A stretch of 64,000 bases of DNA from assembly GCA_020060215.1 (NCBI GenBank), contig JAGVAP010000082.1, positions 155,683-219,682 of the forward strand. The letters are read 5' to 3'. The notes under the pieces were generated by a model, which was not told where the DNA came from, ran no database searches, and was given only the letters and a program-made list of their open reading frames with translations. The stretch is from Deltaproteobacteria bacterium. GTDB taxonomy: Bacteria; Desulfobacterota; DSM-4660; Desulfatiglandales; HGW-15. Position numbers and translations under genes: made by a program. This document shows, in pieces, positions 1 through 64,000 of the stretch (position 1 is the stretch's first letter; every line of letters starts with the position of its first letter).

Positions 1-1305
1 AAGCCCTTGCCCGGTCCGAAGGGCGCCGAATTCATACGGTTGGACCGGGCCTATGTCTCGCCCTCGTACACCAGATATTATCCGCTCGTGGTGAAGAGCG
101 CGAGCGGGCTTTGGGTCAAAGACGTCGATGAGAATGTCTTTCTCGACTTTACCGCGGGGATCGCGGTTTGTGCGACCGGACACTGCCACCCCCGGGTCGT
201 CAAGGCGATCCAGGAGCAGGCCGAACTGCTCCTGCACATGTCGGGAACGGACTTCTATTATCCCCCGCAGGTGAGCCTTGCGGCCAAACTGGCGGAGTTG
301 GCCCCGGGTAAAGAGGAGAAAAAGATCTATTTCGGCAACTCGGGCGCCGAGGCCGTGGAGGCGGCGTTCAAGCTGGCCCGATGGCACAGCCGGCGCGAAC
401 TCAACATTGCGTTTTTCGGGGCCTTTCATGGCCGCACCATGGGCGCCCTTTCTCTGACGGCCAGCAAGACCATCCAAAAAAAGCACTACAACCCTCTGGT
501 ACCCGGCATCAGCCATATCCCGTATCCGGATTGTTATCGGTGCCCGTACAACCGTTGCTACCCGGGGTGCGGGACTGAATGTGTGGGTTGGCTCGAAAAC
601 ACGCTTTTTCAGACGACCATTCCACCTGAGGAGGTCGCGGCCATCTTCGTCGAGCCGATCCAGGGGGAGGGAGGGTATATCGTGCCGCCCCCGGAATTCC
701 ATCGGGAGCTCTTCCGGGTCGCGCGCAAGTACGGGATTCTCCTGGTGGCCGACGAGGTCCAGAGCGGCATGGGCAGGACCGGGAAGATGTTTGCGATGGA
801 GCACTTCGGCGTTGCCCCCGATATCATCGCGATTGCCAAGGGCATCGCGTCCGGCATGCCCCTCGGGGCGATGATTGCGCGCGCCGGGATCATGGACTGG
901 GAGGCCGGTTCGCACGCATCCACGTTCGGCGGGAACCCCGTCTCCTGTCAGGCGGCCCTGGCCACGATCTCCTTGCTGGAGGAAGGGCTCATCTCGAACG
1001 CGGAGATCCAGGGCGAACGTCTGCTGAGGGGGCTGAGGGAACTCCAGGAGAACCATGAATGCATGGGCGATGTCCGCGGAAAGGGGCTCATGGTCGGCGT
1101 CGAGCTCGTCAAGGACCGGGAGACCAAGGAGAGGGCCACGGAGCTTCGGACCAGGGTCATCAAGGGCGCCTATGAAAAAGGGCTGCTGCTCCTGGGATGC
1201 GGTCAGAATACCATCCGCTTCTGTCCGGCGCTGACGGTGAGCGCCGATGAGGTGGATGTCTGTCTGACCCTGTTCGAGCAGGTGCTGAGGGAGACGGCGG
1301 GTTGA
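1..1305 (+). CDS. class III (ornithine/GABA/lysine-type) aminotransferase, 5' end cut by window
   Basis: PLP-dependent class III aminotransferase. The frame is open to base 1, so the TTG at 7 is probably internal and the true start lies upstream. Seen: SGAEAVEAAFKLAR phosphate-binding region, VADEVQSGMGRTG with the PLP aspartate, and AKGIASGMPLGA with the Schiff-base lysine (codon 838-840). A cysteine-rich insert (CYRCPYNRCYPGCGTEC, about 540-580) resembles the insert of archaeal-type GABA/acetylornithine aminotransferases. An aldehyde dehydrogenase starts 36 bp downstream, which suggests omega-amino acid breakdown: the aminotransferase makes a semialdehyde and the dehydrogenase oxidises it. 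Substrate (GABA, lysine, ornithine) cannot be fixed from sequence. Confidence 0.85.
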   Translation, partial: KPLPGPKGAEFIRLDRAYVSPSYTRYYPLVVKSASGLWVKDVDENVFLDFTAGIAVCATGHCHPRVVKAIQEQAELLLHMSGTDFYYPPQVSLAAKLAELAPGKEEKKIYFGNSGAEAVEAAFKLARWHSRRELNIAFFGAFHGRTMGALSLTASKTIQKKHYNPLVPGISHIPYPDCYRCPYNRCYPGCGTECVGWLENTLFQTTIPPEEVAAIFVEPIQGEGGYIVPPPEFHRELFRVARKYGILLVADEVQSGMGRTGKMFAMEHFGVAPDIIAIAKGIASGMPLGAMIARAGIMDWEAGSHASTFGGNPVSCQAALATISLLEEGLISNAEIQGERLLRGLRELQENHECMGDVRGKGLMVGVELVKDRETKERATELRTRVIKGAYEKGLLLLGCGQNTIRFCPALTVSADEVDVCLTLFEQVLRETAG

Positions 1306-1341
1306 AGAGGAGAGAGGTCTGATCTTCCAGCGGGGGTCAAC

Positions 1342-2868
1342 ATGCATGCGGTTCTTGAAAAGCTTGGCCTGACGGGTGAGTTGCCCGGGGCGGGTGCAGG
1401 GTCCTGGTTTGAATGCCACGGCGAGGTCCTGGAATCCGTCTCGCCCGTTGACGGAAGCGCCATCGGGAGGGTCCGGTGCGCAGACCGGGAGGATTATGAG
1501 CGTGTGGCGAACCAGGCGGTATCGGCCTTCGAGGTCTGGCGCATGGTGCCCGCCCCCAGGAGGGGGGAGATCGTCCGGCAGATCGGAAACGCATTGCGGG
1601 CCCGCAAGGCAGAGCTTGGGGAGCTGGTCACTTTGGAGATGGGGAAGATCCGGGGAGAAGGGGAGGGAGAGGTCCAGGAGATGATCGACATCTCCGACTT
1701 CGCGGTGGGCCAGTCCCGCATGCTTTACGGCCTGAGCATGCACAGCGAGCGACCGCGGCATCGGATGTTTGAGCAGTGGCATCCGTTGGGGCCGATCGGG
1801 GTGATTACGACCTTCAACTTTCCGGTGGCCGTCTGGGCCTGGAACGCGATGATTGCGCTGGTTGCGGGAGATCCGGTCATCTGGAAACCCTCTTCCAAGA
1901 CCCCGTTATCGGCGATTGCAGCCATCCAGATCGCCTGGGAGGTGCTGAAAGAGAATCGGGTCCCGGAGGGGGTGCTGGGGATTGTGGTCGGAGGAAGGAG
2001 GCAGGTCGGAGATGTCCTGATCAGGGACGAAAGGGTGGTGCTCATCTCGGCCACGGGCAGCGCGGCCATGGGGAGGCATGTGGCCCGGGTGGTGGCAAAG
2101 AGGATGGGGAAGACGATCCTGGAGCTCAGCGGCAACAACGCCGTGATCGTCGCCCCCAGCGCCGATCTGGACCTCGCGGTCAGGGCCATCCTTTTTGCCG
2201 CAGTCGGGACCGCGGGCCAGCGCTGCACCACCACGCGCCGGGTGATCGCCCACAAGGACGTATACGATTCCCTCCGTGAAAGGCTCATCGATGCCTACAA
2301 GCAGGTCCGCGTGGGGAACCCCCTGGAGGAGTCCATCCTCATGGGCCCTCTGATCGATCGGTCCGCCGTGATGTCCATGCAGGAGGCCCTTGGGGAAGTC
2401 GAGAAGCAGGGCGGAAGGGTGCTTTACGGGGGCGAGGTGCTTCAGGGAGGGCTCTTCGACAGCGGCACCTATGTGCGCCCGTGCATCTGCGAGGCAGGGC
2501 CGGACATGCCCCTGATTCAGAAAGAGACCTTTGCGCCGGTCCTCTACCTGATGGCTTATGAGACCATCGAAGAGGCGATCCGCCATCAGAACAGCGTCTC
2601 TCAGGGTCTCTCCTCAGCGATCTTCACCAACGATCTCCGCGAGTCCGAGATCTTCCTCAGTCACCTGGGCAGCGACTGCGGCATCGCGAATGTCAACATA
2701 GGCACCTCGGGCGCCGAGATCGGCGGGGCCTTCGGCGGGGAAAAGGAGACGGGCGGCGGAAGGGAAGCCGGTTCCGATGTGTGGAAGAGTTACATGCGCC
2801 GGCAGACCTGCACGGTGAACTGGTCCAGGGAGCTGCCCCTCTCCCAAGGCATCCGCTTCGCTGTGTAG
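1342..2868 (+). CDS. aldehyde dehydrogenase, ALDH7 / aminoadipate-semialdehyde type
   Basis: NAD-dependent aldehyde dehydrogenase of 508 aa, normal for the family. The TTFNFPVAVWAWN stretch and the GQRCTTTRR active site match ALDH7 (alpha-aminoadipic semialdehyde dehydrogenase, antiquitin/AmaB) better than generic ALDHs. Catalytic Cys is residue 295; the general-base Glu is in ELSGNNA at about 261. The GGEKETGGGREAGSD stretch near the C-terminus is also ALDH7-like. It follows the aminotransferase by 36 bp on the same strand, so the pair is probably one operon for a diamine or lysine degradation step. That pathway is inferred from pairing only. Confidence 0.88.
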   Translation: MHAVLEKLGLTGELPGAGAGSWFECHGEVLESVSPVDGSAIGRVRCADREDYERVANQAVSAFEVWRMVPAPRRGEIVRQIGNALRARKAELGELVTLEMGKIRGEGEGEVQEMIDISDFAVGQSRMLYGLSMHSERPRHRMFEQWHPLGPIGVITTFNFPVAVWAWNAMIALVAGDPVIWKPSSKTPLSAIAAIQIAWEVLKENRVPEGVLGIVVGGRRQVGDVLIRDERVVLISATGSAAMGRHVARVVAKRMGKTILELSGNNAVIVAPSADLDLAVRAILFAAVGTAGQRCTTTRRVIAHKDVYDSLRERLIDAYKQVRVGNPLEESILMGPLIDRSAVMSMQEALGEVEKQGGRVLYGGEVLQGGLFDSGTYVRPCICEAGPDMPLIQKETFAPVLYLMAYETIEEAIRHQNSVSQGLSSAIFTNDLRESEIFLSHLGSDCGIANVNIGTSGAEIGGAFGGEKETGGGREAGSDVWKSYMRRQTCTVNWSRELPLSQGIRFAV

Positions 2869-2901
2869 GTTGATGAAAAACGCCCCTCTGGCGGCGTTGA
2901 G

Positions 2902-2962
2902 CCCTCGTCCTGGCGAGCCGCAGGCGAGCGGTCGTCCCCTAGCGCAGCGGTCCTCCCTCGGT
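2902..2962. repeat. dispersed palindromic repeat, family C, copy 1
   Basis: Contains the recurring core CCGCAGGYGAGCGGTCGTCC followed by an AGCGCAGCGG segment. The same core is at about 26648, 29675 and, inverted, 48680. It overlaps the last codons and TAG stop (2939-2941) of the DUF72 gene. Confidence 0.75.
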
Positions 2963-3652
2963 GAACTGAAGAGCCACCTGCGGGGCGAGACCCGCCTCGT
3001 CGTGCTTGATGTAGAGGTACACGTCTTCTGCCGCATTCACGCCTTGATCGATCTTCCTCCGGAGGGCTTCCATCTCCTCCGTCGAATAGGGCGGCTCCTT
3101 CCTGATGCGGACGTATACATGCTTTGCGGTCACGGGCGGGATTGCGTCCCTGATCTCCCATTCGGCGTTGCACAGGGCCACGCCGGCCTTCCGGAGCAGG
3201 TCCATCGTTTCCGGCCCGTCCCAGGAGGGGTGGCGGAACTCAAAGGAGAACGGTTGGTCCTGGGGCAGCTCGTCCAGGACCTGTTTCAGTAGGTTGTGAT
3301 CGGCCCGGAAGGATGGCGGCAGCTGGAAGAGCACGACCCCGAGGCGCGGCCCCAGGAGCTCCAGTGAACTCAGGAAGTCGTAGACGTACGAATCGATCCC
3401 CTTGAGCCTCCTGATGTGCGTGACGGACTGATGCATCTTGAAGGCGAAACGGAAGGACTCGGGGGTCTCCGCAGCCCACTTCTCGACGGTGGTCGGCCTC
3501 GGAAAATGGCGGAAGGTGTAATTGATCTCCACGGTCGGGAGCCTGGAGGCATAGTAACGGAGGAAATCCTTGGCGGGCGTCTTCTCGGGGTAGAACGTCC
3601 CCACCCACTCCTTCAGGCTGTAGCTCGATGTGCCGACGTATACTTGTCCCAC
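2939..3652 (-). CDS. DUF72 (YecE-like) protein
   Basis: 237-aa TIM-barrel-like DUF72 protein, full length for the family. Seen: N-terminal YVGTSSYSLKEWVGTFYP, the VEINYTFRHFP stretch, FKMHQSVTH, and FEFRHPSWD. Biochemical function of DUF72 is not established, so none is assigned. The last residues (TEGGPLR) and the stop are encoded by a dispersed family C repeat, so the native C-terminus may have been replaced. It converges on the aldehyde dehydrogenase gene. Confidence 0.9.
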   Translation of the reverse strand: MGQVYVGTSSYSLKEWVGTFYPEKTPAKDFLRYYASRLPTVEINYTFRHFPRPTTVEKWAAETPESFRFAFKMHQSVTHIRRLKGIDSYVYDFLSSLELLGPRLGVVLFQLPPSFRADHNLLKQVLDELPQDQPFSFEFRHPSWDGPETMDLLRKAGVALCNAEWEIRDAIPPVTAKHVYVRIRKEPPYSTEEMEALRRKIDQGVNAAEDVYLYIKHDEAGLAPQVALQFTEGGPLR

Positions 3653-3783
3653 AATGAACCATGACCTCCTCGTAGAAGTAGGATAAGGTTAAATCCGTTC
3701 GAGTCAAAGGGGCCTTTCCTTGGTCGAGAGACCCGGCATCATGCAACTGGCTATCTTTCGTGGCTGATCTGCGTAGCCATGGT

Positions 3784-4135
3784 TCAATGCAGTGCTGCTG
3801 CTGATGAACAAGGATGTCGGCGCCGCTCGGCCTGGATGGGCGTGGGTGCAAAGGGAAACCATGATCAGGCTGATGGGGGGAACATCGGGATGGCCGGGTG
3901 CCTTTTCTTCGGCTCTTTTGCGTCAGGTCCAGGGTATGCCGCATTTCCGATTGCCGGCATCCTGCTCAAAAGGGGGGCAGGTTTTCAAACGTGCTTATCT
4001 TTATCGGGGCATGGTCGACCACCAAGATTCCTTTGCTGCTGTTCGAGTCCCCTTTCGATGGGATGGAAGTTCATGCTGGTCAGGTTGGGCCTCAGCCTTA
4101 TCGGAATCATGGTGGTCGCCCACGTCATGGACTGA
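3784..4135 (+). pseudogene. frameshifted relic of a small permease (ArsP/DUF318-like), C-terminal half
   Basis: No single frame is open with sense, but three frames in succession give one coherent membrane protein tail. Frame 3 gives RETMIRLMGGTSGWPG. Frame 2 (about 3930-3990) gives GPGYAAFPIAGILLKRGAGF. Frame 1 (about 3990-4060) gives NVLIFIGAWSTTKIPLLLFE. Frame 2 again gives SMGWKFMLVRLGLSLIGIMV ending in a TGA at 4133-4135. This is the order expected in the ~165-aa putative permease family (ETI..LIG..SGW.G, P.FVAFPLAAALLK.GA). At least three frameshifts make it non-functional as read. The N-terminal half is not recognisable in 3653-3783. Confidence 0.7.
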
Positions 4136-4212
4136 GCTCAGAGGAAAAGACGATCATCTACCAAAAGGCGGTATTTGCTGCAGCAAAGCTCGCTCTCGGC
4201 CGAGGAGGGGGG

Positions 4213-5580
4213 ATGCAGTCATCTTCGCAAGGTCATCCGATCAATACTCCGGTTTCTGATTCCCCACCGACGCCTCACCCCACCTTCATGCAAGCGCTGC
4301 GGTTCTGGCTGAAGCTCGGGTTCATCAGCTTCGGAGGCCCTACCGGCCAGATCGCCATCATGCAGCAGGAAGTGGTCGAGAGAAGGCGATGGGTCAGCAC
4401 GGAGCGATTCCTCAACGCGCTGAACTACTGCATGCTCCTGCCCGGGCCGGAGGCCCAGCAACTGGCCGTCTATATCGGCTGGCTGCTGCACAGAACGGCG
4501 GGGGGGATCGTGGCGGGATCTCTTTTCGTGATCCCCTCCATGTTCGTCCTCTTCGGCCTCAGCTATGTCTATGCGGTTTACGGGAACATCGAGTGGATCG
4601 GATCCATCTTCTCTGGCCTGAAGCCCGCCGTCATCGCGGTGGTTGCCGCCGCAGTGATCAGGATCGGCAGGAAAGCGCTCAAGAACAACGTCATGGTAGC
4701 CATGGCGGCCCTCTCCTTTGTGGCCATCTTCTTTTTCAAAGTCCCTTTCCCGGCAATCGTGATCGGCGCCGGTCTGATCGGGCTTGGCGGGGGAATGGTC
4801 CTGCCGCAGATCTTTGCCGAGCAGAAGGGCCGGCGATCGGCCGTGACCGAAGACGGCCATGTGGTGATCTGCGAAGACCCGGCGGAGTGCCACATCAATC
4901 CCTCGATCAGGAGGAGCATCCTCCTGATCCTAGTATTCGGTCTGTTCTGGGGAGCGCCGATTTGGGCTCTCCATGGTTTCGACGGGGCTCCGGTCTTCTT
5001 CAGGGAAGGGCTTTTCTTCACCAAGTCTGCGTTCCTCACCTTCGGGGGCGCATACGCTGTGCTCCCCTATATTGCCCAGGCCGGGGTAGAGCAGTACGGA
5101 TGGCTCAGCGGTCCGCAGATGATCGACGGCCTTGGCCTGGCGGAGACAACACCAGGACCACTCATCATGGTGGTTCAATTCATCGGTTTCCTGGCCGGGT
5201 GGAACTACCCTGGCGTCCTGAGCCCTCTCGGAGGGGCCGTACTCGGATCGCTGGTCGCCACGTATTTCACCTTCCTGCCCTGCTTCTTCTTCATCTTCAT
5301 CGGGGCGCCCTACATCGAAAAGCTCAGGGGAAGTCTCAAACTCACAGCCGCCCTCTCCAGCATCACCGCGGCGGTCGTGGGGGTGGTACTCAACCTCGCG
5401 GTCTGGTTCGGGATGCAGGTGCTGTTTCCCTCGGGAGCGGCCTTCAATGGGTTCGGCGCGATCCTTGCCCTCGCATCCTTTATAGCGATTCAGTGGGGAA
5501 AAGTCGGTGTCGTCACCGTCATCCTGGGTGCAGCGGGGGTGGGGCTTATTCGTTTTCTGGCGACTGCGGCCTTCTCATAA
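4213..5580 (+). CDS. chrA: chromate transporter, two-domain (CHR family)
   Basis: 455-aa polytopic inner-membrane protein made of two CHR repeats. The first half carries GFISFGGPTGQIAIMQ and LLPGPEAQQLAVYIGW. The second carries SAFLTFGGAYAVLPYI and LAETTPGPLIMVVQFIGF. These FGG and PGP signatures define the family, which exports chromate in characterised members (substrate not proven here). The frame is open from 3898, but the upstream part is the permease relic. ATG 4213 with GAGGAGGGG just upstream is the sensible start. The domains are joined by a hydrophilic linker near residues 200-235. Confidence 0.9.
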   Translation: MQSSSQGHPINTPVSDSPPTPHPTFMQALRFWLKLGFISFGGPTGQIAIMQQEVVERRRWVSTERFLNALNYCMLLPGPEAQQLAVYIGWLLHRTAGGIVAGSLFVIPSMFVLFGLSYVYAVYGNIEWIGSIFSGLKPAVIAVVAAAVIRIGRKALKNNVMVAMAALSFVAIFFFKVPFPAIVIGAGLIGLGGGMVLPQIFAEQKGRRSAVTEDGHVVICEDPAECHINPSIRRSILLILVFGLFWGAPIWALHGFDGAPVFFREGLFFTKSAFLTFGGAYAVLPYIAQAGVEQYGWLSGPQMIDGLGLAETTPGPLIMVVQFIGFLAGWNYPGVLSPLGGAVLGSLVATYFTFLPCFFFIFIGAPYIEKLRGSLKLTAALSSITAAVVGVVLNLAVWFGMQVLFPSGAAFNGFGAILALASFIAIQWGKVGVVTVILGAAGVGLIRFLATAAFS

Positions 5581-5598
5581 CAAAGGCGACACAGCGGG

Positions 5599-6710
5599 AC
5601 AGGGGGACGTTGTTTCATTGTTGACAAGCTGGCGCTCTCCTGCTATTTGAAGCCCCATGCCTCGCCAATCTCGCATCGACGCCGCCGGCGCACTGCATCA
5701 CATCACCATCCGAGGAATCGAACGGAGGCGGATCTTTGTCGATGACCAAGACCGTGAGGATTTTATTGAGCGGCTCTCCCAACTCCTGCAAGAGACCAAG
5801 ACGCTGTGTTACGCATGGGCGCTGATGAGCAACCATGTGCATCTTCTCCTCCGTACGGGTATTTCCCCGATTGCATCGATCATGCGTCGTCTCCTGACGG
5901 GGTACGCTGTGGGGTTCAACCGGAGGCACCGCAGGTACGGTCACCTTTTTCAAAACCGCTACAAATCCATCCTTTGCGAGGAAGACCCTTATCTCCAACA
6001 GCTCGTTGCCTACATACACCTCAACCCTGTCAGGGCTGGAATGGTGGAAGATATCGCGACATTGAAAGCATACCCGTTCACCGGTCACAGTGCGTTGATG
6101 GGCAAAATGCTTCGGCCCTGGCAGGATACGGAATTTGTACTGGCGCTCTTCGGCGGGACCCTTTCAGAGGCTAGGAGAAGCCTTCAGGAGTATCTATCGA
6201 AGTGGTCAACCAGGGGACGATGTCCCGAGTTGACGGGTGGAGGACTGATCCGTTCGGCCGGTGGCTGGCATGCAGTCAAAGAGGCGTATCGCGATGGAAT
6301 ACGCATCAGTAGCGACGAGCGGATTCTGGGGAGCAGCGATTTTGTCGAAACCACATTAAAGCACTCCGGTGAAGTGTATGGTCAGAGGCTGCGGATGAAA
6401 GCAGCGGGCACAGATCTTACCGCCCTGGTTGGTGCTGTCTGCGGTCACCTCCAAGTCGGAGAAAAGGAATTGGAGAGCACCACACGACGACTTGAAGTCG
6501 CCCGGGCTCGCGCTCTGGTCAGCCATATTGCAACCCGGGAGTTGTCGATCGCCGGAAGCGAAGTAGCGCGCCGATTTCACATTGACCGTTCCGCCGTCAG
6601 CAGGGCAGCGCATCGGGTACTTAATGATCCCGACCTCACTAAAGCTGCCAGGGCCATTCTTGCTATGCTCCAATCGGTCGCAAGTCAACGATGAAACAAC
6701 GTCCCCCTGT
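5599..6710 (+). mobile_element. RAYT unit: transposase gene between 27-bp inverted repeats
   Basis: Left repeat 5599-5625 and right repeat 6684-6710 are inverted copies with 26 of 27 positions identical (core CAGGGGGACGTTGTTTCAT). The right copy contains the stop codon of the transposase gene. The left copy ends in TTGAC, which supplies most of a -35 box (TTGACA 5621-5626) with an extended -10 (TGCTATTTG) 17 bp on. So the terminal repeats also serve as promoter and gene end. The unit is 1112 bp, between the chromate transporter and the PPC gene. Confidence 0.8.
5657..6694 (+). CDS. REP-associated tyrosine transposase (RAYT, Y1/IS200-like) with C-terminal DnaA-like domain
   Basis: 345 aa. Residues 1-150 are a Y1 HUH transposase. 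SNHVHLLL holds the HUH pair at His60 and His62. RYGHLFQNRYKS and EEDPYLQQLVAYIHLNPVRA follow, with the nucleophile expected among the tyrosines near 112-119. Residues about 255-340 resemble DnaA domain IV, with a helix-turn-helix (SEVARRFHIDRSAVSRAAHRV). This makes it longer than RAYTs of about 170-220 aa. It is intact and flanked by matching inverted repeats, so it may still act in cis on such repeats. Related enzymes cut single-stranded REP hairpins; that activity here is inferred. Confidence 0.9.
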   Translation: MPRQSRIDAAGALHHITIRGIERRRIFVDDQDREDFIERLSQLLQETKTLCYAWALMSNHVHLLLRTGISPIASIMRRLLTGYAVGFNRRHRRYGHLFQNRYKSILCEEDPYLQQLVAYIHLNPVRAGMVEDIATLKAYPFTGHSALMGKMLRPWQDTEFVLALFGGTLSEARRSLQEYLSKWSTRGRCPELTGGGLIRSAGGWHAVKEAYRDGIRISSDERILGSSDFVETTLKHSGEVYGQRLRMKAAGTDLTALVGAVCGHLQVGEKELESTTRRLEVARARALVSHIATRELSIAGSEVARRFHIDRSAVSRAAHRVLNDPDLTKAARAILAMLQSVASQR

Positions 6711-6724
6711 GAGAGGGTTTTTGG

Positions 6725-7168
6725 ATGAGGTACTCTGAGGCCAGATCGGGTCGCGTGTTCATCCTCCGTTTGGAGGATGGGGATGTTCTGCACGAATCGA
6801 TCGAATCCTTTGCCCGGGAAAAGGGTATTCGGGGCGCGGCCGCTATTGTCCTGGGCGGAGCGGATGAGGGGAGCAGGCTGGTGGTCGGTCCTGAGCAGGC
6901 CCGAGCCTTCCCTGTGGTCGCCATGGAACAGATCCTTCGGGGAGTTCACGAGGTCGCGGGGGTAGGTACCCTCTTCCCCAACCAGGAAGGGAGACCGGTC
7001 CTTCACATGCACATAGGCTGCGGACGCCGGGGTGCTGCCGTGGTCGGTTGCGTCCGGCGAGGGGTCCGGGTCTGGCAGGTCATGGAAGTCGTCCTCCTTG
7101 AGATCGTCGAGAGCACCGCATATCGAATGCTCGACGAGAACACGGGTTTTGAAATGCTCCAGCCGTGA
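6725..7168 (+). CDS. PPC/DUF296 domain protein
   Basis: 147-aa single-domain protein of the PPC (plants and prokaryotes conserved) fold. Seen: RVFILRLEDGDVLHESIESFAREKGI at the N-terminus, the GGADEGSRLV strand, and RPVLHMHIGCGRRG, which corresponds to the metal-site HxHxG motif of bacterial DUF296 proteins. Role unknown; bacterial members are small trimeric proteins and some are annotated as DNA-binding. An MFS gene follows 10 bp later on the same strand, so the two are probably co-transcribed. The start lies just after the right repeat of the RAYT unit, so the gene may have lost its original upstream region. Confidence 0.85.
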   Translation: MRYSEARSGRVFILRLEDGDVLHESIESFAREKGIRGAAAIVLGGADEGSRLVVGPEQARAFPVVAMEQILRGVHEVAGVGTLFPNQEGRPVLHMHIGCGRRGAAVVGCVRRGVRVWQVMEVVLLEIVESTAYRMLDENTGFEMLQP

Positions 7169-7178
7169 GACTCGATTC

Positions 7179-8417
7179 ATGAACGCAAAGGAAGGCGTCC
7201 CGGGGAAGGTGTCCTACGCCAGGCTGCAGTTGCTGGTGTTCTCCCTGGTCACCGCGGCGTTCACCACCATCTATATCACCCAGCCGGTGCTGCCGATCCT
7301 GCAGACGGAGTTCGGAGTGGGGGAGACCGAGGCGTCTCTCACCATCTCAGCCGTGATCTTCGGAATGGCCCTCTCGAACCTCCCTTTGGGACGGGCGGCC
7401 GACCGATTCCCGGTCAGACCGATCATCGCTATCGGCGGTGCAGTCATCGCCCTCTGCAATATCGTCAGCGCAATCACCGGCAGCATATCGGTCTTGATCG
7501 GTACCCGTTTCATCCAAGGCCTTTTCGTCCCCTGTTTGACCACCTGTGTAGCAGCCTACCTTGCCAGGACCGTCCCGGTCGATCGTCTTAACGTATTCAT
7601 GGGCTTCTATATTTCCGCGACCGTGACCGGAGGTCTGGGAGGCCGACTGCTGGGCGGGTTCATCCATCCTCCGCTTCATTGGCGGTACGCATTCGTCACT
7701 GCGGCCGCCTTTCTGCTGGCGGCCACAATGGCGGCAATCCTCCTCCTGCCCAGAGAGAAAGGAGGGGACACCGCGGAGACCGGATCTCACGGGTTTCTGG
7801 ACCTGATCGTCCGACCGGACCTGCTCCGCATCTACATGGTGGCCTTTTCCGCCTTCTTTGTATTCTCCTCGGTCTTCAACTACCTGCCCTTCTATCTCTC
7901 CGGCCCTGCTTTTGGAGTCTCCACGGGGATCATTACCATGCTTTACTTGACCTACCTCATCGGCGTATTCATGGGACCCCTTGCGGGGAAGCTCTGCAAC
8001 CGCCACGGGAATGGCCCTGTGATGGCCTCGGGCGCCATCCTGTTTGCGGCAGCGCTTGGAATCACTTCCATCGAGACCGTGCCGGCCGTCGCGATCGGAC
8101 TGGCAGGGGTTTGCGCAGGCTTCTTCGCCATTCATGCATCGGCGGCAGGGTCACTGAACCGGCGGCTCAGTTCGAGCAGAGGACGCGCGAATTCCCTCTA
8201 TGTCCTGGGTTACTACCTCGGGGGATTTGCCGGCATCAACCTGGTGGGAACCCTTTACACGCATTTTGGCTGGGCGGCGACCATCCTGTCGGGGCTGATC
8301 ATGCTCTCGATTCCCTTCGGGAGCGGTCTCTGGGAATTCATCCATAGGGGACCAGCTCACCGCCGAAGATATGGTCCGGCAGGTCATCGAGTTCATTCTA
8401 TTGATGATCGCCGATAG
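7179..8417 (+). CDS. MFS transporter, YnfM/Bcr-like
   Basis: 412-aa major facilitator with about 12 hydrophobic segments. The first starts at LQLLVFSLVTAAFTTIYITQPVLPILQTEF, and the loop 2-3 signature GRAADRFPVRPI follows. A TGGLGGRLLGG segment lies in the middle. YnfM-like proteins have this arrangement and are drug/solute antiporters, but the substrate here is unknown. ATG 7179 is chosen because the upstream in-frame extension is the shadow of the PPC gene. The C-terminal tail after GLWEFI is short and basic. Confidence 0.85.
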   Translation: MNAKEGVPGKVSYARLQLLVFSLVTAAFTTIYITQPVLPILQTEFGVGETEASLTISAVIFGMALSNLPLGRAADRFPVRPIIAIGGAVIALCNIVSAITGSISVLIGTRFIQGLFVPCLTTCVAAYLARTVPVDRLNVFMGFYISATVTGGLGGRLLGGFIHPPLHWRYAFVTAAAFLLAATMAAILLLPREKGGDTAETGSHGFLDLIVRPDLLRIYMVAFSAFFVFSSVFNYLPFYLSGPAFGVSTGIITMLYLTYLIGVFMGPLAGKLCNRHGNGPVMASGAILFAAALGITSIETVPAVAIGLAGVCAGFFAIHASAAGSLNRRLSSSRGRANSLYVLGYYLGGFAGINLVGTLYTHFGWAATILSGLIMLSIPFGSGLWEFIHRGPAHRRRYGPAGHRVHSIDDRR

Positions 8418-8760
8418 TACCGCCACCCCAGCCTTCCATCGGAAGACGCGCTTCGAAATGCTCCGGCCTTACAAGGTGCCTACAATCATGAGACAGGCAC
8501 CCCATTTCTAAAGAGGTTGGTCTATGATGATCTTGTGCTCATTGACGGAAATCGTGGGCAGGGTTAAGAAACACCCGCCCTACATGTCCGGAGTCCGGTT
8601 TTCGCCGGTATGACGAAACGAGGCCACATCGAGCGTTTGCGGACGGGCACAATTTTCAGGAGGGGGAGCTTTGCCTCCCCACGTGGAGGCCCAAGGCCCG
8701 CGTGCATTGGGGGCGGGTGTTTTGCAGGATGATGGGCATTTGGGTCTTGGAGGATCTCTT
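8418..8760. other. intergenic region with nested palindromes
   Basis: 343 bp without a gene. A 12-bp perfect inverted repeat (AAACACCCGCCC at 8569-8580, its complement at 8711-8722) encloses 130 bp. Inside are the family D palindrome (8595-8619) and a GGGGGAG...CTCCCC hairpin at about 8661-8680. It looks like accumulated repeat sequence. No tRNA or small ORF with a ribosome-binding site was seen. Confidence 0.5.
8595..8619 (+). repeat. dispersed palindromic repeat, family D, copy 1
   Basis: 25-bp element containing a CCGG...CCGG palindrome. Its reverse complement is found at 58886-58910 with 24 of 25 positions identical, 50 kb away. Confidence 0.75.
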
Positions 8761-9786
8761 GTGTTGAACCTCTTTGCACTCACCTCCGATGAGCTCGCCG
8801 GCGCAATGAAGGAACGCTACGGCAAAGGGATGCATCATGCATCGGCGATCTACCGGGAGATCTTCAAGGGAGGAAACACCGCTCTTGCGGGTGTGGTCGA
8901 ACTCTCCCGCTCGCCCTCCCTCGCAGCACGGATCGGTGAAGACCTGCGCCTGCCTTCGTGCCGGATCATTGAAAAGCAGGAAGACGAGGGGGTGGTCAAA
9001 TTCGCTGCTGCCCTTGCGGACGGCCAGGTCATCGAATCGGTCGTCATCCCCGCGAAAGGACGCACCACCCTCTGCGTTTCATCGCAGGTGGGGTGCAGGA
9101 TGGGTTGCAGGTTCTGCGCAACGGGCGGTATGGGGTTTTTGCGAGATCTCGCTGCAGAGGAGATGGTCTGGCAGGTCTATGCAGCCCGTTTTCTGCTGAG
9201 GGCCCGGATCGATCGCATCGTCTTCATGGGCATGGGGGAGCCGTTGGACAACCTCGACCATGTCGCGCAGGCCATACGCGTGATGAACGATCAGCGCGGG
9301 TTCGACATAGCGCTGAGCCGCATCACCGTTTCGACCTCGGGGCATGCGGACGGCATACGAAATCTTGCGGCCTTGAATCTCCGGAGGCTGCGGCTGGCGG
9401 TCTCGCTCAACGCAGCCCGGGACGAGCTGCGGAGCCGGTTGATGCCGATCAACGACAGGTATCCCCTTGCAGAACTCAAGAAGGAATTGATCTCGTTTCC
9501 GCCGGGCAGGGACGGCGTCATCTTCATCGAGTACGTTTTGCTCCAAGGGATCAACGATGACAGAGAAGACGCGAGGGAGCTCGCATGCTACCTGCAAGGG
9601 ATTCCCGTGCGGGTGAACGTGATTGCCTTCAACCGGGCCGGCTCGGCGGTGTTTGCTCCCCCCGATCCCTCGAAGGTGCACGCATTCTGCGGATGGCTTG
9701 CCGATGAGGGGCTTTTTGTGAGGCTGCGCCGGCCGAGGGGAAAACAGATCATGGCCGCCTGCGGGCAGCTGGGAGCGAAGAGGTAA
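8761..9786 (+). CDS. rlmN: 23S rRNA (adenine2503-C2)-methyltransferase RlmN (dual-specificity family)
   Basis: Radical-SAM methyltransferase that methylates C2 of A2503 in 23S rRNA; E. coli RlmN also modifies A37 of some tRNAs. CRMGCRFC gives Cys112, Cys116 and Cys119 for the 4Fe-4S cluster. FMGMGEPLDNLD and VSTSGHADGIRNLA are family hallmarks. The C-terminal FAPPDPSKVHAFCGWL region contains the conserved methyl-carrying cysteine. The frame is open from 8671, but GTG 8761 with GGAGGA at 8749-8754 is the likely start: the protein then begins MLNLFALTSDEL as usual and is 341 aa. A TTG at 8764 is an alternative. Confidence 0.93.
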   Translation: MLNLFALTSDELAGAMKERYGKGMHHASAIYREIFKGGNTALAGVVELSRSPSLAARIGEDLRLPSCRIIEKQEDEGVVKFAAALADGQVIESVVIPAKGRTTLCVSSQVGCRMGCRFCATGGMGFLRDLAAEEMVWQVYAARFLLRARIDRIVFMGMGEPLDNLDHVAQAIRVMNDQRGFDIALSRITVSTSGHADGIRNLAALNLRRLRLAVSLNAARDELRSRLMPINDRYPLAELKKELISFPPGRDGVIFIEYVLLQGINDDREDARELACYLQGIPVRVNVIAFNRAGSAVFAPPDPSKVHAFCGWLADEGLFVRLRRPRGKQIMAACGQLGAKR

Positions 9787-9790
9787 GTTG

Positions 9791-9890
9791 AACCGCAACG
9801 ACGCAAAGGACGCAAAGAAGAACGCAAGGAGTTGTTTTTCCACCTTCCGGAGAAAAGCACCGGCAGGTGAAGAAACGCGTCTTCGCGGTT
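9791..9890. repeat. dispersed palindromic repeat, family B, copy 1
   Basis: 100-bp element starting AACCGCAACGACGCAAAG and ending GCGTCTTCGCGGTT, an imperfect inverted repeat. Family B recurs at 11533-11656 and 45228-45274. It lies between convergent rlmN and the GNAT gene and overlaps the first bases of the GNAT stop codon. Confidence 0.75.
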
Positions 9891-10398
9891 AAAGCTTCTT
9901 GGGCTCAGGGGAGGGGAACCGAAAGACCATGGTCCTCTCGTAGTCGTCCAAGTCAATGTACTCGAACCCCAATTTCCGATAAAGCCGGATCGCGACGAAA
10001 TTGGTGACAGCCACCGTCAGCCAGACCGATTTGGACGCCAGCGACTCCGCCCGCTTCAGGGTGGCTCTCGACAACTGGGTCCCGATGCCGACATTGCGGA
10101 AATCCTGGTGCACGAAGATCAGGAATTCCGAGGAGTCTCCCCTGCGATCGGGGATGAGTGCAGCGTGTCCGATGACCCTCCGGTCCCTTGTGGCCACGAC
10201 GTTTTCCCCTATCTCCAGGAGGCCCCTCACCCACCCGGTGCAGACCGCGTCATCAGCGGGCGGCAAACCCAGCGACGCGGGCCTGGGCGCAAAGATCGCA
10301 TACATGTCCATAAGGGGGCTGAGATCATCGCGTCCGCAGCGGCAGGCCTCGAATGCCTTTCCAAGCTTGTCGGCGAGTACAACGGGACCGCGTTCCAT
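9889..10398 (-). CDS. GNAT-family N-acetyltransferase
   Basis: 169-aa acetyl-CoA-dependent acyltransferase of the GNAT fold. Seen: VIGHAALIPDRRGDSSEFLIFVHQDFRNVGIGTQL, which holds the acetyl-CoA-binding R-N-x-G-I-G-T loop, and the C-terminal AIRLYRKLGFEYIDLDDYERTM. The N-terminal ~40 residues (CRCGRDDLSPLMDMYAIFAP) are typical of a stand-alone subgroup in anaerobes. Substrate unknown. It converges on rlmN with a family B repeat between them. Confidence 0.85.
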   Translation of the reverse strand: MERGPVVLADKLGKAFEACRCGRDDLSPLMDMYAIFAPRPASLGLPPADDAVCTGWVRGLLEIGENVVATRDRRVIGHAALIPDRRGDSSEFLIFVHQDFRNVGIGTQLSRATLKRAESLASKSVWLTVAVTNFVAIRLYRKLGFEYIDLDDYERTMVFRFPSPEPKKL

Positions 10399-10508
10399 GA
10401 ACTTCTAACTCCAGAAGAGAGAGTCTAGCCCGCAAAGGGCGCAGAGGACGAAAAGGACCAGCGTCCTCATCGTACTCTGCAATTCTCGTTCTTCTCTTCT
10501 TCCCCCCG

Positions 10509-11489
10509 TCATTCCACAGGCACAGGGACGCTCGACAGCATCTCCTCTATGATCTGCTCCACCGAACGGCCCTTGAGGACCGCTTCGGTCCTAACGATGG
10601 TGCGATGGGATAGGACAGGTGCTGCGAGTCCCTTCACATCGTCCGGAAGCACATAACCCCTGCCCTGCATCGCCGCAAACGCCTGGGAGGCTGCTTGAAG
10701 GCCCAGGGCCGCGCGGGTGCTGGCGCCCAGTTTCATTTCAGGATGCTCTCGTGTGGCCCTTGTCACGGCCACGATGTATTCTCGAACGGATTTCTCGACA
10801 TAGACGCTCCTGCAGATGCGCTGGAGTTCGAGGAGGTCCCGTGAACCCAGCACGCAGGGGAGGTCGTCCAGCGGACTCGCCTGCTGGAACCTCGAGAGCA
10901 CGGAGGCTTCCTCCTCGGGAGAAGGATAGCCGAGCCGGATCTTGAGCAGAAAGCGGTCGAGCTGGGCTTCGGGAAGGGGAAAGGTGCCTTCCAGCTCAAT
11001 CGGATTCTGGGTGGCGAGCACCATGAACGGCCTTGGGAGGGATACGGTTTCGAGGTCGACCGTCACCTGCTGTTCCTGCATGCACTCGAGCAGGCAGGAC
11101 TGGGTCCTCGGCATGGCACGATTGATTTCGTCCACGAGCACGATGTTGGACACGATCGGACCCCTGCGAAATTCGAACTCCGACGTCTTCTGATTGAAAT
11201 AGCTGATCCCGACGACATCGGAAGGCAGGAGATCCGTGGTGCACTGGATCCTATGGAAGGCGCAGTCCAGGGACTTCGCCGCGGCCTTGGCCAGCAGCGT
11301 CTTCCCGACACCCGGTACATCCTCGATCAGGACATGGCCTTCGGTGAGAAGGGAGACAAAGATCAGTTCGATGATCCTCTGCTTGCCGACGATCACCTTC
11401 CCCACGTTCTCGAGGAACGCCTCGGAGGCTTCTTTGGTGCGGGACACATCCGCTCCCTTGTCTCGATCCTTTTCCATAAGCGGGCTCAT
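10509..11489 (-). CDS. MoxR-family AAA+ ATPase
   Basis: 326 aa from ATG 11489. The frame opens at 11546, but the upstream residues are repeat-like. Walker A is EDVPGVGKTLLAKA, Walker B is NIVLVDEINRAMPRTQ, and sensor 1 is VLATQNPIELEGTFPLPEAQLDRF, all classic MoxR. MoxR ATPases act as chaperones that mature or regulate partner proteins, often together with DUF58 proteins. Here DUF58 and DUF4129 genes precede it on the same strand, which supports a MoxR/DUF58/DUF4129 module. A 136-bp gap with a family B repeat separates it from the DUF4129 gene. Confidence 0.92.
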   Translation of the reverse strand: MSPLMEKDRDKGADVSRTKEASEAFLENVGKVIVGKQRIIELIFVSLLTEGHVLIEDVPGVGKTLLAKAAAKSLDCAFHRIQCTTDLLPSDVVGISYFNQKTSEFEFRRGPIVSNIVLVDEINRAMPRTQSCLLECMQEQQVTVDLETVSLPRPFMVLATQNPIELEGTFPLPEAQLDRFLLKIRLGYPSPEEEASVLSRFQQASPLDDLPCVLGSRDLLELQRICRSVYVEKSVREYIVAVTRATREHPEMKLGASTRAALGLQAASQAFAAMQGRGYVLPDDVKGLAAPVLSHRTIVRTEAVLKGRSVEQIIEEMLSSVPVPVE

Positions 11490-11532
11490 TTTCGTTTTCC
11501 CCAAAGCTCGGACACAGAACGAACTCATTATA

Positions 11533-11656
11533 AACCGCAAAGGCAAAAAGGAGGCAAAGAAGAACGCCAGGATTCGGGGTTTTCTTCTGCCGGTGTTCCT
11601 CCCGCAGAAAAAGAGACCAAATATCCTACCCTTGCGGACTTCGCGTCTTTGCGGTT
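11533..11656. repeat. dispersed palindromic repeat, family B, copy 2
   Basis: 124-bp element bounded by AACCGCAAAGGC and GCGTCTTTGCGGTT and sharing the GGCAAAGAAGAACGC block with copy 1. Its right end encodes the last residues (LRTAKTRSPQG) of the DUF4129 protein. Confidence 0.75.
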
Positions 11657-13068
11657 CGCAGATTCTTCGTCTTCACCCTTTTCCAGCTCTCCCGGATCAT
11701 CTCAAGCCTCTCCGGTGCTGCTGGGACCGGGCCGTAGCGCTCCTCGATGTAGCCGGAGGTGATCAGGGAAAATTCACCGGAACCAGCCGGCATTCTCTTC
11801 AGGAGGACATCGAGGTACTCTCCCGGGGTTTGCGCCCTTTGCCGACCGCATCCTTTTCGGGCCGACCAGCGCAGGAGTTGCCGATAAACGGACCGGGCCG
11901 AGACCGGGTCCGGCGCCAGGGCCTTCCGAATCCTCTTGATCCCGAACAGTCCGAGGAGCAGGGAAAAGAACCGATCCATCCCCCTCACCAGTGACTTCAT
12001 CAGGGCGTAAAGGTCTTCCCTGAATGCGCCGGAGAGGGTCTCGATCTCCGCCCCGTTCGGATTGGACATCCTTTGAAGCAGCCACTTTACAAGCGCCGAT
12101 GAAAGGCTCCAGAGGGCGGCGAGGAAGAGCACGATCCAGATCGCGGAGACGATCATGGCCGCGATGCTGCGAACGCTCTCCGGGATCCGCAGGACCTTGG
12201 CGATGAAGCTGGGGTCCCTTTCCATGCCGGCTGGCGGCGCAACCATTTCGATCTTCGGGGGTTCGGGATTGGGGAGGATGGATGCCAGGAAGGCGAAGAT
12301 CTTCGCGATCAGTCTGCCCACCAGTCTTGCGGCTGCTTCCGCAAGCGCCAGGAGCTGATTCAGGAGCTCGGGCTTCAGCAGGGAGGCGGCCAGAAGTCCC
12401 GCAGCGAGGACGATGCAGACCACGCCGATCACCACGCTGATCCAGCCCCAGTTCCGCCTCTTCGAGGCCCGTCCTGAATCGATGCGAAGAAGGCCGGCCG
12501 GCAAACCGGTCAATGCAAAGAGAAAGAAGACGAAGGTGAGCGGGACCAGACCATCCACGTTCAGCTTCCACTGCGCATCCAGAAAAAAGACGACCAGCAG
12601 CATGAATGTCCCGAACTGGAACTCGCTGAGGAGGGTGGCGCCGTCGCCGCTCAAGCGGGCAAGGCGCATTCCGCACCCCCAGAGGAGGGCGGACCCCCCC
12701 ATGGCCAGGAACTCGGGGGAGGGGAAAGAACCCAGTGCAAAGACCCTCGGCAGCAGGGAACGGATCCAGAACGGGTCAAGAAGCCCCGAGTCGCCGGCCG
12801 CGCTGGATCCTGCAAAGAAGATCGCCGCAATCACCCATATGACCCAGCTGAGGGATTGTCGGACGATGGTCTTTCCACGAGGGGCGAGGAGGAACCGGTG
12901 GAGCCCGTAAGCGAGTGGATAGAAGACGAGGACCGCCGGGAGACTCAGGCCCGGTCCATGCGCCCGGGTCTCGACGACGGCCAGAAGAGCGTATAGCCAG
13001 CAGACCTCCATGCCGGCAACGGACAGGATCCGAAAGGGGCTATGATCTCGCACAATCGTGGTATGCAC
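11626..13068 (-). CDS. membrane protein with C-terminal DUF4129
   Basis: 480 aa. About nine hydrophobic segments occupy the first two thirds, with a lone segment near residues 300-325 (MIVSAIWIVLFLAALWSL). A cytoplasmic C-terminal DUF4129 domain runs from about 385 to 465 (SVYRQLLRWSARKG...PGEYLDVLLKRMP). No transglutaminase domain is seen, although DUF4129 is often fused to one. The start is 3 bp after the DUF58 stop, so they are surely co-translated. The final residues come from a family B repeat. Function unknown; context says partner of the MoxR/DUF58 pair. Confidence 0.8.
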   Translation of the reverse strand: MHTTIVRDHSPFRILSVAGMEVCWLYALLAVVETRAHGPGLSLPAVLVFYPLAYGLHRFLLAPRGKTIVRQSLSWVIWVIAAIFFAGSSAAGDSGLLDPFWIRSLLPRVFALGSFPSPEFLAMGGSALLWGCGMRLARLSGDGATLLSEFQFGTFMLLVVFFLDAQWKLNVDGLVPLTFVFFLFALTGLPAGLLRIDSGRASKRRNWGWISVVIGVVCIVLAAGLLAASLLKPELLNQLLALAEAAARLVGRLIAKIFAFLASILPNPEPPKIEMVAPPAGMERDPSFIAKVLRIPESVRSIAAMIVSAIWIVLFLAALWSLSSALVKWLLQRMSNPNGAEIETLSGAFREDLYALMKSLVRGMDRFFSLLLGLFGIKRIRKALAPDPVSARSVYRQLLRWSARKGCGRQRAQTPGEYLDVLLKRMPAGSGEFSLITSGYIEERYGPVPAAPERLEMIRESWKRVKTKNLRTAKTRSPQG

Positions 13069-13071
13069 GGC

Positions 13072-14385
13072 TCAGATCCTCCGCAGGTCTTCGGGGGTCC
13101 TGATGTGCTTCCAACCGATTCCGTCTTCCACGGTCCCCATCTCCTGTCGGCCGAACAGGAGCACAAACGGGTTGCAGCCCGAGCTCTTCAGGGTCATGAC
13201 AAGCCTGGAGAGGGATGCCGGCGGCCTTCCATAGAGCAGGACCAGGGTGGTGCCCGCCGCAAGGTGCTGCCTCTCCCGCTCCAGGAACTGTTCAAAGGGC
13301 TCTCCGCAGGAAGCCGTGACCTTGGCCAGTCCCTCCATCAGCAGGGGGAGCTGTTCACGACTCCCTGAAGGCGGAAGGGTTAATGGGTGGTTCGAGTCCG
13401 CGCAACGGGTGTTCACGAAGAGGCCTACAGGAGACGAGCGAGAAGCGAGGAAGCGCGCCACGGATGCGGCACCACTGATCGCCAGCTCGAACTCTTCTTC
13501 GGGCGGCGGATTCGGTCCCAGGAAGCTCTCCACACAAAGAAAGAGCGCTGCCTTGAAGCTGGTGGTGGCCTCGAAGGTCTTCACCTGAAGCCTCCTGGAA
13601 CGGGCGCTTGCCTTCCAATGGATTCGCCGGAGGCTGTCGCCCGGCCGGTAGTCACGCAATCCGACCGGCCGTGAAGGGTCCTGGATGATGCGTCGCCTGA
13701 TCGGGTATTCCCCCATGGGTTGAAGGGAGGGGATGCCTATCCTTTCCACCGGGTAGAGGGCCGGGTAGACGATGATCCGATCCCGGCCGGCGACGGGCAT
13801 GGTCCGTGAATAAAAGCCGAATACATCCCCGGAGGTAACCCGCATGGGGCCGATGGTGTAGTATCCGCGCCTCTTGCAGTCCAGCCGAAATTTCCAGTGC
13901 ATGCTCCTGTACCAGAGCAGGGATCCCTCATGCTGAAGAAGGCCGTGCCCCGGCCATCCGGAGCGCTTGAGCGGCAATCCCCCGGATATCCCCAGCGGAA
14001 GGTCGTTTTCGATCTGGAACCAGGGGAGGGGGAGCGGCTTTCGGTTGGTGATCCTGATGCCGACATCTGCGGATTCACCGGGAAAAAATCTCTCCTCCTT
14101 GAGCGAACGCCGGCAGGTTACCCCTTTCAGGGAGAGACGGCTCCAGGCCTTTGCGAGGAGCGCGGCGGAGAGGAAGAGGCTGGAAAGCATGACCACAGGG
14201 GCCTGACCGGCCCACGCAGAAACGAGGAGGATGGACAGCAGAGCGGCCAGCCCCGGTTTTTGAAGAAGGTACCCGGCTGCCCTGGATGAGACGGGCTCGT
14301 GCTCACGATTGTCCGATGGTGGATCGACGGTTCTTGACATGGGCATAAAGTCCCCGGCCGCCATCCGGACGCCGAGAAAATGCAT
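13072..14385 (-). CDS. DUF58 domain protein
   Basis: 437 aa from GTG or ATG near 14385; the true start may be ATG in MPMSRTVD about 14 residues in. Two hydrophobic segments lie at about 45-80. Next come a beta-rich region (FFPGESADVGIRITNRKPLPLPWFQIEN) and the DUF58 signature PSRPVGLRDYRPGDSLRRIHWKASARSRRLQVKTFE. The last ~130 residues have a von Willebrand A-like layout. The family accompanies MoxR ATPases. It is second in the minus-strand run after cheX. Confidence 0.88.
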   Translation of the reverse strand: MHFLGVRMAAGDFMPMSRTVDPPSDNREHEPVSSRAAGYLLQKPGLAALLSILLVSAWAGQAPVVMLSSLFLSAALLAKAWSRLSLKGVTCRRSLKEERFFPGESADVGIRITNRKPLPLPWFQIENDLPLGISGGLPLKRSGWPGHGLLQHEGSLLWYRSMHWKFRLDCKRRGYYTIGPMRVTSGDVFGFYSRTMPVAGRDRIIVYPALYPVERIGIPSLQPMGEYPIRRRIIQDPSRPVGLRDYRPGDSLRRIHWKASARSRRLQVKTFEATTSFKAALFLCVESFLGPNPPPEEEFELAISGAASVARFLASRSSPVGLFVNTRCADSNHPLTLPPSGSREQLPLLMEGLAKVTASCGEPFEQFLERERQHLAAGTTLVLLYGRPPASLSRLVMTLKSSGCNPFVLLFGRQEMGTVEDGIGWKHIRTPEDLRRI

Positions 14386-14442
14386 AGCGCTGATCGACGT
14401 CCATATGCTGGCTCGCGCCCTCCCAGGGACCCTCGCAACCCG

Positions 14443-14904
14443 CTATTCCTCGAAGGAGATCTCGATCGTGAACTCCCCCTTCTCGGTCTGGAAAGGTATG
14501 GCAATGACAGGATAGGTGGTAAAATGGGACAGGCTGTGGTTCTTCCCCATGATGACCGTCGGGATAGCGGCTGAAAGTGAGAGGCCGTCCTCCTCGAGTT
14601 TCCTCCTGGCCTGCCCGGAGATCATGTTGCTGATCTCCCCAACCGCGTCCCTGATCTCCTCGTTCATTTCCTTCATGTCCTCGCCGAACATACCGGAGAC
14701 GATGGCGAGAATGCAGGGTTCCGAGAAGCTGACGGATACGGTCCCCCTCATCTTGCCCGTGAGACCGATCACGCCCGTCACATCGCCCCTTGCTATCTTG
14801 TCTTTCTTGATGAAGGGTTTTCCCGCCTGGGTCGCGATGTGAGCCAGTGTGTCCAGAACATGCGTGGTCGCCTGAATGAAAGGATTGACGTATCGGACGT
14901 CCAT
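14443..14904 (-). CDS. cheX: CheX-type chemotaxis phosphatase
   Basis: 153 aa from ATG 14904. MDVRYVNPFIQATTHVL is the standard CheX N-terminus. CheX dephosphorylates CheY-P or related response regulators. The phosphatase motif E-x-x-N is present (Glu90 and Asn93 in GEISNMISG). No che cluster lies nearby, so it may serve a distant chemotaxis or non-motility response regulator. It heads the minus-strand run with DUF58 58 bp downstream, though a functional link is unproven. 14905-15147 is intergenic with no clear promoter. Confidence 0.87.
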   Translation of the reverse strand: MDVRYVNPFIQATTHVLDTLAHIATQAGKPFIKKDKIARGDVTGVIGLTGKMRGTVSVSFSEPCILAIVSGMFGEDMKEMNEEIRDAVGEISNMISGQARRKLEEDGLSLSAAIPTVIMGKNHSLSHFTTYPVIAIPFQTEKGEFTIEISFEE

Positions 14905-15147
14905 TCTCTCTGTTTCAAACCTCCATGGGGTCGAAATTCTCAGAAGCGAGTGGAACAAGCGCAACCTGGTTCGCAGAATATTTAGTCCTTCTATGCCAGG
15001 AAATCAATAAGTTTTCTTTTGTCACTTCCGGTGGATGACACGGGTGACCGGGCGCGGTAGGTTCGACCGGATCTCAATCAAAGGCAGCCTCTCTGGTTCG
15101 GACTTTAACCCTTCCCTTGATCCTGTTATCCTGTCTAGGAAGAAACC

Positions 15148-16839
15148 ATGAAAGTCTTGCTCATTTACCCCTACTTTCTCGAAGAACGGATCGATGCCGA
15201 GGACATCGCCTCCCCTCCCATCGGCCTTTACTGGGTGGCCTCCCTGCTGAGAGAACACGGGTGCGACGTTTCGATCCTGAACCTGCACTCCGCGATGGAC
15301 AAGGCCGAGGAGATCCGGGAGACCCTGGCCCGCGAGCGTCCTCAGGTCATAGGGTTTTCCATCCTTCATGCAAACCGCTGGGGCGGAATCGATATCGCAG
15401 CCATGGCCAAGGAGGTCGACCCGAATGTAAAGATTGTGTTTGGAGGGCCCGGCGCCACCTTTCTCTGGCACCACCTGCTCACCCATTTCAAGGACGTGGA
15501 CTATGTAGTGGTCGGGGAAGGGGAGTTCGCGTTCCTCGGGCTGGTGCAGGAACTCCAGAAAGATGAGCCGCAACTGCAGGGGATCGAGGGGATCGCCTTC
15601 AGGAAGGGGGACAAGGTCGTCAAGACCGGGGACCGCGAGCCCATTGCGGATCTGGACGTTCTGCCCATCCCCGCAAACCACTTTGTCTACCGCCATGTCG
15701 CCTCCTCCCGGGGCTGCCGTTGGAAGTGCCGCTTTTGCGGATCACCCGGACTCTGGAGCGGCAGGATACGGTATCGCTCCCCCGGCCACTTTGTGGACGA
15801 GCTGGAGCTGCTCCACCGCAAGGGGGTCCACTTCTTCTACTTCTCCGACGACACCTTGACCACCGACCGCGGCAGGATCATCGAGATCTGTCGCATGATC
15901 CTGGACCGGGGGTTCAGGATCGAATGGAACGCCATCAGCAGGGTTGACTGTGTGGATGAGGAGGTCCTTTTCTGGATGAGAATGGCCGGTTGCATCCAGA
16001 TCAGTTACGGGGTGGAAAGCGGCTCAGAGAAGATCAGGGCCGTCCTGAACAAGAGGATCAAGACCGCTCAGGTGAAGAAGGCCTTTGAGCTGACCAGGGC
16101 ATACGGGATTCTGACCCGGGCCTACTTCATCTACGGTTCTCCCGGGGAGACGTGGGAGACCATCAAGGAGACGATCGACCTGGTCATGGAGATCAAGCCG
16201 CTGGCCGCAGTCTTCTATATCCTGGACCTCTTTCCCGGGACCGATCTCTATGCGCAGATCGCAGAGAGGGACCATCGGCTGACCGACGACCTATGGCTCA
16301 ACCGGATCGAGGGGCTGCTATACCTTGAAACCGACCCCCGCCTCTCCGGAGAGCTGGTGCTCTCTTTCGGCAAGCGGCTCCGGACGGCCTTTTATGAAAA
16401 TGTCCACGCCTTCGCCGAGTCCGTCTCTCTCGTGGATCGAAGGGAGCTCTACCCCAGACATGCGGACTTCTGCTCGAGACTCGCCATGACCTTCACCCAT
16501 GGAGACTATGCCAGGAACGAGTCGGTCAGGGACAAAGAGCGAGTGGCGGAAAAGCTCTTCCGAAAGGGACTGGATTATGGACCCGATGAGCGGGGTTTTC
16601 TGGGCCTGTCGATCCTGAACCAGAAAAGGGGGGACCACAGGGAGGTGGTCGGGATCCTGCAGCGGGGCGTGTCCGAGTTCCCCTTCAGCGAACCCCTTCA
16701 CGTCTGCCTGGGGATCAGCTACATGGCCCTGGGTGAATACGAGAAGGCCCTGTCCTGCTTCTCAAGATTTCCGGAATCAGAACGGACCAGGGGCTATATC
16801 GAACTCTGCCGAAAGGGCTCCACCCGCTCGACAGGCTGA
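15148..16839 (+). CDS. B12-binding-domain radical SAM protein with C-terminal TPR
   Basis: 563 aa. Residues 1-150 form a cobalamin-binding-like Rossmann domain (MKVLLIYPYF, VIGFSILHANRWGG, VFGGPGATF). The radical-SAM core follows, with CRWKCRFC (Cys190, Cys194, Cys197). It also has the family strands YFSDDTLTTDR, QISYGVESGSEKI and AYFIYGSPGETWETIKET. The last ~90 residues look like TPR helices. A DxHxxG cobalamin ligand is not evident, so cobalamin may bind base-off or not at all. Substrate unknown. Its 3' end overlaps a convergent membrane-protein gene by 46 bp. Confidence 0.85.
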   Translation: MKVLLIYPYFLEERIDAEDIASPPIGLYWVASLLREHGCDVSILNLHSAMDKAEEIRETLARERPQVIGFSILHANRWGGIDIAAMAKEVDPNVKIVFGGPGATFLWHHLLTHFKDVDYVVVGEGEFAFLGLVQELQKDEPQLQGIEGIAFRKGDKVVKTGDREPIADLDVLPIPANHFVYRHVASSRGCRWKCRFCGSPGLWSGRIRYRSPGHFVDELELLHRKGVHFFYFSDDTLTTDRGRIIEICRMILDRGFRIEWNAISRVDCVDEEVLFWMRMAGCIQISYGVESGSEKIRAVLNKRIKTAQVKKAFELTRAYGILTRAYFIYGSPGETWETIKETIDLVMEIKPLAAVFYILDLFPGTDLYAQIAERDHRLTDDLWLNRIEGLLYLETDPRLSGELVLSFGKRLRTAFYENVHAFAESVSLVDRRELYPRHADFCSRLAMTFTHGDYARNESVRDKERVAEKLFRKGLDYGPDERGFLGLSILNQKRGDHREVVGILQRGVSEFPFSEPLHVCLGISYMALGEYEKALSCFSRFPESERTRGYIELCRKGSTRSTG

Positions 16840-17225
16840 TCCGGCTGCAGGCCGCTTGTTCCCTTTCTCGGCTGCTGGAGGAAAAGGGCCAGGATCCTGG
16901 TCCTCTCGGTATACGCTACATAAAGCAGGATCAGGAACTGGGATCCGCAGATCACACACTCCAGCAAAAAGAACTGTCCCGGTGTCTGTGCCAACAGGAG
17001 TACGGGAGTGAGCAGCGCGGACAACCACAACATGAGGTGAAGGATGGCCAGTCTCCCCAGGCCCTCTCTGTCCCTTGCCAGATCGGCGATCTTCAGCACC
17101 GCGAGCACGAGCACCACATCCGCACCGCTCCAGATGAAGGCCTGGACCTTGGAGGTGAGGAGATTGACCCCTGTGGTGAAGTTCGAGCCCAGCCAGAGGA
17201 ACATCTGTTCAATGAGTAACGTCAC
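16794..17225 (-). CDS. small membrane protein, unrecognised
   Basis: 143 aa with about four hydrophobic segments (ADVVLVLAVLKIADLA, AILHLMLWLSALLTPVLLL, FFLLECVICGSQFLILLYVA). It ends in a hydrophilic tail that overlaps the radical-SAM gene. Its start overlaps the end of the next upstream membrane-protein gene by 17 bp, so the two are translationally coupled. I do not recognise the family. Confidence 0.65.
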   Translation of the reverse strand: MTLLIEQMFLWLGSNFTTGVNLLTSKVQAFIWSGADVVLVLAVLKIADLARDREGLGRLAILHLMLWLSALLTPVLLLAQTPGQFFLLECVICGSQFLILLYVAYTERTRILALFLQQPRKGTSGLQPDQPVERVEPFRQSSI

Positions 17226-17799
17226 CGCTTCTTGCTCCTTGTCTCAGCAGAGCATAGGTCTTCAGCCCGTAGACGGCCACTACCCATTCAAAGGCGATCC
17301 ACAGGAGGCCGCATATCCGGACATAAAAGGCGGAGGCATGGTAGATCTCCAGGACCTGCATGCCGTGCTTCAGTGCGGTCTCGATCAGTGCGAACTGATA
17401 CAGGGCAAACAAGAAGAAGAGCGGCCACAGGACCGTCGACACCCTTGTTCCTGCGAATCCGCCTGAACCGGATGGAAGGAGCCTGTAGATCCGGATGACA
17501 TAGACCATGATGGTCCCCTCGAGCCCCACCCACAGGGTGCAGAAGAAGTTCCAGGTCCCCCACCGGTAAAGCTTCAGGTGGCGAGGGTCGGAGAGGAGGT
17601 CACGAGCGAGGGTCTCCCCGGCGAGGAGCCAAAGGGCCAGCAGGAAGAATCCTGCGGTGCAGAGCACGACCCAGACCCTCTGGCTGGAATCGCTCCCCTT
17701 CAACCTGCAGTAGCCCCATCGCATGTAGAGGAAGATCGCGCCTTCCGCCAGGGTCCAGAAGAGGGCCATGATCTTGGCAAGCGGATACATGTTGATCAT
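17209..17799 (-). CDS. membrane protein, unrecognised
   Basis: 196 aa with about five hydrophobic segments (IMALFWTLAEGAIFLYM, VWVVLCTAGFFLLALWLL, WNFFCTLWVGLEGTIMVYVI, VLWPLFFLFALYQFALI, GLLWIAFEWVVAVYGL). It forms an overlapping gene pair with the 143-aa membrane protein downstream. It has no motif I recognise. It may be the first gene of a two-gene membrane complex. Upstream, 17800-17886 contains a fragment of an ATTGGTCATTGG repeat. Confidence 0.65.
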   Translation of the reverse strand: MINMYPLAKIMALFWTLAEGAIFLYMRWGYCRLKGSDSSQRVWVVLCTAGFFLLALWLLAGETLARDLLSDPRHLKLYRWGTWNFFCTLWVGLEGTIMVYVIRIYRLLPSGSGGFAGTRVSTVLWPLFFLFALYQFALIETALKHGMQVLEIYHASAFYVRICGLLWIAFEWVVAVYGLKTYALLRQGARSGDVTH

Positions 17800-17886
17800 T
17801 TATCATTTTTTATGAGCATTGGTCATTGGAAAGATACAGGGCGGATCATTCAAGATCATCGGACGTCGGCCATTCGAAAAGCATGA

Positions 17887-18381
17887 TTACCGGATCGAAA
17901 ACTCGAGCCGATCGCCGGGCTTGATGCCCAGTTCGTCGGATCTGCCTGCCCGCAGCTCCAGGACATAACCGGAGGGTCTGAGTGGGGAATAGGTCGGACA
18001 GGGATCCTTCCTGCAGGGGGGGACGCGTCTGGCCATGTGCACGATCCGCTTCTCACGGTCGAGCCACAGGATGTCGATCGGGAAACCCACATTCTTCATC
18101 CAGAACGAGTGAGGGGCCTCTTCCTCGAAGACGAAAAGCATCGCCTGATCAGCGGCGATGCTCTCCCGGAACATGAGCCCCCTGGCCCTCTCCTCACCCG
18201 AAAGGGCCAATTCGGCCGTGATGAATTCGCCGTTCGGGAAATAGACCCGGACCGTGCTCCTCTGCTGCGCCTGCGCAGAGACAAACGACGTCATCACCAA
18301 AAGCAGAGCAAGGAGGGATGCGGAATGCGCGGAATGACCAACGACCAATGACCAATGTCCAATGTCCAAGTGAATTTTCAA
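17887..18381 (-). CDS. DUF192 protein, exported
   Basis: DUF192 domain at about 45-164. Seen: TAELALSGEERARGLMFRESI, MLFVFEEEAPHSFWMKNVGFPIDILWLD and the C-terminal GYVLELRAGRSDELGIKPGDRLEF, all hallmarks of the family. A hydrophobic signal (LLALLLVMTSFVSAQA) indicates export. The only start that includes the signal is a TTG at 18381, or further TTGs inside the repeat. The first ~15 residues are encoded by tandem ATTGG(A/T)CATTGG repeats, so the real start is uncertain. Function unknown. Confidence 0.8.
   Translation of the reverse strand: MKIHLDIGHWSLVVGHSAHSASLLALLLVMTSFVSAQAQQRSTVRVYFPNGEFITAELALSGEERARGLMFRESIAADQAMLFVFEEEAPHSFWMKNVGFPIDILWLDREKRIVHMARRVPPCRKDPCPTYSPLRPSGYVLELRAGRSDELGIKPGDRLEFSIR
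18337..18371. repeat. short tandem repeat of the CCAATGACCAATGTCC type
   Basis: Several imperfect 7-8 bp units (GACCAAC, GACCAAT, GTCCAAT, GTCCAAG). A related fragment (ATTGGTCATTGG) lies at about 17818-17829, on the other side of the DUF192 gene. The repeat is translated as the start of that protein. Confidence 0.6.
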
Positions 18382-18464
18382 ATCCGATGACCTCGTTTCC
18401 AGGATCGAAGCTCGGAGATTCAGAATTCAATACAACGTTCGATGTTCGTCTTCCATGTCCCTCC

Positions 18465-20573
18465 TCAGATCTCCCTGAACCTGTTGAGCTTGTAGTATAT
18501 CCCGCCCTTGGCCATCAACTCCTCATGTGTTCCTTCCTCCACGATCCGTCCGTGGTGCATGACCAGGATCCGATCGGCGCTGCGGATGGTCGAGAGCCTG
18601 TGGGCGACCACCAGAGTGGTTCTCCGCTTGGTCATTTCGAAGATCGCCTGCTGGATGAGCTGCTCGGTGCCGGGGTCGATGCTGGAGGTCGCCTCGTCGA
18701 GGATGAGGACCTTCGGGTCTGAGGCCAGGGCCCTTGCAAATGAGAGCAACTGCCTTTCCCCCGTGGACAGGTCCGAGCCTCTCTCCCCGAGCTCCTGCTC
18801 GTACGCGGCCGGCAAACGGTGTATGAAGGATCCTGCATTCACCCTGGTCGCCGCCTTCTCCACCTCCCCCGGGCCGATCTCCTGTCTGCCCAGCGAGATG
18901 TTTTCCTTCAGCCTGCCTGAAAAAACAAACACGTCCTGCATGACCAATCCCAGCACCTTCCGAAGGGCCGGGGTCGGCCAGAGACGCAGATCGACGCCGT
19001 CCAGGCAGACAGCGCCTTCGTCCGGATCATAGAACCTCTCGATCAGGTTGACCACCGTCGATTTCCCGGCCCCCGTGGCCCCTACAACGGCCACCATCTC
19101 GCCCGGCTTCACCTCAAAGGAGACGTTCTGGAGCACCGGGGGGCCGCTGTTGTAGGAAAAGGAGACGTTTCTGAACTCCAGGTGCCCCTTCACCTCGGAT
19201 GGACTCGCCGGCCGAACAGGATCGGAAATCTCCTCCCTGATATCCATGAACTCGAATATCCTCTCCGTAGAGGCCATGGAGGCCTGCATGATGTTGTATT
19301 TTTCCGAGATGTCTCGAATCGGCCGGAAGAACATCTGCATGTAACTGATGAAGGCGACCAGGGACCCGACGGTGACCCGCTCTTGAATCACCTTGCCGCC
19401 GCCGTACCAGATGAGAAGGGCCACGGCCGATGCGGCGAGAAGCTCCATGAGGGGCATGAACACGGCGAAGACCCGAACCTGTTTCATGCCTGCCACGAAG
19501 TTTTCGTGATTGATCTTTTCGAACGCTTTCCGCTGGAACCGTTCCGTGGCGAAGAGCTGGACCGTCCGGATGCCCGTCACCCGCTCCTGAAGGAAACTAT
19601 TCATCTTGGCCACCGCAGCCCTCATCTCCCTGAACGCCTCTCTTGCCATTCTGCTGAAAAGGAGCGTAAGCACGAAGATCAGGGGGACCAGTGAAAGGGA
19701 GAGGAGCGCGAGCCGCCAGTTCATATAGATGAGGATGGATACGATCCCGAGAAGAATAATGAAGTCCTTGAATAAGGTCACGGCCACGGACTTGAACATC
19801 TCGTTCAGGTTTTCCACGTCGTTCGTGACCCTGGTCACGAGCCTGCCGATGGGGTTCCGGTCGAAGAAGCCGACTCCCTGCGTAAGCAGCCGCCGAAAGA
19901 GTCGTATGCGGATATCCGACATGATCCTCTGCCCGGTCCATTCGAGCAGATAGTACTCCAGGTATCCCATGGAGAAGGATAGGACCAGAAAGGCGAGGAG
20001 GGCCATTCCGATCCTGGCGAGGCCTTCGAGGTCGTTCTCCCTCACCCGAAGGACCTCCTCCCGGCTCAAGTCCTTGAGCGCTTCTTCAGGGAGGATCCAG
20101 GATCCATCCTTCAGTCCCCGCGCCCTCTCCCTGATCTCCTGCAGACCCGGCTCCTCCGGTTGTCCGGGGGGAATCCTGTAGAATCCGCCTTCGGAGAGGA
20201 GTCCCTTCCGCCTGATCTCGTGCAGGAGGGCGGGATCCCATTCTCGGAGAGCTCCGCTCGACACGTAGCCGGCGGACCCTTGGGGGTTCGTCAGGATCGT
20301 ATCGCCGTGGAGGAGAAGAAGGTTCTGCCTTTCCCGCTCCTCCATGCCGGAGAGGCGAAGCTCCGACCAGGAGGCGAGGATGTAGCGATCGATCGCGATC
20401 TTGGATAGATAGGGGACGATGAGATCGAGGGAGGTGATGACGAGGGAGAGAAAGAGGGCCGCAAAGATCCTCTTCTTGTAGGGAAGGGCATACGACCCGA
20501 GCCTCTTCAGAAGCCTCAGGTCGTAGGGCCTGCCCAATCGGCCTTCTTCCATGTAACCGTATTCGCCGTACAT
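18465..20573 (-). CDS. heterodimeric ABC exporter subunit, catalytic-Walker-B half
   Basis: 702-aa half-transporter: six-helix membrane domain then nucleotide-binding domain. Walker A is GATGAGKSTVV (Lys504), Walker B is VLILDEATSSID with the catalytic Glu, and the H-loop is VAHRLSTI. The signature is LSTGERQ rather than LSGGQ. About 120 extra residues (roughly 60-185) lie between membrane helices 1 and 2, which is unusual for the family. It follows the other half-transporter by 152 bp. Complementary defects in the two NBDs imply they form one exporter. Substrate unknown (lipid or drug typical). Confidence 0.9.
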   Translation of the reverse strand: MYGEYGYMEEGRLGRPYDLRLLKRLGSYALPYKKRIFAALFLSLVITSLDLIVPYLSKIAIDRYILASWSELRLSGMEERERQNLLLLHGDTILTNPQGSAGYVSSGALREWDPALLHEIRRKGLLSEGGFYRIPPGQPEEPGLQEIRERARGLKDGSWILPEEALKDLSREEVLRVRENDLEGLARIGMALLAFLVLSFSMGYLEYYLLEWTGQRIMSDIRIRLFRRLLTQGVGFFDRNPIGRLVTRVTNDVENLNEMFKSVAVTLFKDFIILLGIVSILIYMNWRLALLSLSLVPLIFVLTLLFSRMAREAFREMRAAVAKMNSFLQERVTGIRTVQLFATERFQRKAFEKINHENFVAGMKQVRVFAVFMPLMELLAASAVALLIWYGGGKVIQERVTVGSLVAFISYMQMFFRPIRDISEKYNIMQASMASTERIFEFMDIREEISDPVRPASPSEVKGHLEFRNVSFSYNSGPPVLQNVSFEVKPGEMVAVVGATGAGKSTVVNLIERFYDPDEGAVCLDGVDLRLWPTPALRKVLGLVMQDVFVFSGRLKENISLGRQEIGPGEVEKAATRVNAGSFIHRLPAAYEQELGERGSDLSTGERQLLSFARALASDPKVLILDEATSSIDPGTEQLIQQAIFEMTKRRTTLVVAHRLSTIRSADRILVMHHGRIVEEGTHEELMAKGGIYYKLNRFREI

Positions 20574-20725
20574 TTCAAGAACCGATAAGCTTGTTCAGGA
20601 AAACAGCCTTGTACCGACGTTTCCGCCATGCCTCGGAGAGGTTTGTACATACATCCCCTTGCTTTCCTATCATCCCTCGTCCCGGCGAAACGGTCGTCCC
20701 TCTGTCCATTCTCGTCCCTCGGTCC

Positions 20726-22477
20726 TCACGCCAGCTCCTCGGCCAGGATCTGCCTCTCGTAGAGGCGCATGTACTCCTTCCCCGAGTTGATGAGGGAGCG
20801 ATGACTGCCGATCTCCACCACCGAGCCCCTTTCCATCACCACGATGAGATCGGCCCTGCCGATGGTGGAAACCCGATTGGAGACGACCAGGGTGGTCCTG
20901 CCCGGCCTCGATCCGAGGATGCGGCTCAGGATGCGCTCCTCTGTCCGTGTATCCACCATGGAAAGGGCGTCGTCGAGAATCAGGACAGGGGGATTCGAGA
21001 GGATGGTGCGCGCCACGGACAGACGCTGTCTCTGGCCGCCGGAAAGGGTGATTCCCCTTTCCCCAAGGAACGTGTCGATGCCGTTCTCCATGGCCTGGAC
21101 CTCGTCGAGAAAATGGACAGTCTCGAGCGCCCCGAGGATCTCCTCCTCGGAGAACCCGGACCTGCCGAAGAGGATGTTGCCCCTGATCGTATCCGAGAAG
21201 ATCATCGCCTCCTGCATCGCCAACCCGATACTCCTCCTCAGCAGGCCCAGAGGAATGGTGCGGATGTCCCTCCCGTCGATGTAGATCGCGCCTTTGGCCG
21301 GGTCGTACATCCGGGCGATCGCGTGCAGGAGTGTGGTCTTGCCTGATCCCACATGACCCACGACGGCAACCGTCATCCCCTCTCTTATCTCAAAGGAGAC
21401 GTTCTTCACCGCTCCACCCCTCTGGCCCGGGTGTCTCAGGGTCAAGCCCCTGAACGCGATATTCCCCCTCAGCGGAGACGGAGCATCCTTTGCGGGCGGC
21501 TCATCGATCTCCGGCTCCTCCTCCAGGATAGCGCTGATCCGACGCATGGAAGCCGCACCCCGTTGAAGTAGATTGGTTACCCATCCGGTAGCCATCATGG
21601 GCCACGCGAGGAGGTTGAGGTAGCTGATGAAGGCAACCAGATCCCCTGTCGTGATCTCGCCCAGGACGGTGAGGCGACCTCCGATCCACAGGACCGCGGC
21701 AAGCCCCAGGCTTGTAAAGATGGACATCAGAGGGAAGAAGAGGCCGACGGTCTTGGCCAGCTGGACGTTTTCCGACACGTACCTTTCTCCCTCCCCGGAG
21801 ACCGCCTCAGAGGCCCAGGTTTCCCTCGAGTAGGACTTGATGACCCTGATGCCGGAGAAGGCCTCTCGGACCTTCTCGGTGAGGTCGGAAAAGATCCCCT
21901 GCACCCGTTCATAGCCGACGGACATCCGTCGGGTAAGGATCAGCGTGAGATAGATCACCAGGGGAGCGGGGATGAGCGCGACCAGGGTGAGCCGGAGATC
22001 GATATAGATCATGAAACCGATGGCCGAGAATCCGAGCACCACGGCATCGGTCAGGGCCACCAGCCCCATGCCCGTGGCCATGCGTACGGCATTCACGTCG
22101 TTGATGGCCCTGGCCATGATGTCTCCCGTTCTGGTCCTCTGGTAAAAGGAGGCGGAGAGGATCAGAAGGCGCTCGAGGATCCTGTTTCGGAGTCCTTCTT
22201 CGATCTTCCTGGAGATCCCGAAGAGGAAATGCCTCCAGACATACCGGAGAAGCGCGATGGAGAGTGCAACCAGCATGATCGCGCCGGCGTACTGGAGGAG
22301 CAGGCCGGATGAGGCATCCCTTGCCGTCAGGTGGTCCACCGCCCTCTTGATGATCAGGGGGATCAGGAGTTGAAGGAAATCGACGGCCAGCAGGCAAATC
22401 ACCCCCGGGATGAGGGCGGACTTGTTTGCGGTAAAGTATTCCTTGAGGGGCTTCAGCTTTCGCAGGGTCTGTCTCAT
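20726..22477 (-). CDS. heterodimeric ABC exporter subunit, degenerate-Walker-B half
   Basis: 583 aa from ATG 22477; a GTG at 22498 is possible. Six-helix membrane domain then NBD. Walker A is GHVGSGKTTLL (Lys380) and the signature LSGGQRQRLS is canonical. However, Walker B is VLILDDALSMVD (Asp in place of the catalytic Glu) and the H-loop reads VVSNRVSTI (Asn in place of His). This is the pattern of the non-hydrolysing site in asymmetric exporters such as TM287/288. Together with the 702-aa partner the complex would have one consensus and one degenerate ATP site. Confidence 0.9.
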   Translation of the reverse strand: MRQTLRKLKPLKEYFTANKSALIPGVICLLAVDFLQLLIPLIIKRAVDHLTARDASSGLLLQYAGAIMLVALSIALLRYVWRHFLFGISRKIEEGLRNRILERLLILSASFYQRTRTGDIMARAINDVNAVRMATGMGLVALTDAVVLGFSAIGFMIYIDLRLTLVALIPAPLVIYLTLILTRRMSVGYERVQGIFSDLTEKVREAFSGIRVIKSYSRETWASEAVSGEGERYVSENVQLAKTVGLFFPLMSIFTSLGLAAVLWIGGRLTVLGEITTGDLVAFISYLNLLAWPMMATGWVTNLLQRGAASMRRISAILEEEPEIDEPPAKDAPSPLRGNIAFRGLTLRHPGQRGGAVKNVSFEIREGMTVAVVGHVGSGKTTLLHAIARMYDPAKGAIYIDGRDIRTIPLGLLRRSIGLAMQEAMIFSDTIRGNILFGRSGFSEEEILGALETVHFLDEVQAMENGIDTFLGERGITLSGGQRQRLSVARTILSNPPVLILDDALSMVDTRTEERILSRILGSRPGRTTLVVSNRVSTIGRADLIVVMERGSVVEIGSHRSLINSGKEYMRLYERQILAEELA

Positions 22478-22666
22478 GAAAACCGTTCGATCTCCCACCT
22501 AAAGGGATAATGGATGGCCGGCCGCAGGTCAACCCTGATCCCGTGGGTCGTTTCGCGGGAGGCTACGGAGGGCAGGCCCTCCACTTTGAACCTTGAACTT
22601 TGCTCCCGACGTATGCTATCTAACAATAAGCTTACGGGCTCATGCAACTTGCCCATGGAGGATACA

Positions 22667-22882
22667 ATGGACATAGCCAGGAAAATCGGTATTGCAATCG
22701 TCATGATCGTCCCCACCTTTGTCATTGCAGGGGCGCTCTGGGATATCTTTCACAGCTGGCTGGCCGTACTCATCTGGGTTCTCCTCGTGGCCGGCTTTGT
22801 AGGGGGACTCCTCAGCGGTAAGTTCTCACGGTCCGGCGGCAGTACTGGGATCTCCGATCCCGGCCATGCTCACTCTCATTGA
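22667..22882 (+). CDS. small membrane protein, unrecognised
   Basis: 71 aa from ATG 22667 with GGAGG at 22657-22661. Two hydrophobic segments (IGIAIVMIVPTFVIAGALWDIF and WLAVLIWVLLVAGFVGGLLSG) and a short His-rich tail (GHAHSH). It is divergent from the ABC operon and 130 bp upstream of the hydrolase gene. The frame is open from 22514, but that part overlaps the ABC promoter region and is repeat-like. No family recognised. Confidence 0.6.
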   Translation: MDIARKIGIAIVMIVPTFVIAGALWDIFHSWLAVLIWVLLVAGFVGGLLSGKFSRSGGSTGISDPGHAHSH

Positions 22883-23012
22883 GGGGCCGACCCGCCCGCC
22901 GGTTCGTCTCCGGACTGCCTGCCGCATGAAGCCCGCCCGGCGGAAGCCGGGCCCGTCCATCCAGCCCATTCCGTTCGGCCCCTGAAAAATCAATGACCCG
23001 GAGGGGCAAAGA

Positions 23013-24014
23013 ATGACAACACCACTCCCCATCCCGTCCCACTACGATCCGGAGAAAGTCGGTCGACTCTGGAAGGTCCCCTACCAGGAGAGGGCCGGTG
23101 AGGCTGCGTCCTGGGCCGAAAAACACGACATTCGACCTTCGAGAGGAGATGCGGGGAAACTCTGTCTCCTCCTCGTGGACATGCAGAATACCTTCTGTCT
23201 TCCCGGGTTTGAGCTGTTCGTCCGAGGCCGCAGCGGGACGGGCGCTGTGGAGGATAGCAGGCGGGTTTGTGAGTTCATCTACCGCAACCTGGGCGTGATC
23301 ACCCAAATCATCCCGACGATGGACACCCACTACGCCATGCAGATCTTCCATCCCATCGCGCTGGTCAACGAGCAGGGCGCCCATCCCTCCCCCTTTACGC
23401 TTGTTTCCGAAGAGGAGGCCAGGGCCGGGAAGTGGAGACTCAACAGGGACCTCTACCCGGACCCCTCTTACCTCCACCACTACACCCGCAAACTGAAGGA
23501 GGGGGGGAAATACGACCTGACCATCTGGCCTTACCATGCCATGCTGGGCGGTGTCGGACACGCCCTGGTCCCTGCTGTGGAAGAGGCCATTTTTTTCCAT
23601 GCCATCGCCAGGCGGAGTCAGCCGGATTTCCAGATCAAGGGGGACAATCCGCTCACGGAGCACTACTCGGTCCTTGGCCCCGAGGTCAGGGAAGGGCTCG
23701 ACGACAGGCCCATAGCGGGAAAGAATGTGGGGCTGATCGAGGAGCTCCTACGGTTCGATGCGGTGGTGGTGGCCGGGCAGGCCAAGAGCCATTGCGTGGC
23801 GTGGACGGTCGATGATCTCCTGGAGGAGATCCGGAAAAGGGATCCCTCCCTGGCTGAAAAGGTGTTCCTCCTCGAGGACTGCACCTCCCCCGTCGTCATC
23901 CCGGACGTGATCGACTATACCGACGCGGCGGACGAAGCCTTTCGGAGGTTTTCGGAAGCCGGCATGAGGGTCGTCCGTTCCACGGACCCGATCGATTCCT
24001 GGCCGCTATCTTAG
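23013..24014 (+). CDS. isochorismatase/nicotinamidase-fold cysteine hydrolase
   Basis: 333 aa. Seen: [16 protein letters not shown] with the catalytic Asp, the central [13 protein letters not shown] stretch that matches the nicotinamidase metal-site region, and [19 protein letters not shown] with the nucleophilic Cys. Longer than the ~210 aa of PncA because of inserts at about 130-180. The closest functional label is nicotinamidase-related amidase; substrate is not determined. It starts with ATG after a purine-rich GGAGGGGCAAAG ribosome-binding site. It stands alone. Confidence 0.82.
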
Positions 24015-24144
24015 GGTGAACGCTCCGCGATTGCTCCGCCGGCATGACCGCTTCGCTGGCGCTCCGCTGGGTCCCGGGTTTACGCCTGGATGACGATCTC
24101 TGCAGAGAACGTCGATTTTCGTCCCAGCGAAGCGGTCCGTCTTC

Positions 24145-26490
24145 TCAGTTACACGACGGTCCCACCGGGGTGTCCAGCGCAATGTCCAGGACTTCCTCCA
24201 TCTTTCTGACCAGGTGAAAGGTGATGCTCCCCTTCACTTCTTCCGGGATCTCTTCCAGGTCGTTCTTGTTCCTCTCCGGGAGGATGATGTGCTTGATCCC
24301 GTTTCGATTCGCGGCCAGGACCTTCTCTTTGATGCCCCCCACCGGCAGCACAGCCCCCCTCAGCGTCACTTCGCCGGTCATCGCCACATCCGCCTTGATG
24401 GGTCTGCAGGTCAGAAGAGAGGCAATGGCCGAAAGGATCGTCACCCCGGCAGAAGGCCCGTCCTTCGGGATCGCGCCCGCAGGGACATGGATGTGCAGGT
24501 CGCGATCCTTGAAGAAATCCTCCTGGATGCCGAAGGAGTTCGCCTTGGATCGGAGGTAACTGAGGGCGGCCTGCGCGGACTCCTTCATGATCTCCCCGAG
24601 CTGGCCGGTCAGGACGAGGGCCTTTTGTCCGGGCATCGCGGTGGCCTCGACAAAGAGGATGTCGCCCCCTGTGGGGGTCCACGCCATTCCCGTGGCCACC
24701 CCCGGAACCGATGTCCGCTCCGCCACCTCGGATGAGTGTCTCGGCAGTCCCAGGTACTCGCGGAGGTCATCGGGTGCGACCCGGAACAGGCCGTGATGGT
24801 TTGCCGCCACCTTCCTGGCCACTCCCCTGCAGACCGCGCCGATCTGCCTTTCCAGGTTCCTCACCCCGGCTTCCCGGGTGTATTCCCGGATGATCCTCTC
24901 GACGGCTCCCCGCTCGAAGGTCACCCTGCGTTTGCTCAGCCCGTGCTCCTTTACCTGTCTCGGGACCAGGAACTTCTCGGCGATATGGACCTTCTCATAA
25001 TCCGTATAACCGGGGAGCTCCAGCACCTCCATCCTGTCCAGGAGAGGTCTTGGAATCGTGTCCAGCTGGTTCGCCGTGGTGATGAACATCACCTTGGAGA
25101 GGTCGAATTCCACCTCCAGATAGTGGTCGGAAAAGGAGTAGTTCTGCTCCGGGTCCAGGACCTCGAGCAGCGCACTCGACGGGTCTCCGCGGAAGTCCTT
25201 GCCCAGCTTGTCGATCTCATCCAGCATGAATATGGGGTTGTTCGAGCCGGCCTTCTTGAGCCCTTGAATGATCCTTCCCGGAAGGGCACCTACGTAGGTC
25301 CTGCGGTGTCCCCGGATCTCCGCCTCGTCCCTCACTCCGCCGAGGGAGATGCGGACGAACTTGCGGCCCAGGGATTCTGCAATCGACCGGCCGAGGCTTG
25401 TCTTGCCGGTGCCGGGGGGACCCGAGAAGCAGAGGATAGGGCCTTTATGGCCGGGGTTCAGCTTGCGAACGGCAAGATACTCCAGGATCCTTTTCTTCAC
25501 CTTCTCGAGATCGAAGTGGTGCGTGTTCAGGATCTTCTCGGCCTTCCGGATGTCGATGGAGTCCCTCGTGCTTTCGCTCCACGGCAGATCGAGCAGCAGG
25601 TCCAGATAGTTCATGGACACGGTGTATTCCGATGACGCGGGGTTCATCTTGCTCACCTTGGCGATCTCTTTGCTCGCCACCTTGAAGGCCGGTTCGGGCA
25701 GCTTCTTCTTCTCCAGCCTCCGGCGGAGTTCCTGGATCTCGGAAGGACCCTGTTCGTCCATCCCCAGTTCCTTTTGTATGGCCTTCAACTGCTCGCGCAG
25801 GAGATACTCCCGCTGGCTCTTGTCGATGCCCTTCTGGACCTGGGTCTGGATCTGCCTTCCCATCCTGGCCATCTGCAATTCATGACTGATGAAACGGATG
25901 AGCGTTTCCAGCCTCTTCGCCACATCGAGCGTCTCCAGGATCTCCTGCTTCTTCTGTCGTTTGATGTTCGAATAGGCCGCAATCAGATCGGCCAGGGAGG
26001 AGATATCTTCCACCTGGTTGGAGAGCCGGAGCACCTCGTCGGGTATGTTGGGAGAGAGTTGTACCAGCTCGGTGAACTGCTTCATGAGCGTCTTCCTGAG
26101 GTCCTCCAGTTCCGGTCCTATGACTCCCATGTCGCCGATCCCTCTCACCTGCACCTTGTAGAACGGCGATCGCGAGACGATCTCCTCCACCGATCCCCGG
26201 CTGATCCCCTGGACGACCAGGACATTCCCCTCCTGCTCCTTGGTCAGCTTGGAGATGCGGCAGACGGTGCCCACACCCGGTAATTCACCGGCTCCGGCGT
26301 CGTCTTTTCCGTCCCCCGCGCTGGAGACCACGAGTACCATCTTGTCCTTGGCGGAGGCCTCCTCGATCAGGGGCAGGTATTTGTCCGTCTTGATGAGGAT
26401 TGGAACGACCATATTCGGAAACACGACCGTGTCTTTCACCGGGAGGACCGGCAGGATTCCTTCCATATATTTTTCAGTCTTCGTCTGCAT
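24145..26490 (-). CDS. lon: ATP-dependent Lon protease
   Basis: 781-aa LonA. N-terminal substrate domain starts at LPVLPVKDTVVFPNM. The AAA+ module has Walker A CFSGPPGTGKTSLGRS and Walker B PIFMLDEIDKLG. The protease domain carries the Ser-Lys dyad (Ser680 in KDGPSAG, Lys723 in GGIKEKVLA). It degrades misfolded and regulatory proteins in the cytosol. ATG 26490 with AAGGAGA upstream is preferred over the in-frame extension to 26580, because LonA proteins begin near this point. It is monocistronic as far as can be seen, and I found no CIRCE-like operator upstream. Confidence 0.96.
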   Translation of the reverse strand: MQTKTEKYMEGILPVLPVKDTVVFPNMVVPILIKTDKYLPLIEEASAKDKMVLVVSSAGDGKDDAGAGELPGVGTVCRISKLTKEQEGNVLVVQGISRGSVEEIVSRSPFYKVQVRGIGDMGVIGPELEDLRKTLMKQFTELVQLSPNIPDEVLRLSNQVEDISSLADLIAAYSNIKRQKKQEILETLDVAKRLETLIRFISHELQMARMGRQIQTQVQKGIDKSQREYLLREQLKAIQKELGMDEQGPSEIQELRRRLEKKKLPEPAFKVASKEIAKVSKMNPASSEYTVSMNYLDLLLDLPWSESTRDSIDIRKAEKILNTHHFDLEKVKKRILEYLAVRKLNPGHKGPILCFSGPPGTGKTSLGRSIAESLGRKFVRISLGGVRDEAEIRGHRRTYVGALPGRIIQGLKKAGSNNPIFMLDEIDKLGKDFRGDPSSALLEVLDPEQNYSFSDHYLEVEFDLSKVMFITTANQLDTIPRPLLDRMEVLELPGYTDYEKVHIAEKFLVPRQVKEHGLSKRRVTFERGAVERIIREYTREAGVRNLERQIGAVCRGVARKVAANHHGLFRVAPDDLREYLGLPRHSSEVAERTSVPGVATGMAWTPTGGDILFVEATAMPGQKALVLTGQLGEIMKESAQAALSYLRSKANSFGIQEDFFKDRDLHIHVPAGAIPKDGPSAGVTILSAIASLLTCRPIKADVAMTGEVTLRGAVLPVGGIKEKVLAANRNGIKHIILPERNKNDLEEIPEEVKGSITFHLVRKMEEVLDIALDTPVGPSCN

Positions 26491-26647
26491 GATGATCTCC
26501 TTGGTTCGGGTTCCCTCTCTTCGTTCCGCGGTCGACCACGGCTGAAGATGATCGGGCCGAAGGATTTGTAATCGAGGCAATTCAAAATAAACACTCTGAA
26601 TGGAATGTAAAGCGGAGTAATTTCGGCGGGGTGCAGGTGTGGGATAG

Positions 26648-26730
26648 GCTGGCGAACCGCAGGTGAGCGGTCGTCCTAGCGCAGCGGCCAGCCTTCCGCA
26701 GCTTTTACGCGAAGGAGGGTCGTCCCTCGG
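26648..26730. repeat. dispersed palindromic repeat, family C, copy 2
   Basis: Outer arms GGCTGG...CCAGCC (26647-26693) enclose the core CCGCAGGTGAGCGGTCGTCC. A following GGAGGGTCGTCCCTCGG segment encodes the C-terminus (EGRPSFA) and stop of the DUF374 gene. It fills most of the 214-bp gap to lon. Confidence 0.75.
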
Positions 26731-27424
26731 ATTCTCCCTTCCGCCACGGCCTCTCGGGCCCGAACTGAAGGTCGCACCACCTGGTGCAATCGTTGAGGCG
26801 CTCTTCGACTATCTTCCTGTATGCCTCCATGTCTTCGTGGCCGGCATCGGGAGGGATCCAGAGGGGCTCTGCGTAGGAGACGGCTATCCTCGAAAAGGGT
26901 TTCGGCACCAGGAACCTGTCCCACGAATTGAAGGTCCAGCCGCGATCCGCCCCCCATACAACGGGGATCAGGGGCGCCTGGGCATTCTTGGCGGCCATGA
27001 TCACGCCCATCTTGGCGACCCTTGCGGGACCCTGTGGTCCGTCCGCAAAAAAGCCGCCTTTCCCCCCTTCCCGGATCATCCGGATGATCTCCCTGAGGGC
27101 CCGGGTTCCGCCCCGTGTCGAAGATCCCCGTACATTATTGAACCCCAGCCAGGCGGCGATTCTTGCAGCATATTCCCCATCCCTGCTGCTGCTGATGAGG
27201 ATCGTGATCCTGCTGGAGCGAAAATACTGAGAGAAATAGGACATTCTCTGGTGCCAGGTCGTGTAGACCGCTCCGCCCCCGGAGCGGGTGAGGGCCTCAC
27301 GGCCGGATTCTTCTCCCCGGACCTTGACGACCCTGCAGGTCATCATGAGAAGCCTCACCAGCAGGGCCGCCAAAGGCGGGACGATCTTCATGAGGAACCC
27401 GTCTGATCCATGAAACCTGCGCAT
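26705..27424 (-). CDS. DUF374 / lysophospholipid acyltransferase-like protein
   Basis: 239 aa from ATG 27424 (or ATG 27391). Seen: N-terminal hydrophobic anchor (VPPLAALLVRLLMMTC), TTWHQRMSYFSQYF with the acyltransferase-type His, STRGGTRALREIIRMIREG and FFADGPQGPARVAKMG. These define DUF374, found with Gram-negative lipid A or Kdo pathway genes and related to LpxL/PlsC acyltransferases. It starts 2 bp after the stop of the sterol-desaturase-like gene, so the pair is an operon, probably for a lipid modification. The last residues come from a family C repeat. Confidence 0.85.
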   Translation of the reverse strand: MRRFHGSDGFLMKIVPPLAALLVRLLMMTCRVVKVRGEESGREALTRSGGGAVYTTWHQRMSYFSQYFRSSRITILISSSRDGEYAARIAAWLGFNNVRGSSTRGGTRALREIIRMIREGGKGGFFADGPQGPARVAKMGVIMAAKNAQAPLIPVVWGADRGWTFNSWDRFLVPKPFSRIAVSYAEPLWIPPDAGHEDMEAYRKIVEERLNDCTRWCDLQFGPERPWRKGESEGRPSFA

Positions 27425-27426
27425 GC

Positions 27427-28272
27427 CTATTCCGCTCGCACTCCTCTTCGGTTGAGGGCGTAGCTCCCCTGCTTCCCGGAAAACGGCAGGACCAGGATCC
27501 GGCCCAGGGTCAGACGAGAGGGCTCCCGGAACTGACTGAGGCCGATCGTCATGTCCATGTGGCCCCGGGTCGGCTGGCTGCGATAGGTCCCCAGGATCCG
27601 GTCCCACCACGGGAGGCTGAACCCGAAGTTGGAATTCGTCTCGCTGGGGAACACGGAATGGTGGACCCTGTGCATATCCGGGGTCACGACCAGGAGCCGC
27701 AACACGCGGTCCAAGCCCAAGGGGAGCAAGAAGTTCCCGTGATTGAACATGGCCGTGCCGTTGAGGACGATCTCGAAGAGGATGACGCCGAGCGCCGGCG
27801 GCCCCAGGAGGGCGACGGCGCTCACCTTGATTCCCATGGAGACGAAGATCTCGATGGGATGAAAACGGGTGCCCGTGGTCACATCGAAGTCCATATCGGC
27901 ATGATGCATCATGTGGAGACGCCACAAGGTAGGTATGGCATGGAATCCGACATGCTGCAGGTAGATGACGAAGTCCAGGGCCAGGACCGAGAGTGCGACC
28001 TCCGCCCAGAAAGGGAGATCCGTCATGTTCAGCAGCCCCCATCCCTTCTGCTCCGCCCACACGGATGCAGCGACCGCGGTCACTGGAAAGAGGAGCCGCA
28101 AGAGCGCGGTATCGATGACGATGATCCCGATATTGGCGAACCATCGGCTCCGTTTGGAGGTAAGAAGGGGCCGACGGGGCGCGAAGATCTCCGCGATCGC
28201 CACCGCGCCGAATATCCCGACGAAAAAGGCCAGGCGGACCGCCGCTTCATGTTGAGCCATGAAATCACTCAT
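27427..28272 (-). CDS. sterol desaturase / fatty-acid hydroxylase family membrane protein
   Basis: 281-aa di-iron membrane oxygenase fold with about five hydrophobic segments. The histidine boxes are intact: QHVGFHAIPTLWRLHMMHHAD gives HxxxH and HxxHH, and NHGNF and MHRVHHSVF follow. Family members hydroxylate or desaturate sterols and fatty acyl chains with O2, which is notable if the host is anaerobic. It is co-transcribed with the DUF374 acyltransferase, suggesting modification of a membrane lipid. The real substrate is unknown. Confidence 0.87.
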   Translation of the reverse strand: MSDFMAQHEAAVRLAFFVGIFGAVAIAEIFAPRRPLLTSKRSRWFANIGIIVIDTALLRLLFPVTAVAASVWAEQKGWGLLNMTDLPFWAEVALSVLALDFVIYLQHVGFHAIPTLWRLHMMHHADMDFDVTTGTRFHPIEIFVSMGIKVSAVALLGPPALGVILFEIVLNGTAMFNHGNFLLPLGLDRVLRLLVVTPDMHRVHHSVFPSETNSNFGFSLPWWDRILGTYRSQPTRGHMDMTIGLSQFREPSRLTLGRILVLPFSGKQGSYALNRRGVRAE

Positions 28273-28341
28273 GTCTCGGATATTAGCACAAGAGGGCGGG
28301 GGGTTTGTAGTGAGTTGTACGCGGTCGGTGGTTGCAGCCGA

Positions 28342-28370
28342 TTGACTTACAGTAAATATTACAGTATAAG
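28342..28370 (+). promoter_or_regulatory. sigma-70-type promoter with overlapping direct repeats
   Basis: TTGACT (28342-28347), 17-bp spacer, TATAAG (28365-28370): five of six consensus matches in each box. Two identical TTACAGTA repeats (28347-28354 and 28359-28366) lie in the spacer and -10, 12 bp apart, where a repressor would block polymerase. It points at the Y-family polymerase homologue, whose ATG is 100 bp downstream. Confidence 0.65.
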
Positions 28371-28469
28371 GCCGGATATGACAGCAGGAAGGGATGAAGT
28401 CCGTTTCCTCAGTATCCCGTTGATCCTGTTCATCCTGTCCAAGATTTGTTTTTTTCTAAGATGCAGTAG

Positions 28470-29624
28470 ATGCAGCGCCACATCATCCATCTTCACATCC
28501 CCGCCTTTCCCATTGCCGCGGCCAGGGTCTGCCGCCCGGATCTGCGGGGCAGGCCGGTGGCCGTTGCCCCTCTCCATTCGGAACGGGCGCTGCTTCTTTC
28601 CGTTTCCATGGAAGCGCGCAGGGAGGGCATCTTCAAGGGCATGCCCCTTGGAAAGGCGGTCAAATTCTGTCCCGACCTGATCGTGCTGCCCCCCGATCAG
28701 GACCTCACCGCAAGGGCCTCCCGGGCCGTGGCCGGAATGGTCTCCCGCTACACACCCCTCTGGGAACCTTCCAGACCGGGGCATGTCTACCTGGATGTGA
28801 CCGGTACGGACCGCCTCTGGGGGAAGGCCAAAGATACGGCCCTCCATATCCGGCGGGAGGTCAGGGAGCGGTTGAGCCTGCCCGGGGCAGCGGGCGTGGC
28901 CGCCAACAAGCTGATCTCCAGCATCGCCTCGAGGGTCGCCTTTTCCGGGGGAGTACTGGATGTGGATCATGGCCGGGAATCCGCATTCATTGCACCCATG
29001 AAGGCAGGGGTGCTTCCGGGTGTAAACCGGATCCATAAGAAGATCCTGCTGGAGGAGTTGCGTATCCACCTGGTCCGGGAGGTTGCCGCCCTGGACATGG
29101 GAAGCCTGTCGCTTGTCTTCGGCCGCCAGGCCGTGGTCATCCATCAAAGGGCCCTGGGGATCGATCCTACTCCGGTCTATCCGCCTCAAAGAGAGCCTGT
29201 CATCACCGAGGAGGTCGTCCTTCCTCAGGATGAGAACGATGAACCGAAGCTCCTGGGAATCCTTTATTCCCTCGTTGAGAAGTGTTCCTCCGAGCTCAGG
29301 CGGAGGTCCCTCCGCCCGCGCAGGGCGGGGATCATGTTCAGGTATGCCGACCAGAAGGAGGTCGTGCGTCGCATTCAACTCTCCGGCAGCGCTTGGGAAT
29401 TCGATCTCTTCCCGGTGCTGGAAAGGGTGTTTGTCAAGACCTGCGAACGGCGGGTGCGCATCCGGTTCATGAAGGTATGGTTCAGCGGCTTTTTACCCCC
29501 CGATCCCCAGCTCTCCCTCTTTCCCTCCCCCGCTCCGGACATGGAGAAACGGGCCGGAGTGACCCGGGCCCTGGATCGCGTTCGCGAGAAGTACGGCGAC
29601 GGCGCGATCCGCTTTGCAAGATAA
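28470..29624 (+). CDS. Y-family DNA polymerase homologue lacking catalytic acids (ImuB-like)
   Basis: 384 aa, the size of DinB/Pol IV, aligning without gaps at the N-terminus. The palm carboxylates are lost. The HVDMDAFF box reads HLHIPAFP, so DinB Asp8 is His9. The SLDEAYLDVT box reads SRPGHVYLDVT, so Asp103-Glu104 become Gly104-His105. Fingers, thumb (VAANKLISSIAS, LPGVNRIHKKILLEELRI) and little-finger regions remain. A textbook beta-clamp motif, QLSLF, is near the C-terminus. ImuB proteins are similarly dead polymerases that tether ImuA/DnaE2 to the clamp, but no imuA or dnaE2 is adjacent. Ribosome-binding site is poor. Confidence 0.85.
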   Translation: MQRHIIHLHIPAFPIAAARVCRPDLRGRPVAVAPLHSERALLLSVSMEARREGIFKGMPLGKAVKFCPDLIVLPPDQDLTARASRAVAGMVSRYTPLWEPSRPGHVYLDVTGTDRLWGKAKDTALHIRREVRERLSLPGAAGVAANKLISSIASRVAFSGGVLDVDHGRESAFIAPMKAGVLPGVNRIHKKILLEELRIHLVREVAALDMGSLSLVFGRQAVVIHQRALGIDPTPVYPPQREPVITEEVVLPQDENDEPKLLGILYSLVEKCSSELRRRSLRPRRAGIMFRYADQKEVVRRIQLSGSAWEFDLFPVLERVFVKTCERRVRIRFMKVWFSGFLPPDPQLSLFPSPAPDMEKRAGVTRALDRVREKYGDGAIRFAR

Positions 29625-29702
29625 ACCGAGGGACGACCACTCACGAATCTGGCTGTCCCCCGTCGGCCGCAGGTGAGCGGTCGTCCTGGCGAAGCGGTCG
29701 GT
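29625..29702. repeat. dispersed palindromic repeat, family C, copy 3
   Basis: Begins with CCGAGGGACGACC directly after the TAA of the polymerase homologue and contains CCGCAGGTGAGCGGTCGTCC at about 29677-29696. Confidence 0.75.
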
Positions 29703-29711
29703 TTTCTCAGA

Positions 29712-29739
29712 TTGACAGGCTCCAAAAACGGCGTAAGAT
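29712..29739 (+). promoter_or_regulatory. putative promoter of the CorA-like gene
   Basis: TTGACA (29712-29717), 16-bp spacer, TAAGAT (29734-29739). It lies about 100 bp upstream of the CorA-like start and just past the family C repeat. Confidence 0.5.
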
Positions 29740-29839
29740 GTCGCAACTTCCAACGCCTCCCGGACTCCGAAACGGGCGCCTATCGGACACAGGGTCGAAC
29801 GCAAAAGGATGTGAACGGATGGGAGAGACCTGCCGATGA

Positions 29840-30802
29840 ATGGATTTGGAGAGGGCGACAGCCATGCAGAGAAACTACGACCTGGCCGCAGGCAAGATCC
29901 ATGATCTGGACGCATGCAGTATCCGCGAGGTAGGGAGAGAGCCCCTTTCGGTCCTGGTCTTCGTCAACCCGGACGCGGATGAGAAGAGGACCCTGATCGA
30001 TGAATTCAAGATCGATGAGCATACCCTCAATTCGGCCCTCGACCCCGATGAGCTCTCCCGTCTGGAGTTCGAGCCGGACCACGTGGCCCTCATCTTCAAG
30101 ATGCCTCGGAACTATTCCGAAAAGGACCAGCTGCTGTTCCGGGTGGCCTCGACCGGCGTCTTCCTCTTCAAGGACCGCCTGGTCGCCGTGATCCCCGACG
30201 ACATCCAGCTCTTCAACGGCAAGCCCTTCAGCAAGGTCGGCTCCCTCCCGGACCTGTTGCTGCGACTGCTCAGCCGGTCCATTTCCCACTTCCGGGACCA
30301 CCTGAAGGCCATCAACATGCTGACGGATGAGCTGGAGCAAAAGATCAACGCCTCGATGGAGAACCGCTATCTCATCAACCTGTTTACCCTGGAAAAGAGC
30401 CTGGTCTATTTCCTCAATGCCCTCAACGCGAACGGCGTGGTCATGGAAAGGCTGAAGCACAACGCCGCAAAGATCGGGTTCAGCACGGAAGCAGTGGATC
30501 TCTTGGACGACATCATCATCGAAAACAACCAGTGCAACAAGCAGGCCGAGATCTACTCCAACATCCTGGCGAGCCTGATGGACGCCAGGGTCTCCATCGT
30601 GAGCAACAACCTGAACATCCTGATCAAGTTTCTCAACATCATCACCATTGCGATCATGGTGCCCACCTTCGTCGTCAGCGCCTTTTCCATGAACGTACAG
30701 CTCCCGTTGAAGCAGGGTCCCCTTTCCTTCTGGATCATCATGGGGCTGGCCATCTTGTCCGTGGTGGGCTTCATGCTCTTTTGGAAGTACAAGAAGTGGT
30801 GA
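29840..30802 (+). CDS. CorA-family divalent-cation transporter with SMN in place of GMN
   Basis: 320 aa (ATG 29840; ATG 29864 possible). An N-terminal cytoplasmic alpha/beta domain is followed by a long helix (about 150-255, including ASMENRYLINLFTLEKSLVYF). Two C-terminal membrane helices follow (NIITIAIMVPTFVVSAF and FWIIMGLAILSVVGFMLFW) and a KYKKW end. This is the CorA pentamer plan. The selectivity motif after helix 1 reads SMN (AFSMNVQLPL) where CorA proteins have GMN. GMN is central to Mg2+ selection in CorA, so this protein may have altered selectivity or may not transport. Confidence 0.85.
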   Translation: MDLERATAMQRNYDLAAGKIHDLDACSIREVGREPLSVLVFVNPDADEKRTLIDEFKIDEHTLNSALDPDELSRLEFEPDHVALIFKMPRNYSEKDQLLFRVASTGVFLFKDRLVAVIPDDIQLFNGKPFSKVGSLPDLLLRLLSRSISHFRDHLKAINMLTDELEQKINASMENRYLINLFTLEKSLVYFLNALNANGVVMERLKHNAAKIGFSTEAVDLLDDIIIENNQCNKQAEIYSNILASLMDARVSIVSNNLNILIKFLNIITIAIMVPTFVVSAFSMNVQLPLKQGPLSFWIIMGLAILSVVGFMLFWKYKKW

Positions 30803-30938
30803 TCGGTCACGGCAGCACGCCTCGGCCGTTTATGTCGACCAGTATGCTTGTCGCACATCGCGGGAGGTGTGATCCCGATCCGATCTGTATGGCATTGTCG
30901 TATGAGAGAGGGATGATCCTTTTCCGCAGAGGTTTTTC

Positions 30939-30967
30939 TTGACAAAACCTTTTGGTGTGGATATGAG
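30939..30967 (+). promoter_or_regulatory. promoter of the aro supra-operon
   Basis: TTGACA (30939-30944), 17-bp spacer, TATGAG (30962-30967). The -35 is perfect, the -10 matches four of six. Transcription would start near 30974, 22 nt before the leader-peptide ATG and about 320 nt before aroF. Confidence 0.7.
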
Positions 30968-30995
30968 TCTCACCATCTGACGAAAGGCCGTAGAG

Positions 30996-31079
30996 ATGGG
31001 CAGCAGAGTTTTCCACAGCCGGTTTTGGTACTTTTACTTTTATTACGGCGCACCGGTCTGCCCATTGAGGAGGTCATAG
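30996..31079 (+). CDS. aro leader peptide (aromatic-rich attenuator peptide)
   Basis: 27-codon ORF with AAAGG upstream. The peptide is MGSRVFHSR, then FWYFYFYY, then GAPVCPLRRS. Codons 10-17 (31023-31046) are eight aromatic residues in a row, three Phe, one Trp and four Tyr, with Phe6 as well. It sits between a strong promoter and a terminator-type hairpin ahead of aroF, exactly where an attenuation leader is expected. Shortage of any charged aromatic tRNA would stall a ribosome here. No homologue is claimed; the call rests on composition and position. Confidence 0.8.
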   Translation: MGSRVFHSRFWYFYFYYGAPVCPLRRS

Positions 31080-31108
31080 CCGAGTCGGATCAAAAGTAAG
31101 CTAGAACC

Positions 31109-31148
31109 AAGCCATGGACAGATCGAAGATGCTGACCATGGCTTTTTT
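31109..31148 (+). terminator. attenuator terminator upstream of aroF
   Basis: AAGCCATGG (31109-31117) pairs with CCATGGCTT (31136-31144), with an inner CAG/CTG, followed by a T run (31143-31148). An alternative antiterminator is visible: TCTGCCCAT (31057-31065) can pair with ATGGACAGA (31114-31122) with one mismatch, taking away the left arm. CTGCCCAT can instead pair perfectly with ATGGGCAG at the leader start (30996-31003). This gives a 1:2, 2:3, 3:4 set. Confidence 0.7.
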
Positions 31149-31196
31149 GTTTCAGGGGCCATGCCAGCCGGAGCATCCTGCCATGGCCCCTGAAAC
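31149..31196 (+). promoter_or_regulatory. second leader hairpin, 15-bp perfect stem
   Basis: GTTTCAGGGGCCATG (31149-31163) and its exact complement (31182-31196) flank an 18-nt loop, starting directly after the attenuator T run. There is no T tract after it, so it is not an obvious terminator. It may protect the 5' end of the aro mRNA or act in the folding switch, since GCCATG in its left arm can also pair with the terminator's right arm. Confidence 0.6.
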
Positions 31197-31292
31197 TTTG
31201 AGGAGCGCTCAATGGTGCAGGGGGGCGGCCACGGGGATCTCTTTTCAAAAGCGAAGAGGCGCTCGGTAATTCGGATTACGAGGAGGGGAGTC

Positions 31293-32321
31293 ATGAACAT
31301 CATGATGAAGGAGAATGCCACCGGGTCCGAGATCGAACACGTGATCCGGTGGGTCGAGTCCGTGGGCTACAAGGCCAGGCTTTGTCACGGGCCCGCGCGA
31401 ACCGTGGTCAGCGCGATCGGCGACGACCGGCACAAGGACCGGCTCCAGGCGGCGGAGCAGCTCCCGGGCGTGGAAAGGACCGTGCCCATCCGCAAGCCTT
31501 ACAAGCTTGCGAGCCGGGAAGGCAGGGAGGCAGACACGGTCATCCGGGTGGGGAACGTGCAGATCGGGGGCGGCACATTCGTCGTCATGGCGGGTCCATG
31601 TTCGGTCGAGAGCCACGAGCAGATCATGGAGAGCGCCTATGCGGTGATGAAGGGCCGGGCCCATATCCTGCGGGGCGGCGCCTTCAAACCCCGCACCTCT
31701 CCCTACAGCTTCCAGGGGATGGAGGAGGAGGGGTTGCGGCTCCTGAAGGAGGCGCGGGAGAGCCTTGGCCTGCCTTTCATCACCGAGGTGATGAACACCA
31801 TGGATGTGGACCTCGTGGAAGAGTACGCGGATATCCTGCAGATCGGCGCCCGGAACGTCCAGAACTTCCCCCTCCTCAAGAAGGTCGGCCGCATCAGGAA
31901 GCCCGTTCTCCTCAAACGGGGGGTGATGACGACCATCGAGGAGCTGCTCATGTCCGCCGAGTATATCCTCTCCTCGGGCAACGAGGAGGTCATGCTTTGT
32001 GAACGGGGGATACGGACCTTCGAAACCGCCACACGAAACACCCTGGATATCAGCGCAGTGCCGGTCCTGAAGGAATTGACCCATCTGCCCGTCATCGTGG
32101 ATCCCAGCCACGCTGCAGGACACTGGAGATATGTGGCCCCCCTTGCCAAGGCGGCCGTTGCGGTGGGCGCAGACGGCATCCTGGTGGAGGTCCATCCTCA
32201 GCCTGAAAAGGCGGTCTCCGACGGACCCCAGTCCCTGAAGCCGGAGAAGTTCTACCGGCTCATGGAGGATATCCGGACCCTGGAAAGGGTGATGCACGCC
32301 GGGAACATGGCCGCCTCATGA
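31293..32321 (+). CDS. aroF: 3-deoxy-7-phosphoheptulonate (DAHP) synthase, type I-beta with N-terminal regulatory domain
   Basis: 342 aa from ATG 31293 with AGGAGGGG at 31281-31288. First enzyme of the shikimate pathway: PEP + erythrose-4-P to DAHP. Residues 1-75 form a ferredoxin-like domain like that of Thermotoga DAHP synthase, which mediates Tyr feedback. The catalytic barrel carries [10 protein letters not shown] (metal Cys), [34 protein letters not shown] and VDPSHAAG. First structural gene after the aromatic-rich leader. Its TGA overlaps the aroB ATG. Confidence 0.95.
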
Positions 32322-33412
32322 ATCGGATCAAAGTCAACCTCGACAAGCGAAGCGTCCGTTCCTACGAGATCGTGATCGGCAGGGATTTCATGGATCGGGC
32401 CGGCATCATGCTGGCGCAGGGGAACTGGGCGAAGAACTACTTTGTGATCACCGACTCGAACGTGTCGGCCCTTCACGCCGATCGGATCCGGGATCTGCTT
32501 CCGGCCGTGGACCCGGAGATCGCGACGATCGCCTTTCCTGCTGGGGAAAAGTCGAAGGACATCCGGACCGCCCTGACCATCGTAGATGAGCTCATCGCAA
32601 GGGGCGCCGACCGGGAGTCGGGGCTCATCGGCCTGGGGGGCGGGGTCGCGGGGGACATCACCGGCTTTGTGGCGTCCACCTTCATGCGGGGCGTGCCCTA
32701 TGTCCTCATTCCCACGAGCCTGCTGGCCCAGGTGGACAGCAGCATCGGCGGGAAAACGTCCGTCGATCTCCCAGCGGGAAAGAATCTCCTCGGCACCTTT
32801 TGCCAGCCCAGGATGGTCCTCACGGACCTCGCCTTCCTGGGGACCCTCCCGGGGAGGGAGTTCACCAACGGTCTCGCGGAGATCGTGAAGTACGCCGTCA
32901 TCGAAGACCTCGATCTTCTCCGGCTGCTGGAGGAGGGAAAGGAGGGTGTCCTGGGAAGAGATGCGGCGATCATGGAAGCGATCGTGACCAGGAGCTGCAG
33001 GATCAAGAAGGCGATCGTGGAGATCGATGAGAACGAGAGGTCGATTCGCCGGTACCTGAACTTCGGCCACACCATCGGGCATGCACTCGAGGCGGAGTCG
33101 GCGTATACGCTTTCCCACGGCGAGGCGGTGGCGGCAGGGATGGTCGCCGCGGTGAGGATATCGGAGCGAATGGGGTATCTCGCTGCCGGGGAAGCAAGGC
33201 GGATCGAAGCCCTCATCGGCGCGATGGGGCTTCCCGTCCGCACCCCGCAAGGGGGTTCGACCGAATCGGTCCTGTCGCGCCTCAAGGTGGACAAAAAGAA
33301 GTCCGGGGACAGGGTGCATTTCGTGCTGCTGAAGAGCCTGGGGGTCCCCTTCGTGAACGGAAACGTACCGGAGTCGATGATCGGAGAAGTCCTGGAGGAG
33401 TTGAAGACATGA
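32318..33412 (+). CDS. aroB: 3-dehydroquinate synthase
   Basis: 364 aa, normal length. Converts DAHP to 3-dehydroquinate using NAD+ and a divalent metal. Seen: [21 protein letters not shown] (NAD-binding), [23 protein letters not shown], the metal-ligand Glu in [13 protein letters not shown], and metal-ligand histidines in [11 protein letters not shown] and [15 protein letters not shown] overlaps with aroF upstream and pheA downstream indicate tight translational coupling. Confidence 0.96.
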
Positions 33413-34488
33413 ACCCGGGGAGCCTCGAGAAGATTCGTGAAGAGCTGGGAAGAGTGGATCGGGAGATCCTGAGGATGCTGAACGAGCGGGCTCGCCTCGT
33501 CACCGAGGTGGGCCGGGTCAAGAATGAACTCGGGCTGGAGGTATACGATCCCTCCCAGGAAAACAGGGTGTACGCCCGGCTCAGGGAGGCCAACGAGGGT
33601 CCTATGCCGGATGCAGCCGTGGTCCGCGTGTTTCGCGAGATCATCTCCTTCTCCAGGGCCCTTCAGACCAAGGTGACGGTCTCCTGCCTTGGACCCGAGG
33701 CCTCCTACACCCATCAGGCCGTCCTCTCCCATTTCGGCCGGGGCGTGGAGCTGTTGGCCGGGCAGACGATCGCCGAGGTGTTCGGGGGGGTGGAAAGGGG
33801 CGACGCCTCCTGGGGTGTGGTCCCGGTCGAAAACTCGCTGGAAGGTTCGGTGAGGCAGACCCTGGATCTTCTGGCGACTACACCGGCCGCGATCCGCGCC
33901 GAGATCCATCTCCGGATCTCCCACTCTCTGCTTGCCGCACACCGCAGCAAGTCGCGGATCCGAAAGATCTACTCCCATCCCCAGGCCTTTGCCCAATGCC
34001 GACGGTGGATTTCAACCCATTTCCCCAGGTGCGTACTCGGGGTGTCGGAGAGCACGTCCGCCGCGGCCCGACAGGCCCTGAACGACCCCCAGGCCGGGGC
34101 GATTGCCGGGGCCTTCGCCGCAGAGCACTACGGGCTGCAGATCCTCGCCGACGGGATCGAGGATCAGCCCGGCAACACGACACGCTTCCTGGTGCTGGGA
34201 AAGGGGGAGTCCGACCCCACAGGGGATGACAAGACCTCCATCCTCTTCTCGACCCGCCACAAGCCGGGGGCGCTCTTCGATGCCCTGAGGCCTCTGGCCC
34301 GAGGCCGCATCAACATCACCAGCATCGAGTCGAGGCCCGCCAGGAACCGCAGGTGGGAGTATCTCTTCTACCTGGATATCGAGGGGCACCGAAGGGAGGA
34401 GACCATCGCGAAGGGGTTGCGGGATATGGAGGCCGGGACCTCCTTTTTCAAGGTTCTGGGCTCATACCCCAAAGGAGAAGCGGTGTGA
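33409..34488 (+). CDS. pheA: bifunctional chorismate mutase / prephenate dehydratase (P-protein)
   Basis: 359 aa. Residues 1-88 are an AroQ chorismate mutase (VDREILRMLNERARLVTEVGRVKN). About 92-270 form prephenate dehydratase (CLGPEASYTHQAV, VPVENSLEGSVRQTLDLL, DQPGNTTRFLVLG with the catalytic Thr). About 275-355 form an ACT domain with GALFDAL and ESRPAR, the Phe-binding motifs for feedback inhibition. It makes phenylpyruvate. The mutase is found only here in the window and would also supply prephenate to tyrA. Confidence 0.95.
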   Translation: MNPGSLEKIREELGRVDREILRMLNERARLVTEVGRVKNELGLEVYDPSQENRVYARLREANEGPMPDAAVVRVFREIISFSRALQTKVTVSCLGPEASYTHQAVLSHFGRGVELLAGQTIAEVFGGVERGDASWGVVPVENSLEGSVRQTLDLLATTPAAIRAEIHLRISHSLLAAHRSKSRIRKIYSHPQAFAQCRRWISTHFPRCVLGVSESTSAAARQALNDPQAGAIAGAFAAEHYGLQILADGIEDQPGNTTRFLVLGKGESDPTGDDKTSILFSTRHKPGALFDALRPLARGRINITSIESRPARNRRWEYLFYLDIEGHRREETIAKGLRDMEAGTSFFKVLGSYPKGEAV

Positions 34489-35273
34489 GGCTTTGTGTCC
34501 CCATCCTGGCAAAGAGCACCCAAGAGGCGCTTCGCAAGATGGAACGGCCCTATGGACTCCCCCGACCCATCGAGATCATACTCGAGTTGCGTTTGGACTG
34601 GATCCGGGATCCGGACCCGGAGAAGCTCCTGAGACGAAGACCGGGCAAGCTCCTTGTCACGAACCGGAGAAGGGAGGAGGGGGGCCTCTTTTCGGGAACG
34701 GAAGAGGAGCGTGTGACGATCCTCGGACGGGCGGCAGCCTCTGGGGCCGATTACGTGGACATCGAGGCGAGCACCGGGCCGCGCCTCGTGGCTGGACTGA
34801 AGAAGGAGATCGCCAATACCCCAGGGAAAAGTCCCAAGCTCGTGGTCTCGTGGCACGATTTCCAGAAGACCCCCTCGGAGCGCCTCCTGAGGGAGAAGCT
34901 CGCCGGGTGCGGGGAATGGTCGCCCGATATCGTGAAGATCGTGACCATGGCGCGGACCGTGGAAGACAACCTGAAGATCCTCCGTCTCATCCCCTACGCC
35001 CGCCGAAAGGGGATGGAGGTCATCGCGTTCTGTATGGGACCTGCAGGGAGGATCAGCCGGGTCGCGTCGGTCCTGCTGGGCGGGTACCTGGGGTTTGCCG
35101 CCGCGGATGGACACGAGCGGTCCGCACCGGGACAGATGCCGGTCCGTGAAATGGCAAGGATCCTCCGAATGCTGGGTTCGAGCCCTCTTGCCGGTCCCAC
35201 GCTCCGGCTTCCTGCGCACGGGCGCCGGAGCGTCCAAGCGAAGCGTTCCCACGCGGGAGCGCGGGAACGGTAA
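34485..35273 (+). CDS. aroD: 3-dehydroquinate dehydratase, type I
   Basis: 262 aa from GTG 34485, which overlaps the pheA stop (GTGTGA) and has AAAGGAGAA upstream. Class I Schiff-base enzyme: catalytic His in VVSWHDFQKTP, catalytic Lys in PDIVKIVTMA, and phosphate/substrate Arg in MGPAGRISRVA. The canonical fold ends near MARILRMLG. The last ~24 residues, starting with TLRLPAHGRR, are translated from a double-hairpin repeat (35199-35268) and the TAA follows directly. The native C-terminus therefore appears replaced by repeat-coded sequence. Confidence 0.93.
   Translation: MRLCVPILAKSTQEALRKMERPYGLPRPIEIILELRLDWIRDPDPEKLLRRRPGKLLVTNRRREEGGLFSGTEEERVTILGRAAASGADYVDIEASTGPRLVAGLKKEIANTPGKSPKLVVSWHDFQKTPSERLLREKLAGCGEWSPDIVKIVTMARTVEDNLKILRLIPYARRKGMEVIAFCMGPAGRISRVASVLLGGYLGFAAADGHERSAPGQMPVREMARILRMLGSSPLAGPTLRLPAHGRRSVQAKRSHAGARER
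35199..35268. repeat. double-hairpin repeat, family F, copy 1
   Basis: ACGCTCCGG (35199-35207) pairs with CCGGAGCGT (35225-35233); then GTTCCC (35245-35250) pairs with GGGAAC (35263-35268). The same two-hairpin unit recurs in the same orientation at 36343-36410, beyond aroE. Confidence 0.8.
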
Positions 35274-35365
35274 GAGAGGGCGGGAGCGTGGGAAGGATGA
35301 GAAAAGCAGAGGCATTGAAGGGTAAGGTATCGAAGCGGAGCGGACGCAGTGAACGGGAAGGAGAT

Positions 35366-36214
35366 ATGACAACGGCCCTTCAGCGCTACGCCATCATCGG
35401 GAACCCTCTCGGGCACAGCCTCTCGCCCCTCATGCACAACACGGCCTACAGGGCCATGGGCATGAACGCCTCCTATGAGGCGTTGGAGACACCGGACCTG
35501 CAAGAGGCGATCGCGACGATCCGCGAGCGGGACGTCCGTGGGGTGAGCGTCACCATCCCCTTCAAGGAATCCGTCCTCGCCCATCTCGACGAAGTGGATC
35601 CCGACGCCCTTCGCATCGGCTCCGTCAACACGTTGACCAGCAGGAACGGGCGATTGCTGGGAAGCAACACGGACTGGCCCGGGCTGAGGAGGGACCTTCG
35701 GGGTCGATGGGAGATCAGGGGAAATACGGTCGCGATCCTGGGCGCCGGGGGAGCGGCCCGGGCCGCCGTGTATGCCATCCAGCAGGAGGGGGGCATGCCG
35801 GTAATCGTGAACCGCACCGGCAGCAGGGGAGAGACGCTTGCCGAGCAGTTCGGGTGCGCATCCCTGCCCCTCTCCGAGATCGGATCCCTCCGTGCCGCAG
35901 GCCTGATCAACACCACTTCCGTGGGCATGATGCCCCGTGCGGACGAATCGCCGGTCCCGGCACGCCTGCTTTCACGGTTCCGATGGGTGGCGGATATCGT
36001 CTACAACCCTCCACTCACCCGGCTTCTCGCGGAGGCAAGCACCGCAGGATGTGAGACGATCACTGGAATAGGGATGTTCGTGAACCAGGGTGCGGAGCAG
36101 ATCCGGATCTGGACCGGCAGGCCTCCCCCGCGGCAGCTGATGAGGCGGGTGGTGGAGGAGGCGTTGAAGAACGGAAGTCAGCGGGGCCGCTTGCCGCTGA
36201 GGCGGCAAGATTGA
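35366..36214 (+). CDS. aroE: shikimate dehydrogenase
   Basis: 282 aa from ATG 35366 with GGAAGGAG upstream. Reduces 3-dehydroshikimate with NADPH. Seen: IIGNPLGHSLSPLMHN (substrate-binding), VTIPFKE with the catalytic Lys, GSNTDWPG with the catalytic Asp, ILGAGGAARAAVYA (NADP loop) and VYNPPLT. The final residues (RGRLPLRRQD) are coded by a small perfect hairpin CTTGCCGC-TGAG-GCGGCAAG (36190-36209). The gene is bracketed by two direct copies of repeat family F and separated from aroD by 92 bp, unlike the other overlapping junctions. Confidence 0.95.
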   Translation: MTTALQRYAIIGNPLGHSLSPLMHNTAYRAMGMNASYEALETPDLQEAIATIRERDVRGVSVTIPFKESVLAHLDEVDPDALRIGSVNTLTSRNGRLLGSNTDWPGLRRDLRGRWEIRGNTVAILGAGGAARAAVYAIQQEGGMPVIVNRTGSRGETLAEQFGCASLPLSEIGSLRAAGLINTTSVGMMPRADESPVPARLLSRFRWVADIVYNPPLTRLLAEASTAGCETITGIGMFVNQGAEQIRIWTGRPPPRQLMRRVVEEALKNGSQRGRLPLRRQD

Positions 36215-36249
36215 TCGAGGAGGAATTTTCTACGCTCTTCTCTTCTGGA

Positions 36250-36310
36250 GGAGCAAGCTCCTGCTCGATTCTTCTGGAGGTTAAAGGGATCGCAAGCAGG
36301 AGCTGGCTCC
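36250..36310. repeat. inverted repeat in the aroE-aroA gap
   Basis: GGAGCAAGCTCCTGCT (36250-36265) and AGCAGGAGCTGGCTCC (36295-36310) are complementary at 15 of 16 positions. Part of a 391-bp gap made of repeats and a gene relic inside the operon. Confidence 0.65.
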
Positions 36311-36342
36311 TATAGTGGGTCAAGTTGGGAACGCGCGTTCGG

Positions 36343-36410
36343 GACGCTCCGGGGGGCCTGCGCACGGAGGCCGGAGCGTCCAGGATCGTTCCCCCGCGGG
36401 AGCGTGGGAA
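36343..36410. repeat. double-hairpin repeat, family F, copy 2
   Basis: GACGCTCCGG (36343-36352) pairs with CCGGAGCGTC (36371-36380), followed by a GTTCCC...GGGAA hairpin (36388-36410). Same order and orientation as copy 1. Confidence 0.8.
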
Positions 36411-36430
36411 GATCAGAGAGAGGGCGCGAG

Positions 36431-36585
36431 ATGGGCATCACGAATGTGCTGGCCAGCATCTCCTCCCTCAACCCCGGGAGCATCGGGTTTCATCGAAAAA
36501 ACGGCTTCGTCGAGTGCGGTCGTTTCAGGAAGGTGGGCGGGAAGAATGGGCAAGAGTTCGACTCGTTATGGATGCAGAAGACCCT
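36431..36585 (+). pseudogene. C-terminal relic of a GNAT (phosphinothricin-type) acetyltransferase
   Basis: The frame from ATG 36431 reads LASISSLNPGSIGFHRKNGF, then VECGRFRKVGGKNGQEFDSL, then WMQKTL. This is the C-terminal third of PAT-type N-acetyltransferases (N-x-x-S-I-x-F-H-x-K-x-G-F, then GRF-x-x-VG, then WMQ). Nothing upstream provides the N-terminal acetyl-CoA domain, and the frame runs on into aroA without its own stop. It is a truncated remnant stranded in the operon. Confidence 0.7.
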
Positions 36586-36605
36586 CAGGAACCGGCCGTC
36601 GCGAG

Positions 36606-37862
36606 GTGAAGCCTGCGGGCCCCCTGCAGGCGGTCGTCCGACTGCCGGGATCCAAGAGCCACACCCAGAGGGCGCTGGTGATCGCGGCCCTTGCCGAGGG
36701 CGTCTCGATCCTGAGGAACGGACTTCGCTCGGAGGATACCGAATACCTGATCCGGGCCCTGAGCTCGCTCGGTGCCCGGATCTCCGGGCAAGGCGATGAT
36801 CTGCGCGTGGAGGGGACAGGCGGCCGCATCCGGAACCCGGGCAGGGAGATCTTCCTTGGGAACAACGGGACGGCCATGCGCTTTCTCACGAGCCTGGTCT
36901 GCCTGGGCTCCGGTTCCTTTACGCTCACCGGGGACGCGCGTCTTTGTGAACGGCCCATGGGGCCGCTGTTGGACGCGCTCTCGCTGCTCGGCGCGGAATA
37001 CCGCTGCCTGGGCCGTGCCGGTTGTGCGCCCTTCGACCTAAGCGCTTCCTCCCTCTCGGGAGGGGAGGTGGTGTTCAGGGGAGACGAGAGCAGCCAGTAC
37101 ATTTCCTCCCTGATGCTTTCGTCCCCCTATGCGCGCAAGGAGACGGTGGTCGAGGTCTCCGGGACCGTGCTTTCGAGGCCCTATGTGGATATCACGGTCC
37201 AAGCCATGGATCGGTTCGGGGTGTCCGTGACCGAGGAGAGGCCGAATCGATTCAGGGTGCCTGCAGGCAATCCGTACCGGGGGCGGGAATATACGATCGA
37301 GCCGGACGTTTCCAGCGGCTCCTACCTTTTTCTCGCCGCGGCCTTGTGCGGGGGATGGGTCAGGGCGGAGAACCTGGACCCCGCGAGTCGGCAGGGCGAC
37401 ATGCGTTTCCTGGAGATCCTGGAGGAGGCGGGTTGCTCGGTCATCCGGGGTCAGGACGCCATAGAGGTCCGGGGAGGGGTCCTCCTTCCCGGAGACATGA
37501 CCATCCCCATGGGAGACATGCCGGACATGGTCCCCACCGTGGCGGCACTTGCCGCATGCAGACAGGGCCGCACGACCATCGAAGGGGTTCCTCACCTCCG
37601 CTTCAAGGAGAGCGATCGATTGTCGGCAGTGGCGGCGGAGCTGGGAAGGGCGGGGATACGCGTGGAGGAACGGCCGGACGGGCTTGTCGTCGAAGGGGGC
37701 ATCCCGAGGGGGGTGGAGATAGAGACGTACAAGGACCATCGGATCGCCATGAGCTTCGCCGTGCTGGGGCTGGTGGCGCCCGGCATGAAGATCAGGGATC
37801 CTGGATGCGTGAGGAAGTCGTTTCCGGGGTTCTGGGAGATGCTGGAGGGGTTCTACCGGTGA
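36606..37862 (+). CDS. aroA: 3-phosphoshikimate 1-carboxyvinyltransferase (EPSP synthase)
   Basis: 418 aa from GTG 36606; an ATG at 36546 in frame would add 20 residues of relic sequence. Transfers enolpyruvyl from PEP to shikimate-3-phosphate. Seen: VRLPGSKSHTQRALVIAAL, FLGNNGTAMRFLTSL, DARLCERPMGPLLDAL, RFKESDRLSAV and YKDHRIAMSFAVLG. The GTG overlaps the TGA of a 13-codon reading frame (GTGA) and has no clear Shine-Dalgarno, so initiation may depend on coupling. GTGA overlap with aroK downstream. Confidence 0.94.
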   Translation: MKPAGPLQAVVRLPGSKSHTQRALVIAALAEGVSILRNGLRSEDTEYLIRALSSLGARISGQGDDLRVEGTGGRIRNPGREIFLGNNGTAMRFLTSLVCLGSGSFTLTGDARLCERPMGPLLDALSLLGAEYRCLGRAGCAPFDLSASSLSGGEVVFRGDESSQYISSLMLSSPYARKETVVEVSGTVLSRPYVDITVQAMDRFGVSVTEERPNRFRVPAGNPYRGREYTIEPDVSSGSYLFLAAALCGGWVRAENLDPASRQGDMRFLEILEEAGCSVIRGQDAIEVRGGVLLPGDMTIPMGDMPDMVPTVAALAACRQGRTTIEGVPHLRFKESDRLSAVAAELGRAGIRVEERPDGLVVEGGIPRGVEIETYKDHRIAMSFAVLGLVAPGMKIRDPGCVRKSFPGFWEMLEGFYR

Positions 37863-38398
37863 ACATCGTCCTGATCGGATACCGCGCCACGGGAAAGACA
37901 TCGGTGGGCCGAAGGCTGGGCGCCCGTCTCGGAGTCCCATTCCACGACACGGACGAGGTCGTTGCGCTGAGGACGGGGAAGTCCGTTCGGGAGCTGGTGG
38001 ACAGGGGCGGCTGGAGGCTGTTTCGTGAAGAGGAGAGAAGCGCCGTGGCCGCTGTCTCCGGATTGGACGGCTGCGTGATTGCCCTTGGAGGCGGGGCCGT
38101 CCTGGACGAGGAAAACGTGCGCCGCCTCGGCCGCAAAGGGTTGTTCGTCTGGCTCAGGGCGGATGCCGGGACCATCGTGAGACGCATGGGGGAAGACCGA
38201 GGCAGCGGGGACCAGCGCCCGCCCCTCAGCGGCAGCGACAGGGGGGAAGAGACCCCTGAGCTGCTGCGGTCCAGAGAAAGGAGCTATGAGAACATCGCGC
38301 ATTTTGCCGTGGAGACGGCGGAACGCGGCATCGAAGAGGTATGCGAGGCAATTGTGCGCTGGATGCGTATTGAAGTAAGGCACCTTTCATTTGAGTGA
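37859..38398 (+). CDS. aroK: shikimate kinase
   Basis: 179 aa from GTG 37859, overlapping the aroA stop. Phosphorylates shikimate at O3. Walker A is LIGYRATGKTSVGRRL, the shikimate-binding Asp is in FHDTDEVV, and ALGGGAVLDEENV and the RPPLS lid region follow. Order in the operon (aroA before aroK) is the reverse of pathway order. Confidence 0.94.
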   Translation: MNIVLIGYRATGKTSVGRRLGARLGVPFHDTDEVVALRTGKSVRELVDRGGWRLFREEERSAVAAVSGLDGCVIALGGGAVLDEENVRRLGRKGLFVWLRADAGTIVRRMGEDRGSGDQRPPLSGSDRGEETPELLRSRERSYENIAHFAVETAERGIEEVCEAIVRWMRIEVRHLSFE

Positions 38399-38404
38399 GG
38401 AGAA

Positions 38405-39460
38405 ATGGCCGGCAGCAGCATCGGATCCGTGTTTATCGTGACCACCTGGGGTGAATCCCACGGCCCGGCGCTTGGGGCCGTTGTGGACGGCTGCCCGTCG
38501 GGCATGGGGCTCTCACCGTCCGACATCCAGCAGGAACTGGACCGCCGCAGGCCCGGCAGGGGGCCGGGAACCACGGCCAGGCATGAATCGGACAGGGTCG
38601 AGATCCTTTCGGGAGTCTTCGAGGGAAAGACCACCGGCACGCCCGTCAGTCTTCTCATCCGGAACGCGGATGCGGACCCCTCGGCCTATGAGCCCATGAA
38701 GGACATCCTCCGCCCAGGCCACGGGGACTACACCTATCTCAAGAAATACGGCCTGCGGGACCACCGCGGGGGCGGCAGGGCTTCAGGGAGGGAGACCGCC
38801 GCGCGCGTCGCGGCCGGTGCGGTAGCGCGGAAGGTGATCGGCCTGGAGGGGATCGCGGTCACGGCCTACACCAGGGAACTGGCCTCCGTACGGATCCGGA
38901 GGTTTTCCATGGAAGAGGCCGGCATGAATATCTTTCGATGTCCGGACCTCGAGGCGGCTGCACGCATGGAGATCGCCGTGGCACAGGCCCGCCGGGAAGG
39001 GGATTCAGTGGGAGGGGTCGTGGAGGTGCTCGTCCGGGGCTGTCCCGCCGGGCTCGGGGAGCCGGTCTTCGACAAGATGGACGCAGACCTTGCCAAGGCG
39101 CTCATGAGCATCGGCTCCGTAAAGGGGGTGGAGATCGGGGCCGGGGTCGAGGCCGCCCGCATGAAGGGCTCCGAGTGCAACGATCCCATCCGTCCCGACG
39201 GATTCCTCTCGAACAACGCCGGCGGGATCCTGGCCGGGATCACCACGGGCCAGGATCTGGTGATCCGGGCCTCATGCAAGCCGATCCCCTCCATCGCCAT
39301 CGAGCAGGAGACCGTCGACATCTCCGGAAACCCGGCGAAGATCCGGGTCGGGGGAAGGCACGATGTCTGCGTCATCCCGAGGATCCTCCCGGTGTGCGAG
39401 GCCATGGTCTGCATGGTCCTGGCAGATCACCTCCTGAGACAAAAAGCGGTCAAGCGATAG
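38405..39460 (+). CDS. aroC: chorismate synthase
   Basis: 351 aa with GTGAGGAG 7 bp before the ATG. FMN-dependent 1,4-elimination of phosphate from EPSP to chorismate. Seen: TTWGESHGPALGAVVDGCPSG, RRRPGRGPGTTARHESD, RPGHGDYTYLKKYGLRDHRGGGRASGRETA split across the FMN region, and GRHDVCVIPR. The stop at 39458-39460 is immediately followed by a family A palindrome. It supplies the branch-point metabolite for pheA, tyrA and trpE in the same cluster. Confidence 0.96.
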   Translation: MAGSSIGSVFIVTTWGESHGPALGAVVDGCPSGMGLSPSDIQQELDRRRPGRGPGTTARHESDRVEILSGVFEGKTTGTPVSLLIRNADADPSAYEPMKDILRPGHGDYTYLKKYGLRDHRGGGRASGRETAARVAAGAVARKVIGLEGIAVTAYTRELASVRIRRFSMEEAGMNIFRCPDLEAAARMEIAVAQARREGDSVGGVVEVLVRGCPAGLGEPVFDKMDADLAKALMSIGSVKGVEIGAGVEAARMKGSECNDPIRPDGFLSNNAGGILAGITTGQDLVIRASCKPIPSIAIEQETVDISGNPAKIRVGGRHDVCVIPRILPVCEAMVCMVLADHLLRQKAVKR

Positions 39461-39516
39461 CCAAGACACAAAGGCGCGCAGAAGAGTCGTGGTCCTTTGT
39501 GGCTTCGTGTCTTGGT
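39461..39516. repeat. dispersed palindromic repeat, family A, copy 1
   Basis: CCAAGACAC (39461-39469) pairs with GTGTCTTGG (39508-39516); longer imperfect pairing includes AAAGG/CCTTT. Sits between aroC and tyrA. Confidence 0.75.
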
Positions 39517-39532
39517 GGCAAGAGGTGTTCTT

Positions 39533-40291
39533 ATGAAAAAAACCCGCATCGGCATCGTCGGCGGCACCAGGGGGATGGGGAAATGGTTTGCGGAGTACCT
39601 CATGGAAAAGGGGTATGCCGTGGAGGTCCTGGGGAAAGGAGGAGAGTGTGAGATCCCCGCGCTGGCTGCCCGTTCCCATGTGCTCGTCGTGGCGGTCCCC
39701 ATAGCCGCGACCATCGAAACCATCAGGAACGCGGGTCCCCACATGGCGGCTGATGGTCTGCTCATGGACCTCACCTCTCTCAAGGCGGAGCCCGTGAAAG
39801 CGATGCTGGAGCACTCCAGGTCGGAAGTGATCGGACTCCATCCCTTGTTCGGCCCCGGCGTTCCGACCCTACGGGAGGAGAACGTCTTCATCTGGCCGGC
39901 CAGGTCCGGGAGGTGGCTCCCGTGGCTCAGGTCCATGCTCCTGCATGACGGGGCGCGGCTGGTGGAGACGACCCCGGAGAAGCACGACGAGATGATGGGC
40001 TATGTCCAGGTCCTCACCCATCTGAGCACGATCGCAGCAGGGCTGGTGCTCAGGGAATCCGGGATCGGGCAAGAGGAGTTTTGGAGATTCTCGACCCCTG
40101 CCTTTCGCGCAGGCTTGGAGAGGCGGGACAAGATCTTTCTCACCAACCCCCGGCTCTACGGCGAACTGATTGCACTCAATCCCAAGGCCGGAGCCGTCGC
40201 AGAGGCATTCGAAAGGAATCTCTCGCGCGTCAGGGGTGTCATCGAAGGGCGGGGGGCGGAAGGGCTCATGGAGTTGATCCAAGAAGCCTGA
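39533..40291 (+). CDS. tyrA: prephenate dehydrogenase
   Basis: 252 aa from ATG 39533. Oxidative decarboxylation of prephenate to 4-hydroxyphenylpyruvate. The N-terminal Rossmann motif is RIGIVGGTRGMGKWFAEYL. VLVVAVPIAATIETI, the catalytic His region EVIGLHPLFGPGVP, and HDEMMGYVQVLTHL with a second conserved His follow. It is monofunctional (no mutase, no ACT), shorter than E. coli TyrA, so it relies on the pheA mutase for prephenate. Last gene of the aro half. No Phe/Tyr transaminase gene is present in the cluster. Confidence 0.92.
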   Translation: MKKTRIGIVGGTRGMGKWFAEYLMEKGYAVEVLGKGGECEIPALAARSHVLVVAVPIAATIETIRNAGPHMAADGLLMDLTSLKAEPVKAMLEHSRSEVIGLHPLFGPGVPTLREENVFIWPARSGRWLPWLRSMLLHDGARLVETTPEKHDEMMGYVQVLTHLSTIAAGLVLRESGIGQEEFWRFSTPAFRAGLERRDKIFLTNPRLYGELIALNPKAGAVAEAFERNLSRVRGVIEGRGAEGLMELIQEA

Positions 40292-40295
40292 AGGG

Positions 40296-40334
40296 ATGCA
40301 AATGAATCATGCAAATACATCATGCAAATGAATC
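40296..40334 (+). promoter_or_regulatory. three 13-bp tandem repeats abutting the trp -35 box
   Basis: ATGCAAATGAATC (40296-40308), ATGCAAATACATC (40309-40321) and ATGCAAATGAATC (40322-40334). Copies 1 and 3 are identical and copy 2 differs at two positions. The array ends 1 bp before TTGACA, the place for an activator or repressor array. AT-rich against a GC-rich background. Confidence 0.7.
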
Positions 40335-40335
40335 A

Positions 40336-40364
40336 TTGACAGGTATGGGAACGGTTGGTATAAC
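40336..40364 (+). promoter_or_regulatory. promoter of the trp operon
   Basis: TTGACA (40336-40341), 17-bp spacer, TATAAC (40359-40364): eleven of twelve consensus positions. Start of transcription expected near 40371, about 15 nt before the leader ATG. Confidence 0.8.
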
Positions 40365-40385
40365 GCCCATACTTCACAGGAGACG

Positions 40386-40466
40386 ATGTTCGTGAATCGA
40401 ATCGTGTACAAGCTGAACAACTGGCGCTGGTGGCGCAATTCCGGGGAGGGGTTCGTCCACCGCTGA
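40386..40466 (+). CDS. trpL: trp leader peptide
   Basis: 26-codon ORF preceded by AGGAGA. Peptide MFVNRIVYKLNN, then WRWWR, then NSGEGFVHR. Three Trp codons lie within four codons (40422-40433). Position between a near-consensus promoter and a terminator ahead of trpE makes it a trp attenuation leader. GGTGG within the Trp codons (40429-40433) can pair with CCACC (40457-40461), the usual 1:2 protector. Confidence 0.85.
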   Translation: MFVNRIVYKLNNWRWWRNSGEGFVHR

Positions 40467-40483
40467 CGCTTATGGTTTGAATC

Positions 40484-40521
40484 AAGGCCGTGGAGGATCT
40501 CTCAAACTCCACGGCCTTTTT
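40484..40521 (+). terminator. trp attenuator terminator
   Basis: AAGGCCGTGGAG (40484-40495) pairs with CTCCACGGCCTT (40507-40518), a 12-bp stem with an 11-nt loop, followed by a T run (40517-40521). The left arm GTGGA can alternatively pair with TCCAC at 40456-40460 near the end of the leader ORF, giving an antiterminator when ribosomes stall on Trp codons. Confidence 0.8.
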
Positions 40522-40530
40522 GTTTCTCTA

Positions 40531-40565
40531 GGAAAGGGCCGTGAACACCACGGCCCTTTCCTTTT
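40531..40565 (+). terminator. second trp leader hairpin with short T tract
   Basis: GGAAAGGGCCGTG (40531-40543) pairs with CACGGCCCTTTCC (40549-40561), a 13-bp stem with a 5-nt loop, then TTTT. It lies 10 bp before trpE. Its GGCCGTG arm can also pair with CACGGCC of the first terminator, so the two hairpins can compete. Confidence 0.7.
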
Positions 40566-40575
40566 GGGGGATACG

Positions 40576-42062
40576 ATGTACAGCCCGGATTTGGAGACGT
40601 TCAGAGCGCTTGCGAGAAAGGGGAACCTGATCCCCGTGTACAGGGAGATCCTTGCGGATACCATCACGCCCGTCCTTGGGCTCATGAAGCTGCGCTCCCG
40701 GCCGAACCTCTTCCTCCTCGAGAGCGTGGAAGGGAGCGAGAAGTGGGGACGGTACTCTTTTCTCGGCACGGAGCCGCACTGCACCTTCAGGGTCCGCGGC
40801 GACGAGGTCCTGATCCAGGACATGGGCGGGACCCGGTCCATCAAACACCACGGAGACCCTCTGCAATGTCTGAAGGAGACGCTGAGTCGGTTCAGACCCG
40901 TCATCGTACCCGGTCTTCCCCGTTTCTTCGGAGGGGCCGTGGGATACCTGAGCTACGACATGGCGCAGTACTTCGAACGGCTTCCGGACACGCCAGCCCC
41001 GATACCGAAGGGGACGACGCGGCCTTCTTCATCACGGACACCCTGCTGGTCTTCGACAACGTGAGACACACGATCAAGGTCGTCTCCTGCGCCCTGGTGG
41101 AAGGGGTGGAAGACCTCCGTCGAGTCTACGAAGAAGCATTGGGGAGGATTGAAAGCCTGATCTCCGACCTGCTTCAGCCCGAAAGCGCAAGGGAGGAAGA
41201 ACCTCCGGCCCCCGACAGGAAGCCGCTCTTCTCTCCGGAAGTACCGTCGGCGGTCTTCAAGTCGATGGTGAAGAAGGCCAGGGAATACATCCTGGCCGGA
41301 GACGTCATCCAGGTGGTCCTCTCCCAGCGGTTTCGGCATGAGGGGGTGATCGAACCCGTGGACCTCTACCGCGCCCTCCGCTACATCAATCCTTCGCCCT
41401 ATCTCTTTTACCTCCAATTCGACGACCTCACCATGATCGGCTCATCGCCGGAGGGGATGGTCCGCATCGAGGACGACGTGGTGGAGCTCAAGCCCATTGC
41501 AGGCACCAGGCCGCGAGGAAAGACCGAGCAGGAGGACCGGCGGCTGGCGGATGAACTGCTGCAAGATCCGAAGGAGCGCGCGGAACATGTGATGCTGGTC
41601 GACCTCGGGCGCAACGACCTGGGGCGGATCGCCGCCACGGGGAGCGTACAGGTCACCCAGCTCATGGCCGTGGAGAGGTATTCCCACGTGATGCACCTGG
41701 TGTCCAACATCAAGGCCTGCCTGGACGATGGGAAGGACAGCTTTGATGTGGTTCGCGCCACCTTTCCGGCCGGGACCCTGAGCGGCGCACCGAAGATCCG
41801 GGCCATGGAGATCATCGAGGAGCTGGAGCCCTCGCGCCGCGGCCCCTACGGCGGTGCGGTCGGGTATTTCAGCTACAGCGGGAACATGGACCTCTGCATC
41901 ACGATCCGAACGATCCTGATCCGCGGACACCGCGTCCATGTCCAGGCAGGGGCGGGGATCGTGGCGGACTCGGATCCGGAGCGTGAGTACGAAGAGGTGA
42001 TGCACAAGGCAAGAGGAGTCATGAAGGCGGTGGAGATGGCGGCAGGGGGATTGAGAGTATAG
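40576..42062 (+). CDS. trpE: anthranilate synthase component I, with apparent -1 frameshift
   Basis: Chorismate + Gln to anthranilate with TrpG. Frame 1 from ATG 40576 encodes the N-terminal part ([40 protein letters not shown]). Frame 3 carries the rest to TAG 42062 ([69 protein letters not shown]). The frames join at a CCCC run (40997-41000); one extra C would restore [20 protein letters not shown]. Read literally, translation stops at 41062-41064 after 162 residues. Sequencing or assembly error, or a real mutation. All other trp genes are intact. Confidence 0.85.
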
Positions 42063-42139
42063 AAGAGTCCTTTCTCCTTGCGGCAGAAGGTACGACCAAC
42101 TATCGACAACGAACCACCAACACCCAAAGGAGGTTCCCA

Positions 42140-42736
42140 ATGATCGTCGTCATCGATAACTATGATTCATTCACCTACAATCTGGTGCAGTACTTTGCCG
42201 GGTTCGGCGCGGAGTCCCGGGTCTTTCGCAATGACCGCATCAGCGTGGAGGAGATCGAGGCCATGGCCCCGGAGGGGGTCCTGCTCTCCCCGGGGCCCTG
42301 CTCGCCCCGGGAGGCGGGAGTCACCGTCGCAGTGATCCAGGCCCTCCATGAAAAGGTCCCGATGCTCGGTGTATGCCTGGGGCATCAGTCGATCGGGGTT
42401 GCCTTCGGCGGGAAGGTCGTTCGTGCCGATCGGGTCATGCACGGCAAGACCTCCCCGGTCCGCAGCGATGGAAAGACGATCTTCGAGGGGCTGCCCGATC
42501 CCTTCGAGGCCGGCCGCTACCATTCGCTTATCCTCGAAAGGAGATCCCTGCCGACCTCTCTGACGGTCACGGCCGAGACGGATGAGGGGGAGATTATGGG
42601 GATTCGCCACAGGGAGTACCCGGTCGAGGGCATCCAGTTTCATCCGGAATCGATCCTCACCCCTCAAGGGAAGAGGATCATCCGCAATTTCTTGAAGCTG
42701 GTTGGCCACCAAGACACCAAGACACGAAGAGTATAA
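42140..42736 (+). CDS. trpG: anthranilate synthase component II (glutamine amidotransferase)
   Basis: 198-aa class I glutamine amidotransferase that feeds ammonia to TrpE. Seen: [28 protein letters not shown], nucleophile Cys in [10 protein letters not shown], and the His/Glu pair in [14 protein letters not shown]. The last ten residues ([10 protein letters not shown]) are translated from a family A palindrome, and the stop lies in its loop. AAAGGAGG ribosome-binding site. Confidence 0.95.
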
Positions 42737-42761
42737 GATTCTATGCGCCTTCGTGTCTTGG
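42717..42761. repeat. dispersed palindromic repeat, family A, copy 2
   Basis: CCAAGACACGAAG (42717-42729) and CTTCGTGTCTTGG (42749-42761) form a perfect 13-bp inverted repeat; arms extend with CCA/TGG outward. It spans the trpG stop codon. Confidence 0.85.
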
Positions 42762-42799
42762 TGGCGGAAGGGATTTCCAAGGAAAAGGAGCATTCGACC

Positions 42800-43810
42800 A
42801 TGATCAGGGAAGCGATACCCATGGTGGTGGAGGGAAGGGACCTGTCGGAGCAGGAGATGATGAGCGTCATGAGCGAGGTGATGGAAGGGCAGGCGACCTC
42901 CGCCCAGATTGCCTCTTTGGTGACCGCGCTCCGGATGAAGGGGGAGACGGTGGAAGAGATTACCGGGGCCGCGAGGATCATGCGCAGGAAGGCCACCTTC
43001 ATCGACGCCCGCTCGTCGATGGTGGTGGATACCTGCGGTACGGGGGGCGACCACCGCAACACCTTCAATATCTCCACGACCGCTGCGTTCGTGGCGGCGG
43101 CTGCCGGGCTGACCGTGGCGAAACATGGCAACCGCGCCGTGTCCAGCGGGTGCGGGAGCGCGGATGTGCTCGAGGCCCTCGGCGTCCGGATCGAGGCCCC
43201 GCCCGATGTGGTCGAGGAATGCGTCCGGGAGATCGGCATCGGGTTCCTGTTCGCCCCCAGGCTCCACGGGGCCATGAAGTACGGCCTGGGACCGAGGCGG
43301 GAGATCGGTATCCGGACCATCTTCAACATGCTGGGGCCCCTCACCAACCCGGCCGCGGCCTCGGCCCAGGTGATCGGAGTCTACGACAGGGAGCTCACGG
43401 AGGTCTTCGCAGGCGTTCTCAAGAGGTTGGGCACCAGGAGGGCCTTCGTGGTCCACGGCTGGGATGGGCTGGATGAGGCCACCGTTACGGGGAAAACGCG
43501 GGTATGCGAGCTGAGGGACGGCATCACCTCCACTTATGACATCCACTCCGCGGATCTGTTCGGCGAGGTCTATCCGCTCGAGTCCCTGAAGGGAGCGGAT
43601 GCGAGCACGAACGCGGAGATCGCCAAAGGGGTGCTCTCCGGGAAGGATGGGCCGCCCCGCAAGGTGGTCTTACTGAACGCCGCGCTCGCGATGATGGCCG
43701 GGGAAAAGGCCGAGTCCATCCGTGAGGGGATCGCCATGGCCGAGGAATGCATCGATTCCGGCGCAGCGCGGAGGAAACTCCAGGCCCTGATCGAGTGGAG
43801 CAACGGCTGA
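42800..43810 (+). CDS. trpD: anthranilate phosphoribosyltransferase
   Basis: 336 aa from ATG 42800 with AAAAGGAG upstream; the frame extends to 42743 through repeat sequence. Transfers phosphoribosyl from PRPP to anthranilate. Seen: VVDTCGTGGDHRNTFNISTT (PRPP loop), AKHGNRAVSSGCGSADVLEALG and FNMLGPLTNPA. Not fused to trpG, unlike in enterobacteria. Confidence 0.95.
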   Translation: MIREAIPMVVEGRDLSEQEMMSVMSEVMEGQATSAQIASLVTALRMKGETVEEITGAARIMRRKATFIDARSSMVVDTCGTGGDHRNTFNISTTAAFVAAAAGLTVAKHGNRAVSSGCGSADVLEALGVRIEAPPDVVEECVREIGIGFLFAPRLHGAMKYGLGPRREIGIRTIFNMLGPLTNPAAASAQVIGVYDRELTEVFAGVLKRLGTRRAFVVHGWDGLDEATVTGKTRVCELRDGITSTYDIHSADLFGEVYPLESLKGADASTNAEIAKGVLSGKDGPPRKVVLLNAALAMMAGEKAESIREGIAMAEECIDSGAARRKLQALIEWSNG

Positions 43811-43811
43811 C

Positions 43812-44579
43812 GTGGATATCCTCGAACGAATCGTGGCGGCCAAGAGAGGCGAGGTGGAGTCGGAGAAGAACGGTCTGCCCCTGGAGGCGTTGAGACGTCT
43901 GCTGCAGGAGCGCCCTTGCAGGGATTTCGAGGCGGCCCTCCGTGAGAAGAGGCGTGCGATCATCGCAGAGGTCAAGCGGAGGTCCCCGTCCAAGGGCACG
44001 CTCAGGGAGGATGTGGACCCCGTCCTCAGGGCGGTTGAGTATGAGCGGTGCGGGGCGGCTGCCGTGTCGGTCTTGACCGAAAAGACCTTCTTCGGAGGCG
44101 GCAAGAGGGATCTCATTGCGGTGAAGGAAAACACCGGGTTGCCCGTGCTGAGGAAGGATTTCATCATCGATCCGTACCAGATCTACGAGTCGAAGCTCAT
44201 CGGCGCCGACGCCGTGCTCCTCATCGCAGGGTTGCTCGGGTCCGAGCTGAAGGGGTTCCTGCGGCTTGCCGAGACCATGGGCATGCACTCCCTGGTGGAG
44301 GTCCATTCAAGAGAGGATCTCGCCGCGGCAGTGAGGGCAGGGGCCCGGATCGTCGGGATCAACAACCGGGATCTCCGTACGTTTCATACCGACATCCGGC
44401 GGACCCTCGATCTGGCACCCCTTGTTCCGGAGGGGGCGGTCGTGGTCTCCGAGAGCGGGATCCGGTCGAAAAAAGAGATCCGCAGGCTCACGGACGGCGG
44501 CATCCATGCCTTCCTCGTCGGGGAGGCGTTCATGAGGGCGGATGACATGGACGCAAAGTTCAGGGAGCTGCTGGCGTGA
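43812..44579 (+). CDS. trpC: indole-3-glycerol-phosphate synthase
   Basis: 255 aa from GTG 43812, 1 bp after the trpD stop. Ring closure to indole-3-glycerol phosphate in a TIM barrel. Seen: IIAEVKRRSPSKG with the catalytic Lys, VSVLTEKTFFGG, LPVLRKDFIIDPYQIYES, LVEVHSREDL, GINNRDLRTF and VVSESGI. Separate from trpF. Overlaps trpF start (GTGA). Confidence 0.95.
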   Translation: MDILERIVAAKRGEVESEKNGLPLEALRRLLQERPCRDFEAALREKRRAIIAEVKRRSPSKGTLREDVDPVLRAVEYERCGAAAVSVLTEKTFFGGGKRDLIAVKENTGLPVLRKDFIIDPYQIYESKLIGADAVLLIAGLLGSELKGFLRLAETMGMHSLVEVHSREDLAAAVRAGARIVGINNRDLRTFHTDIRRTLDLAPLVPEGAVVVSESGIRSKKEIRRLTDGGIHAFLVGEAFMRADDMDAKFRELLA

Positions 44580-45229
44580 CAGAGGTGAAGATCTGCGGGA
44601 TCGGGAACCGGGAAGATGCAATCGCTGCATGCGAGTGCGGGGCCGATGGAGTGGGTTTCGTCTTCTACGACAAGAGCCCCCGCTTCATCTCGCCGGAAAA
44701 GAGCCGGGAGATCATTGAGCGGCTCCCCGGGGACGTGGCCAGGGTGGGGGTCTTCGTCGACGAGGACCCGAGGGTCGTCCGCCGCGTCTTCGAATACTGC
44801 CGCCTCGACTATATCCAGCTCCACGGCAATGAGTCCGTTGATTACTGCCGCGGGTTGCCTCCCGGGGTCGTGATCAGGGCCATTTGTCCTCAGAGGGCGG
44901 AGTCTATGGCAGGGCTCGATCGGTGGACGGTTCGCGCATTTCTGATGGATGCACCGGACCCGGTCCGGCGCGGCGGCACGGGCAACCGTTCGGACTGGGG
45001 GGTGGCCAGGGAGACGGCTAGGATCTACCCCCTCATCCTGGCCGGAGGGCTGAAGCCTGAGAACGTGCGATCTGCGATCGAGGAAGTCTCCCCCGCAGCC
45101 GTGGACGTGGGGAGCGGGGTCGAATCGGCGCCTGGAAAGAAGGATCATGAGAAGATCCGGGCCTTCATGGAGGGGGTGCGGCGTGCGGACGGCGGCACCG
45201 GTCGAAGGATCTTTGACACGAATAGATAG
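44576..45229 (+). CDS. trpF: phosphoribosylanthranilate isomerase
   Basis: 217 aa from GTG 44576. Amadori isomerisation of PRA. Seen: VKICGIGNREDAIAACECGADGVGFVFYDKSPRFIS split by the catalytic Cys-Gly region, IQLHGNESVDYC, LILAGGLKPENV and VDVGSGVESAPGKKDHEKI with family phosphate-loop residues. The first motif has ICGIGN where ICGITR/N is typical. The stop overlaps the left arm of a family B palindrome. Confidence 0.94.
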   Translation: MTEVKICGIGNREDAIAACECGADGVGFVFYDKSPRFISPEKSREIIERLPGDVARVGVFVDEDPRVVRRVFEYCRLDYIQLHGNESVDYCRGLPPGVVIRAICPQRAESMAGLDRWTVRAFLMDAPDPVRRGGTGNRSDWGVARETARIYPLILAGGLKPENVRSAIEEVSPAAVDVGSGVESAPGKKDHEKIRAFMEGVRRADGGTGRRIFDTNR

Positions 45230-45274
45230 CGCAAAGAGGAAACGTCCCCTTCGCGAACTTTGCGCTTTGCGGTT
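45228..45274. repeat. dispersed palindromic repeat, family B, copy 3
   Basis: AGCGCAAAG (45228-45236) pairs with CTTTGCGCT (45258-45266), and the element ends CTTTGCGGTT like the other family B copies. It fills the trpF-trpB gap. Confidence 0.75.
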
Positions 45275-45292
45275 CAAGACTCGTGGAGGCGA

Positions 45293-46498
45293 ATGATGAG
45301 AGCGAGATTGCCAGACCAGAACGGCCACTTCGGCGTGTTCGGAGGCCGCTACGTGGCGGAGACGTTGATGCCGGCGCTCATCGAGCTCGAGAAGGCATAC
45401 CGCTCCGCGGCCCGGGACAAGGGGTTCAGGCAGACCCTGGAGCGATACCGCCGGGAATACGCGGGGCGGGAAACGCCGCTCTATCTTGCCGGCCGTCTGA
45501 CGGAGAAGGGGGAAGGTGCGAAGATCTACCTGAAGCGGGAGGACCTGAATCACACGGGATCCCACAAGATCAACAACACCCTCGGCCAGGCGCTCCTCGG
45601 TCTCAGGATGGGGAAGAAGAGGCTCATTGCAGAGACCGGCGCAGGGCAGCATGGGGTCGCAACAGCCACGGTGGCGGCCCTGTTCGGGATGGAGTGCCGT
45701 GTCTTCATGGGGGAGGAGGACATGTCCAGGCAGGCGCCGAACGTCTTCCGGATGAAGATCCTCGGCGCCGATATCGTTCCGGTTGCGGCCGGCAGGGCCA
45801 CCCTGAAGGAGGCCATGAACGAGGCCATGCGCCAATGGGTGGCCGGTGTCCGCGATACCTTCTACGTGATCGGATCGACTGCGGGACCCCATCCCTACCC
45901 GATAATGGTTCGCGAATTTCAGAGCGTCATCGGAAGGGAGACGAGGAGGCAGGTACTGAAGAGGGAAGGGCGGCTTCCCGACGCGATCGTCGCCTGCGTG
46001 GGCGGAGGCAGCAACGCCATGGGCATATTCCACCCCTTCAAAGGCGCGCCGGGCGTAAGGCTCTTCGGGGTGGAGGCCGGTGGCAGGGGCCTCTCCACCG
46101 GGTATCACGGGGCCAGCATCTCCGGCGGGAGCATCGGCGTGCTTCATGGGAGCAAGACCTACATCCTGCAGGATGAGTGGGGACAGGTTCAGGAGGCACA
46201 CTCGATTGCAGCGGGGCTGGACTACCCAGGGGTGGGACCGGAGCACAGCTATCTCTATTCCATCGGTCGTGCCGAGTACGTGGCGGTGACCGACCACGAG
46301 GCCAGGGCGGCATTCCTGGACCTCTCCCGTTGTGAGGGGATCATCCCGGCCATGGAAAGCGCCCATGCCGTGGCCTTTGCCATGAAGCTGGCCGCGAAGC
46401 TGGGCCGAGACAGGATCATCGTGGTGAACCTGTCGGGCAGGGGAGACAAGGATGCGGCGATCATCGCAAAGGAGACAGGAGAAGATGGGGCGGCTTGA
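45293..46498 (+). CDS. trpB: tryptophan synthase beta chain
   Basis: 401 aa from ATG 45293 (ATG 45296 possible) with GTGGAGG upstream. PLP enzyme joining indole and serine. Seen: [34 protein letters not shown] with the PLP Lys, [31 protein letters not shown] and [17 protein letters not shown] region. This is the canonical TrpB1 type that pairs with TrpA. Confidence 0.96.
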
Positions 46499-47342
46499 TT
46501 CGAGGTTCAAGGCACTGAAGGAGAACGGGGAGAAGGCGTTGATCGCATACGTGACTGCAGGGGATCCGGACCTTGCCGGGAGCCGGGACCTTGTCCTGGC
46601 CCTGGATCGGGGGGGCGCCGACATCCTGGAGCTGGGCGTCCCCTTCTCGGATCCCACGGCCGACGGACCCGTGATTCAGGCTGCCTCGAAGAGGGCCTTG
46701 ATGAACGGGGTCTGCTTGAAGAGCGTGTTCGATCTCGTATCGGACGTGAGGTCTCGTTCGGAAATCCCCGTCGTCCTGTTCGGGTACTACAACCCCATCC
46801 ACGCCTATGGTCCTGCGCATTTTGCAGAGGATGCTGCATCGCACGGGGTGGACGGCGTACTGGTCGTGGATCTGCCGTTCGAGGAATCGGGGGAACTGCG
46901 GCAATTCACGGACCCCGCGGGGATCGCGTACATCAGCCCGATCGCGCCCACCACCGGAGAGGAGAGGGCACGGAAGATCGCCGCTTCGGCAAGCGGGTTC
47001 CTCTATTACATCTCCGTGACCGGGGTGACCGGAACGACCCGGCCCACGGCAAGGGAAATCCAGCGGGAGGTGGGGAGGCTCAGGGGAATCACCGGCCTCC
47101 CGGTGGCCGTCGGTTTCGGGATCACCAGCGCGGAACAGGCTGCAGAGATCGGCCGCTGTGCGGACGGGATCGTCGTAGGGAGCGCGCTGGTTTCCTTGAT
47201 CGCCCGGTACAGAGGGAGCAGCGGACTGATACATGCGGTGGGGGCCTTTGCCGCGGAGCTGAAGAAGGCGATGAAAAGAACCGAGGGACGACCCTCCTCC
47301 AGACGAAAAAACCAATCGGGATCTTCCTTAAGACAGACATGA
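46485..47342 (+). CDS. trpA: tryptophan synthase alpha chain
   Basis: 285 aa from ATG 46485, overlapping trpB by 14 bp. Retro-aldol cleavage of indole-3-glycerol phosphate. Seen: [33 protein letters not shown] with the catalytic acids, [32 protein letters not shown] and [11 protein letters not shown]. The C-terminal tail after [16 protein letters not shown] is longer than usual and begins in a CCGAGGGACGACC segment of repeat family C. Last gene of the cluster. Confidence 0.95.
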
Positions 47343-47472
47343 TCCAGAGCGGTGTGTGATCCTGGACCATAGGATGGGCGATTTTCGACTTCTTAAGACG
47401 GCGTCAAGCTTGGTTGCGGACGATCGAGTATTGCGGTATGCACTAACGACAGATGCTACTGGAGGAATCATC

Positions 47473-48666
47473 TTGGCCCATCACCCCCTTTCCGAACCGT
47501 CCCTCTCTGAAGCCGGCTTCTCGGGCCGAAGGAGGCTGAGTCTCATCCTCTGCGCCTTTCTGCACGGCCTCAACCATGCGCTCCAGCTCATCCTTCCACC
47601 GCTGTATGTTGCCATACGGGAGGACCTTGGGATCGACGGCCTCAGCCCGGTCATGCTCCTGGGGACGATCTATTTTGTGGTATATGCCGTGGTCGGGCTT
47701 CCCTATGGGATCCTGGCGGACCGCTTCAGCAAGAAACGGATGCTGGTGCTGGGGACGCTCGTGAACAGCCTGGCATTTGTCATGGTTGCATACAGCGGGT
47801 CCTACCCGGTCCTGGTGGCTGCCATGGTCCTGGGGGGGCTGGGAGGGGGGACTTACCACCCTGTCGGAAACGCGCTGATCGCGAACCTCTTCAGGGACAT
47901 GGTGGGTCGCGCCTTCGGCATTGCAGGTGTCGGGGCGAGCCTGGGGCTTTTTGTGGGGCCGTTCGCAAGCGGCGTCCTGGCCCAGCACTTCGGATGGAGG
48001 GCAAGCTGCATGGCCTTCGCCGTATTCGGCGTGGCGGTCGCCGCTGCATTTGCGGCCATCATGCCGGACGACCGGTCGGAGAGAACGTCGGCGGGGGAGA
48101 GCCATGCCCCAGGAAGGATGTTGCTGGCCGCGGTGCTGCCGGTGATCGCGGTCTTCGGAGTCCGCGACTTCAGCTGGTGGGGCATCACCTATCTCAGCCC
48201 CGCGATGGCCCAGACCAGCCTGGGCTTCACCCTGGAGAGGGCCGGGATGGTGATCGGCCTGATGAGCCTTACCGGCGTCCTCTCCCAGCCCCTTGCGGGG
48301 ATGATGTCCGACCGCTTCGGACGAAAGAGGGTGATCGCCGTCTCCCTTTCGGCGGCCGCCCCCTGCGTCTTCTTCTTTCCTCATGCGGGACAGATCTCGC
48401 TCTTTCCTCTCGCCCTGGTGGTCGGATTTCTCATGCTCGCCACCGTTCCGGTCGTCGACGCGGCGGCGGCCGAGATCGTGCCCACTTCCATGAGGGGCCG
48501 CCTCTTCGGGCTGATGATGACGCTCGGGATCCTGATGGGCGCCTTGAGCCCCTACGTGGTCGGGATCATCCACGACCTCGCAGGAGGATACGCCGAGGCG
48601 TACGTGGTGCTGGCCGTAACGGCCCTCCTCGGTGCAGGCCTCAGCCTGGTAGTGTTCCGTCACTGA
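47473..48666 (+). CDS. MFS transporter, fosmidomycin-resistance (FSR)-like
   Basis: 397 aa from TTG 47473, chosen because GGAGG (47461-47465) is 7 bp upstream; ATG 47374 or GTG 47356 would extend it through hydrophilic sequence. About 12 membrane segments. CAFLHGLNHALQLILPPLYVAIREDLG and GLPYGILADRFSKKRMLVLG are typical of Fsr-type permeases. The second half has MMSDRFGRKRVIAVS. Substrate unknown. It starts 130 bp after trpA and could be read from the trp transcript, but nothing shows an aromatic substrate. Confidence 0.82.
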   Translation: MAHHPLSEPSLSEAGFSGRRRLSLILCAFLHGLNHALQLILPPLYVAIREDLGIDGLSPVMLLGTIYFVVYAVVGLPYGILADRFSKKRMLVLGTLVNSLAFVMVAYSGSYPVLVAAMVLGGLGGGTYHPVGNALIANLFRDMVGRAFGIAGVGASLGLFVGPFASGVLAQHFGWRASCMAFAVFGVAVAAAFAAIMPDDRSERTSAGESHAPGRMLLAAVLPVIAVFGVRDFSWWGITYLSPAMAQTSLGFTLERAGMVIGLMSLTGVLSQPLAGMMSDRFGRKRVIAVSLSAAAPCVFFFPHAGQISLFPLALVVGFLMLATVPVVDAAAAEIVPTSMRGRLFGLMMTLGILMGALSPYVVGIIHDLAGGYAEAYVVLAVTALLGAGLSLVVFRH

Positions 48667-48679
48667 ACGAGATCTCCGC

Positions 48680-48732
48680 CGGGACGACCGCTCGCCTGCG
48701 GCTTGCTCAGGGCCGAGCGGAGCGGTCGTCCC
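48680..48732. repeat. dispersed palindromic repeat, family C, copy 4 (inverted)
   Basis: GGGACGACCGCTCGCCTGCGG followed by GAGCGGAGCGGTCGTCCC: an inverted copy whose outer arms pair. It lies between the convergent MFS and AsmA-like genes. Confidence 0.75.
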
Positions 48733-48740
48733 TTTGGTCT

Positions 48741-51700
48741 TTACCCCTTCTTCCCCGGCATGAAAGGCTGGATCACCTTGCCCGGCAGCTTCAGGGTCCT
48801 CTCCAGGATCCCGAGCAGGCCGGCCCCTACGGCCGAGGGCGGAAGGGGGGTCACGGAAGGATCGGATACGTCCCCTCTGACCCGGACGGGGATGGCCAGA
48901 AAGTTGTCTCCCAGGATCCCCCCGATGAGGGGGATCTTCTCCAGAATGGTGTCGACGGTTTTCAGGGGGGTCACGAGCACCGTCAGGTCAATCTCTTCGG
49001 TGGGCAGGTCTATGCCGCCCTTGAAGGCAAGCCCCATCGAGTCGGCGTCGATGTACCCTTCCTCCAGCTCGATCCTTCCATTCTTGATGTTGCCTACGAA
49101 TCGGGCGGATTTGTAGCCGAGCCCTTCCCCGGCCAGATCCGGACCTCTTCCCTTGAGGATCTCGGTGATGTTCACCACGCCCAGGATCTTTGCGAGGAGC
49201 CCGAAGCGGTAGATCCGACCTTCAGCCGCATCAATGGTAAACCGGCCCTGGAGGTTTCGGAGGAGGTTCTCGGACCTGCCGGAGGCGACGACCTCCCCTT
49301 CAAAATCGAATTGGCCGGTGGCGAGTCTCGTGTCGAGGAAACAGGAGAGCGTCTTCCTCAGCTCCCTGTCGCTGACCTCCGTTTCCGCCTCCAGCTCCAT
49401 GGGCTCCGGGGAGACCTTCACGGTAGCCTCGGTGGGGATGCCGCAGAGGCTCCCTCTGACGATCTCCACGACCAGCCTCCTGCCCGTGAGGTTCAGGTCG
49501 AAGACGAAGGGCTCCCACGACCATTCTCCGTACCGGAAATAGTCGGCTTCGACATGGATCTTCCCATGGACGGGGACGGCGCCGAGAAGACCGTTCTTCC
49601 CAGCCCCCGGACCAGCTCCTTTTTCCTGGTCGGCTCCGTTCTCCTCCAGGTCAGTGATCCCGGTAACCGTCTCCCACGTAAAGCCGTCGGACTCCACCGT
49701 AAGATCCACCAGGACGCCCTCGGGATCAAGGCCGACCTTGCCCCTGACCGCCGCCTCCAATCCCCTCCATGCGAGCTCGGCCGTCTCGACCTGGGCCTCT
49801 TCCCCGAGCGCCTTCAATGAAACCCTGTTCACCAGTACCGGGCTGCCGGAAGGCCCTGGGACGGAAAGGTCTCCTGCCTCGAGGGTCCCGTTTAGCCGGG
49901 ACTGTGCCGGCGTATCCATCAGGATGCGCCCGCTGAAATCACCTCGGATCCAGCCTTTCAGTCCTGCGCCTTCCTCCATGATCCGGGCCATGGTCGTTTC
50001 TGAAAGACTGCCCTGGAACTTGAGGTCGATCACCTCCCTTCCCAGATTCATGCTCATGGCGGCGCGGCCGTCCGCACCATCGATCACCAGGTTTCTCACC
50101 AGGATGTCTCCTTGCTCCTCCCGGACGACGTCGAGGGTCACTTGAGGACCGCCTGCGACCGTCACCAGCCCCTGAAAGGAGAACTCCTGCTCCCCGGCCC
50201 AGACCAAAGTGGCCTGTGAAAAGGAGAGGGGCGCACGCACCCGGTATTCGGGAGGCACTTGCATGGCACTCGAGATCCACTCCTTCACGGCCGGCCCGAC
50301 CGTCCCCTGGAGACTCAGGTTGAGGCGCCGAGTGGGTTCGCGATAAGCCTCGACCGTGCCGGACAGTACCAGGTCCGTATCCTCAACCGATACCCGGGCC
50401 TGTTCGAACGTCAGCATCTCCGGGTCCACGCTGAAGCCCGCCTTGGCGATCCCGAGGGCACCCGGAACCTGCGGGGCCTCGACAAGGAGCTCCACGATGC
50501 GCCCTTTGCCCTGGTAAACCCACTCTCCGGGTTCCGTCACAGGACCCTTCAACTGAAAGGCCGAAAGAAGGACCTGCCCCTCCACGGACCCGATCCGGTT
50601 CAGCGCATCCGGCACTTCTCCCAGGGAGGTAAGCCAGGGGTGGAGCTCTCCCAGATTCAGCACGGCCTGATCCACGGCGACCTCCAGGTGTTCTCGTTCT
50701 CCCAGGTCGACGGCGCCGTTGACCCTCGTGACCTGTGTCTGGCCCATGCGCGCCACGACGTCCTGCCACGAGACGCGCTCTCCTTCGTATGTGAAACGGC
50801 CCTGCGAGATTTCGACAGGGAAAGGAAGACCCTCATACTCCCCGCTCAGACTCATCCGGCCCACTTGGACCCTGGCCTCCATCGACTCGAGCCTGTCCCC
50901 GAGCACGAGCCTCCCCTGGGCCGAGCCGTCCACGCGTTTGACCCTGTTCATCGCCTTCAGGAGCTCCCGGTCCTCGATCACGCGGGTCAGGATCGAGACC
51001 GTCTGGGCCAGATCCGCACGGATCTTCGTATCGAGCCGGAAGGGGGGATTTTCGCCCTGGATCCCGATCGCGACGCTACCATCGCTTGCCACGATCTCTC
51101 CTGCCGTGGCAACGAGGTCCTCCCCTTTGAAAAGGCCGTCCTCGAGAGAGAGCCTTCCGGTGACTCCTTCCAGTTCCAGCTCCAGTTCCGGAAGCTGCAC
51201 CTGCATGTCGCTGACCTGGGCCTGGATGTCCATATTCATCGGCTCCAGGAGGTCCTCCCAGGATTCACCCCTGGATGCGATCGCGGCCTGGACGATGGTC
51301 CCGCCGCGGGCCGTCTCCAGCCCCTTTTTCACTGCAGGGATGTCCCCGGCCATGGACAGGGACAGATCGCGAACCGCCTTCACGTTCACTCCCTCTGCGT
51401 GGAGTTCCACGGACGTGATCGGCGCAGTCCGGTCCATGTCGAGGCTGCCCGACAGCTTCATCGCCGGGTAGCCCATCTCCAGTTCGGTCAACAGGAGCCG
51501 CACCCGCTGATCCGTGAGGTGGTACTGTCCCCTGAGCGTATCGACCTTCAAAAGGGCGCTGGAGCTCCCTCTCAGAATGGTCAGCCTGGGTGCGGAGGCC
51601 TCCACCTCCCCTTCCATATGGAGCGTCCCGTTCATCCGGAAACGGGTCTTTGCATTGACCAGTGAATCCCCGATGCCGAGTCCGGATTCCGCGAAGAGGA

Positions 51701-52403
51701 CATCCGCGGCAAGATGGGGCTGAAGCTGTCTGACCTCGATGCTTCCCTTTCCTTCGAGCCGGCCGTTGATCCTTGCTCCAACGGTGAGGCTCTCCCACAG
51801 GTTGGACGCGGAGCGGAATTCGATGTCGAGTCCGTCCGGCGGCAGGTCGATCGAGGCGTCGACGTCGTGGAGGACGAGGACCGGCTCTCCCTCCCGGGTG
51901 AGACGCAGGCGCCCGTCTTCCACCAGGATCTCCAGATCAGGACGCATGGTCTGGAGCCGGGACAGTGCCCCGTAGGCGGCTCCGGCGAACTCCTCGGGGG
52001 ACCAGGCTTCGGCCCCTTGCTTTTCAGCGCCGGCCTTGATCTCCGGGATCTGGATGCGGAAATCGGGCCTCCTGACCTCCACACTGCCCACTTCCACGCG
52101 GCCTGTGAAGAGAGGCAGTATCTTCAGATAGGCCGTGGCGGATTCTGCGACTCCGACGACCTCCCTCCCCGGGATGGCCACGCTGATGTTTGTCAGCCTG
52201 CCCCTGGGGGGAAGGAGGGAGACATCCATCCTTTCAAAGTCGATCGTTCCCTCCATGGTGTCGGCCAGGGTGCGCTGAAGCCTCTCCCGTATCTCCTGCT
52301 GATCCACGAAAAGAGGGATCAGAAGGGGAGAGGCGATCAACAGCACCAGGAGCGCCGCAATCACTCCCGCTGTCCATAAGGCGATCTTCCGGTTTCTTGC
52401 CAT
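48741..52403 (-). CDS. giant AsmA/YhdP-family envelope protein
   Basis: 1220 aa. One N-terminal membrane anchor (IALWTAGVIAALLVLLIASPLLIPLFV) and then a periplasmic part rich in short beta strands. AsmA N-terminal features are present (RTLADTMEGTIDFERMDVSLLPPRGRLTNISV), and an AsmA C-terminal domain runs from about 980 to 1180 (RFTIDAAEGRIYRFGLLAKILGVVNITEIL, GLAFKGGIDLPTEEIDLTVLV). Such proteins form beta-groove bridges that carry phospholipids to the outer membrane in E. coli (YhdP, TamB), which implies a diderm envelope. Role here is inferred from family. Confidence 0.87.
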   Translation of the reverse strand: MARNRKIALWTAGVIAALLVLLIASPLLIPLFVDQQEIRERLQRTLADTMEGTIDFERMDVSLLPPRGRLTNISVAIPGREVVGVAESATAYLKILPLFTGRVEVGSVEVRRPDFRIQIPEIKAGAEKQGAEAWSPEEFAGAAYGALSRLQTMRPDLEILVEDGRLRLTREGEPVLVLHDVDASIDLPPDGLDIEFRSASNLWESLTVGARINGRLEGKGSIEVRQLQPHLAADVLFAESGLGIGDSLVNAKTRFRMNGTLHMEGEVEASAPRLTILRGSSSALLKVDTLRGQYHLTDQRVRLLLTELEMGYPAMKLSGSLDMDRTAPITSVELHAEGVNVKAVRDLSLSMAGDIPAVKKGLETARGGTIVQAAIASRGESWEDLLEPMNMDIQAQVSDMQVQLPELELELEGVTGRLSLEDGLFKGEDLVATAGEIVASDGSVAIGIQGENPPFRLDTKIRADLAQTVSILTRVIEDRELLKAMNRVKRVDGSAQGRLVLGDRLESMEARVQVGRMSLSGEYEGLPFPVEISQGRFTYEGERVSWQDVVARMGQTQVTRVNGAVDLGEREHLEVAVDQAVLNLGELHPWLTSLGEVPDALNRIGSVEGQVLLSAFQLKGPVTEPGEWVYQGKGRIVELLVEAPQVPGALGIAKAGFSVDPEMLTFEQARVSVEDTDLVLSGTVEAYREPTRRLNLSLQGTVGPAVKEWISSAMQVPPEYRVRAPLSFSQATLVWAGEQEFSFQGLVTVAGGPQVTLDVVREEQGDILVRNLVIDGADGRAAMSMNLGREVIDLKFQGSLSETTMARIMEEGAGLKGWIRGDFSGRILMDTPAQSRLNGTLEAGDLSVPGPSGSPVLVNRVSLKALGEEAQVETAELAWRGLEAAVRGKVGLDPEGVLVDLTVESDGFTWETVTGITDLEENGADQEKGAGPGAGKNGLLGAVPVHGKIHVEADYFRYGEWSWEPFVFDLNLTGRRLVVEIVRGSLCGIPTEATVKVSPEPMELEAETEVSDRELRKTLSCFLDTRLATGQFDFEGEVVASGRSENLLRNLQGRFTIDAAEGRIYRFGLLAKILGVVNITEILKGRGPDLAGEGLGYKSARFVGNIKNGRIELEEGYIDADSMGLAFKGGIDLPTEEIDLTVLVTPLKTVDTILEKIPLIGGILGDNFLAIPVRVRGDVSDPSVTPLPPSAVGAGLLGILERTLKLPGKVIQPFMPGKKG

Positions 52404-52697
52404 AAGGCCTCCGATCCTTGTTCCAGTGGAATTCCCTGCTCGAGACCTGCCTCCGCGAGCTTCTCAAGGTGAACAGGGGCGGCAAGGCGAAACCGGTCGG
52501 TCCAACGTCCGTTCAGGAGTGAGTGCACGCCAGGGGAAGGGGTGAGTGGTCGATGCGGCAGGGATAAAGAAAATATGGGCATGAAAGGTCATTTTGCAAG
52601 TTGTCTCCCCCAACACGCCGGGGGATACCTTCTGTGCTTGCAAAGACGCTTACCCGTGTATTACCTTGTATCATTCTGAACGCTAGGCGGGGGGAGC
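52404..52697. other. divergent intergenic region
   Basis: 294 bp between the AsmA-like and hydrolase genes. I see a short CCCC...GGGG hairpin at about 52608-52623 but no convincing promoter pair. A minus-strand 73-codon frame (52361-52582) overlaps the AsmA start and is not supported. Confidence 0.4.
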
Positions 52698-53507
52698 ATG
52701 CCTTTTCTCTGTTTGAACGGTTTCAGCGTGTACTACGAGGAGTATGGGCAGGGGGAGACCATGATCCTGCTTCACCATGGGTTCGGTTGCACCCGGATGT
52801 GGTCGGACATCTATCCATCCCTCGTGGATGCCGGTTACAGGGCGATCCTCTACGACCGGAGAGGGTTCGGGCGTTCCGAAAGGGGAGAAGATTACGTCGA
52901 CTTCTACACGAGCGACCGCTTTCGGCCCGGTGCGGTGGAAGATCTGAGGGGGCTCAAGGAAGCCCTTGGGATTGGCCGCTGCCACCTGGTCGGGCAATGC
53001 GAGGGGGGTGTGGTAGCCCTTGAATATGCGGCGAAATACCCTGAAAGGGTCGCCAGCGTCACCATCTCAAGCACGCAGTGCTACAGCGAAGTCCCCATGG
53101 AAGAGCTCAATCGGCAGAAGTTTTACAGGGAGTTTCATGAGCTCGACCCCGAGATGCAGAAGAAGTTCCAGGAGTGGCATGGTGAGGAGTTCGCGGAACC
53201 TGCCTACAACCAGTTCCGGCTCTATGGCGGGGAATACGGGAGGGGTTTTTTCGACCTGAGGCCTCTCTTGCCCTTTGTGCAGTGTCCCGTTCTGATCCTG
53301 TACCCGGACCGCAGCTTCATCTTCAGCGTCGAACAGGGGCTGGCGTTCTACCGCGGGTTGCCGTATGGCGAGCTCATGGTCCTCCCCGGTTGTGGCCACA
53401 ACACCTATGAGCAGGAGCCGGAGGAATACATCCGGGCCGTTCTGAATTTCATGAAGAGACAAAAGGAGGGCCGCCGTCGTCCCGTCCGGATGACATGCGC
53501 GGCGTGA
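52698..53507 (+). CDS. alpha/beta hydrolase with Cys nucleophile
   Basis: 269 aa with GGGGGGAGC ribosome-binding site. Oxyanion region LLHHGFGCTRMW, then YDRRGFGRSERG, as in the esterase/haloperoxidase-like group. The nucleophile elbow reads VGQCEGGVVAL, so Cys101 replaces the usual Ser. The acid is probably in LYPDRSF and the base His in PGCGHNTYEQEP. A Cys nucleophile with Glu next to it recalls dienelactone hydrolase (GxCxGG), but overall the protein is of the simple hydrolase type. Substrate unknown. Confidence 0.82.
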   Translation: MPFLCLNGFSVYYEEYGQGETMILLHHGFGCTRMWSDIYPSLVDAGYRAILYDRRGFGRSERGEDYVDFYTSDRFRPGAVEDLRGLKEALGIGRCHLVGQCEGGVVALEYAAKYPERVASVTISSTQCYSEVPMEELNRQKFYREFHELDPEMQKKFQEWHGEEFAEPAYNQFRLYGGEYGRGFFDLRPLLPFVQCPVLILYPDRSFIFSVEQGLAFYRGLPYGELMVLPGCGHNTYEQEPEEYIRAVLNFMKRQKEGRRRPVRMTCAA

Positions 53508-53541
53508 AAGAGGACCGCTGCGCCACCGCTCCGTTATTGAC

Positions 53542-53922
53542 TCACTTCAGACGCGCTTCCCAGTCGAACTCCCGTGAAGTGACCCTGTCCTCCATCCGCC
53601 GGATGCGGCGCTCCAGGTCCTCGTACCTCCGCTTCAGGGTCGACACGGCCCCCCTTCTCGAGTGCAGATAGGTGTGGTAAAGGTCCTGTTCTTCCGAGTC
53701 CGCCAGGGGCAGAACGGGTTCCGGCTTCATCAGGAGGGCGGCGAGGAAGTAAAGACCGGCGATGGGCCACACGCCGGTCAGGAGCAACAGAAGCACGGCT
53801 ATGGCCCGGGTCCAGAAGACGGATAGATCGAAGTACTCTGCGAGCCCCCTGCATACGCCTAAGACGGCCCCCCTCCGCGAACGGTAGATTCCTCCCCGCA
53901 TGATCTCACCAAACCTCTTCAT
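53542..53922 (-). CDS. pspC: phage-shock protein C (PspC domain)
   Basis: 126 aa. PspC domain at about 10-70 (RRGAVLGVCRGLAEYFDLSVFWTRAIAVLLLLLTGVWPIAGLYFLAALLM, with its membrane helix) and a C-terminal charged helical segment (STLKRRYEDLERRIRRMEDRV). With PspB it senses envelope stress and recruits PspA in enterobacteria. Its start overlaps the end of pspB by 4 bp. Confidence 0.9.
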   Translation of the reverse strand: MKRFGEIMRGGIYRSRRGAVLGVCRGLAEYFDLSVFWTRAIAVLLLLLTGVWPIAGLYFLAALLMKPEPVLPLADSEEQDLYHTYLHSRRGAVSTLKRRYEDLERRIRRMEDRVTSREFDWEARLK

Positions 53923-54167
53923 TCCTTTACGCCCCTTTCCTGATCGAAGACGATCGTCTCCAGCGCATCGATGCGCTTTTCCATGCGCTCCAGTCCTTGA
54001 TGAAGCTCCTGGAGGATCCTCACTTCATCGGTCTGAAGCCGCTGCCCGCGCCTGGACAGATCTCCCTTCAGGATCTTGATGGCCATGAGGATCGTGCTCC
54101 CGGCCACGACCAGCGCCAGGACCAGGCCTCCGAAGATAATCGCCACGATGACAATCGACTCCATCAT
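53919..54167 (-). CDS. pspB: phage-shock protein B
   Basis: 82 aa. One N-terminal membrane helix (IVIVAIIFGGLVLALVVAGSTILM) and a cytoplasmic coiled coil (QTDEVRILQELHQGLERMEKRIDALE), matching PspB in length and plan. Partner of PspC; overlaps it by ATGA. Lies 19 bp after pspA. Confidence 0.85.
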   Translation of the reverse strand: MMESIVIVAIIFGGLVLALVVAGSTILMAIKILKGDLSRRGQRLQTDEVRILQELHQGLERMEKRIDALETIVFDQERGVKE

Positions 54168-54186
54168 CTCCCGCCTCTATCCGGTT

Positions 54187-54861
54187 TCAACCCTGGACCG
54201 TCTTGTTGGTCAGCCCCGATTTGATGTTCTCCAGCTCCCTTTCGATCTCCTCGTCCATCTGGAGTCTCTCGATCTCCGCCTCGAGGTCGGGACGTTTCGG
54301 GAGATTCACGATCTCCGCCTCAGCCTCCATCCTCTCGATGCGGTTTTCCAGCTCATCGAACTTGGCGATGACCGCGGTGCTGTCGGCCTGGCGGATCTGC
54401 TCCTGGGCCCGCCGTTTCTTGCCCGCGTGAAGATGCCGCTGCACCAGGATGCGCTCCTTTTCGCGGGCCGAGGCAAGCTTCTCCTCCAGCTGACGGATAT
54501 CCTCCTGGTACTGGCCGACGAGCCCGTCGTGCTGGGTGATCTCCTTCCGTAGGGCGCGGCCGCGCTGCATGTGGCTCCTCTTCTCCATCAGGGCCTCTCT
54601 GGCCAGATCCTCCCTGCCCTTGCTCACCGCCAGCTCGGCCTTCTCCGCCCAGAACCGCTCCCTGGCCACGGCCTCGTCCATCTGCCGCCGGATCTTTTTC
54701 GCCCCTGCCATGACGCCGGCGCAATACGCCTTCATCTCGACAAGGGTGTCTTCCATCTCCCGGATCATCAGCTTGATCAGCTTCTCGGGGTCTTCGGCCT
54801 TGTCCAGCATGGCGTTGATATTCGAACTGATGATATCACGAAACCTTGTGAAGATACCCAT
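54187..54861 (-). CDS. pspA: phage-shock protein A (ESCRT-III-like)
   Basis: 224 aa from ATG 54861 with GGAGGGGAAGG upstream, beginning MGIFTRFRDIISSNINAMLDKAEDPEKL like known PspA proteins. Long coiled coils throughout. Binds stressed inner membranes as oligomers and inhibits PspF. The frame also has an ATG at 54888, but this would lie at or before the start of the sigma-54 transcript (about 54885), so it is rejected. First gene of pspABC. Confidence 0.95.
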   Translation of the reverse strand: MGIFTRFRDIISSNINAMLDKAEDPEKLIKLMIREMEDTLVEMKAYCAGVMAGAKKIRRQMDEAVARERFWAEKAELAVSKGREDLAREALMEKRSHMQRGRALRKEITQHDGLVGQYQEDIRQLEEKLASAREKERILVQRHLHAGKKRRAQEQIRQADSTAVIAKFDELENRIERMEAEAEIVNLPKRPDLEAEIERLQMDEEIERELENIKSGLTNKTVQG

Positions 54862-54895
54862 GACCTTCCCCTCCACGTCTTTTTTCATCCTCCAA

Positions 54896-54911
54896 CGCAG
54901 GAAGCGTGCCA
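54896..54911 (-). promoter_or_regulatory. sigma-54 promoter of pspABC
   Basis: On the minus strand TGGCACGCTTCCTGCG, with the -24 GG and -12 GC separated by 10 bp as required by sigma-54 holoenzyme. Predicted start near 54885, 24 nt before the pspA ATG. A possible IHF-like AATCAACCACATG lies about 70 bp upstream. Activation would be by the divergent PspF. Confidence 0.85.
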
Positions 54912-55013
54912 GGGACCCCTTCGATAATTTGTCCGCGATCTCGTGGACTTGGTCTTGACATCCGGTTGATCATGTGGTTGATTAAGCTATCCTTTGGCGA
55001 AATTTACCATTAG

Positions 55014-56078
55014 GTGCCAAAAATGGCTCTCAAGAGACCCTATGAAAGCAGCCGTTTCCCGGTGACCATCCCTCCGACAACGAAAGAGGCCCTGGGGCAG
55101 TCGTCCTCCTTCCTGGCCTTTCAGGAACAGCTTTCCCGGGCGGCCGGCGTGGACAGGCCGGTCCTGCTCGTAGGGGAGAGGGGCACGGGCAAGGAGCTTG
55201 CGGCCGCCAGGCTCCATTACCTCTCCAAGCGTTGGAAGGGGCCGTTCGTCACGCTCAATTGTGCGGCCCTGGCGCCCTCGCTCATCGAATCGGAACTGTT
55301 CGGCTACGAAAAGGGCGCGTTCACGGGGGCCGACCAGCTTCGAAAGGGAAGGTTCGAGGCGGCCGACGGAGGCTCCCTTTTCCTGGACGAGGTCAGCAGC
55401 ATCCCTCTGCAGGTTCAGGAAAAGATCCTCCGTGTGGTGGAGTACGGCGATTTCGAACGCGTCGGCAGCAGCAGGTCCATGGAGGTGGATGTCCGTATCA
55501 TCGGGGCCTCCAACAAGGATCTCTTCTCCATGGCGAGGGAGGGGGAGTTCAAGGAGGATCTGTTGGACCGCCTCTGTTTCGAGGTCCTTTTCCTCCCCCC
55601 GCTCAGGGAGAGGGAGGGTGACATCCAGGTCCTCACCAACCACTTTGCCGCCAGGATGGCCATGGAGCTTGGGTGGGAGGAGGTCCCTCAGTTTACTGAT
55701 CAGGCGATTCGGAGCATGGCGGAATACCCCTGGCCGGGCAATGTACGGGAGCTGAAAAACACGGTGGAGCGCACCGTGTACCGCTCCGACAGCCCTGTGA
55801 TCGAAGATATCGAGTTCCACCCGTTTCAGCGCTCCCTCGCAAGGGGAGAGGGCGACGGCCGGAGCCGAGGGACACGGGCTCTTCCCGGCGGGAACTTCCA
55901 GGAGGCCGTGGAGGATTTCAAGGTCTCCCTCCTGAGCGATGCGCTCAAGACCTCAAGGTTCAACCAGAGGAAGGCGGCAGCGACCCTTGGCCTCACCTAT
56001 CATCAATTCAGGGGTCTTCTGCGAAAGTACAGGAAATCGATTGAGCGGGCCCTTGGGGAGTTCTCCGGGGAGGCATGA
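55014..56078 (+). CDS. pspF: sigma-54-dependent activator PspF
   Basis: 354 aa from GTG 55014 (ATG 55023 possible). No receiver domain, as in PspF. AAA+ core: Walker A LVGERGTGKELAA, GAFTGA loop ELFGYEKGAFTGADQLRKG that contacts sigma-54, Walker B GGSLFLDEVSSIPLQ and arginine-finger region DLLDRLCFEV. C-terminal Fis-like helix-turn-helix FNQRKAAATLGLTYHQFRGLLRKY. It is divergent from pspABC and activates that operon; PspA inhibits it. Confidence 0.94.
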   Translation: MPKMALKRPYESSRFPVTIPPTTKEALGQSSSFLAFQEQLSRAAGVDRPVLLVGERGTGKELAAARLHYLSKRWKGPFVTLNCAALAPSLIESELFGYEKGAFTGADQLRKGRFEAADGGSLFLDEVSSIPLQVQEKILRVVEYGDFERVGSSRSMEVDVRIIGASNKDLFSMAREGEFKEDLLDRLCFEVLFLPPLREREGDIQVLTNHFAARMAMELGWEEVPQFTDQAIRSMAEYPWPGNVRELKNTVERTVYRSDSPVIEDIEFHPFQRSLARGEGDGRSRGTRALPGGNFQEAVEDFKVSLLSDALKTSRFNQRKAAATLGLTYHQFRGLLRKYRKSIERALGEFSGEA

Positions 56079-56154
56079 AAGAGACGTCGTCTTGAAAATA
56101 GACCTTTCTACCTCGTCTTGGCAGAGCTAAAGTGTTACACGACCGGGAAGGCCG

Positions 56155-56190
56155 ATCCGAGCCGGTTGACATCGGCTCGGATGCTTTCTT
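56155..56190 (+). terminator. rho-independent terminator after pspF
   Basis: ATCCGAGCCG (56155-56164) pairs with CGGCTCGGAT (56173-56182), a perfect 10-bp stem with an 8-nt loop followed by GCTTTCTT. It lies between pspF and serB. Confidence 0.7.
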
Positions 56191-56223
56191 ATGATAGCTC
56201 ATTCAGGAAAGGCAAAGGTACAC

Positions 56224-57423
56224 ATGGAAGATAAGCACCTGCTCATGGTAACCGTTTCCGGGGCCGACCGGCCGGGCATCACCTCGAGGTTTACCCGTGT
56301 ATTGCTGAATCATGCCGTCGAGATCGTAGACATCGAGCAGGCCTCGCTGCAGAACCTGCTGGGGCTCTATTTCCTCCTGGACCTGGGCAAATCGAATGAA
56401 TCCAAAGACAGCGTGATCAAGGATCTCCTGTTTGAGGCCAGTCAGCTGGGGCTCACCCTCAATTTCAAGCTCTTCTCGGAAACGGAAGTCCGGAGTGTGA
56501 ATCAGCGCAATCTCTATGTCCTGACCCATTTCGGCGGGACGAGAGCCATTGCCGAATTTTCACAAATCCTGGCAGAGGAGAATGTGAACATCGAGACCAT
56601 TTCCAGCCTGAGCCATCACGGTACGCGCTCCCTGGAGATGGTCATCGACGCCCACGGCTCCGCCGGCCTGGGGCGCTTCAAGCAGAAGGTCATGCTGAAG
56701 AGCAGAGAACTGGACGTCGACCTTGCCATCCAGAAGATGGAGGCCTACCGGAAGAACAAGCGGCTGATCTTCTTCGACATGGACAGCACGCTGGTCGACA
56801 TGGAGGTCATCGACGAGATCGCCAACAGGGCCGGCGTCCACAGGGAGGTGGCCCGGATCACGGAAAAGGCCATGAGGGGGGACTACGACTTCGAGGAGGC
56901 GCTGATCCAGCGGGTGGCCCTGCTCAAAGGCGTTGCCGTCAAAGACCTCATGCAGATCCGGCAGAGAATCCCCCTGTCGGAGGGTGTGGAAGAACTGGTC
57001 GTCACCCTCAAGTGGCTCGGTTTCAAGGTGGTGCTGGTCACCGGAGGGTTCGACTTCTTCGCAGAGCATCTGAAGGAGAGGCTTGCGCTGGATTACTGCT
57101 TTTCGAACCGCCTGGAGATCCGGAACGAAGCGCTCACAGGCAGGGTGACGGGCCACATCATCGATGCGGCCGAAAAGGCGCGGATCGTGAACCAGGTTTC
57201 CTGTGACCTCGGGATACCACTGGACCAGATCGTGGTTGTGGGGGACGGGGCGAATGACGCCCTGATGATCGGCCAGGCGGGTCTCGGCATCGCCTACAAC
57301 GCGAAGAAACGGCTGGAGAGCGTTGCGAATGTGTCGCTGGGCAAGGCCCGCCTCAGCCACCTCTACCACCTGCTGGGCATCACGGAGGACGACATCACCG
57401 CCGCGATGGCGTGCAGGGTGTAG
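56224..57423 (+). CDS. serB: phosphoserine phosphatase with N-terminal ACT domains
   Basis: 399 aa from ATG 56224 (ATG 56191 also in frame). Residues 1-175 form two ACT-like domains (VTVSGADRPGITSRFTRVL and LYVLTHFGGTRAIAEFSQIL). The C-terminal HAD phosphatase has LIFFDMDSTLVDMEVIDEIA (nucleophile DxDxT), VTGGFDFFAEHL and VVVGDGANDALMIGQAGLGIA. Final step of serine synthesis. Serine is also the co-substrate of TrpB, although the genes are 10 kb apart. The ACT part suggests amino-acid feedback. Confidence 0.93.
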   Translation: MEDKHLLMVTVSGADRPGITSRFTRVLLNHAVEIVDIEQASLQNLLGLYFLLDLGKSNESKDSVIKDLLFEASQLGLTLNFKLFSETEVRSVNQRNLYVLTHFGGTRAIAEFSQILAEENVNIETISSLSHHGTRSLEMVIDAHGSAGLGRFKQKVMLKSRELDVDLAIQKMEAYRKNKRLIFFDMDSTLVDMEVIDEIANRAGVHREVARITEKAMRGDYDFEEALIQRVALLKGVAVKDLMQIRQRIPLSEGVEELVVTLKWLGFKVVLVTGGFDFFAEHLKERLALDYCFSNRLEIRNEALTGRVTGHIIDAAEKARIVNQVSCDLGIPLDQIVVVGDGANDALMIGQAGLGIAYNAKKRLESVANVSLGKARLSHLYHLLGITEDDITAAMACRV

Positions 57424-57454
57424 AAGGCCGGGGGATACCGCTCGGTTTCTTCTC

Positions 57455-58282
57455 CTAGTACCCGATCACAGGCTGGACGCTGATCTCGTCCTTGACGCTC
57501 ATCACGCCGGGCGCGCCTTTCACCGTCTTGAGGATGTTCGCCTTTTCATCATCCGACGTAGCGAGCCCGCTGATGACGACCTTGCCTTTTTCCGGCACCT
57601 CCACATGAGAGAGGCTGTAGTACTGGAGACCGGCCCTGGCCATGGCGGCCTGGACGGTCTTCTGCAGGGTCATCCGTTCGATGGCGTCGAGGGCCTCCAG
57701 AGTGCATTCATGGATCACCTGGGGCCGCAACGCATTCAGGACGACCTCTGCGGATCCGTCGATCCCCAGCTTCGCCGGGTTGACCACGAGGTCGTAGAGG
57801 GAAAGATCGTCCCAGTCCATGTGATAGGCGAACCGGAGGAAACCCCTCTTCTCGTCGTCGCTCCTGCTGATCAGCTTTCTCGCCCATTCCTCCCCGCCGT
57901 CGGACGATCTCCGGCTCTCCAGGAGCTGTTGAATGCGGAACCGTTCGGGGGCATGAACCAGGATGTGCAGTGCGCAACCGAAATCCCGGAGCAGCACCTG
58001 GCTCCCATGTCCGATGATGATCCCCTGTCCGGTCTTGGAGACGGAGTACACGACCGACTCCAGGATATCCAGATACAATTCCGGGTTGACGCGCAGGGAG
58101 TCAAAGAAGCCGGGGGCCTTCTCGTCGACCCCCTTGAGGTCCTTCGCCCGAATGCCCATCTTGACGGCCTCTTCATGGAGCCTACGATCGTCGTAGAACT
58201 CCATCCCTTCCCTGGAGGCGACAAGTTGGGCGATCTTCTCGACACCGGTCCCTATTCCTCCTGAAATCGTCACGAGCGGCAT
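57455..58282 (-). CDS. cytidylate-kinase-like protein with C-terminal BON domain and degenerate P-loop
   Basis: 275 aa. Residues 1-195 match the cytidylate kinase-like family (MPLVTISGGIGTGVEKIAQLVA, FYDDRRLHEEAVKMG, GIIIGHGSQVLLRDF, LHILVHAPERFRI). About 205-270 form a BON domain (LQKTVQAAMARAG, GKVVISGLATSDDEKANILKTVKGAPGVMSVKDEI). The P-loop reads GGIGTGVE: the GK(S/T) lysine is replaced by Val, so ordinary kinase activity is doubtful. It may be a nucleotide-sensing or lipid-associated protein (BON domains bind membranes). It converges on serB. Confidence 0.8.
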   Translation of the reverse strand: MPLVTISGGIGTGVEKIAQLVASREGMEFYDDRRLHEEAVKMGIRAKDLKGVDEKAPGFFDSLRVNPELYLDILESVVYSVSKTGQGIIIGHGSQVLLRDFGCALHILVHAPERFRIQQLLESRRSSDGGEEWARKLISRSDDEKRGFLRFAYHMDWDDLSLYDLVVNPAKLGIDGSAEVVLNALRPQVIHECTLEALDAIERMTLQKTVQAAMARAGLQYYSLSHVEVPEKGKVVISGLATSDDEKANILKTVKGAPGVMSVKDEISVQPVIGY

Positions 58283-58366
58283 GGGTCGCCCTCCTTTCCG
58301 TGTGAAAGGTTGTTTCGGCCACCACCGTAAGCATCGCGGGCAGCCCTGTCAAACCCTCACTCCGCG

Positions 58367-58834
58367 TCACATGTCCTTCAGATAGAGCTTCTCATACAGC
58401 TCCTGCAATCGGTCCAGGTGCCCCTGTTCGTCCTGGGCAAGCCTCTTGAACATCGATTCGTTCGGTGAGCCGCCGCACTGTTCCGCCATCCGGGAATAGA
58501 ACTCGACCGCCCTCTTTTCCTCGTGAATGGCATGCAGGAGCACGTCCTGTTCGGCCGAGTTCTTGCCCAGCGGCCTGTCCTCGAAAAGCAGGGCGAATTT
58601 CATATCAGGTCCGTGTTCCAGGCCCGAGGCATGGAGGAAGACCTCTTCTTCGAAGAAGGCCTTCTCGAGGGTGTACTTGTGTTTCAATTCGTCCAGTGCG
58701 AGATCCTTCAGCAGGTCCTTGGCCCCTGCTTTCCCGGAAGAAAGATAGGCCCTCCGATAGTTTTCGAAGCTCCTTCCCTCCATCTCCACCGCTTGCGCCA
58801 ATGCCATGTCCCTTGAATAACAAACCTCTTCCAT
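58367..58834 (-). CDS. rubrerythrin-like ferritin-fold protein
   Basis: 155-aa four-helix di-iron protein. Metal-ligand patterns are repeated: VEMEGRSFENYRRA, LALDELKHKYTLEKAFFEEE (E-x-x-H), IHEEKRAVEFYSRM and LAQDEQGHLDRL (E-x-x-H). No rubredoxin domain. Such proteins in anaerobes reduce peroxide or store iron. It is a single gene between the kinase-like gene and the siroheme protein; electron donor unknown. Confidence 0.83.
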   Translation of the reverse strand: MEEVCYSRDMALAQAVEMEGRSFENYRRAYLSSGKAGAKDLLKDLALDELKHKYTLEKAFFEEEVFLHASGLEHGPDMKFALLFEDRPLGKNSAEQDVLLHAIHEEKRAVEFYSRMAEQCGGSPNESMFKRLAQDEQGHLDRLQELYEKLYLKDM

Positions 58835-58885
58835 TGTCCGTCCTCCGTGAGTTAGCGCCCGTCTCGAAATGTTCGATGCGCCTTG

Positions 58886-58910
58886 GTTTCGTCATACCGG
58901 TGAAAACCGG
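58886..58910 (-). repeat. dispersed palindromic repeat, family D, copy 2
   Basis: Reverse complement of the 8595-8619 element with one difference in 25 bp. It lies in the 125-bp gap between the ferritin-like and siroheme genes. Confidence 0.75.
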
Positions 58911-58959
58911 CATGCCGTTTTCAAGCTCTTCCGAATGCCCCCGTCCGTTCCGCGCCCGT

Positions 58960-59742
58960 TTACTCGATGATCTCTCCGGGACCGAGCCGAGCGAGGATCT
59001 CCCCGAACCTTTCTCCGTTTCTGCAGTGTTCTTGAAAGACATCCGCGCAGCGTTCGATGATTCTTATCGCGGCCGCCCTGTCATGGACGGAGGGCAGTTC
59101 CTCCGCCAACCTTGGATGACGGCCCAGCTTACCCCCCAACAGGATGCGATGCCCCCTCCGCTGCACGATGAGCGTCCCGGTGGGGCATGCCTCGATGCAC
59201 TTCCCGCAGGCGAGGCACTTCGACTCGTCCATCACGGGGGATCCGTCGCTCATATGGATCGCCTCTTCCCTGCACGCTTCGACACACGCCCCGCAGGAGA
59301 TGCATGAACCTTCACCGACCGCCGGGACGCATGCGCCGATGATCCCCACATCGGCGATCTGCGGCCTGGAGCACGCGTTGGGGCAGTCCGAGATGGAGAT
59401 CCGGAATTCATGGTGGAGCTTCAGCTCCCCCTGCACCCGAGACTTCAGAAAACCCTTCAGGTCCCGCGCAGAGAACCGCTTTTCCAGTTCTTCCGCCAGA
59501 TCCTCCGACAGGACCGCCCTGTTGGGGCAACCGGAGCGGCCGAAACAGGCCTCCACGCGGTAACCCCTGACCTCCTCTTCCATCCTGGTCAGGAACCGCT
59601 TCTTGCACCGGTCCATCAGCTCCGGTGTGATCTCCCTTGCCCCGCACCGTGCAGCCTCCTCCTCCACGCGCTCCTTCACGCGCCGCCGGACAAAGAAGGG
59701 AACCCGGGAAAGCATCTTTTTGGCATCGTCCGTCCAACGCAT
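58960..59742 (-). CDS. PCP_red - siroheme nitrite/sulfite-reductase-like - ferredoxin fusion protein
   Basis: 260 aa. Residues 1-50 resemble PCP_red (the C-terminal domain of protochlorophyllide reductase subunit B: WTDDAKKMLSRVPFFVRRRVK). About 60-135 carry the siroheme/4Fe-4S ligand pattern, C-x5-C in ACFGRSGCPNRA and C-x3-C in SDCPNACSRPQ. About 145-205 hold two 4Fe-4S ferredoxin motifs (CISCGACVEAC, CLACGKCIEACPTG). It is much shorter than real sulfite reductases and lacks the N-terminal substrate half. Typical of strict anaerobes; probably an electron-transfer or siroheme protein of unknown role. Confidence 0.82.
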   Translation of the reverse strand: MRWTDDAKKMLSRVPFFVRRRVKERVEEEAARCGAREITPELMDRCKKRFLTRMEEEVRGYRVEACFGRSGCPNRAVLSEDLAEELEKRFSARDLKGFLKSRVQGELKLHHEFRISISDCPNACSRPQIADVGIIGACVPAVGEGSCISCGACVEACREEAIHMSDGSPVMDESKCLACGKCIEACPTGTLIVQRRGHRILLGGKLGRHPRLAEELPSVHDRAAAIRIIERCADVFQEHCRNGERFGEILARLGPGEIIE

Positions 59743-60008
59743 TCGTTCTTCACTCCCGTTGTCCCGTGTCCCGTGAATCGACTGAAACAGCCGCCCGGCC
59801 GCCTAAGGACCTACTCCCGGGACTCCGTTCTCGCCACCCATTATAAGAACGAACGGGAGGAATGCATTGACCTAAATCAAGGTTTTCGACGGGCCCGTGA
59901 AAAGATGGCCGGCGGACTGGTCCACACGGCATTCGATGGGACCCCTCGGGGTTGGAGAGGCATGCGTGCGAAGAAGGAGAGGGCTCTCGATCTGCGCCAC
60001 AGCCACGC

Positions 60009-60281
60009 TCATGATTTCCGGAGAATCACGATCGTGGCTCCCCACCCGGATGGTCCCGGGTCCAGGGTGAACTCCTGAACCAGAGGGTGGTTTTCGAGCA
60101 TGGAGTGGATCGTCCTCCGGAGCATCCCCTTACCCTTGCCGTGGATGATCTTTACCTCCGTAATTCCCTCCGCATGGCATGCCGAGATGTATTCCTCTGC
60201 GGCAGAGGCAGCCTCGTCGGGACGGAAGGCGTGCAGATCCAGGAGCCCGTCGATCGGCAGCACAAACTCTTCATCTTCCAC
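60009..60281 (-). CDS. small Smr-domain protein
   Basis: 90 aa from GTG 60281 with AAAGGAG upstream. Stand-alone Smr domain: LDLHAFRPDEAASAAEEYI, KIIHGKGKGMLRRTIHSML and WGATIVILRKS. The DLH and HGKG motifs are intact. Smr domains are nicking endonucleases or ribosome-collision factors elsewhere. It is divergent from 59743-60008, where I see nothing coding. Confidence 0.87.
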   Translation of the reverse strand: MEDEEFVLPIDGLLDLHAFRPDEAASAAEEYISACHAEGITEVKIIHGKGKGMLRRTIHSMLENHPLVQEFTLDPGPSGWGATIVILRKS

Positions 60282-60306
60282 CCTGGAGACTCCTTTCTTT
60301 CAAGAT

Positions 60307-60368
60307 GCCGCCAGGAGACGAAAACACCAAGGGTGACGATCTTCTTTGTGTCTTCGTGTCTTGGCGGC
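60307..60368. repeat. dispersed palindromic repeat, family A, copy 3 (degenerate)
   Basis: GCCGCCA (60307-60313) pairs with TGGCGGC (60362-60368). The right arm CTTCGTGTCTTGGCGGC matches copies 1 and 2, the left arm is eroded. Lies between the small unknown gene and the Smr gene. Confidence 0.65.
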
Positions 60369-60374
60369 GAATTT

Positions 60375-60716
60375 TCAGCTGAGCCTTTCCAGATCCACCT
60401 CACCGCCGAAGTTCTCTCTGAGTGCGGCCGAGAGCTGTTCATAATCCTTTTCCGTCTCCACCTCGACGACCAGATCACGGTCGTCCGCCACCTTCAGGAA
60501 CCCGTACGACTTGACGACATCCACCACCTGCTTGACGTCGGCGGTCACCCAGCCTTTCATCCTCATCACGAGCTCATCGCCCTTGAACGCGCGTTCAAGG
60601 GTCAGGTCCACCTTTCTCTGCTTGGCATCCCAGCCGATCAGGGCCGGCCTCGCGACGATGGGGGTGACGGGGTCGTGCATTGCTGCGCAGCGAAACCATA
60701 CTCTGGAGCGGATCAT
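60375..60716 (-). CDS. small protein of unknown family
   Basis: 113 aa from ATG 60716 with AGGAG upstream; the frame opens at 60824 without a signal. Alternating strand/helix pattern (WDAKQRKVDLTLERAFKGDELVMRMKGW, VKQVVDVVKSYGFLKVADDRDLVVEVETEKDYEQL). It is acidic, with no membrane segment or motif I know. Possibly co-transcribed with smr 93 bp downstream. Confidence 0.65.
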   Translation of the reverse strand: MIRSRVWFRCAAMHDPVTPIVARPALIGWDAKQRKVDLTLERAFKGDELVMRMKGWVTADVKQVVDVVKSYGFLKVADDRDLVVEVETEKDYEQLSAALRENFGGEVDLERLS

Positions 60717-60879
60717 TGCGTCGACTCCTTTCTGTGGGGCATAGGGACAATGCCCGTCAACGATATGATTTTGCATCATTCCGATCCAATGTAAAGGGGG
60801 AAGGCGCTTGCACTGGAGGGACAATTGGGTTATGCATAGCTGCCCACACCGGGAACAGGAGCAAAATCAGGGGAGCCAT

Positions 60880-61899
60880 ATGGCGCTGTTCGGAAACAAA
60901 ACGCGGCTGGTCCTGGGCTGCCTCATCGGGGCGGTCTTTCTGTACCTCGCCTTCCGCGGCGTGGATTTCAGACAGATGGGAGAGGCCTTCGGCCGGGCCA
61001 ACTACTGGCAGCTCCTCTCCGTGCTGGTGGTGATGTTCGTCAGCCATTATCTCCGGGTGCTGCGCTGGAGGATCCTGCTCGATCCGATCGTACGCCTGGA
61101 CATCGGAAGTCTCTTCTCCTCTCTCATCATCGGGTATATGGCCAACGTGGTCACCCCCGCACACCTCGGTGAGCTGCTCCGCGCCTACGTCCTCGGGAAG
61201 AAGCGCGGCGTATCGGCGTCCTCGGCGCTTGCAACCATCGTGGTGGAGCGGATCCTGGACGTCTTCGCGCTCCTGGCCATCATGGTCCTGGCGATCGTGG
61301 TCTACCCTTTTCCGGCGTGGGTGAAGAGCGCCGGATACATCATGCTGATCGGCGCCGTGGGCCCGTTCCTGTTCCTGATCCTCCTCAAGACGAGCTACCG
61401 AAAAGTTCGGGGGCTGGTCGACGTGCTGATCAGGCCTTTCCCCGCCCACCTCCGGGAGAAGATGTGGGACCTGCTCGAACGTTTTGTCGACGGGATCGTT
61501 CCCCTCAAATCTGCAGGGGATTACGCGACGGTCGCCGTCCTGTCCGGACTCATCTGGGCCTGTTACGGTCTGATCTTTCACTTCAGCCTGCTGGCCTTCG
61601 ATTTCTACCCCCTCTACGGGTTGCCCTGGCTGACCTCCCTGATCCTGCTGGTCATCACGACCATCGGGGTGGTGGTTCCCTCTTCACCGGGTTATGTAGG
61701 CACCTACCACTACCTCTGCCAGGTTTCCCTGGCCCTCTTCGGGGTACCGGCCGGCCCCGCCCTGTCGTTTGCGACCGCCGTTCACGCAGTCAGTTTTTTC
61801 CCTGTCCTGGTTGCGGGGCTCATCCTCTCATACCATGAGGGGCTCGGGTTCCCGGGCTCTGCAAGGACGCTCCGGTCGCTGCCTTCAGACCGGCGATAG
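60880..61899 (+). CDS. lysylphosphatidylglycerol synthase TM-region (UPF0104/MprF-flippase-like) protein
   Basis: 339 aa from ATG 60880 with GGGGAG upstream. About eight membrane helices. Family markers: SHYLRVLRWRILLDP, IIGYMANVVTPAHLGELLRAYVLGKKRGVSASSALATIVVERILDVFALL (split) and VVVPSSPGYVGTYHYL. This is the membrane half of MprF without the synthase domain; homologues include AglD and are thought to move lipids or glycolipids. Substrate unknown. Divergent from the small unknown gene. Confidence 0.87.
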   Translation: MALFGNKTRLVLGCLIGAVFLYLAFRGVDFRQMGEAFGRANYWQLLSVLVVMFVSHYLRVLRWRILLDPIVRLDIGSLFSSLIIGYMANVVTPAHLGELLRAYVLGKKRGVSASSALATIVVERILDVFALLAIMVLAIVVYPFPAWVKSAGYIMLIGAVGPFLFLILLKTSYRKVRGLVDVLIRPFPAHLREKMWDLLERFVDGIVPLKSAGDYATVAVLSGLIWACYGLIFHFSLLAFDFYPLYGLPWLTSLILLVITTIGVVVPSSPGYVGTYHYLCQVSLALFGVPAGPALSFATAVHAVSFFPVLVAGLILSYHEGLGFPGSARTLRSLPSDRR

Positions 61900-62109
61900 G
61901 TCGAGGTGTCAGAACTCCAGCCCGACCGCCGGCCAAGGCCAGTTTGATCGAACGGGAAGCTTGACAGGGTGTCCGGTGTCAGGTTCCGGGTGTCGGCCCC
62001 CGGTAGTGTCCATCCCTTTCCTGACAACACCTGAACAGTGAAACCTGAAACCTCTCGGCCCGTCCTGAGCGTTAACCCTGAATCCTGCATCCCGGGATCC
62101 TGCATGCTG

Positions 62110-64000
62110 CTAACGATAGACGATCTTCTCGAGCATCTCGCCGGGGTCGGTCGTGGGTGCGCTGCAGGCGTTTGCGCTGCAGACATAGGCGGTCGTCTTT
62201 CCTCCCAGGGCGTTGTGGCTTTCCACGAACTCCGCCACCCGGTCGATCTCCGGATGCAGCTCACTGGATGATTTGAAGATGGTTACCTGGTTGGGCAGGT
62301 AGCTGCCCCTCAACGCATGTACCATCGCGTTGGTGTCCGGAGCACCGGGCGCGCCGACGATGACCACCTCAAAGGTCGGCCCGATGCCGAAATCGATTGC
62401 GGAGAGCAGCTGCGTAAACCCCGAGGGATACTGCCTCACCACGCCCGAACTGCCCGAGGCGAGGGCCGCCGCCTTCTCCTCGAGCGCGGTGCGTCCCGTG
62501 AGACGGGCGAGGCGGAGAAGGTTGTACATGGCAATCGAATTCCCCGAAGGGGTCGCGCTGTCGTAGTACTCTTTCTTGCGTATGATCAGGGTCTCGCCGT
62601 CTTCCGGGGTGAAGAAGAAGCCCGCCCCCTCGTGATCCCAGAAGCGGCGCAGCATATCTTCGTTCAGGTCCAGCGCCGTTTTCAGAAAGGACGGATCGAA
62701 GGTGGCCTCGTAGAGCTCGATCAGCCCCCAGACCAAAAAGGCGTAATCGTCGAGGTGGGCCTGGATGGACGCTTCCCCTTCTCTGTAACGGTGCAGGAGG
62801 CGCCCGTCTTCCTGCCGAAGCCGCTGCAGGATGAAGCGAACCCCATCTTCGGCTGCTTTTCTGTAGTACTCGTCCCCGAGGACCTGAGCCCCCCTGGCCA
62901 GGGCGGCGATGATCAGGCCGTTCCAGTCGGTGAGGATCTTGTCGTCCTTGTAAGGGTGTACCCTGCCTTCCCTCGCCTCGAAGAGCTTCACCCGCACCGC
63001 TTCGATCTCCCTGTCCAGGTCAGAAGGCGGAAGGTCGAGCCCGGAGCCGATCTCCGAGCGAGAACGGGCGGTGTAGAGGATGTTGGTTTCCTGCTTCCTG
63101 CCGGAGGCCTCTTCCTGGAAATTGCCCTCCTTCCGGACCTGGAAGACCCTTATCGCCAGTTCCGCTTCCCCGGGCTCCAGGACGTCCCTGATCTCTTCTT
63201 CCTTCCACACATAGAATTTCCCCTCTTCACCTTCGCTGTCCGCATCCTCCGCTGAATAGAATCCCCCTTCGGGGTCTCTGAGGTCCCGCAGCACGTACTC
63301 GAAGATCTCCCTGGCCGTCCTCTCATACATCCTCTTCCCCGTGGCCTGGTACACCTCCAGGTAGGCGAGCGCCAGCATGGCCTGATCATAGAGCATCTTT
63401 TCAAAGTGGGGGATCAGCCACTCTCTATCCGTGGAATACCGGTGGACCCCGAATCCGACATGATCGTAGATCCCTCCCCGCCGGATCTCCTGGAGGGTCT
63501 TCTCCACCATCCTGAGCGCATCCTCCTTCCCCGTCCGTTTCCAGTAGCGAAGCAGGAACAGGAAGTTATGGGGACTGGGAAACTTGGGCGCCGTGCCGAA
63601 CCCGCCGTAGGTCCGGTCGTACCTCTCTGCAAGATCGGTGTAGGCCTGGTCGATGATGGACATGTCCAGAGCCCCTCCGGGCAGGTCCTTTTCCAGCGCC
63701 TTGAGGGAAGCGGCAATACTCTCCGCCGAATCGATCACGTCCTTGCGGCGGTTTTTCCAGACCTCGCCGATGCGCGGGACCAGCTCAAGCATCCCCGGCT
63801 GCCCGAAGCGGGTCTCTTTGGGGATATAGGTGGCGGCGAAGAACGGGCGTTTATCGGGGGTCAGGACGAGAGTGAGCGGCCATCCCCCTCTCCCCGTAAG
63901 CAACTGGCAGACCGACATGTAGACGTGGTCGAGATCCGGCCGCTCCTCCCGGTCCACCTTGACGGAGACAAACACCTGGTTCATGACGGCCGCCACTTCA
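62110..64000 (-). CDS. DUF255 thioredoxin-domain protein (YyaL/SPATA20-like), N-terminus cut by window
   Basis: At least 629 codons, open to the right edge. The preserved part begins EVAAVMNQVFVSVKVDREERPDLDHVYM (thioredoxin-like domain without its first strand; the usual WCHVMERESF lies outside the window). It is followed by GGWPLTLVLTPDKRPFFAATYIP. A long alpha/alpha barrel follows (KFPSPHNFLFLLRYW, HVGFGVHRYSTDREWLIPHFEKMLYDQA, DDKILTDWNGLIIAALARG, LDDYAFLVWGLIELYEATFD). Function not established; the barrel resembles cellobiose epimerase-like folds. The C-terminal CSANACSAP holds two cysteines. Confidence 0.9.
   Translation of the reverse strand, partial: EVAAVMNQVFVSVKVDREERPDLDHVYMSVCQLLTGRGGWPLTLVLTPDKRPFFAATYIPKETRFGQPGMLELVPRIGEVWKNRRKDVIDSAESIAASLKALEKDLPGGALDMSIIDQAYTDLAERYDRTYGGFGTAPKFPSPHNFLFLLRYWKRTGKEDALRMVEKTLQEIRRGGIYDHVGFGVHRYSTDREWLIPHFEKMLYDQAMLALAYLEVYQATGKRMYERTAREIFEYVLRDLRDPEGGFYSAEDADSEGEEGKFYVWKEEEIRDVLEPGEAELAIRVFQVRKEGNFQEEASGRKQETNILYTARSRSEIGSGLDLPPSDLDREIEAVRVKLFEAREGRVHPYKDDKILTDWNGLIIAALARGAQVLGDEYYRKAAEDGVRFILQRLRQEDGRLLHRYREGEASIQAHLDDYAFLVWGLIELYEATFDPSFLKTALDLNEDMLRRFWDHEGAGFFFTPEDGETLIIRKKEYYDSATPSGNSIAMYNLLRLARLTGRTALEEKAAALASGSSGVVRQYPSGFTQLLSAIDFGIGPTFEVVIVGAPGAPDTNAMVHALRGSYLPNQVTIFKSSSELHPEIDRVAEFVESHNALGGKTTAYVCSANACSAPTTDPGEMLEKIVYR

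Follow-up and report, generated by a model that had tools for sequence, protein, structure and literature searches.

The whole stretch of DNA analysed here (64 kb, hereafter the window) carries on one strand the genes of the common aromatic pathway followed by those of tryptophan synthesis, with a promoter-like site, a short leader reading frame and two hairpins ahead of each of the two sets. The promoter-like sites and the aroF leader frame were read in the sequence. The features of this region, with the hairpins of the aroF leader given further below, are:

30939..30967, + strand: sigma-70-like promoter, TTGACA-17-TATGAG (TTGACA at 30939-30944, TATGAG at 30962-30967)
30982..30987, + strand: Shine-Dalgarno-like GAAAGG, a putative ribosome-binding site eight bases 5' of the leader ATG at 30996
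30996..31079, + strand: leader peptide ORF, 27 aa, MGSRVFHSRFWYFYFYYGAPVCPLRRS and then a stop
31023..31046, + strand: putative regulatory codon run F-W-Y-F-Y-F-Y-Y, residues 10-17 of the leader ORF
31293..32321, + strand: aroF, type I-beta DAHP synthase, ATG at 31293 (PRK08673 and TIGR01361 above cut-off; DAHP_synth_1 and ferredoxin-like DAHP_snth_FXD domains)
32318..40291, + strand: aroB, pheA (chorismate mutase/prephenate dehydratase), aroD, aroE, aroA, aroK, aroC, tyrA
40336..40364, + strand: trp promoter-like site, TTGACA-17-TATAAC
40386..40466, + strand: trp leader peptide, 26 aa, MFVNRIVYKLNNWRWWRNSGEGFVHR, with WRWW codons at 40422-40433
40484..40525, + strand: trp terminator T1, stem 40484-40518 with a U-rich tail after it
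40531..40565, + strand: trp hairpin T2, stem 40531-40561 with TTTT after it
40576..47342, + strand: trpE (in two frames), trpG, trpD, trpC, trpF, trpB, trpA (trpC and trpF being assigned solely by their translations)

The trpE gene (40576-42062) is split over two frames, its N-terminal part running to about 41046 and its C-terminal part lying in another frame, which reflects either a frameshift or an assembly error.

An aromatic leader peptide conserved upstream of aroF

The leader ORF, with its start, stop and ribosome site, sits between the promoter-like site and aroF, and nowhere else in the window, in any of the six frames, do six or more aromatic codons follow one another as they do in its FWYFYFYY stretch; 100 dinucleotide shuffles produced no such run. 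An earlier note on this DNA had described a promoter, a 27-codon ORF with an eight-codon aromatic run and a terminator with a T run ahead of aroF, and every coordinate proved exact; it had also given the trp genes a second switch of their own, for which a promoter-like site, a WRWW leader and two putative terminators were indeed found. A generic scanner for promoters and terminators flagged neither at the aroF leader, the promoter because TATGAG lacks the T that the scanner's rule demands at position 6, and the terminator (T1, below) probably because its bulged stem breaks the rule for stem and loop. Folded alone, the leader has ordinary stability (z = −1.76, with 11 of 200 shuffles equally stable), and the support for this putative element is comparative and does not come from its single-sequence fold.

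For this comparison, the best 80 of 326 relatives in an AroF scan were kept, giving 81 loci with the window; their record titles name Syntrophaceae, Syntrophales, Smithella, unclassified Deltaproteobacteria and similar, along with one Desulfobacterales (L075) and one Nitrospirae (L080). Parsing required only segment 2 of the RNA (defined below), with the remaining segments taken as best matches, and succeeded for 73 of the 81 loci, the window included. Eight loci were dropped: four had short upstream sequence (L056, L066, L070, L076), while four had at least 250 nt upstream, namely L038, L047 and L055, with no recognisable segment 2 (L047 has a stretch of N there), and L080, which was dropped by name. 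The gene order aroB-pheA-aroD-aroE follows aroF in 64 of the 79 relatives with sequence past aroF, and in most of the remaining 15 the stretch is too short or one gene is missing from it. A search of 12 genomes turned up five in which the RNA family matches again 8.5-10 kb further downstream, with contig and strand unchanged; four of these five second matches were examined, and all four are Trp leaders.

All 72 other parsed loci have leaders similar to that of the window, the series extending to a relative with 67% AroF identity (L075). Of the 73 loci, 72 also have a TTGAC 5' of segment 2, the window among them. The 16 codons 5' of segment 2 hold six to ten aromatic residues per leader, with F and Y present in every one of the 73 and F, W and Y together in 69, the leaders without W being L006, L009, L012 and L075. 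Among the T-initial codons of the same 16, 562 of 627 are aromatic and 65 are not, and F, Y and W swap at single positions (at position −9, for example, 32 F, 30 Y and 4 W), which indicates a constraint on the amino acids that goes beyond a U-rich RNA; the cluster of end-product codons is conserved as amino acids. In 67 of the 73 loci, the last aromatic codon stands two or three codons 5' of the GTC in segment 2. It could be argued that the ORF arose by chance in a U-rich leader RNA, and the run is U-rich. This reading was nevertheless ruled out by the shuffles and by the aromatic bias among T-initial codons, and with the leader also kept down to 67% AroF identity we consider it next to impossible.

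Alternative RNA structures and a putative attenuator of the common pathway

Downstream of and overlapping the ORF, the leader RNA holds segments that can pair in alternative ways:

30996..31003, + strand: segment 1 (AUGGGCAG, at the leader start codon), pairing with 31058-31065 in a duplex of −15.6 kcal/mol
31055..31065, + strand: segment 2 (GGUCUGCCCAU), whose partner is either segment 1 or the left arm of T1
31109..31148, + strand: terminator T1, with left arm 31109-31124 (segment 3), right arm to 31144 (segment 4) and six T at 31143-31148

The three alternative pairings drawn in the earlier note are found in the window as duplexes 1:2, 2:3 and 3:4 (−15.6, −15.4 and −19.0 kcal/mol, respectively). 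Across the 73 parsed loci, the T1 left arm stays within one mismatch of its consensus word in 72 and the right arm in 70, compared to 63 and 60 for the left and right arms of a second hairpin, T2, and 46 for segment 1, which follows its consensus more loosely than the other segments do (two or three mismatches of eight in 27 of the 73 loci). The best duplex with any upstream 14-mer averages −12.8 kcal/mol over the 73 loci, as a maximum over many places that carries no control. Peptide changes between MDR/VCP and MNR/VCL were considered as compensation in 1:2 and rejected, in that the MNR/VCL letters do not restore pairing.

Pairing was then scored in an alignment of 49 rows, comprising 24 close relatives including the window and 25 wider hits (48 of 55 prepared references plus the window). 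For the antiterminator 2:3, 89.8% of 537 cells are paired, a level reached by four of 500 shuffles and well above slid controls (32-42%); its covariation is modest, with two-sided change in five pairs (45 of 500 shuffles) and in 14 cells (4 of 500), and its further pair types are matched by 173 of 500 shuffles. For the terminator 3:4, 94.1% of 577 cells are paired (0 of 500 shuffles), and two-sided change affects 65 cells (0 of 500) and seven pairs (34 of 500). A T run stands behind T1 in 72 of the 73 parsed loci. An intrinsic terminator thus lies 5' of the first gene, together with an antiterminator that excludes it and covaries modestly. When the RNA is folded from segment 2 through T1, the T1 left arm joins the right arm in 40 of the 73 loci and segment 2 in another 18; since T1 beats the antiterminator at equilibrium, a switch would have to act kinetically, with the antiterminator forming first during transcription.

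We posit that this leader is, very probably, a ribosome-mediated transcription attenuator that reads the supply of Phe, Tyr and Trp jointly and gates the aro part of the cluster at its first enzyme. The earlier note had offered the attenuator reading and had named an aromatic-rich ORF and a terminator in the aroF upstream regions of close relatives as its check; both were found in the 73 loci parsed out of 81, and the parts expected of an attenuator are in place and conserved. We infer stalling, termination and the amino acids sensed from the sequence, its conservation and its capacity for pairing, assuming typical ribosome footprint distances. When charged tRNA-Phe, -Tyr or -Trp is scarce, the ribosome would halt somewhere within the eight-codon run (31023-31046), leaving segment 2 (31055-31065) free to capture the T1 left arm at 31114-31124; with the antiterminator formed, T1 would not fold, and aroF and the genes behind it would be transcribed. 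When all three are plentiful, the ribosome would reach the UAG at 31077-31079 and cover segment 2, so that T1 would form and transcription would stop. If the leader is not translated, segment 1 would pair with segment 2, and T1 would form as well. A ribosome stalled on the run has already passed segment 1, which is hence unmasked at that moment; this counts against the attenuator reading, segment 1 being masked by the stalled ribosome in the classical layout of E. coli trpL. Here, the role of segment 1 is probably to form 1:2 before or without translation. The trp genes, in turn, would answer to a second switch of the same build at 40386-40565 that responds to tryptophan only.

Since a shortage of any one of the three charged tRNAs should lead to the same stall, the leader should behave like an OR gate for the common pathway, and the bacterium probably opens the whole aromatic pathway when any of the three amino acids runs short. 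If this is correct, one peptide monitors an entire branched pathway at the entry that its branches share, one of these branches has a further switch tuned to a single amino acid, and the shared trunk comes under end-product control via the speed of translation. E. coli instead uses separate feedback-controlled isozymes and repressors.

Two other explanations bear on which signal the leader senses. The first is that it answers mainly to one amino acid (e.g., Phe or Tyr) with the mixture being incidental, as in Corynebacterium aroR, where excerpts of the published account describe a Phe-Tyr-Phe leader that responds to Phe and not to Tyr (PMC11802643). Consistent with this, the runs are made up mostly of Tyr and Phe (284 Y and 196 F versus 82 W in the 73 leaders), and in 28 of 65 wider leaders (see below) at least one of the three aromatics is absent from the piece examined. 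Against it, W is retained in 69 of the 73 leaders despite having just a single codon, and at varying positions, and we therefore judge a one-amino-acid response unlikely. The second is that the RNA is a riboswitch, a T-box or a protein-bound leader and the ORF is incidental, for which the conserved RNA segments and the presence of a terminator might speak. No Rfam family, the trp, phe and other leader families included, gave a covariance-model match in the window at the gathering threshold, by which a known Rfam leader was also rejected, and even at E-values up to 5 the stretch 30930-31300 returned one below-threshold match, to a microRNA family. The conserved RNA outside the ORF, moreover, consists of the antiterminator and the terminators, and the run bears a strong coding signal, making a riboswitch-type explanation very improbable. 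A joint reading of the three amino acids by the translating ribosome remains the account that we prefer.

A second hairpin and its possible linkage to T1

Just behind T1 lies a further hairpin:

31150..31195, + strand: second hairpin T2 (segments 5 and 6), with 14 perfect outer pairs and, in the window, no T run

Among the 73 parsed loci, T2 is followed by a T run (at least five T among the eight bases 3' of the hairpin) in 67, and its end lies at most 40 nt from the start of the aroF match in 66. The six loci that lack this T run include the window and L001, and in L061 and L073 a T run lies three bases further 3'. In the aroF leader of the window, CTTTGAGG follows the hairpin at 31150-31195, so that T2 does not look like a working terminator; having no T run and being very stable (−30.8 kcal/mol), T2 may here be a mere hairpin.

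The arms of T1 and T2 are alike, which makes the T1 right arm (segment 4) able to pair with the T2 left arm (segment 5). This suggests an extension of the joint attenuator, in which the antiterminator 2:3 would free segment 4, segment 4 would pair with segment 5 and T2 would be disarmed too, so that both terminators would switch together in the manner of dominoes. We hold this extension to be plausible, if somewhat short of an even chance. In its favour, the 4:5 duplex averages −20.3 kcal/mol in the 73 loci, close to T1 (−21.9) and T2 (−21.6), and partners from the same locus pair better than permuted ones (z = −6.6, 0 of 5000 permutations); the same test gives z = −3.1 for 2:3, −10.0 for 3:4 and −14.5 for 5:6, whereas the control 3:6, which similar arms should favour equally, averages −13.95 kcal/mol and is uncoupled (z = +0.7). 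The coupling persists when the set is thinned to AroF identities below 90, 85 and 80%, leaving 40, 28 and 11 representatives (0, 0 and 11 of 5000, respectively; z = −4.1 with the 28). However, these permutations leave the relatedness among loci in place, and other arm pairs show coupling as well, namely 2:5 (13 of 5000, z = −2.8), 2:4 (57, z = −2.3), 3:5 (498, z = −1.3) and 4:6 (762, z = −1.0); with the 11 representatives, the control 3:5 is also low (53 of 5000).

A wider set of 46 loci, made up of 38 of the first 40 loci from across the phylum (two duplicates were dropped) and eight sister leaders, yielded a similar but fainter picture. In 33 of the 46, T1 and T2 are no more than 70 nt apart, and every one of the 33 has a 4:5 duplex of −13.7 to −23.3 kcal/mol; T2 was not found in the other 13, and the coupling is weaker and less specific (4:5, 1; 4:6, 12; 3:6, 181 of 5000). 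The complementarity of the T1 right arm and the T2 left arm thus exceeds that of the controls in close relatives, and does so less clearly and less specifically in the wider set. Folding likewise points in both directions: folds that begin past the T1 left arm and stop short of the T2 right arm contain 4:5 in all 73 loci, but once T2 is complete it prevails in 55 of the 73, with 4:5 in 18. The T2 of the window, with no T run behind it, has a stem (−30.8 kcal/mol) much stronger than the 4:5 duplex there (−17.5 kcal/mol), while the trp leader of the window has a like layout, its T1 right arm and T2 left arm pairing at −20.6 kcal/mol. Taken together, a linked terminator pair is possible, being kinetically feasible and comparatively supported though unproved; if it is real, it would provide an added means of sharpening an attenuator.

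Related leaders across the phylum and comparison with known attenuators

Among 395 genomes of the phylum, at least 187 were matched at E ≤ 0.001 by an RNA model (R1) built from 61 of the 73 loci, leaders of other operons included; the E-values are rough, and stricter filters drop weak matches. In the phylum to which L080 belongs, one of 24 genomes gave a match (L217), which was weak, showed no visible leader and was rejected. Among the matches listed, 80 phylum hits were sampled, 60 in order after the top eight (omitting four rows of genomes already seen) and 20 weaker ones. By best tblastn hit, the first gene behind them is a type I-beta DAHP synthase in 30, an ADH synthase in 27, a type I-alpha DAHP synthase in six, aroK-aroC in two and an ABC binding protein in seven, with none assigned in eight. 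Taking as peptide the most aromatic frame near each match, 64 of the 65 leaders before DAHP synthase, ADH synthase or aroK have at least five aromatic residues in nine, and 37 of the 65 show all three aromatics within the piece examined. As similar leaders precede first-step enzymes of different Pfam families (DAHP_synth_1 and DeoC), the regulation seems tied to the pathway step and not to the gene. A viral carrier was also considered and set aside, six pattern matches in a viral collection including none that is a relative by tblastn.

Sister leaders fit the gene that they precede, with W runs before trpE and iorA and F runs before the ABC binding protein, and leaders rich in I/L/V, upstream of ilvB and leuA, were matched by a model from which the codon run was omitted (R2). 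The candidates of this Ile/Leu/Val type, whose terminator core is similar, are L207, L209, L213 and L214, of which L209 precedes an acetolactate synthase gene and L213 a 2-isopropylmalate synthase gene. Phe-run leaders (e.g., FFSFFGFF, FYFFVFF) stand before a branched-chain-type periplasmic ABC substrate-binding protein in L089-L092, L147, L176, L184 and L216, those of L089-L092 having two terminators each, and possibly reflect Phe-regulated uptake; four of the seven sampled ABC-binding-protein rows (L155, L157, L159, L164) have only four or five aromatic residues, arranged in two of the four rows as short Phe runs. L093 (match at 756-875) has a leader of four Trp codons and a terminator upstream of the alpha subunit of indolepyruvate ferredoxin oxidoreductase, an enzyme usually regarded as one of breakdown, and is a candidate for Trp attenuation of that gene; the called ORF starts 366 bases past the match. 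L179 has a WWW leader with a segment-2-like sequence before a 297-aa ORF and L150 an aromatic leader, GYYFYWFWYAKVYPP, before a 500-aa ORF, neither ORF having an NCBIfam match at E = 1e-15; the L150 contig holds a second model match 2 kb downstream. Among the R1 and R2 matches, L095 and L098 precede the gene for a 2-oxoacid:acceptor oxidoreductase gamma subunit without an aromatic leader, and L206 and L215 are apparently not leaders of the aromatic-attenuator kind.

From these leaders, we tentatively suggest, with some doubt, a class of switches extending through much of the phylum, in which one RNA chassis (GGUCUGCC plus a GCCRUGG terminator) carries interchangeable codon runs (F/W/Y, W, F or I/L/V) ahead of pathway-entry enzymes of different families, mostly with two terminators linked through the T1 right arm and the T2 left arm.

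The mechanism itself is classical ribosome-mediated attenuation, and joint sensing has a counterpart in the ilvGMEDA leader, which reads several amino acids. The earlier note had known of no described example with the triple composition, and in the open-licence PMC literature, mostly judged from titles and the beginnings of abstracts, we recognised neither a composite Phe/Tyr/Trp leader nor linked tandem terminators in an attenuator; the statement holds for the three amino acids together within that literature, but a partial precedent is the Phe-Tyr-Phe leader before Corynebacterium aroF (PMC11802643). In excerpts of the two reports concerned, the aroR-aroF region of Corynebacterium glutamicum has a leader peptide with aromatic codons before a DAHP synthase gene (PMC4046766, PMC11802643), its codons being Phe-Tyr-Phe only and its response being to Phe limitation and not to Tyr limitation, as opposed to the three aromatics of the leader described here. 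The uORFC-13-1 motif of Acholeplasma lies upstream of aroF and combines a uORF of at least one Phe codon with a terminator (PMC8632094); the excerpted description counts 24 representatives from one genus and environmental sequences and describes no aromatic mixture or second terminator. A composite leader for Ile, Leu and Val together is given in an excerpt on the Corynebacterium ilvB uORF (uORFC-75-1; PMC11109978), which differs from the aroF leader in pathway and phylum and for which that excerpt describes one terminator. Among enterobacterial operons, trpL, pheL and ilvL are presented in part of a further source as ribosome-mediated attenuators (PMC1183508). Like them, the aroF leader has a short ORF, codons for the end products and alternatives of protector, antiterminator and terminator; unlike them, it combines Phe, Tyr and Trp in one leader and places segment 1 at the start codon, and most of its parsed relatives have a second, cross-complementary terminator.
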